Shown one piece after another: positions 1-22,407 of a stretch of DNA of 22,407 bases. Below the pieces are notes generated by a model that saw nothing but the letters and a program-made list of their open reading frames with translations, was not told where the DNA came from and ran no database searches. The translations under genes and the position numbers were made by a program. This stretch comes from a virus: positions 1-22,407 of IMG/VR virus record IMGVR_UViG_3300025107_000016, one strand, 5' to 3'. The number at the start of each line of letters is the position of its first letter. The first letter of the stretch is position 1.

Positions 1-1014
1 TGGGCCGATCAGTGAGGTGCCAGCTGGCCACGCGCCTGCGGCTTTTGGGCCGTACAGCATATTGCTGGCCGTGTTGATGTAGAAGTTGCCATCGATGCCG
101 GCACCTGCCACTGGAGCGACTGCGCCGTACAGAATGGTATTGCCGTTGGTTCCCGCAGCGCCGGTTGCACCCGTTGCGCCGGTTGGTCCCTGTACACCTT
201 GAGCGCCCTGCGCACCGGCAGCACCAGTCGCGCCCGCCGGGCCAATCAGTGAGGTTCCAGCTGGCCACGCGCCTGCGGCTTTTGGGCCGTACAGCGTATT
301 GCTGGCCGTGTTGATGTAGAAGTTGCCATCGATGCCGGTTCCGGCAGCGGGAGCGACCGCGCCATAAAGGATCGTATTACCGTTGGTTCCCGCCGCGCCC
401 GTTGCGCCGACATTACCTTGAACGCCCTGTACACCTTGCGCACCAGCAGCACCAGTCGCGCCCGCTGGGCCGATCAGTGAGGTGCCAGCTGGCCACGCGC
501 CTGCGGCTTTTGGGCCGTACAGCATATTGCTGGCCGTGTTGATGTAGAAGTTGCCATCGATGCCCTCTGTCGTCGGGATGGCCGGGCCGTACAGGACGGT
601 GTTGCCATCTACTACATTTGCGGCTGCGGCAAGCAAGTCATTTGCAGCCGTAAGCATATCGATCGCAGCATCAATAGCCAGTTGACCGTCCGGCTTCCCA
701 GAATACGCCGGCATGTTGACAATATTTTCTAGGTTGCAGGCCGCATTCGGCACGGTGCCTGTCAGCGACAATGCCTTACCACTCGATGAAACGATCTTGA
801 AAATATATTGGCTACCCTGTGTACCCAATTGATTCGGGAACAAATTAAGCACAGCGATGCCGCTAGCATTAGTTGTGGCAACCACCTGATTCGGCACGAC
901 GAAACCACCATAGACTTCATCGCGCGTTAGGATGGCGCTGATCTTTGCACCAGCTAATACGCTGCCGTTCTGGTCGGCGATTGTGACGGTTACCGGTACG
1001 GTAGGAATAGTCAT
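1..1014 (-). CDS. Tail fibre protein, N-terminal part, collagen-like repeats (runs off left edge)
   Basis: Starts at the ATG whose A is base 1014 and stays open to base 1 (338 codons, no stop), so it is 3'-truncated by the window. A Shine-Dalgarno TAGGAGT lies 9 nt upstream, 11 nt after the gp48 stop. Residues 1 to about 100 look like a beta-sandwich/carboxypeptidase-regulatory-like domain (VTVTIADQNGSVLAGAKISA...). This is followed by an Ala-rich helical linker and then repeating modules, each with a DGNFYINTASN(M/T)LYGPKAAG stretch and a run of Gly-X-Y triplets such as GPAGATGAAGAQGVQG. Its position after gp47-gp48 matches the Mu tail fibre gene (S). It would trimerise on the baseplate and bind the host surface; the receptor-binding tip and any fibre chaperone lie outside the window. 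Fibre identity is firm from position and sequence style; the receptor cannot be predicted. Confidence 0.87.
   Translation of the reverse strand, partial: MTIPTVPVTVTIADQNGSVLAGAKISAILTRDEVYGGFVVPNQVVATTNASGIAVLNLFPNQLGTQGSQYIFKIVSSSGKALSLTGTVPNAACNLENIVNMPAYSGKPDGQLAIDAAIDMLTAANDLLAAAANVVDGNTVLYGPAIPTTEGIDGNFYINTASNMLYGPKAAGAWPAGTSLIGPAGATGAAGAQGVQGVQGNVGATGAAGTNGNTILYGAVAPAAGTGIDGNFYINTASNTLYGPKAAGAWPAGTSLIGPAGATGAAGAQGAQGVQGPTGATGATGAAGTNGNTILYGAVAPVAGAGIDGNFYINTASNMLYGPKAAGAWPAGTSLIGP
12..563 (-). repeat. Tandem repeats in the tail fibre gene (about 237 and 228 nt periods)
   Basis: A stretch of about 87 nt (plus strand beginning GTGAGGT(G/T)CCAGCTGGCC) recurs at about 12, 249 and 477 with only a few differences. 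The spacings are 237 and 228 nt, multiples of 3, and the 9-nt difference is three codons, i.e. one Gly-X-Y triplet. Between copies lie the collagen-like Gly-X-Y run and a TNGNTILYGAVAP segment. The array probably continues beyond the left edge. Such repeats can expand or shrink by recombination and change fibre length. Confidence 0.85.
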
Positions 1015-1025
1015 CTAGGCGACTC

Positions 1026-1598
1026 CTAATTCATCAGCACAGTGGTATGTGCGGGTTTGAGCTTATTTAGGCGGCATTGGAGTTCGGACGAATGCCAAGA
1101 TCTCAGTGGGCTATTGCATGGATCACCGCAGCGCATCTCATAGACAGTCAAGGTATTATCTACATTGACGCGCCATACAAAACGCCATTCTTCGCCGTAC
1201 ACGGCACTACCGCACGGATCGCCGCAGCTCATCGGGCGGAATTCGGTGATTGAGGCGCTGGCATAGCCTAGGTTGGCAGCCATATCGAGATAGAACTGAC
1301 GGCTCTGACCGCGCACCTTGCGCAGTTTTTCCAGCACGCGTGCGCGACGCTGTGAGACTGTCACTAGCGCAGTGCCCGCACAACTATCCGGCAGGCCAAG
1401 CACTCGCTCCCAGTCAGCCAACAGCTCGCTGGTCAAACGTGGGTCGGATTCATCTATCAAACGGTCAGCTGATACCTGCGCGGTATCCAGCGCAGCGCCA
1501 TCAGCTGACAATTCAACAGACACCACTGGCGCATTCGGGTCATAAGCGAGCGGTGGAAGCAAGCGTTTGAGTAGATCGGCAGAGATCATCGCGCTCAT
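1026..1598 (-). CDS. Baseplate protein gp48-like (YmfQ/DUF2313 family)
   Basis: A 190-residue protein of the DUF2313/YmfQ family, the Mu gp48 homologue, thought to help attach tail fibres to the baseplate. Family features visible are the N-terminal LLKRLLPPLAYDP, the ADRLIDESDPRLTSELLADWERVLGLP stretch and the RVLEKLRKVRGQSRQFYLDMAANLGY segment. The C-terminal half carries two copies of a Cys-Gly-Asp-Pro-Cys motif about 30 residues apart. The start overlaps the gp47 stop as ATGA, indicating translational coupling, and the fibre gene follows after 11 nt. Length is normal for the family. Confidence 0.9.
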   Translation of the reverse strand: MSAMISADLLKRLLPPLAYDPNAPVVSVELSADGAALDTAQVSADRLIDESDPRLTSELLADWERVLGLPDSCAGTALVTVSQRRARVLEKLRKVRGQSRQFYLDMAANLGYASASITEFRPMSCGDPCGSAVYGEEWRFVWRVNVDNTLTVYEMRCGDPCNSPLRSWHSSELQCRLNKLKPAHTTVLMN

Positions 1599-2650
1599 GT
1601 CAGTGTCACCGTTCCCAGTATGGCAAGCTCGCTGTGCGTCGCATCAACCAGCGCAACGACATTGGCGGCAGGGACGGTCAAATTGACATCCACCACGCCA
1701 GTTACACCCATCATCAGACTCACAAGACGCGCACGCGGAACAGGATCACCTACGTGAAGAGTGGCAAACCATGCCGCCATCAACGAATTAATACGCGCAG
1801 TGGCATCTACCAAGGTCGTGCCAGACAGCGTTAAACTCGCTGCAACATCAACGGTTATTAACGTCGGAGCCATCACCAGTAGATCAACACAAGGTGGAGA
1901 TTGCTTAGTAAGATAGCTCGTCACATCTGCGATTAATTGAGCAGACGGCAAACCGCCTGCCGCCTCAATTACTACATCCACAGCATTGATTGCACGGCGT
2001 TGCGCAAACACATAGGCATCCGTCACACCTGGAACTTCCATCGCCCAGGAAAAATAATCATGCTGTGCCCCACCCATCGGCGGCATGCGCATGTCATACA
2101 ACACACGCGTCAACAAATCGGCATCGCTCTCTGCATCAGCGCCGCCGGTCATGCTGAGGATACTGGCTGCCGATTGCACACCGGTAGGCGACGCGCTCAA
2201 AGTCAGCGCGGCAGCAGCCAGCTGATTTCCAGACAATCCAGCCACCGATGCCTGGGCGGCAATATCTACCGTGCCGCCCACACCGATCACACCCGCCGCA
2301 CTGGTGAGATACGCCACACCGCTGGTCGTCTTAGCTTCAGTTCCGATTGCGATCGCACTACTGGCCACGCCGGAAAACCGAATCGTGCCCGTGGCCACAG
2401 CAGCCGATTTACGAGCGATGTTTCGCAGGCTGGCATGGCGTTCGAGGTAATCGCTATCCGCCGTATCCGGAAAGAGCTGACGGACGACCCATTGCTGATG
2501 CTGATACAAGCCTTCGACGGCTGAGGCGGTGGCGTTTGCGCGCATGGCAAAATCCGAATCATCGCCCACATAGGCATCAGGCCGCTGGTTAGCGATGTCG
2601 CGCAAAATATTGGTGCGAATCTGGCGGTAATCTGGTGTGGTAAAAGGCAC
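1595..2650 (-). CDS. Baseplate J-like protein (Mu gp47)
   Basis: A 351-residue protein of the baseplate J/gp47 family, a wedge component of contractile-tail baseplates. Family signatures are the N-terminal MPFTTPDYRQIRTNILRDI, the Ala/Gly-rich domain with TGTIRFSG and the GGADAESDADLLTRVLYDMRMPPMGGAQHDY stretch (about residues 169-199). That last motif is highly typical of gp47. The start is a GTG at 2650 with GGAG 9 nt upstream, one base after the gp46 stop. Its stop overlaps the gp48 start. No oddities are seen, and length matches Mu gp47. Confidence 0.93.
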   Translation of the reverse strand: MPFTTPDYRQIRTNILRDIANQRPDAYVGDDSDFAMRANATASAVEGLYQHQQWVVRQLFPDTADSDYLERHASLRNIARKSAAVATGTIRFSGVASSAIAIGTEAKTTSGVAYLTSAAGVIGVGGTVDIAAQASVAGLSGNQLAAAALTLSASPTGVQSAASILSMTGGADAESDADLLTRVLYDMRMPPMGGAQHDYFSWAMEVPGVTDAYVFAQRRAINAVDVVIEAAGGLPSAQLIADVTSYLTKQSPPCVDLLVMAPTLITVDVAASLTLSGTTLVDATARINSLMAAWFATLHVGDPVPRARLVSLMMGVTGVVDVNLTVPAANVVALVDATHSELAILGTVTLT

Positions 2651-2651
2651 G

Positions 2652-3020
2652 TTAAATCACTCCGACAGGGTGTTGAAAAGTTAACGTCTGGCCATTCGCC
2701 GCCAGCGCCTTGATCAACAGATTAAGACGGCCTGCAGCACGCTCGGTGGATACGGTGATACTGGTAGCGCGACCATCAGCGACACAGGGCGCCAGCGCAG
2801 CTTCAGCATATTGTTTGGCGAGGATAGCGACCCGCGCGACATCCTTCTCGCGCTTCAACTCATGAAGGCGACTGCCGATGGTTTTTTCCGCCCAGTAACT
2901 ACCCAGCGGAATAGACAGACGCAGGTAGCACGCATTGGCCAGGCCGCCTGCCGGATCACGCTCGGCAGCGCCTTGCAACAGCACATAGTCTTTACTTGTC
3001 GGGTCTATCAAGGTATCCAT
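2652..3020 (-). CDS. Baseplate protein gp46-like
   Basis: A 122-residue protein of the phage GP46 family (Mu gp46 type; similar in role to the T4 gp25-type wedge protein). It has the family-like opening MDTLIDPTSKDYVL, a central IPLGSYWAEKTIGSRLHELKREK segment and a C-terminal beta-rich part ending QTLTFQHPVGVI. It lies between gp45 and gp47 as in Mu. There is no Shine-Dalgarno sequence upstream of the ATG at 3020. Instead the 79-nt gap to gp45 holds two inverted repeats (see 3022-3071), so its translation or expression may be controlled differently from that of its neighbours. Confidence 0.87.
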   Translation of the reverse strand: MDTLIDPTSKDYVLLQGAAERDPAGGLANACYLRLSIPLGSYWAEKTIGSRLHELKREKDVARVAILAKQYAEAALAPCVADGRATSITVSTERAAGRLNLLIKALAANGQTLTFQHPVGVI

Positions 3021-3021
3021 G

Positions 3022-3071
3022 CCGCGAGGTTACGCGCGCGCGGATGGTCAGTTAAGACGGAACAGGTTCCG
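3022..3071. promoter_or_regulatory. Paired inverted repeats upstream of gp46, with palindrome CGGAACAGGTTCCG
   Basis: Two inverted repeats lie in the 79-nt gap. The proximal one, CCGCG...CGCGG (3022-3026 and 3039-3043), sits 2 nt before the gp46 ATG. The distal one is CGGAACAGGTTCCG at 3058-3071, preceded by GTTAAGA at 3051-3057. The 21-nt block 3051-3071 recurs at 14819-14839 with one mismatch. The dyad centre has only 2 nt, so a DNA-binding dimer site is as likely as an RNA hairpin. Function unknown. Confidence 0.5.
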
Positions 3072-3099
3072 CCATTCAAACATTGCGGGTTTTGATGGA

Positions 3100-3657
3100 T
3101 TACATCTGCTGAGTCGGCGGGCTGACGCTGCCGCCTTGAGGGTCGTTTTGCGTATGGCCGTTGTAGGTGGTGCGCATCCCGGCCATGCTCTTGTTGCCGT
3201 GGTCGCTAATATCAGCCTGAGCAACAATGCTGCCCGCCACGTTAAGATCGCCGCTCATGTTAACAGTCGGCGTGGTGATATCCACAGCCAGCGCCGATAC
3301 CACCTTCATGCGCCGATCTTTCGACAGGATAACGTGATCACCCCATTGGTTATAGATCGCCGCCTCGCCACTGGCCAGCCCCTTGAGGCGTAGCGTGCCG
3401 TGCTCGGTAGCGATGACGATGCCGTGTGCAGTCTGACCACCGACCGGCAAGATGATCGCCATCGTGCCGGCAGGCGGATTGCTGGTAAAACCAAACTGCT
3501 GAAATAACTCGGCATCCTGCAACTGCTCGCCACTCATACCATCCAGCTGTACCAACTGCACCGCGCTGGCAGATTTCACCAGTGTCAGCACCCCCCTAAA
3601 GGTGAGGCGGATGCCGCTTAAGGCGCGGCGAATACGGGCATCTATCGTCTTGATCAT
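3100..3657 (-). CDS. Baseplate spike protein (Mu gp45-like)
   Basis: A 185-residue homologue of the Mu central spike protein gp45, a trimer that pierces the outer membrane. An OB-fold-like N-terminal part (about residues 20-100, LVQLDGMSGEQL...FGFTSNPPAGTMAIILPVGG) is typical. It is followed by a beta-helix-like region (TPTVNMSGDLNVAGSIVAQADISDHG) and a tip YNGHTQNDPQGG. In Mu gp45 a His-X-His at the tip binds iron in the trimer. Here the second His is Gln (HTQ), which may alter metal binding. The start overlaps the gp44 stop as ATGA. The C-terminus PPTQQM is usual for this group as I remember it. Confidence 0.9.
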   Translation of the reverse strand: MIKTIDARIRRALSGIRLTFRGVLTLVKSASAVQLVQLDGMSGEQLQDAELFQQFGFTSNPPAGTMAIILPVGGQTAHGIVIATEHGTLRLKGLASGEAAIYNQWGDHVILSKDRRMKVVSALAVDITTPTVNMSGDLNVAGSIVAQADISDHGNKSMAGMRTTYNGHTQNDPQGGSVSPPTQQM

Positions 3658-4772
3658 GTTGCGCTTGGAAAAACTTGGATTTGCGCAGGCGCACTGTTTT
3701 TACCGCGCCGGTGCTTACGTTTGTGCGGATGCGCATCCAGCGCCCAGACGCCATCTTCCTTGAGCGTCAGCGTGGTACGCGTGCCGTCGCTACGTGAGCG
3801 GGTGAACTTACGCGCCATCAGGAAATAAATATCAGCTACTCCGTGCGGTTCTGAAACGACATAGATACGCTGGCCGGGGGTCCACAACAGGCCAACTCCT
3901 ACGCCATCGGTGCTACCGATGCGATGGCCCTGAACCGTAGCCGTCAGCGTCAGCCCCTTCAGACGACTATCCGAGATCAGCTTGCGTGCGCGCTTGCGGC
4001 AGATGTCGGTATTATCAGCTTCGTGGTCGCTGACAATCTTCGGACGATACCAGCTGATGCCGATATCTTTTTCAGAGGCGCGCAGCGCGTGTTTTCCCGG
4101 CTCAGTTTCCGTACCGTGTGCCTGGCCAAGCACCGTCACCTGCGAATAACGCTCGGCAACCGAATCAGTCTTGTCCAGGCTGATTACGTTGTTGCCTTGG
4201 CCATCCCGGCGTAGCACCAGCGTGGCCACCACAGGCAGGCTGTAGTCAGGCCCTCCGACCACCAGCGTGCCGTCAGGCTCGAACCACGGCCACAGGCCAT
4301 TGGCTTCGGCAGCATGCGAAAGCACATCCCATGCGCTGTCGCCAGGCTCGATGTTGATTTTTTCGCGCGTACTGGTCGCTTCAGCATCGATGCGGATTTT
4401 AGTGATGCCCATCGGGCGAACCACCTTGGCGATGATCTCATCCAGACTGGCCATGCGCGCGGTAAAGATCGGCGCGGAACAGTCCAGCAGCACGGCAGCA
4501 CCATCGCGACCTGACAGCGTCAGGGTATGCGACGCTTTACTAACCTGATGGCTGACCTCATCGATGCGCCCGGTCATCACCGTATCGCCGCCGACCTTGA
4601 CCACCACCGGCGCACCGGCAACCACGTCGGGCGGCATCTGCCCGCCAGACATCCCGAGCGTGACATGCCATGCATCGGCGGGGGTGAGCAGATCAGAATC
4701 GACTTCATAGCTGGACCAGTCGCCGTGCGCTTTTCCGCCGATCAACAGTTCGACATTATCAATCGCAGGCAT
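3654..4772 (-). CDS. Baseplate hub protein (Mu gp44, P-like)
   Basis: Homologue of Mu gp44 (gpP), the trimeric hub like T4 gp27, which joins the spike to the tail tube. From the ATG at 4772 the protein is 372 residues and begins MPAIDNVELLIGGKAHGDWSSYEVDSDLLTPADAWHVTL in pieces typical of the family. Later segments IDEVSHQVSKASHTLTLSGRD and AERYSQVTVLGQAHG fit too. An upstream ATG at 4820 is in frame but would add 16 atypical residues encoded inside the preceding small gene, so I prefer 4772. No clear Shine-Dalgarno site is present, but the gene overlaps the upstream small gene by 14 nt and may be coupled to it. The C-terminus is Lys/Arg/His-rich (HKRKHRRGKNS). Confidence 0.9.
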   Translation of the reverse strand: MPAIDNVELLIGGKAHGDWSSYEVDSDLLTPADAWHVTLGMSGGQMPPDVVAGAPVVVKVGGDTVMTGRIDEVSHQVSKASHTLTLSGRDGAAVLLDCSAPIFTARMASLDEIIAKVVRPMGITKIRIDAEATSTREKINIEPGDSAWDVLSHAAEANGLWPWFEPDGTLVVGGPDYSLPVVATLVLRRDGQGNNVISLDKTDSVAERYSQVTVLGQAHGTETEPGKHALRASEKDIGISWYRPKIVSDHEADNTDICRKRARKLISDSRLKGLTLTATVQGHRIGSTDGVGVGLLWTPGQRIYVVSEPHGVADIYFLMARKFTRSRSDGTRTTLTLKEDGVWALDAHPHKRKHRRGKNSAPAQIQVFPSAT

Positions 4773-4920
4773 GGTCAATGACTTTAATGATGACGGGTTG
4801 ATTCGGAATAAGCCACTCAACAGCCTTCATTCCAACCATAACCAGCGCACCGATCAGGATGATAGACGCCAGTCTTAATGTCAGATTCAGAACAGGATGT
4901 GCCTTGATTTTATTTAGCAT
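4759..4920 (-). CDS. Small single-pass membrane protein, unknown function
   Basis: A 53-residue frame from ATG 4920 (an alternative ATG in frame is at 4932). It has a basic N-terminus (MLNKIKAHP), one clear hydrophobic helix at about residues 13-33 (LRLASIILIGALVMVGMKAV) and a short C-terminal tail with one Cys (VIDHACD). The charge bias predicts N-terminus in the cytoplasm and C-terminus in the periplasm. It starts 1 nt after the stop of the upstream small membrane gene and overlaps gp44 by 14 nt, so it is embedded in the operon. I do not recognise a family. Phage Mu has no genes here between 43 and 44. A role in exclusion of other phages, or in the envelope, is possible but unproven. Confidence 0.6.
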   Translation of the reverse strand: MLNKIKAHPVLNLTLRLASIILIGALVMVGMKAVEWLIPNQPVIIKVIDHACD

Positions 4921-4921
4921 A

Positions 4922-5131
4922 TTACTCTGCATCTCTAGCAGAACTGTCAGTCTTGCGTTCATTGAGCCAGGTGCGGTACTCCATAAAAACCTTCCACCCG
5001 CCAAACGAATTCAACAAAGCATGCTGCGCCCGATTACTCAAAAGAGAAACCCAAATTGCGGTCGCAGCTATAGCGCCGCCCGCAGCCAAACACATAATGA
5101 TGTAACCAATACACATTGCCACTATATTCAT
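4922..5131 (-). CDS. Small membrane protein with SFGGWKVFMEYRTWL tail, unknown function
   Basis: A 69-residue frame from the ATG at 5131, which has AGGT 6 nt upstream; in-frame ATGs at 5146 and 5152 would overlap the gp43 stop. A hydrophobic segment spans about residues 3-30 (IVAMCIGYIIMCLAAGGAIAATAIWVSLL in part). After it comes a basic, aromatic cytosolic-type tail with NSFGGWKVFMEYRTWLNERK. The positive-inside rule puts the C-terminus in the cytoplasm, the opposite of its downstream partner. The spacing to gp43 (4 nt) and to the next small gene (1 nt) argues for a real, co-translated gene. I cannot assign a function. Confidence 0.62.
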   Translation of the reverse strand: MNIVAMCIGYIIMCLAAGGAIAATAIWVSLLSNRAQHALLNSFGGWKVFMEYRTWLNERKTDSSARDAE

Positions 5132-5135
5132 TGAA

Positions 5136-6383
5136 TTACCTGGCATAGCCACTCACCACCTCTCCTTGACGCACGAACGGGCTGCGTGCGCCATTCAGAC
5201 GATACAGCTCAGTCGCCCGCGTGTGATCGCCGTACCACAGATGCGCCAGCAGGCGGAAATTGCCATCTGCCTCTGCTGTGCGCTGTATAAGTGGCGGACG
5301 CGTGACAATGATCGCCCGCGCCGCCTCCTGAACCGCCAACCCTTGGTCTTTCAGCGGTTCTGTTATCGTGCGCCCCTGCTCAACGCCATAGATCGCCCGT
5401 ACCTGCACGATGGCAGCCTCGATCGCAGTGCGTGCCGTATTAGCGATCGCTTCGATCTGCACTGGTGAGAGGGTGGGCGTGGCTGCCTCGACCGCCAACA
5501 ACACGCCAGCTGCATCGGCCAACCCTGATGCGGTATTGACCTGCATCGTCGCGGCCGCAGCGGCGATGCCTTGCGCCTCGCTCGGTGTGTTGCTGTAGGA
5601 AATAGGGGCAGGCACAACTGAAGAGGGAGTGCTGAAGATAGAAAAGGCGTTCAGATCGCTTTGAATGCTCGCCCAGTCGGCCACCAGCTGATCACCAAAC
5701 TGTCGCACATCGAGGATGCCGCCAACCAGTGCGGAAATATCATTTCCCCAGGCGCGAGGGTAAGCCAGCACATCCAGACCAGAGAGCACCACACCCGCCT
5801 GCTTACTGATCGCCAGCAACGGCCCGGTCAGTGCGGTGCGCAAGGCATCCAGTGCAGCCAATGGATTGCGCATCCGATCCACCACAGCCCCCATGTTTTC
5901 GGTGGCGGCCGCTGTGGCAGCCGTGCCGTGCTGAGCAATAGCCTCAGCCTTTTGCACAGCCAGCTCGCGAATAAAGAAAGGGGCAGCAGGGGTGGATTCA
6001 ACAAACTCGATCTCGACCTGAGCCTCGTCAACGGCCTCAGCATCATGTGCGATGCGATAGGTCGCCACCTGGCAGAACATCATCCCGAAAACAGGATGCT
6101 GCAACCAGCCGCCGAGGGGCGAGGTCTCATCCGGTATCGCATCAATCTTTACACCGTCCAGTGCGGCGATAAAGGTTTGCAATCGGCTTTCATAATCGAT
6201 GCCGTAGAACACGGCGCGAATAGACACATGCCGCGCCTGTGTGCCCATATCCTCGACATCGGCACCGGCGACATAAGGGTAATCGTGTTCGACCAGTGCG
6301 TGCTGAACCGCATCGCTAGTGCCGACGCAATCAAACGTCACACCGCGAAAGGTCGCATCAAGTAGGGTATCGTTCCAGGCCAT
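5136..6383 (-). CDS. DNA circularisation / tail protein N (Mu gp43-like)
   Basis: A 415-residue member of the DNA_circ_N family (Mu gpN, gp43). In Mu this protein is injected or needed for circularisation and is also a tail/baseplate part lying between tape measure and hub. The N-terminal about 90 residues are diagnostic (MAWNDTLLDATFRGVTFDCV, then HDYPYVAGADVEDMG and VFYGIDYESRLQTFIAALD). The middle is Ala-rich and helical. The C-terminus (LLAHLWYGDHTRATELYRLNG...GEVVSGYA) resembles a LysM-like tail-protein tail seen in this family. No Shine-Dalgarno site precedes the ATG; inverted repeats do (6384-6450). Length is slightly below Mu gp43. Confidence 0.9.
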   Translation of the reverse strand: MAWNDTLLDATFRGVTFDCVGTSDAVQHALVEHDYPYVAGADVEDMGTQARHVSIRAVFYGIDYESRLQTFIAALDGVKIDAIPDETSPLGGWLQHPVFGMMFCQVATYRIAHDAEAVDEAQVEIEFVESTPAAPFFIRELAVQKAEAIAQHGTAATAAATENMGAVVDRMRNPLAALDALRTALTGPLLAISKQAGVVLSGLDVLAYPRAWGNDISALVGGILDVRQFGDQLVADWASIQSDLNAFSIFSTPSSVVPAPISYSNTPSEAQGIAAAAATMQVNTASGLADAAGVLLAVEAATPTLSPVQIEAIANTARTAIEAAIVQVRAIYGVEQGRTITEPLKDQGLAVQEAARAIIVTRPPLIQRTAEADGNFRLLAHLWYGDHTRATELYRLNGARSPFVRQGEVVSGYAR

Positions 6384-6450
6384 GCGCGCAGCTTACGCGC
6401 AAGGGGGAAGCGCTTCCGCTAGGAAGATGTTCCGTAGCTGCTAACTACGG
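6384..6450. promoter_or_regulatory. Cluster of four inverted repeats between tape measure and gp43
   Basis: The 57-nt gap and the tape-measure stop hold GCGCG/CGCGC (6384-6388 and 6396-6400) directly before the gp43 ATG, the perfect 12-nt palindrome GGAAGCGCTTCC (6406-6417), GGAA-GATG-TTCC (6422-6433) and CCGTAG/CTACGG (6432-6437 and 6445-6450). The last has the tape-measure stop codon in its loop. No T-run follows any of them, so a standard rho-independent terminator is unlikely. The arrangement resembles that before gp46. Confidence 0.5.
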
Positions 6451-8198
6451 CGTGCAGTCCGATCAATCTTGCCGGTGACAACCTGGGTGATCTTTTCACC
6501 ATCCAGATGCAGATTGATTTCAAGCGCCTGTTGCGCTTCTTTGTTACCAAGCCACGAAAGCATCGTTGCAATTGTCCCGCCCAATGTTTCCTGAGCATCA
6601 GACCCCTCAAATCCAGCCTTGTTTATCAAGGTACCAGCGCCATAACCAAGTGCACCTGCTGCGGTCACCATTGCGAGAGATGCCGCCATCGCACCGGTAC
6701 CTAATGCAGCAATCTCCGGAAGAGTGGAGTAAGCAATCCATTTTGCGCCAGTTGCAACAGTTTTTAATAAACCCGGTGCCGCAGCTGCAGCCGCAGTTGA
6801 TGCGGCTACATCGGCAGTTATACTTGCCGCACTACTGCCAGCCATTTGCGCAAAGTTAGTCACATAAACCGGAGTTATACCAGCCGCAGCTTCGAGTGCT
6901 TTACCCGTTGCCACGCCTGCGCCCACACTGCCGAATTTACCCGCGATAGCCTTGATGCCCATACTGCCATAACGCGCCGCAGCGAGCGTGCCCAGCACTG
7001 CACCTGTGCCGCCCAGCAACATATCCTTGCCACTCATACCAAGGCCGCCGTTTTCCTTTTTATCCATAGACCAGCGAATGGTATTGGATAAAGTCTCATT
7101 GATTGGCTTGGAAAAATCATCCGCCGCTTGCCTGAGCGCAGCACCAAGCCGACCTGTCTGAGATACAGAATTATCCAACGCATCCTGGAGGTCTTTTTTT
7201 AGTGTGCCACTAGCCCCCTCGATCGTTTTTCCAAACTGTCTGGACTTAACCAGCATGTCGCCAGATAGCAGGGTACGCATACCCTTGATCGTATCGAGAT
7301 CGGCTTTACCAAATGCAGCTGACATAAAGGCGTCTCGCCCTTGGTCGGTTTTAAGTTTATCGTATTGAGTCTTAATGTCCTGCAATACCTCAGCTGCTGC
7401 GCGTCGCGTGCCGTCTTTGTTGAAAAACTGCACGCCGGTGGCTTGGCTTGCCGACTTGCGATAGTTGGCATTATTGAATAAACGCAGCGTGCTATCTGCC
7501 AGTGTGGCCAGCCGTTCAGGCTGGCGCTCTACCAGGGATAATGTCTCCGTGAAAGCCAGCGTCTGATCGAAGTTCATCCCGGCCGCTTTCGCATTCACAC
7601 CGATACGCGAGAAAACATCAGACAACCCCTCCAGCTCTGCATTGCCGAGCCTGCCAGCGACGGTCATTTTATCCAGCAATTTCAGCGCCAGACCCGGCTT
7701 GGAAAGATCAAAATCAAATGCCTGACCAGCCACACTCAGCGCACCAGATAAAGTGTCAGCTTGCGACCCGGTAACAGCCATCGCAATGTTGATATCTTTA
7801 ATGGTGGAGCGAGCGGCGTCCCAAGACATACCGGACTGGATGAGATTATTGAAACCTTGCTGAAGATCTTCGACAGGCTTGCCGGTTTCCTGCGCCATCT
7901 TAAAAAGCTCGGCGCGCAATGCAGCAACCTGCGCTTTACTGGCACCCGCTGTCTGGCCGATCTGTATCAGGGATTGATCCAGCTTTGCTGCTTTGATGAC
8001 TTGCTGAGCAACGGAAAGACTCACGCCGATGCTCGCCAGCTTTCCGGATAGGCTATTGAAACTAGACTTTAACGAGTCGAACTCATTACGCGCGAAATTT
8101 CCGAAGCGTTTTACCGACCCGCTTGCTTGCGTCAGGCCATTTTTAAGGCCAGAGCTATTGGCAATTAGCCGCAATGCAAGGGTAAGATCATTTGCCAT
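6441..8198 (-). CDS. Tail tape measure protein (Mu gp42-like)
   Basis: A 585-residue tape measure protein that sets tail length and is probably ejected ahead of DNA. About residues 60-330 match the TP901-type tape-measure core in style (AKLDQSLIQIGQTAGASKAQV, LQQGFNNLIQSGMSW, GRLGNAELEGLSDVFSRIGVNAKAAGMNFDQTLAFTETLSL). About residues 390-550 form an Ala/Gly-rich hydrophobic region expected of the membrane-entering part. Using the usual 0.15 nm per residue gives a tail near 85-90 nm. The ATG at 8198 has only a weak purine-rich site but lies within the end of the chaperone's frameshift reading frame, so initiation may be coupled to it. Confidence 0.93.
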   Translation of the reverse strand: MANDLTLALRLIANSSGLKNGLTQASGSVKRFGNFARNEFDSLKSSFNSLSGKLASIGVSLSVAQQVIKAAKLDQSLIQIGQTAGASKAQVAALRAELFKMAQETGKPVEDLQQGFNNLIQSGMSWDAARSTIKDINIAMAVTGSQADTLSGALSVAGQAFDFDLSKPGLALKLLDKMTVAGRLGNAELEGLSDVFSRIGVNAKAAGMNFDQTLAFTETLSLVERQPERLATLADSTLRLFNNANYRKSASQATGVQFFNKDGTRRAAAEVLQDIKTQYDKLKTDQGRDAFMSAAFGKADLDTIKGMRTLLSGDMLVKSRQFGKTIEGASGTLKKDLQDALDNSVSQTGRLGAALRQAADDFSKPINETLSNTIRWSMDKKENGGLGMSGKDMLLGGTGAVLGTLAAARYGSMGIKAIAGKFGSVGAGVATGKALEAAAGITPVYVTNFAQMAGSSAASITADVAASTAAAAAAPGLLKTVATGAKWIAYSTLPEIAALGTGAMAASLAMVTAAGALGYGAGTLINKAGFEGSDAQETLGGTIATMLSWLGNKEAQQALEINLHLDGEKITQVVTGKIDRTARRS

Positions 8199-8675
8199 TT
8201 TTTCTTGTACTCACAAATCGTTGTTTTGTGCCATCACGGCGTGCCGACTTTTTACCGGTCGCTTCACAAATAAGGTCGAGATAAGCAACCACCTCGACCT
8301 CAGACATTTCCAGTACATCCGACCTGCTAAAGCCATGCTTGACAAGTGCAAGCGTTGCTAGCCGATAGGGGTTAAGCTGGCCTTCGGCGGCTGAAACTTT
8401 TTTTCCAGATTCTCCTGCACCACCTGTATTGCTGCCAGATCAACATCGAACAGCTCCGCCAGCAATGCCGCCGTGATCTGCTCTTTAGGAATATCGCCCA
8501 GCTCAACAAGCTGCTTTGCCAAAACAGCAATGTAAAACTTCAAGCCGCTATCACTTTCTACCTCGGCAATCGCATCAAGCGTATCGCGTACTTTTGCGGG
8601 GCGAATCTTGAAGCGGGAATGCCTTTTCCCAGCAAACTCCAGCCCGATCGGCAGGACGCCATCAGCCGTGATCAT
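8188..8675 (-). CDS. Tail assembly chaperone, -1 frameshift product (gp41 plus T-like extension)
   Basis: Reading gp41 from 8675 to the slippery heptamer A AAA AAG (8403-8397) and then slipping to the -1 frame gives an open frame ending with TGA at 8190-8188, 162 residues in all. The extension begins VSAAEGQLNPYRLATLALVK and includes HGFSRSDVLEMSEVEVVAYLDL. It has no start codon of its own, fills the otherwise empty 159 nt before the tape measure, and overlaps the tape-measure start by 11 nt. This is the layout of lambda G/GT-type tail chaperones, in which a minority longer product bridges tube and tape measure. Mu itself is reported to use a frameshift here (of a different size, as I recall). 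The frame is seen directly; efficiency is unknown. Confidence 0.82.
8358..8675 (-). CDS. Tail assembly chaperone (Mu gp41-like), unshifted product
   Basis: A 105-residue Mu-like gp41/TAC protein starting at the ATG at 8675, whose ATGA overlaps the tube stop. An upstream in-frame ATG at 8696 would add seven residues (MPARGGG) inside the tube gene and is less likely. Family features are LPIGLEFAGKRHSRFKIRPAKVRDTLDAI near the N-terminus and the acidic helical middle (LVELGDIPKEQITAALLAELFDVDLAAIQ). Normal translation ends at TAG 8360-8358 after ASLTPIG. It is the more abundant of two products if frameshifting occurs at 8403-8397. Confidence 0.88.
   Translation of the reverse strand: MITADGVLPIGLEFAGKRHSRFKIRPAKVRDTLDAIAEVESDSGLKFYIAVLAKQLVELGDIPKEQITAALLAELFDVDLAAIQVVQENLEKKFQPPKASLTPIG
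8397..8403 (-). promoter_or_regulatory. Ribosomal frameshift site A AAA AAG
   Basis: In the gp41 frame the minus strand reads GAA AAA AAG TTT, giving the heptamer A AAA AAG in the correct phase for -1 slippage. This is the heptamer used in E. coli dnaX. The -1 frame stays open from here for 69 codons. Upstream, the minus strand carries no perfect Shine-Dalgarno stimulator that I can be sure of, and I did not find a strong downstream stem by eye. Confidence 0.75.
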
Positions 8676-9046
8676 TCCACCACCTCGCGCAGGCAAGCCA
8701 TGCTCAAATCACGCTTGGCTTCGTTGTCAGTGCTGTATTTTTCGCCCACGTCTAGGGTAAAGCAATCCAGATAGCTGGTTCGCTTACCGCCCGCAACGGT
8801 AGGGAATATCGTCAGCTTCGCACCCTCAATGGCTGCCCAGTCAATATCACCAGTCACGGGAATGACTACCGATACCTTGAGGTCGATTTCCTCGACACCC
8901 TTGGAGAAACCTGCTGCTCGACCTGTTCTATTCATGGTCTTGACCAGCTTGCGGCCTGTTTTCTTGGTCACGTCAAGGCTTTCTACTTCCACCTCAACTG
9001 TGTTTACTTCCAGCACAATCGCACCGAGATACTCTTTTAAAGCCAT
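8672..9046 (-). CDS. Tail tube protein (Mu gp40, M-like)
   Basis: A 124-residue Mu-type tail tube protein, polymerising as hexamers inside the sheath. Family features are MALKEYLGAIVLEVNTVEVEV, KKTGRKLVKTMNRTGRAAGFSKGVEEIDLKVSVVIP and GDIDWAAIEGAKLTIFP. Shine-Dalgarno AGGAGA lies 7 nt before the ATG at 9046. It follows the sheath as in Mu, and its TGA overlaps the chaperone ATG. Length is as expected (Mu M is about 118 residues). Confidence 0.93.
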   Translation of the reverse strand: MALKEYLGAIVLEVNTVEVEVESLDVTKKTGRKLVKTMNRTGRAAGFSKGVEEIDLKVSVVIPVTGDIDWAAIEGAKLTIFPTVAGGKRTSYLDCFTLDVGEKYSTDNEAKRDLSMACLREVVE

Positions 9047-9068
9047 GATAATTCTCCTGTATTTATTC

Positions 9069-9090
9069 CCTCTCCCGCAGTCAGGAGAGG
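9069..9090 (-). other. Stem-loop between sheath and tube genes
   Basis: Perfect 7-bp inverted repeat CCTCTCC / GGAGAGG with an 8-nt loop, in the 58-nt gap between the two most highly expressed tail genes. On the mRNA strand it is followed by GAATAAATAC rather than a U-run. It may mark an mRNA processing or stability element rather than a terminator. Confidence 0.5.
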
Positions 9091-9104
9091 TTTATGGTGA
9101 AAGG

Positions 9105-10526
9105 TTACAGATACAGATCGATGCGCCCGGCAAACACATGCAGGCCGTTGACCACGTTGGTCGGGATCTTCGCATCCAGACGGTTCGGGTCTTGCAGGTC
9201 ACGTTCAACGATCAGCTGACCCTTCCACAGATCCACGTTCTGCACGATCTCCAGCTCTTCGAGCTTGTAGAGCACGTCCAGCAGCTCGGAACGCACCTTG
9301 TCGGGTGTACGCGCCGAGAGCTTTTCACGCGGGAAGCGCAGCGCGATACGCTCGCGGCAGGCTTTACGCACATAGTCCAGGGTGCGGATGGTCGTCAGGT
9401 CCAGCATCGAGATGTCCGGAACACCCTGCGCATCAAGCATATAAGTGGTGATGGCGCGCACGATCTGCACCTTCTCGCCCGGGCCTACCTCAGATGGGGT
9501 AATGCCGTTGTACAGCGCGTTCTCCTGCTCGACACGCCCCAGACGGTTCGCCAGCGGGTTCGCCAAAATGCCGATCAGCGGCAAGGTATTGAGCGGCCGC
9601 GCCGGATCCTCTTCACTGGCCACTACCGCACCATAAGCCGCCGCCACTTCAAAGCTAGCCTCAAAGCCGTTCGGCACCAACAAACCACTGATGCGTCCGC
9701 TGTTGATATTGGCAGCCAGCGTGGTACTCGCCGCCAGTGTGCCGGTATGACCAAAGATGCCGATCGCACCGCGCTGCTCTAGTGGACCGGAGACCGCATC
9801 CAGATGGGTACGCAAAGCAGTCAGACTGGTCTGATCGTTCCAGGCACTGATGATGATGTTGTGGCCTGCGGCGAACACCGTGGCCAGCACAGTAGCGATA
9901 TCAGGATCTGTAGCACCGGCAGCCATCGCCACCACCGCAACCGTCACACCCGCAGCCGCAGCGACGGCGCTAACCTTAAGGCCATTGCCCAGCGTGCCAT
10001 TGTTCTTGGCGGTCAGCGTAATCACACCCGCTACAGCAGCAGCGGTCACCGGCAGATCAGGCTGCTTGGCGATCTGCGCTACCAGCGCGGCGGCGATGAT
10101 GGTCGGCGTATCGGCTGCCGTGACGGCCACGACGATCGACTGATCGCCTACGTTTAGCGTGACTACGCCACCGGCAGAGGCATTGCCGCTTATTGTCACC
10201 GTACCCGTTGCGGCTACGGAGGCAGCAGCGTCATCCAGCGCGATCATGGTCAGTGCCAGATAGTTGTTGGCCTGCAACGCCGAACGCGCCATCAGGTGAG
10301 CTACTGAGCCACGCCCGAAGAACGTCGCGGCATCGGCATCTGAGAATACATCCACAGCAACATTGGCCAGCACCGTACCCGCTGCCAGACGCTGACCGAC
10401 GATCAGGGTCTTTTGCATGTTGCCCGGCAAGGTGCGCACGGCCAGCTTGGTGTTGAATTCAAAATACTTGCCCGGCTTGCGGATACTGGCCGGAATGTTG
10501 TCAAAAGCGATATTTGCGCTAGGCAT
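9105..10526 (-). CDS. Contractile tail sheath protein (Mu gp39, L-like)
   Basis: A 473-residue tail sheath subunit. The N-terminus (MPSANIAFDNIPASIRKPGKYFEFNT) and NMQKTLIVGQRLAAGTV are typical of Mu-like sheaths. About residues 100-200 form an Ala/Thr/Val-rich inserted beta domain (GTVTISGNASAGGVVTLNVGDQ). The C-terminal part (LDLTTIRTLDYVRKACRERIALRFPREKL, then a LWKGQLIVERDLQDPNRLDAKIP segment) is the conserved core that contacts the tube and neighbouring subunits. Shine-Dalgarno AAGGGAA precedes the ATG at 10526. Length is close to Mu L (495). Confidence 0.95.
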   Translation of the reverse strand: MPSANIAFDNIPASIRKPGKYFEFNTKLAVRTLPGNMQKTLIVGQRLAAGTVLANVAVDVFSDADAATFFGRGSVAHLMARSALQANNYLALTMIALDDAAASVAATGTVTISGNASAGGVVTLNVGDQSIVVAVTAADTPTIIAAALVAQIAKQPDLPVTAAAVAGVITLTAKNNGTLGNGLKVSAVAAAAGVTVAVVAMAAGATDPDIATVLATVFAAGHNIIISAWNDQTSLTALRTHLDAVSGPLEQRGAIGIFGHTGTLAASTTLAANINSGRISGLLVPNGFEASFEVAAAYGAVVASEEDPARPLNTLPLIGILANPLANRLGRVEQENALYNGITPSEVGPGEKVQIVRAITTYMLDAQGVPDISMLDLTTIRTLDYVRKACRERIALRFPREKLSARTPDKVRSELLDVLYKLEELEIVQNVDLWKGQLIVERDLQDPNRLDAKIPTNVVNGLHVFAGRIDLYL

Positions 10527-10552
10527 TATGTGATTCCCTTCATTCAGAAACA

Positions 10553-10566
10553 GGAGCGCTAGCTCC
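10553..10566 (-). other. Short inverted repeat between gp38 and sheath
   Basis: GGAGC-GCTA-GCTCC, a 5-bp stem with 4-nt loop, lies 1 nt after the gp38 stop and 26 nt before the sheath start. No U-run follows. It is one of several short stems at gene junctions in this operon. Function is inferred only. Confidence 0.35.
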
Positions 10567-10567
10567 G

Positions 10568-10759
10568 TTAGTTTTGTGGGACTGCCCTTGCGGCAGTGGT
10601 AGTTTTAACGGTTGCTTTGACCTCGATCAGATCGCCATCGGTGATGCGTCGCTGGTAATAAGCGCTATCAGGTACGACCACCGCCTTTGCATCGGTGATG
10701 TAATCGTGCGGCTTGCCTTCCATCGGCACTTTTAATCCTGTTGCGGCTATGAGGTTCAT
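10568..10759 (-). CDS. gp38-like small protein (DUF2635)
   Basis: A 63-residue DUF2635 protein, the Mu gp38 homologue, found between the gp37 tail-end protein and the sheath in Mu-like phages. Family features are the GLKVPMEGKPHDYITDAKAVVVPDSAYYQRRITDGDL stretch. Shine-Dalgarno AAGGAT is 6 nt before the ATG at 10759, 9 nt after the gp37 stop. Its exact role is not established; it belongs to the connector/tail assembly set. Confidence 0.88.
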   Translation of the reverse strand: MNLIAATGLKVPMEGKPHDYITDAKAVVVPDSAYYQRRITDGDLIEVKATVKTTTAARAVPQN

Positions 10760-10768
10760 GGCGGATCC

Positions 10769-11374
10769 TTATCGTAAAGTTGTCAAATCTGCAGCATCTG
10801 CGACATCGTCGCCCGGCTTCAGGTAGTAATTGATACCCAGCTTGAGCCACATCGGATCGGTCGGGTCGATCGGCACACGCGGTTCGGTCTCGACAAACTC
10901 GGTGTGCCACTCCCGGGCGAATACGGCTACCGCCTGATTGTTGAGTTTGGTGTTATATAAAGTACGTGTCGCTCCCGGCTTAAAGTGTCCTACGCCCGCC
11001 AACCCCAGATCGTTATTGATCAGCAACAGACCGATATCCTCCAGCATCTGATATGCGCCCACCTCTTTGACCACACCGCCTACCGTCAGGCCATGCCGCG
11101 TCGAACGCTCGCCGCGCACATTACGCGCACCGACCATCACCACAAAAGTGGCAGGCGTCAGCCACTTGCTGCGCGATGTACCGAGCGGCTTGGGCTTGCC
11201 CGTGCCGCCGAACGTCACCCAGACAGCGGGAAACTTACGCACCACCTTACCAAGTTCATCATCCAGCTCACCGCCATAACTGGCGACTTCTGCCAGCGTG
11301 TAGCCCAAGCCTGGTGTAGCAGCATTGGCAGCCTGGATGCGAGCGATGATGGCGTCTTCGATCGTGGCGATCAT
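10769..11374 (-). CDS. gp37-like tail terminator/neck protein (DUF1834)
   Basis: A 201-residue protein of the DUF1834 (Mu gp37, J-like) family, in the position of the tail terminator or neck protein. Typical segments are MIATIEDAIIARIQAAN, KVVRKFPAVWVTFGGTGKP, FVVMVGARNVRGERSTRHG and the late GVGHFKPGATRTLYN. GAGG lies 9 nt before the ATG at 11374, which is 2 nt downstream of the gp36 stop. Length is as expected. No anomalies seen. Confidence 0.88.
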   Translation of the reverse strand: MIATIEDAIIARIQAANAATPGLGYTLAEVASYGGELDDELGKVVRKFPAVWVTFGGTGKPKPLGTSRSKWLTPATFVVMVGARNVRGERSTRHGLTVGGVVKEVGAYQMLEDIGLLLINNDLGLAGVGHFKPGATRTLYNTKLNNQAVAVFAREWHTEFVETEPRVPIDPTDPMWLKLGINYYLKPGDDVADAADLTTLR

Positions 11375-11376
11375 GT

Positions 11377-11799
11377 CTAGCCTCGTGCTGCGCGATCAAA
11401 CACGCGGCCTGTCGGTGTTGCGAATTGCACCGTATTGGTTGGTTGAGCAACATGGTTAGCTGCATCCATACCTAACCCGATTTCGCCCCTGGCGATCTTT
11501 TCCAGAAACTTAATTGCATCCTTGTAGCGATTACGCACCTCATCAGTCTCAGAGACACCCGCGCCACATAAACGGTAGCGTGCGATATCACAGGCAAAAC
11601 CGCTGAGTATCCGGGGCGTACTGGCCAGCGGCAAGACATGTCGCGGAGCAAGGTACGGATCAATCTCGGCGTCGGCCTCAGCCAACGCGTCAGTCAACAC
11701 CAATCCATCAATCACACCTGATCTGGCACGGTCTGTCAGCGCCAGCACTTCGTCCTCGCCGAAGCGTGCGATCATATTGGCCTGGGTGGCGTAAGACAT
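11377..11799 (-). CDS. gp36-like head-tail connector protein (DUF1320)
   Basis: A 140-residue DUF1320 protein (Mu gp36). The start MSYATQANMIARFGEDEVLALTDR and the middle DALAEADAEIDPYLAPRHVLPL are diagnostic, as is the ACDIARYRLCG segment. These proteins are head-completion adaptors that join the portal to the tail, like gp6/gp15 adaptors of other phages. The ATG at 11799 overlaps the last base of the gp35 stop (TAATG), so translation is coupled. Confidence 0.9.
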   Translation of the reverse strand: MSYATQANMIARFGEDEVLALTDRARSGVIDGLVLTDALAEADAEIDPYLAPRHVLPLASTPRILSGFACDIARYRLCGAGVSETDEVRNRYKDAIKFLEKIARGEIGLGMDAANHVAQPTNTVQFATPTGRVFDRAARG

Positions 11800-12032
11800 T
11801 ACTCAGCTGCCTTTCCGGCACCGGAGTCTTGCGCATCGGCGGGGGCATCGGTTTCCACTTCGCTGACGACCAGCATGGCTTCATTCTTGAGCAGCTTGAT
11901 CTCATCCCGGCTCAGCTCGGATACCGGGATCACCGTTGCCTCGCGACCAAATGCACGACCTGCGCGACGAAAACCTTCGCGACTGGATACGATACTGAGT
12001 GCTTTTACTTTTTTTACTTTGGCTTCGGCCAT
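11799..12032 (-). CDS. gp35-like small protein (FluMu N-terminal domain type)
   Basis: A 77-residue protein with the FluMu/Mu gp35-type motif SSREGFRRAGRAFGREATVIPVSELSRDEIKLLK. The C-terminus is acidic and Ala-rich (TDAPADAQDSGAGKAAE). It lies directly after the major capsid gene, as in Mu. A perfect TAGGAGATAGAC site precedes the ATG at 12032, identical to that of the decoration-like gene at 13592. The role is not established beyond head assembly. Confidence 0.88.
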   Translation of the reverse strand: MAEAKVKKVKALSIVSSREGFRRAGRAFGREATVIPVSELSRDEIKLLKNEAMLVVSEVETDAPADAQDSGAGKAAE

Positions 12033-12055
12033 GTCTATCTCCTAATCAATTTGTT

Positions 12056-12085
12056 ACCCCCGCCGCAGATGGGCGGCGCGGGGGT
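12056..12085 (-). other. Strong GC-rich stem-loop after the major capsid gene
   Basis: ACCCCCGCCGC and GCGGCGCGGGGGT pair over about 11 bp with a 2-nt bulge and a 6-nt loop in the 79-nt gap between capsid and gp35. No U-run follows; AACAAATTGATT comes next, then the gp35 ribosome site. It could block 3'-5' exonucleases, giving a high capsid mRNA level, or partly attenuate transcription into the connector genes. This is inference from structure and place. Confidence 0.55.
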
Positions 12086-12111
12086 TAGCGTACTACTCTC
12101 GGGGGGTATTC

Positions 12112-13149
12112 TTATGCAACGGTGCCGTCAGAGCCGAAAGCCAACTGCCAGAAGCCGTAGCCACCCGCAGCACGCGCTTCCGCGCCGAACTTGAACTTCT
12201 TGCGGCTGAAAACATCGTCCGCTTGCGGGTCGGTCTGCTCGACGAATACCGGCGCCTTGCGCTCCTGGTAGATGAACGGCTTGACCGGCTGTGACATATC
12301 CAGCAGGAACCAGGCGGTATCCGAAGTCAGGCGCGCATCCACCACCACCTCGAACGTGCCGCGATAGGGGTTGGTATCGTTCACGGCAAGGAACTCGCTA
12401 TTGCGCAGCTTGAGAGCGGTCGTTTCCAGCGCAGGCGGTACCAGCAACACATTCGGCGTGATGTTCAGCGGGCGACCTTCGTCATCTTTGAACTTGCGCA
12501 TCGCCAGACGCGCGGCGCCGAAGCTGGCCTCGGCCGCAGCACTGGATGCGGCGCTCAACACTTTGGTGCCCTTGTTCGATACTGAAACACCACTGACGGG
12601 GTGATCGGTATCGATGAAGAACTGACCATCGAAACACAGCGAGGCAAAGCTGGCATTAACCAATTCCATGACGATCTCATCCGGCAACTGCTTGGCTGAG
12701 AAGCCTGCCATCTGCGCCTGAGGTGCGTAGATGCCGAGCTGATCATCCTCGATGTCGTTACGATCAACCTCGACCGTCGCCTCGAAGTCGCGGTTGGGGA
12801 TACTGTACTTGAAGGCTTCCAGCGACTTGACGTTCTTATCACCCACCCAGGCACGCATCTTGGGGAATTTTGACAACCAGGCATAGTCGTTCTGCGTGGT
12901 GGTCGAGGTGATCTTCATCGCGATTCTTTCCCAAACACTAGGGGCAGCGTCGAAGGCGTTGTTGAAGGTGGTCTTCAGGCTGATGAAGACATTGGACAGG
13001 TTTTGTTTATTGATGAGCATGCCGCCCATCGCAAAGCCGATGCCGCCATCAGCGAACAGGTCAGTGTGAACAGGTGCGCCGAATGCCAGCGAAGCAAAAG
13101 CCAGTGCGACTAAGCCAGCCAACCATGCCAAAGATTTAAAAGATTTCAT
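12112..13149 (-). CDS. Major capsid protein (Mu gp34, T-like) with signal-like N-terminal leader
   Basis: A 345-residue Mu T-type major head subunit. The core from about residue 44 is diagnostic: MLINKQNLSNVFISLKTTFNNAFD, TTTQNDYAWLSKFPKMRAWVGDK, EVDRNDIEDDQLGIYAPQAQ, and DTDHPVSG further on. Mu-like capsids normally start at the equivalent of M44 (base 13020). Here the only strong ribosome site (AGGAGA, 7 nt spacing) is upstream of 13149, and no good site precedes M41 or M44. The 43 added residues start MKSFKSLAWLAGLVALAFAS, a basic end plus hydrophobic core (about 8-24) with possible A-F-A cleavage sites, like a Sec signal peptide. They may be removed as a propeptide. Confidence 0.94.
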   Translation of the reverse strand: MKSFKSLAWLAGLVALAFASLAFGAPVHTDLFADGGIGFAMGGMLINKQNLSNVFISLKTTFNNAFDAAPSVWERIAMKITSTTTQNDYAWLSKFPKMRAWVGDKNVKSLEAFKYSIPNRDFEATVEVDRNDIEDDQLGIYAPQAQMAGFSAKQLPDEIVMELVNASFASLCFDGQFFIDTDHPVSGVSVSNKGTKVLSAASSAAAEASFGAARLAMRKFKDDEGRPLNITPNVLLVPPALETTALKLRNSEFLAVNDTNPYRGTFEVVVDARLTSDTAWFLLDMSQPVKPFIYQERKAPVFVEQTDPQADDVFSRKKFKFGAEARAAGGYGFWQLAFGSDGTVA

Positions 13150-13187
13150 GTGTGTATCTCCTGATTATTGAATTGATTGTGTGGCGC

Positions 13188-13592
13188 TTACAGTACCCAG
13201 ACGCCGTCTGCTTCCACGCCCAGCACGATGCCTGCTGCCGAACGGGTTGCCCCGCCATTGGTCAGCGCGACTGTCTGATCGTCTGCGATGTAGCAAGCCT
13301 TGCCCAGACTTGCCTGGACAACAGGATCAGCGGCGAGGTTGGCAAACTTGAATGCCTCACCACGGCGCACCATCACAGATTTGGCACTGGCCGCACCGCC
13401 GGTATTATCGATTTGCTCTTCGGCGCGACCCAGATAGGTCAGGGTGGTAGCAGCAGCACCCGGCGTAGCCAAGCCTGCTGCGTTGGCCGCAACCAGTGAA
13501 CCGGCAAAGATCTTGACGTTCGCTGCAAGCGGAACAGAAATCAGCAGCGGGTTTTTAAAATGGGTATTGCGATCAGCCGTAAGTGCAGCCAT
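13188..13592 (-). CDS. Capsid decoration / cement-like protein
   Basis: A 134-residue protein between protease/scaffold and capsid genes. The sequence has a decoration-protein look: MAALTADRNTHFKNPLLISVPL, AANVKIFAGSLVAANAAGLATPG and AAGIVLGVEADGVWVL, similar in style to DUF2190-type cement proteins with a small beta-barrel. Such proteins bind the outside of expanded capsids and stabilise them. The ATG at 13592 has the same TAGGAGATAGAC leader as gp35. The call is by style and position; I cannot check a family match. Confidence 0.7.
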   Translation of the reverse strand: MAALTADRNTHFKNPLLISVPLAANVKIFAGSLVAANAAGLATPGAAATTLTYLGRAEEQIDNTGGAASAKSVMVRRGEAFKFANLAADPVVQASLGKACYIADDQTVALTNGGATRSAAGIVLGVEADGVWVL

Positions 13593-13620
13593 GTCTATCT
13601 CCTAAGTGGTATGTAGTGGG

Positions 13621-14193
13621 TTAAACCGCTTGCAAAGCCTTGGTTTTCTGAAAATCTTCCGGTGACACGCCCATGCTGCGGCACATCGCCAGCTCGGCAT
13701 CATCCAGCGCACCAGGCGCAGCGCCTTCCGGTGCTTTGCCGCCAGTCTGCATGCCGGTCAACGCAGCGACCTGCGTGGCGGTATCCAGATATTGATTCAG
13801 CGCATCGAGGTCTTTACTACCCAGATCACGCGCCCACTTCTCCTGAGGTGGCAGCAGCTTGCCAGCGGATAAGGCGGTAACCACCACGGCATCCACGTCG
13901 CGAGTAACCTTCTCGCCACGCAGTGCGGCCAGTTCGGTTTGCAATGCCTGCATCGCATCTACCGGAACATACTTGGCAGGATCAGGCACCGCACCCTTGA
14001 GCGCAGCAATCTGTACGTCTTTGTCAGCCAGTAGCCCTGTGATACTGAAGCTTGCGGCAGCTGTAGCCACTGGCTCACTGGTCTTGATCAGATCAACCGC
14101 CTTTTGCAGCTCGATGGCGACCTGCTCGGGGGTGGTTAAAGTAGGCAAATTGAGCAAATAGCGCAGACGCTCCAACAATTCTTCCATGTCCAT
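13621..14193 (-). CDS. Scaffold protein Z from an internal start in the protease gene
   Basis: Inside the protease gene a strong ribosome site (AGGAGAG, 7 nt before ATG) precedes the in-frame ATG at 14193, giving a 190-residue product starting MDMEELLERLRYLLNLPTL. It is mostly helical with acidic and Gln/Ala-rich stretches (AVVVTALSAGKLLPPQEKWARDL, DDAELAMCRSMGVSPEDFQKT). In Mu the scaffold Z is made in the same way from the 3' end of gene I. The ribosome site is better than that of the full-length protein, which fits a scaffold made in excess over protease. Confidence 0.8.
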   Translation of the reverse strand: MDMEELLERLRYLLNLPTLTTPEQVAIELQKAVDLIKTSEPVATAAASFSITGLLADKDVQIAALKGAVPDPAKYVPVDAMQALQTELAALRGEKVTRDVDAVVVTALSAGKLLPPQEKWARDLGSKDLDALNQYLDTATQVAALTGMQTGGKAPEGAAPGALDDAELAMCRSMGVSPEDFQKTKALQAV

Positions 14194-14796
14194 AGTGAGA
14201 CTCTCCTGTGTTGTTGTTTCTGGGTTAAGGGAATAACTGGCAGCGGCACGGCTCAGCACATCGTCCATGCCGTCGATACAGGCGTAATTGGTGAGTGCGG
14301 CTGAATGGATGCCGCGAACGCGACCTGTACCGGCTTCGTACAGAATCACGGGGGAAATGTATTTGTATTCTTCGCCGTCAATGAAGGCTTGTGCGTTAGC
14401 TGTCCAGCGCACCTTGGCGAACAATCCTTCGCCTTCAGACCAGCGCAATGCCGCGCCTGAGAACCAGCCTGCCGCAGGGGCTGGCTGACCATTTTTCTCA
14501 GTCAACAGGGTTTGATGCTCGTAATCAATCACGAAATCATTTTCGCGCGCCGAGCAAAAGGCGATTACCTCGGCTGCAGCCCGGGCATCCATTACCCAGT
14601 TTTTCGCATCTTTCGGGCGACCGTCAATGCCGCGAAAAGCGCCCGCCGGGGTGAGCTGGATTTCGCCGTCGTCATTCATCACCACCGAACAGGCGGCGAT
14701 GCCGAAACCGAGAGCAGGCTTTTTGGGTTTTGATTTGGCTTGCGCCGAAACTCTGTCCTGCTTCTGAGAGGGTGAGGTCGTTTTCATGGTTGCCAT
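13621..14796 (-). CDS. Prohead protease I (Mu gp32-like), with scaffold domain
   Basis: A 391-residue Mu I-type prohead protease fused in frame to its scaffold. The N-terminal half carries family features: GFGIAACSVVMNDDGEIQLTPAGAFRGIDGRP, the DYEHQT motif (residues 91-96), AAGWFSGAALRWSEGEGLFAKVRWT and EYKYISPVILYE, ending near ALTNYACIDGM. The C-terminal half (from about residue 202) is a helical scaffold-like region. The ATG at 14796 has no Shine-Dalgarno site and lies inside a perfect inverted repeat (14788-14806); the second ATG at 14787 is an alternative start. The accessory gene at 14885-15805 separates it from gp31. Confidence 0.9.
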   Translation of the reverse strand: MATMKTTSPSQKQDRVSAQAKSKPKKPALGFGIAACSVVMNDDGEIQLTPAGAFRGIDGRPKDAKNWVMDARAAAEVIAFCSARENDFVIDYEHQTLLTEKNGQPAPAAGWFSGAALRWSEGEGLFAKVRWTANAQAFIDGEEYKYISPVILYEAGTGRVRGIHSAALTNYACIDGMDDVLSRAAASYSLNPETTTQESLTMDMEELLERLRYLLNLPTLTTPEQVAIELQKAVDLIKTSEPVATAAASFSITGLLADKDVQIAALKGAVPDPAKYVPVDAMQALQTELAALRGEKVTRDVDAVVVTALSAGKLLPPQEKWARDLGSKDLDALNQYLDTATQVAALTGMQTGGKAPEGAAPGALDDAELAMCRSMGVSPEDFQKTKALQAV

Positions 14797-14806
14797 TGTG
14801 GCAACC
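14788..14806. promoter_or_regulatory. 8-bp inverted repeat over the protease start codon
   Basis: GGTTGCCA and TGGCAACC are perfect 8-nt arms around a 3-nt loop. The protease ATG (14796-14794) straddles arm and loop. In mRNA this would form a stable hairpin hiding the start codon; in DNA it could be an operator. It would be expected to keep protease synthesis low compared with scaffold Z. Confidence 0.55.
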
Positions 14807-14818
14807 GGGGGGAGGGGC

Positions 14819-14839
14819 GTTAAGGCGGAACAGGTTCCG
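14819..14839. repeat. Second copy of the palindromic element CGGAACAGGTTCCG
   Basis: The block at 14819-14839 (GTTAAGG followed by CGGAACAGGTTCCG) differs in one base from 3051-3071. Both copies lie 20-35 nt upstream of a gene lacking a Shine-Dalgarno site and in the same orientation relative to it. In this copy the gap is 88 nt between the accessory gene and the protease gene. Confidence 0.6.
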
Positions 14840-14884
14840 GTGGTGCAGCAGCTATTTGAGGTGCTTTTTTACACTAAACCAAAC

Positions 14885-15805
14885 TCATAAAAGCGGCAAG
14901 CGAATCTGGCGAGCAGCTGGAGTATGCTCAATCACTTCCAGTATGCTGACTTCTTGGCGTAATACACCACCAGCATCTAGATAATGCCTGCGCTTAATCA
15001 AGACACGAAAAATATCATTCTTACCAAAACGCTCTTCATCTTTATCAACCCGACTCAGAAAGACATCATCCAGAATGGCTGCATAAAAAGCTGATGCCCC
15101 ATCCGAAAACCGCCATTTATTATCATCCTTAAAGACGACTGCGACTAATTGCAGACGTTCTTCAGACTCGGTTTCAGAAATAGTTTGTTCAGCAGCTTCC
15201 GGGGCAGCAAACCAAAATGACTCAGTGTGCGTGACAGTCACCTCGATAGCGCTGTCAGTGCCGCTGGCAAACACATCTACGCCATCACGTGCGAGTGGCT
15301 CACGTATTACACCATCCAGTGCGCGGCGCGTTTCAATATCCATCAGCAGCTGCAATACTTGCAGCTCTATTTCAAGCGCATCGTCATCCACATAGAGCGT
15401 TGCACGACTATCTGACTTGACTACCTGAGTTAAGGTGCGACCGCGCAGCCATTTGATTACGCCAATCAGACCATTCTTGGCATCTTTTCCGGAAAGACCG
15501 AGCATCGATAACAAGCCTAATATAGCAACAGCCTCACGGGTATTAAACATATCCACTACGCCACGCACCCAACCTTGCAGCAATACCAGATCAATACCAA
15601 AGCTTCCTGTTTTGAATGAACCCTTGACGCTAACAGACACTTTTGAGTCTGCACCACTCAACACGCGATTCGCGTGTTCAAGCAAGTCACCGATCGCATG
15701 TAGCGCTGGCGCAAGCTGCCTCACCTCCATTTCATGTGAAGTGAGTGCTGGACCGTCATAGGTGATTCGTAATGTGCTCATGTGCGAATTGTAACTCCGA
15801 TTCAT
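14885..15805 (-). CDS. Accessory (moron) protein of unknown function, about 300 aa
   Basis: A 306-residue protein (298 from the ATG at 15781) inserted between gp31 and protease I, where Mu has no gene. The N-terminal part (TLRITYDGPALTSHEMEVRQLAPALHAIGDLLEHANRVLSG) precedes a beta stretch (KVSVSVKGSFKTGSFGIDLVLL) and a Gly-rich hydrophobic helix pair (about 92-120, ending VIKWLRGR) that might touch membrane. A C-terminal beta-rich domain includes NKWRFSDGASAFYAAILDDVFL. The layout resembles widespread uncharacterised prophage proteins I have seen but cannot name. It looks more AT-rich than its neighbours and has a promoter-like sequence of its own. An anti-phage or lysogenic-conversion role is conceivable, not shown. 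Neither candidate start has a good ribosome site. Confidence 0.85.
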   Translation of the reverse strand: MNRSYNSHMSTLRITYDGPALTSHEMEVRQLAPALHAIGDLLEHANRVLSGADSKVSVSVKGSFKTGSFGIDLVLLQGWVRGVVDMFNTREAVAILGLLSMLGLSGKDAKNGLIGVIKWLRGRTLTQVVKSDSRATLYVDDDALEIELQVLQLLMDIETRRALDGVIREPLARDGVDVFASGTDSAIEVTVTHTESFWFAAPEAAEQTISETESEERLQLVAVVFKDDNKWRFSDGASAFYAAILDDVFLSRVDKDEERFGKNDIFRVLIKRRHYLDAGGVLRQEVSILEVIEHTPAARQIRLPLL

Positions 15806-15863
15806 AGCTTAGAGTAGCCATAGACCCCGTTAACTCCCCGTTAAAAACCATTGATTATTATTT

Positions 15864-15893
15864 TTCATACCATCGCCGCACCAGTATGAGCAA
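15864..15893 (-). promoter_or_regulatory. Possible sigma-70-like promoter for the accessory gene
   Basis: On the minus strand TTGCTC (15893-15888), an 18-nt spacer and TATGAA (15869-15864) with an upstream TG (extended -10, TGGTATGAA) point to the accessory gene, whose start is about 60-80 nt downstream. The region around it is AT-rich (AAAAATAATAATC). This would allow expression in the lysogen independently of the late operon. Confidence 0.45.
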
Positions 15894-15927
15894 AACCGCT
15901 TAAATCGCTTCTGAGCGGGTTTCGCTC
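15888..15927. other. Imperfect long inverted repeat upstream of the accessory gene
   Basis: GAGCAAAACCGCT (15888-15900) and AGCGGGTTTCGCTC (15914-15927) pair over about 12 positions with one bulge and one mismatch, enclosing a 13-nt loop. The right edge is followed on the plus strand by a second small stem (CGCG-TAG-CGCG, about 15942) and a T-run at 15956-15960. The arm at 15888-15893 overlaps the putative -35 element, so it might be an operator, or a terminator for gp31 transcription. Confidence 0.4.
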
Positions 15928-15983
15928 AAAACAACGAGCGCGTAGCGCGACTATGTTTTTAGGCGAAGACCCTTGCGATCTTG

Positions 15984-16460
15984 TTATCCAGCGACACGAC
16001 GCAGGTAGTCGCCGACCAGGCCGAGGATGTTTTCCGACGCCTCGGCTTGCAGGTTGCCCTGCGCATCAATCGGCAGGAAGGGACGGGCGGCGATAACTTT
16101 ATTGGGAATCATGCTGCGCGGACTGGTTACCCCACCTAGCTGCTGCATAGCCGCATATTTTTTATTACTGCCGACCGTAGCGCTCATCGCATCATGACTG
16201 GAGCCGATAGAGGATGACAACCCACCGGCGCTGACTTGCAACATCATGCCAGGCCATGTGCCGCGCTTGGTACGCATCGCAATCGTAGAGGGCTTTAACC
16301 CTAGCCACTTCGGACGGCCTTCGGAGGCAAAGTTCTTCTCGGTCTGCCGCTCCAGCTCCTGCGCGATCATGCTCATCACCGGAGACATGTTGTGCGCGGT
16401 AGCGGCCATCCGGTCAAGCATGGACATCACCGCTTTATCGTCTATCTTGATTTCAAACAC
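15984..16460 (-). CDS. Virion morphogenesis protein (Mu gp31, G-like)
   Basis: A 158-residue protein of the phage virion morphogenesis family (Mu G, P2 S type), a tail completion factor. Typical segments are QELERQTEKNFASEGRPKWLGLKPSTIAMR, MLQVSAGGLSSSIGSSHDAMSATVGSNKKYAAMQQLGG and AARPFLPIDAQGNL. Start is GTG at 16460 with AGGGGG 5 nt upstream. A 179-nt gap with a promoter-like sequence and inverted repeats follows. In Mu this gene is directly followed by the protease gene; here the accessory gene intervenes. Confidence 0.9.
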   Translation of the reverse strand: MFEIKIDDKAVMSMLDRMAATAHNMSPVMSMIAQELERQTEKNFASEGRPKWLGLKPSTIAMRTKRGTWPGMMLQVSAGGLSSSIGSSHDAMSATVGSNKKYAAMQQLGGVTSPRSMIPNKVIAARPFLPIDAQGNLQAEASENILGLVGDYLRRVAG

Positions 16461-16476
16461 CGCAACCCCCTATAAT
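16447..16476 (+). promoter_or_regulatory. Possible promoter on the opposite strand, antisense to gp30
   Basis: Plus-strand TTGATT (16447-16452), 18-nt spacer, perfect TATAAT (16471-16476). A transcript from here would run rightward against the 3' end of gp30, first through two stems (ACCTGC-CCA-GCAGGT at 16531-16545 and GGTGA/TCACC at 16549-16566). No plus-strand gene follows. It could be coincidental, since the same bases encode the gp31 ribosome site region. Confidence 0.3.
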
Positions 16477-16572
16477 GCTTGCACGCCCATGATGAAAGCT
16501 GGAAATTAGACGGCGAGCCAGCGGAAGAGTACCTGCCCAGCAGGTGATGGTGAACAGCCGGTCACCCATCAT
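16453..16572 (-). CDS. Candidate 39-aa coupled microprotein between gp30 and gp31
   Basis: The ATG at 16572 overlaps the gp30 stop as ATGA, and the frame runs to TGA at 16455-16453, 8 nt inside gp31, so it exactly fills the 108-nt gap. The product (MMGDRLFTITCWAGTLPLAR then about 19 more residues, ending GGCGV) has two Cys and a basic, partly hydrophobic middle. I recognise no family. Its main use may be translational coupling between gp30 and gp31. The DNA also contains two stems, so a structured leader RNA is the alternative. Confidence 0.4.
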   Translation of the reverse strand: MMGDRLFTITCWAGTLPLARRLISSFHHGRASIIGGCGV

Positions 16573-17879
16573 GGAGCGCCCATCTTGATGTAGCGATCTG
16601 AATTAAAGCGCTTCGCTTCTACCTTGTAGGCATTCACCAGAACATCCATTTTGCCGAGTTTCTTTACGCTGAAATCAAGCCTGGCGGGAACATAAATAAC
16701 CCGGCCATCCTCCGCAGGATAGGTGTAAACAATATCTCGCTCTTGTGTATCCCAATAAACAGCATTCGGCTTGGCGACGATGGCAGGAAGCGACTGATAC
16801 TCAGTTGGTGTGAGCGCAATATTCCCGTCCTTATGTTTGAAGCTATCTGCATGCAGTAATCTTTTCTCCGGAAGCGCCAGTACACGCGCCGCATCCACAC
16901 CGCCATTATGACCCTTCGCAAAGTCGGCAATTTCCTCAGATACAAAACCTACCACCTGCGCTTCATGACCTGGTGCGCGTTTGGTCAATGCCGTGCTGAC
17001 CCAGCTGGCAAACACCTGGTGACGTAATTCTGAATTATTGATTGCCTGCACGGCCTGCACGCGGACAGCACGATCTTTCACCGCACTGATCTTGCGCATC
17101 ACCTCGATATCGGTGCCGAATGCGGCACGACCCGGGTTATAACTCCACCCCGCATCCGGCGCGAACAACTTATCTTGCCCATCCACCTTGATGCGCAACG
17201 CCTTACCCGGCACCGTGCTGCCATCCTTTAGGGTGATATTGTGATCTATCAGTCGCTCATCGGACGATTCAACGTGGATATCATCGCGCTGTGCCTCGAA
17301 TTCGCTGATCGCACTCACACGGCAGCGGCAGTTAAATCCGTTGGGCGGATAGAGTGCGCCCCACGCAGGGTCATCATAGCGAAACACCCGGCCATTCATC
17401 GCGCGGTGCGTCGGGCGGGTGCGTCCATCCATCACTGCGACGTACTGCCAGTAGGGATGCGTGCCGACATTTTCCATCATGCGTTTATAGCGCCCGGCCA
17501 TGTAGGCGGTTTGCAGGTTGGTCTGGTAGATGGTCTTGAGACGGCGCGGGCTGCCCAGCTGTGCGGTGCTGACTTCACCAGTCAGCGTATTGACGTGTTC
17601 GGTCTTACCCCACCAACCTTTGGCTTGCAGGACAGGCGTTAAACTTTTCTGGAAATCACGCAGGGTGGTGCCATCGTTTAACGCGTCATCCAGCGCACCG
17701 CGAATATCGTTGAGGATGTCGGTATTCATCACCTTGGCCACTGTGAAGGCATTGGCATGTGCCTCTTGCCACAGCTCGCGCCAATCCCAGGTGATGGCAT
17801 AGCCCTTGGCCTTGAAATATTCGATGGCCTGCTCGGGTGGCAGGCCAAAGACGGCTGACAGATCGACAGGATCAGGCAT
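16569..17879 (-). CDS. Head morphogenesis protein F-like (Mu gp30) with C-terminal BECR-type nuclease-like domain
   Basis: A 436-residue protein. About residues 30-190 are Mu F/SPP1 gp7-like, ending in the conserved GRTRPTHRAMNGRVF and PPNGFNCRCR motifs (152-187); such minor head proteins bind the portal and are packaged. About residues 306-425 (DAARVLALPEKRLLHADSF..., LTPTEYQSLPAIVAKPNAVYWD, IVYTYPAEDGRVIYVPARL, DVLVNAYKV) look like a PBECR2-type domain (phage Barnase-EndoU-ColicinE5/D-RelE-like nuclease), often fused to F proteins. It overlaps the portal stop by 8 nt. The F assignment is firm; the nuclease domain is from remembered motif style and may be inactive. Confidence 0.9.
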   Translation of the reverse strand: MPDPVDLSAVFGLPPEQAIEYFKAKGYAITWDWRELWQEAHANAFTVAKVMNTDILNDIRGALDDALNDGTTLRDFQKSLTPVLQAKGWWGKTEHVNTLTGEVSTAQLGSPRRLKTIYQTNLQTAYMAGRYKRMMENVGTHPYWQYVAVMDGRTRPTHRAMNGRVFRYDDPAWGALYPPNGFNCRCRVSAISEFEAQRDDIHVESSDERLIDHNITLKDGSTVPGKALRIKVDGQDKLFAPDAGWSYNPGRAAFGTDIEVMRKISAVKDRAVRVQAVQAINNSELRHQVFASWVSTALTKRAPGHEAQVVGFVSEEIADFAKGHNGGVDAARVLALPEKRLLHADSFKHKDGNIALTPTEYQSLPAIVAKPNAVYWDTQERDIVYTYPAEDGRVIYVPARLDFSVKKLGKMDVLVNAYKVEAKRFNSDRYIKMGAP

Positions 17880-19443
17880 TGTTTTCCACGCTCAAGCGAC
17901 CCCAAACATCTGCCACGAACATCGCCCGTGCCAGCGCCTGTTCGAGTTGCGCGGTATCCATCGCCGGGAAGGTCTCGGCCAGTGCATTGAATACCTCGGC
18001 ATAGTCGGCAGAGGCCGCGATTAGTTCAAGCACCGGCTTGAGCGAGGCGCGGGCTTGCGCGTCCAGCTGCTCGGGTGCTATGCCTTCGATGGCAGCATCC
18101 AGTGCGGTTTGGTCGGGGAATAAATCTTTCGCCACACCCGCCGTCAGCGCAGCCATTTTCAGGGCGCTTTGCGTCATCGCCGCAGGTGGCGACAATACGC
18201 TTTCCCCCTCCTCGGCCAGCGGTATCCCCGCGCGCTGATGCGCCCATTCAGACGGGATGCGCATGCCGACGCCGACCAGCTTGGGCAGCGCGTCAGCCAG
18301 TACAGCAAGGTCCTCGCTGTCGTCGAACACAAACTGGAAGCGCGGCTGACGGCGTCTATCATCTACGCCCCCCTTGTTCAGTGCCAGCAGTGGATAGACC
18401 AGATCTCGGGTCAAAGTCCCGGCCAGCTGGATCGCATCCGACATCATCAAATCATGGCGCACCTCGTTGTGCACATTGCCCAGCGCATTGGTGCTGCTCT
18501 TGCCGTCCGCCTGGCTGGTGAGCGTACCACCCAGCACGGCCTTGCTGATACTCTTCTCCGCCCAGTCCATCATCGCCATGAACGGGCCTTCGCTGCCTTT
18601 TGCCGCCTCTTTAAAATCAATCAGCATGCCCTCAGGCACGATACCGGCGGCATCGTGGCCGATACTCATCACAGCGCGCAGCAGCGTGGCCTTTTCGTCG
18701 TCGGACGCGCCTGCCTGATAGGTTCCAAGGCGCAGCGGCAAGCCGTATATCTCCAGAAACTCGGCCAGATCGCCGACGGAATAATTCTTGAACAGATACG
18801 GCCACGCCAACACGCGGTGCAAGCCAGAACGGGCGACATAGCCGCTCTTCGCCTTATGTACATGGCTAATCCAGCCGAACGGCTGCAACGCCTGACCATC
18901 CAGCGACATGTCGCGCAGGCGGATCTCGCTGCGCGTCTCGCGGTCAGTCTGAAACCAGCTTTGCGGGCGATGGTGTATTTCCCCAGGCAACCACTCGCCG
19001 CCCAGCATTTCCCACTCGATCTCCTGACACGAAAAGCCGTGGCCGACGCCGTCCAGCGCATCGAGGATCACATCCTCAAAGTTCGGCACGTCCTGGATCA
19101 ATTCCTTGGCATAGCCTGCCAGCTTGCGCTCGGCAGCACTGGCACCGCGCGGCGGCACGATGTCCCAATCCACAGTAAGCAACGCGCGCTTGCGCTTGCC
19201 CATCTCGGCAAAGATATGCGCATCCTTCTCTTCCATGTCCAGGAATAGATCATGCTGCGCGCGTATGTCTCCCTGCTCGGCGGCCTCCAGTATCTTCGCC
19301 AGCCGTGCGGGCGTTAAACCCCGTGACGGATGCCCGGAGAATTCGCGGTGCAGTTGCATCAGCCTGGAGGTCTGCGGCTCAGCCAGTTCGCTGCGCTTGA
19401 TCGGATTGCCCGAGGCATCCAGTATCGTCGAGGTTGCTACCAT
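17872..19443 (-). CDS. Portal protein (Mu gp29-like, DUF935)
   Basis: A 523-residue Mu-type portal protein, the dodecameric ring through which DNA enters and leaves the head. Diagnostic parts are LTPARLAKILEAAEQGDIRAQHDLFLDMEEKDAHIFAEMGKRKRALLTVDWDIVPP near the N-terminus, HGFSCQEIEWEM, the DLAEFLEIYGLPLRLGTYQAGASDDEK segment and SISKAVLGGTLTSQADGKSS. The C-terminus is helical, as in the family. The ATG at 19443 overlaps the terminase stop by 7 nt. Length is as expected (Mu gp29 is 512). Confidence 0.95.
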   Translation of the reverse strand: MVATSTILDASGNPIKRSELAEPQTSRLMQLHREFSGHPSRGLTPARLAKILEAAEQGDIRAQHDLFLDMEEKDAHIFAEMGKRKRALLTVDWDIVPPRGASAAERKLAGYAKELIQDVPNFEDVILDALDGVGHGFSCQEIEWEMLGGEWLPGEIHHRPQSWFQTDRETRSEIRLRDMSLDGQALQPFGWISHVHKAKSGYVARSGLHRVLAWPYLFKNYSVGDLAEFLEIYGLPLRLGTYQAGASDDEKATLLRAVMSIGHDAAGIVPEGMLIDFKEAAKGSEGPFMAMMDWAEKSISKAVLGGTLTSQADGKSSTNALGNVHNEVRHDLMMSDAIQLAGTLTRDLVYPLLALNKGGVDDRRRQPRFQFVFDDSEDLAVLADALPKLVGVGMRIPSEWAHQRAGIPLAEEGESVLSPPAAMTQSALKMAALTAGVAKDLFPDQTALDAAIEGIAPEQLDAQARASLKPVLELIAASADYAEVFNALAETFPAMDTAQLEQALARAMFVADVWGRLSVENNA

Positions 19444-21050
19444 GCTCTTCTCCCGCTGTAATTTTCATCGGTGCGCTTGGGGACGCCCTGGTATTCGATA
19501 GGTGCGACCTCGCGCTTCATCGCGTAGTGCCCGAGGAACAAGCTGATCGCCGAGTCGCCGTGGCGTTGCAGCTTTTCACCTTCGCCGGTCTGTGTCTTTG
19601 ATTTACCCAGTTTCGGGATGCCGTCGATAAGCTGCAGCGCGCGCAGGTCGTCACGCACCTGGTTGTCTTTTGGGATGTCATCCAGCGTGCCGTCTTGCAG
19701 TGCCGCCTTGAAGCGCGGCATATTTTCAAGATAGAAGGCATTGCTCAACATCACCTGCTCGATACGTGCCTGGCCAAACTTCTGTGCGGCACGTTCTGCC
19801 AGATACTGGCCGTTACCGCGCGCATCGAATGCTGCCGAGCGAAAACGTGGCAGGCGGCTGAGGATGTAGAACACGATCTGCTCCTGCTGGGTGAACGGGC
19901 AGTTGGACAGTTCAATCTGGCCACGCACGCGGGTGATCAGGTCACGGCCTTCTTCCATGATGTCCAGCACCGTCAAGTCGCCCAGGCGCGCGAAGTCTTC
20001 ACCGAGGCCATGCGCCATATCTTTATTCAGGCCATCCAGTATCGGTTTCAGATGCTCTTCACACCATTCGGCCACTTCAGCCTGACGCTCCCAGTCCGGC
20101 AGGTAAGCAAACTCTGATTTCCATTTGCCGCGCACCAGCGGCGTGTCCGGATTCATCCTCGCCTCGATCAGCCCCATCGTCAGATACGCACCTCCCGATT
20201 GCGAGGGAACAACATCCAGCTCTTCGGCTGCATCATCACCATAGAAGGCATAGGCATCAGCTACCCATGCAGCCTCACCTTCGGCAGTCCAAGCGATACC
20301 ACGGCGCAGGCAGACCCTGAGATATAGCCCTTGCTCGACAGCCTCACGGAAAGTGATGCGATGTACGACACCTTTGCGCTTACCGGCACGCACTTCCTGG
20401 ATGAGTTCATTGAAGGCATTGTCCTGACCGTCATGCGTCGAGATGATGCGTACCTTGTCGCCCCACAGCAGCATCGCCATCGCGGCCTTGAGCAGCGCAT
20501 CCAGATCATTGTGGAAGGCAGCCTCATCGATGACGATGACACCTTGCTTACCGCGCAGATTGGTTGGGCGCGAGCTGAGCGCGACGATACGCCTGCCAGT
20601 TGCAGGAAAATCGATCTTGTAAGTCTTGATCTCATTATCGCCATCGACAAAGATACCCTCTTCGATCTCAGAGGCGGCATAGTCATAGGCACGCGCCCAC
20701 ATCGCACAGGCTTCGATAAACTCCAGTGCCATGTCTTGCGTAGGGCCGATGTAAAACACGTTCGAGTTATATTCTTCGCGTGCTGCAATCAGTACATCAT
20801 CAGCAGCCTCGCCCCATGTCCAACCGACCCGGCGTGATTTTTCAGCTATTTTTAACGGGCTGTCATCTTCGATCCAGCGGATCTGATAGGGCAATAACAC
20901 AGCCGGTGGCGCATCTTTGCGCGCGGCATCGCCCGGGAGACTGACCGGGATGGATTTCACCCGCAAGGGGTAGGCCGGTGGGTTCCCGGCGGCTACGCCG
21001 CCACCCTTACGCTCAGTTCTGGATGCCAAGGATTCTGCTCCTGATCTCAT
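19437..21050 (-). CDS. Terminase large subunit (Mu gp28-like)
   Basis: A packaging ATPase/nuclease, up to 537 residues. Walker A-like KSRRVGWTWG (residues 71-80), Walker B VIVIDEAAFH (171-180) and the coupling STHDGQDNAFNEL are clear; later Asp-rich segments (ARLGDLTVLDIM, FDARGNGQYLAE, GDSAISLFLGHYA) fit the RNase H-like nuclease. The start is uncertain. ATG 21050 has no ribosome site and overlaps gp27 by 38 nt; TTG at 21029 has AGGAG 8 nt upstream and is a good alternative; TTG 20966 and GTG 20960 have none. Residues 1 to about 40 are Gly/Pro-rich and lie over a GC-rich palindrome, so they may be a recent extension. Confidence 0.93.
   Translation of the reverse strand: MRSGAESLASRTERKGGGVAAGNPPAYPLRVKSIPVSLPGDAARKDAPPAVLLPYQIRWIEDDSPLKIAEKSRRVGWTWGEAADDVLIAAREEYNSNVFYIGPTQDMALEFIEACAMWARAYDYAASEIEEGIFVDGDNEIKTYKIDFPATGRRIVALSSRPTNLRGKQGVIVIDEAAFHNDLDALLKAAMAMLLWGDKVRIISTHDGQDNAFNELIQEVRAGKRKGVVHRITFREAVEQGLYLRVCLRRGIAWTAEGEAAWVADAYAFYGDDAAEELDVVPSQSGGAYLTMGLIEARMNPDTPLVRGKWKSEFAYLPDWERQAEVAEWCEEHLKPILDGLNKDMAHGLGEDFARLGDLTVLDIMEEGRDLITRVRGQIELSNCPFTQQEQIVFYILSRLPRFRSAAFDARGNGQYLAERAAQKFGQARIEQVMLSNAFYLENMPRFKAALQDGTLDDIPKDNQVRDDLRALQLIDGIPKLGKSKTQTGEGEKLQRHGDSAISLFLGHYAMKREVAPIEYQGVPKRTDENYSGRRAW
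20988..21002. other. Perfect GC-rich hairpin at the start of the terminase gene
   Basis: GGCGGC-TAC-GCCGCC, a 6-bp stem with 3-nt loop, lies 10 nt beyond the gp27 stop and inside the predicted terminase N-terminus. It sits within a GC-rich stretch also containing GGGTTCC and related short dyads. It may regulate terminase translation or be a piece of a repeated element. Confidence 0.45.
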
Positions 21051-21561
21051 TTACAGCAGCAGGCGACAAGCCGCCTTTCTTGGCGATCTTTTCAACCTCT
21101 TCAGCAGCTGAGCTTGCTTTTTCGCGCACCTCGGCCTGCCACTTCTGCCGGGCAATATCCAGTCGGCCAATGTCGGCAAAGGCACGGGAAATTAGCGACA
21201 GGGTTTTTGCGGTATCCGCCGGATCATCACTGGAGCTCTTTAGTTTTAATGAGACGCGCAGCAGGTTATCCTGCATGATCGTAGAGGCCGCAGACAGCAT
21301 CGCATCGTCGTTCTCATCACCGGATTGGCGTGCAGCCTTCGCCAGTGCGCGGGTACGGCGGGCATCTGCCATCGCCTCATCAAACTCAGCTTCCAGCGCA
21401 CTGCCGTGGCGATGCAGGGCGGACTTTGAGATGTCGTAGCCCATGCTTTTCAGCCATTCGGCAAAGCCTTCATACCCCGAAAAACCCGACGCGATCAGCC
21501 TGGCATTAAATTCATCCAGGATTGCGGGTGGCAGCGCATCCACTTTAGAGCGGCGCGCCAT
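21013..21561 (-). CDS. Terminase small subunit-like (Mu gp27, DUF3486)
   Basis: A 182-residue DUF3486 protein, the Mu gp27 homologue and likely small terminase. The N-terminus MARRSKVDALPPAILDEFNARL and SGYEGFAEWLKSMGYDISKSALHRHG (about 28-53) form a family-specific DNA-binding helix-turn-helix-like region. The rest is helical and charged (AKAARQSGDENDDAMLSAASTIMQDNLLRVSLKLKSS). It abuts gp26 with a shared base at 21561 and runs into the terminase. Length is as expected. Confidence 0.92.
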   Translation of the reverse strand: MARRSKVDALPPAILDEFNARLIASGFSGYEGFAEWLKSMGYDISKSALHRHGSALEAEFDEAMADARRTRALAKAARQSGDENDDAMLSAASTIMQDNLLRVSLKLKSSSDDPADTAKTLSLISRAFADIGRLDIARQKWQAEVREKASSAAEEVEKIAKKGGLSPAAVNEIRSRILGIQN

Positions 21562-21863
21562 TACAGTTCTCCCGGCTCCGGCGTGCCGATACCAGGCAGG
21601 CGGATCAGCCCACGCGCCACAGACAGACCATCGTCAGTCAACGCGATCAGCCCGGCGTCGGGCGCATCAACCAGCCCAAGATCAGCCAGAAAAGCACACT
21701 CAACAGCCAGCTTGGTCAGCGTCATCGGATATCCGGTGATCTCCAGTTCCTGCCGCAGATTGCGCGGTTCAGCGCGGTATTGAGGGCGCAGCGATAATGC
21801 CGTAAGAATATGCAAGCGGCGTGCGGCGGTCATCAAATGATCTTTCAATAATCCCTGGTTCAC
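21561..21863 (-). CDS. gp26-like small protein, winged-helix-like
   Basis: A 100-residue homologue of Mu gp26. The sequence LLKDHLMTAARRLHILTALSL, then YPMTLTKLAVECAFLADLGLVDAPDAGLIALTDDGLSVARG reads as a winged helix with a small beta wing, hence possible DNA binding. It overlaps gp25 by 4 nt (ATGA) and abuts gp27. In Mu the gp25-gp27 group precedes the terminase gene. Its function is not known with certainty; a packaging or regulatory helper is plausible. Confidence 0.75.
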   Translation of the reverse strand: MNQGLLKDHLMTAARRLHILTALSLRPQYRAEPRNLRQELEITGYPMTLTKLAVECAFLADLGLVDAPDAGLIALTDDGLSVARGLIRLPGIGTPEPGEL

Positions 21864-22201
21864 TTCATCCCCTTCGCGGTGATTTGATTCAGTATCAATT
21901 TCAGCGTATCGCTCTGGCCGCGATTCTCGCCGACCAGTTGATTCACCGTGCCAGCCAGCGCATTCAGCGATTCATAGACCTTGGCAATATCGTTATGGTC
22001 AGGCGCTGATTGACTTCGCGCCTCTATTTTGGAAATTCGTTCACCCTGCGTGCCAAATTTGATGCTGATGTCATCCTCCAGTTTTCCGATGCGGTCATTG
22101 GTGACCTTATCCTGGTTGGTCAGATAGACATAGATGCCGATACCACCGATCATGACAAATTGCAGTATCTGAAAACCCAGCTTTAACCATTCCATATCCA
22201 T
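21860..22201 (-). CDS. gp25-like membrane-anchored coiled-coil protein (DUF2730)
   Basis: A 113-residue protein from ATG 22201 (a second ATG at 22195). A hydrophobic segment spans about residues 9-28 (FQILQFVMIGGIGIYVYL); after it comes a predicted coiled coil with heptad-like spacing (KVTNDRIGKLEDDISIKFG, ERISKIEARSQSAP, VYESLNALAGTVNQLVGEN). This is the DUF2730/Mu gp25 layout. The ATG begins 1 nt after the upstream stop, with AAGGG about 9 nt before it. An in-frame ATG at 22393 would read through the upstream gene in another frame and give an unlikely Arg/Cys-rich N-terminus, so I rejected it. Confidence 0.85.
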   Translation of the reverse strand: MDMEWLKLGFQILQFVMIGGIGIYVYLTNQDKVTNDRIGKLEDDISIKFGTQGERISKIEARSQSAPDHNDIAKVYESLNALAGTVNQLVGENRGQSDTLKLILNQITAKGMK

Positions 22202-22202
22202 A

Positions 22203-22406
22203 TCACACCCTTTGTTTTTGCTGCTTTTCGCGGAGCTGAAAATCATCCCGGCAATCGGTATCGCAAAAGCACCCCTCGAACACCACCTCGTCGCAGTTGT
22301 AGCAAAAGCCCAGCGCAGGCATGGCAGGTTTGAGCGCCTGATCGCGCAGCGCATCGGCACGGCGGAGTTCTTCAAAGGCTTGCGCCTGGTCAAGTTGATC
22401 GGTCAT
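22203..22406 (-). CDS. Small Cys-rich zinc-finger-like protein
   Basis: A 67-residue protein starting at ATG 22406, one base from the right edge, so a longer form cannot be excluded. The N-terminal half is a helix (QAQAFEELRRADALRDQAL). The C-terminal half has CYNC, then CFC and DTDC, followed by RDDFQLREKQQ. The cysteine pattern suggests a treble-clef or DksA/TraR-related zinc finger, a type common just upstream of the packaging genes in Mu-like phages. Function is unknown; DNA or RNA polymerase binding is possible. Confidence 0.75.
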   Translation of the reverse strand: MTDQLDQAQAFEELRRADALRDQALKPAMPALGFCYNCDEVVFEGCFCDTDCRDDFQLREKQQKQRV

Positions 22407-22407
22407 T

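Follow-up and report, generated by a model that had tools for sequence, protein, structure and literature searches.

A signal-peptide-like leader on the major capsid protein of a Mu-like phage and its recurrence among relatives

Background

In tailed phages the capsid proteins are regarded as cytoplasmic, and the known propeptides of major capsid proteins (MCPs) act inside the prohead. An MCP that begins with a hydrophobic leader resembling a signal peptide raises the question of whether the leader is made, whether it is kept among relatives and what it might do. The case analysed here is in the whole 22,407-nt stretch of the viral record IMGVR_UViG_3300025107_000016 (the window), a 22.4-kb fragment of a Mu-like phage with its head genes on the minus strand.

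Gene layout, host and capsid core

The MCP gene is located between protease I and the downstream head genes, as in the gpT family (Table 1). The TAA of the gene before it is at 13190-13188 and the leader starts 38 nt further on. The order of protease I, structural protein and T is that of D3112.

Table 1. Features around the MCP gene, in window coordinates
Feature	Position	Strand	Remarks
MCP gene, whole	13149 (ATG) to 12112	-	345 aa, open frame
Shine-Dalgarno AGGAGA	13157..13162	-	7-nt spacer to leader ATG; read directly from the sequence
MCP leader, 43 codons	13021..13149	-	MKSFKSLAWLAGLVALAFASLAFGAPVHTDLFADGGIGFAMGG, then core MLINKQNL...
Basic n-region, residues 1-6 (MKSFKS)	13132..13149	-	
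Hydrophobic h-region, residues 7-24	13078..13131	-	ends in small-residue -3/-1 site A22-F-G24/A25
Polar acidic linker, residues 25-38	13036..13077	-	
Junction motif FAMGG, residues 39-43	13021..13035	-	form [ILFV][GA][FMLI][GA]G; presumed removal site G43/M44
Mu gpT-type MCP core (HK97 fold), residues 44-345 and stop	12112..13020	-	PF10124, E 2e-94
Virion structural protein, gene before MCP	13188..13592	-	phrog_1731
Head maturation protease/scaffold I	13621..14796	-	PF10123, E 2e-108; phrog_328; candidate enzyme for a cut at G43/M44

Two parts of the window, 11500-16500 (5 kb around the MCP gene) and 424-9000, are 100% identical to a contig (C6) of a Gallionella metagenome bin; therefore, the host of the phage is probably a Gallionella-like iron oxidiser. 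The first 1014 positions of the window (minus strand) hold a truncated tail-fibre-like ORF with collagen-like GxxGxx repeats. The matching bin contig stops within this region at window position 424, which is probably a limit of the assembly. A 306-aa ORF (14885-15805, minus strand) of phrog_3243, function unassigned, separates the G-like gene from protease I. Only 3 of 131 relatives have it in their flanks, so that it looks recently inserted. A 61-bp element beside it (15921-15981) has no match in Rfam; the Gallionella bin with the same phage has it at three further places, at ~92% identity.

The core of the MCP is an ordinary gpT major capsid protein. The Pfam Mu-like_gpT match begins at residue 52, the protein also belongs to phrog_371 (major head protein), and leaderless relatives align from residue 44, which agrees with the earlier placement of the gpT core at about this residue. 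The best Foldseek matches are the JBD30 procapsid (8rkx) and the Mu capsid (9jod), with a probability of 1.00 and a TM score of only 0.42-0.50 over the query. The core thus resembles gpT of Mu, JBD30 and D3112 in sequence, in the HK97 fold and in the N-arm helix, but the MCPs of these phages begin at the core and that of the window has 43 residues more. AlphaFold2 models the window MCP with a detached helix (residues 3-22), a disordered linker (24-45, pLDDT <50) and the N-arm helix (48-68).

The leader as the translated N-terminus

Relatives were collected from viral contigs, species genomes, phages and plasmids, and the start of each was picked by its codon and ribosome site. A ribosome site is found ahead of the leader start in 83 of the 85 leader genes, compared with 2 of 85 for the core start. 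In 35 of 84 distinct leaders none of the start codons ATG, GTG and TTG is found at the core position; therefore, in those genes the long form is the only product open to standard initiation. An earlier count of internal Shine-Dalgarno sites (0/28) was partly circular, the starts having been picked by ribosome-site strength. This circularity is removed by the leaderless genes, since none of the 193 hides a hydrophobic in-frame stretch upstream. A wrong start call for the leader was rejected on these three observations. The leader start carries the signals for translation, so that the leader is, as encoded, the N-terminus of the MCP. The sequence-only reading, in which AGGAGA with its 7-nt spacer drives translation from 13149, is borne out by both the site and the frame, which is open to 12112.

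Occurrence among relatives

About one distinct relative in three (85 of 280) carries an in-frame leader of 36-56 residues (median 46). Another 193 begin at the core or only a few residues from it and almost none are intermediate, so the lengths are bimodal. A comparison of T-like proteins had been proposed as a check on the leader, and it shows a feature which recurs (85/280) with a shared layout in 84 of 84 distinct leaders and is neither random nor unconserved. The leader is therefore confirmed as a real and family-wide feature. Among isolates, a search with residues 1-100 and a look at individual records found no leader-bearing phage, and no leader of this kind is annotated in D3112, Mu, Mushuvirus, Mx4, a Helicobacter prophage or Thiobacimonas phage P1. 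A link between the leader and the type of tail was rejected, since a sheath gene accompanies 17 of 40 leader phages and 49 of 91 leaderless ones. No leader-specific difference was seen in protease I or in the gene before T, and the C-terminal parts of protease I that were compared look alike in sister phages with and without the leader.

Anatomy of the leader

The leaders share little sequence, but the class of their layout is strictly kept. Residues 1-8 are net positive in all 84 distinct leaders. Acidic residues occupy 2 of 1848 positions in residues 1-22 versus 144 of 2002 from residue 23 on, and K or R is found at 7 of 2842 positions from residue 13 on. A basic n-region followed by an uncharged hydrophobic h-region, as in Sec signals, is thus present in 84/84 leaders and in residues 1-24 of the window MCP. 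The basic end and hydrophobic core (about residues 8-24) of the sequence-only reading hold with little adjustment, the hydrophobic stretch being placed at residues 7-24.

The family also has small residues at -3 and -1, a short way past the h-region. An A-x-A within residues 15-36 occurs in 75 of 84 leaders versus 48.8 +/- 4.2 in shuffles (z 6.3; 0 of 1000 shuffles), in statistics that leave the kinship of the leaders out of account. Among the spacing controls A-xx-A is also raised (z 4.1), AA is weakly raised (2.6) and A-xxx-A is not (-0.7). Proline peaks at -4 and -6 relative to A-x-A. The window itself has only the weaker A-F-G/A, and its sister L110 has V-H-A/E where the aligned window has V-H-T/D. 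Of the A-F-A cleavage motifs proposed for the window, the AFA at residues 17-19 is inside the hydrophobic core, and the best site of the signal-peptidase type is A22-F-G24/A25.

The hydrophobic stretch has no amphipathic face (z 0.21 +/- 0.99 versus 1.87 for the neighbouring N-arm helix), so the protein-binding helix with a packing face that a prohead propeptide would suggest was not found. Its insertion free energy is near zero versus about +10 for the core start, on an approximate scale. A simple signal-peptide rule accepts 42 of 48 leader MCPs, 1 of 108 leaderless MCPs and 6 of 55 host ORFs, most of which look secreted.

Other export signals were rejected. A Tat signal would need a twin arginine (RR), which occurs in 0 of 84 leaders, and the lipobox pattern of a lipoprotein signal is found in 2 of 84 and is absent from the window. 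In a type IV prepilin-like leader the order would differ, since here the hydrophobic segment precedes the G, and +5 is K in 58 of 85 and R in 11 of 85, not E.

The leader has the anatomy of a signal peptide of the Sec/signal peptidase I type, from which targeting and cleavage may be inferred. The alignments show that the n-region, h-region, small-x-small site, acidic linker and phi-[GA]-phi-[GA]-G junction are kept as a layout while the letters drift.

The junction with the core

The motif [ILFV][GA][FMLI][GA]G closes the leader directly before the core, which starts [ML][LI][VI]N, and the G at -1 is present in 81 of 85 leaders. The motif was not found elsewhere in the leader phages, either in protease I (0/80), the structural protein before T (0/84) or the MCP core (0/85). 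Since it ends exactly where leaderless relatives start, a cut at the junction would give back the usual N-terminus. The database record of Mu T gives its start as confirmed by amino-acid sequencing. Because of this record, and because the first residue of leaderless relatives is exactly that of the core, the leader is likely removed from the MCP, with the nearly invariant G43 as a likely second cut site. The conserved G is no more than suggestive of removal by the prohead protease.

Gain and loss of the leader

On a tree of 156 cores, 48 of them with a leader, the leader state changes at least 20 times, with at least 10 changes forced by well-supported branches, versus about 41 with shuffled labels; this is a quick tree with no mixture model. 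Sister phages can differ, as the window and L110 have the leader and L001 does not, and close relatives with and without it share about 89% core identity. Ahead of the leaderless MCP of locus L079 is a 15-codon relic ORF (MKNTICKQWEAAHVD) with its own start, about 37 nt before the MCP start. The relic resembles the first codons of the leader in the neighbouring L038 (MKKTIYKTLAW), as would be expected if a leader had been lost by deletion. Pooled pN/pS is 0.54 for leaders and 0.15 for cores, with pS near saturation, and suggests that constraint on the letters of the leader is relaxed yet present. As reconstructed on the tree, the leader behaves as a presence/absence module that was gained or lost many times.

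Leaders are present in 17 of 80 loci from species genomes. They are found in Nitrosomonadaceae (4/4), Gallionellaceae (2/2), Mariprofundaceae (2/2) and Geobacteraceae (2/3), and in none of the loci from Pseudomonadaceae (0/15), Chromobacteriaceae and Neisseriaceae (0/10) or Enterobacteriaceae (0/3). These counts, uncorrected for phage kinship, are suggestive of a link between leader and host.

Possible function

The favoured explanation, although held tentatively and with a little less than an even chance, is that the leader is a removable sequence for membrane targeting. It would take the MCP to the inner membrane while the chain is nascent, and its removal would come either ahead of prohead maturation or at that step. 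The hydrophobic segment would bring the nascent chain to the Sec/SRP machinery or to the membrane itself, and the MCP would accumulate there, possibly where proheads start. Removal could be by signal peptidase I at the small-x-small site, by protease I of the phage at G43/M44, or by both. The N-terminus would then be that encoded directly by leaderless relatives. Membrane targeting seems to fit the signal-peptide anatomy best, and a purely protein-binding propeptide fits it less well. The letters drift, the layout and the small-x-small site stay, and no matching change was seen in the protease; this suggests that the receptor is a generic one, either the membrane or the Sec machinery, and not a specific phage partner. 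A membrane step in head assembly has precedent, because the proheads of T4 and SPN3US are bound to the inner membrane and freed by proteolysis (PMC9026906). The sequence-only reading, which offered a propeptide cut by protease I, a membrane tether or a captured signal sequence, is thus partly supported. A removable leader is supported indirectly by the junction G (81/85), the core start and the Mu T start. A one-off capture is not supported, because the leader is a recurrent family module conserved as a signal-peptide class.

Several observations count against membrane targeting. The shell protein has to finish in the cytoplasm, and with an efficient Sec signal it would be exported. The leader is also dispensable in evolution, being absent from sister phages. 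The main difficulty is the place of the N-arm, which is a helix in the JBD30 procapsid (PMC11445458) and lies in the interior of published procapsids (PMC12749128). If the leader were still attached once the shell had closed, it would point into the shell and away from the membrane. It would either be removed before closure or act as an interior propeptide. In this main rival, the leader is similar to a short HK97 delta-domain or T4 gp23 propeptide, helping assembly with scaffold Z inside the prohead until protease I cuts at G43/M44, and its likeness to a signal peptide is incidental. Its N-terminal place and size are as in known MCP propeptides (65 aa in T4 gp23, 102 aa in HK97), the interior position of N-arm helices would suit it, the junction motif is strongly conserved, and the Mu protease I probably trims the portal C-terminus too (PMC11915804). 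However, the leader helix is without an amphipathic face, and the charge layout, A-x-A and proline positions need no such partner. The junction motif is missing from protease I, from the MCP core and from the gene preceding T, and the C-terminal parts of protease I look alike in the sisters compared, with and without the leader. An interior propeptide is possible but rather unlikely.

True export, in which part of the MCP crosses the membrane and is processed on the periplasmic side for some other purpose (a decoy or an exclusion factor, for example) and capsids form from chains which escape or slip back, would account for the signal-peptide features including the -3/-1 site. It is improbable, since the core keeps the constraint of a capsid protein and a periplasmic capsid protein is without known benefit. 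A separate leaderless form to supply the shell is also unlikely, because 35/84 cores are without a start codon and a ribosome site is at the core in only 2/85. A folding or timing device has an equally small chance. Here the leader would slow folding and engage SecB, trigger factor or other chaperones, so that the MCP is assembly-incompetent until clipped and the membrane is not needed; this would explain conservation of the class without a phage partner, the patchy presence and the host-linked distribution, but by itself does not call for an A-x-A cleavage site. The faster evolution of the leader than of the core, and its frequent absence, might suggest a tolerated fusion of upstream sequence to the MCP, or a miscalled start, with no function at all. 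That is very improbable given the same architecture in 84/84 leaders across phages of several bacterial phyla, the pooled pN/pS of the leaders despite the near saturation of pS, the ribosome sites at the leader start and the many cores without a start codon.

If membrane targeting is extended to the family, a widespread Mu-like branch would carry a removable signal peptide on each MCP subunit, build its proheads on the membrane, free them by proteolysis and swap the tag by host. This wider picture is speculative and its chance is clearly the smaller.

Comparison with known systems

The delta domain of HK97 and D3 and the propeptide of T4 gp23 are, like the leader, N-terminal MCP extensions, and like them the leader is probably removed in head maturation. 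These extensions have about 65-113 residues, and those of HK97 and D3 are protein-binding scaffold domains. Unlike them, the leader forms a hydrophobic, non-amphipathic helix, its layout is that of a signal peptide, and no phage partner was detected. It shares with Sec/signal peptidase I signal peptides the n-h-c layout, the small residues at -3/-1, proline at -4/-6 and relaxed letters, but it is on a capsid protein with a cytoplasmic job, and an acidic linker comes after it, with a second conserved motif where the core begins. The membrane contact of T4 is the portal gp20 with YidC and not the MCP, whereas here the MCP itself would carry the tag. Searches of the open-access literature turned up no account of a signal peptide on a Mu-like MCP. 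An N-terminal MCP extension with signal-peptide anatomy therefore appears to be new, with no close precedent in that literature.

A recurrent leader on each of the ~400 MCP copies per head (the number for JBD30) would be a new control of where and when the shell is built. This can be put to a direct test, since some phages have the leader and close relatives of theirs lack it. Strain designations are available for several hosts whose prophages carry the leader (in Nitrosomonas, Mariprofundus, Geomonas and Herbaspirillum), and candidate leader-bearing lysogens are Nitrosomonas communis Nm44, Geomonas limicola Red745 and Mariprofundus ferrooxydans PV-1. In automatic annotation, leader MCPs may be called secreted or have their start codon trimmed.

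Two Salinibacter phage records have 'sig_peptide' features that cover the whole CDS of gpT or of the protease (L196 3872-4879; L197 107-1378). The feature on gpT was rejected as a case of the leader since it takes in all of the CDS and the start of the protein is not hydrophobic; it looks like an annotation artefact. Among the proteins listed for the exoproteome of Tistlia consotensis are a gpT and a Mu-like prophage I protein for which a Sec signal is predicted (PMC4545795).
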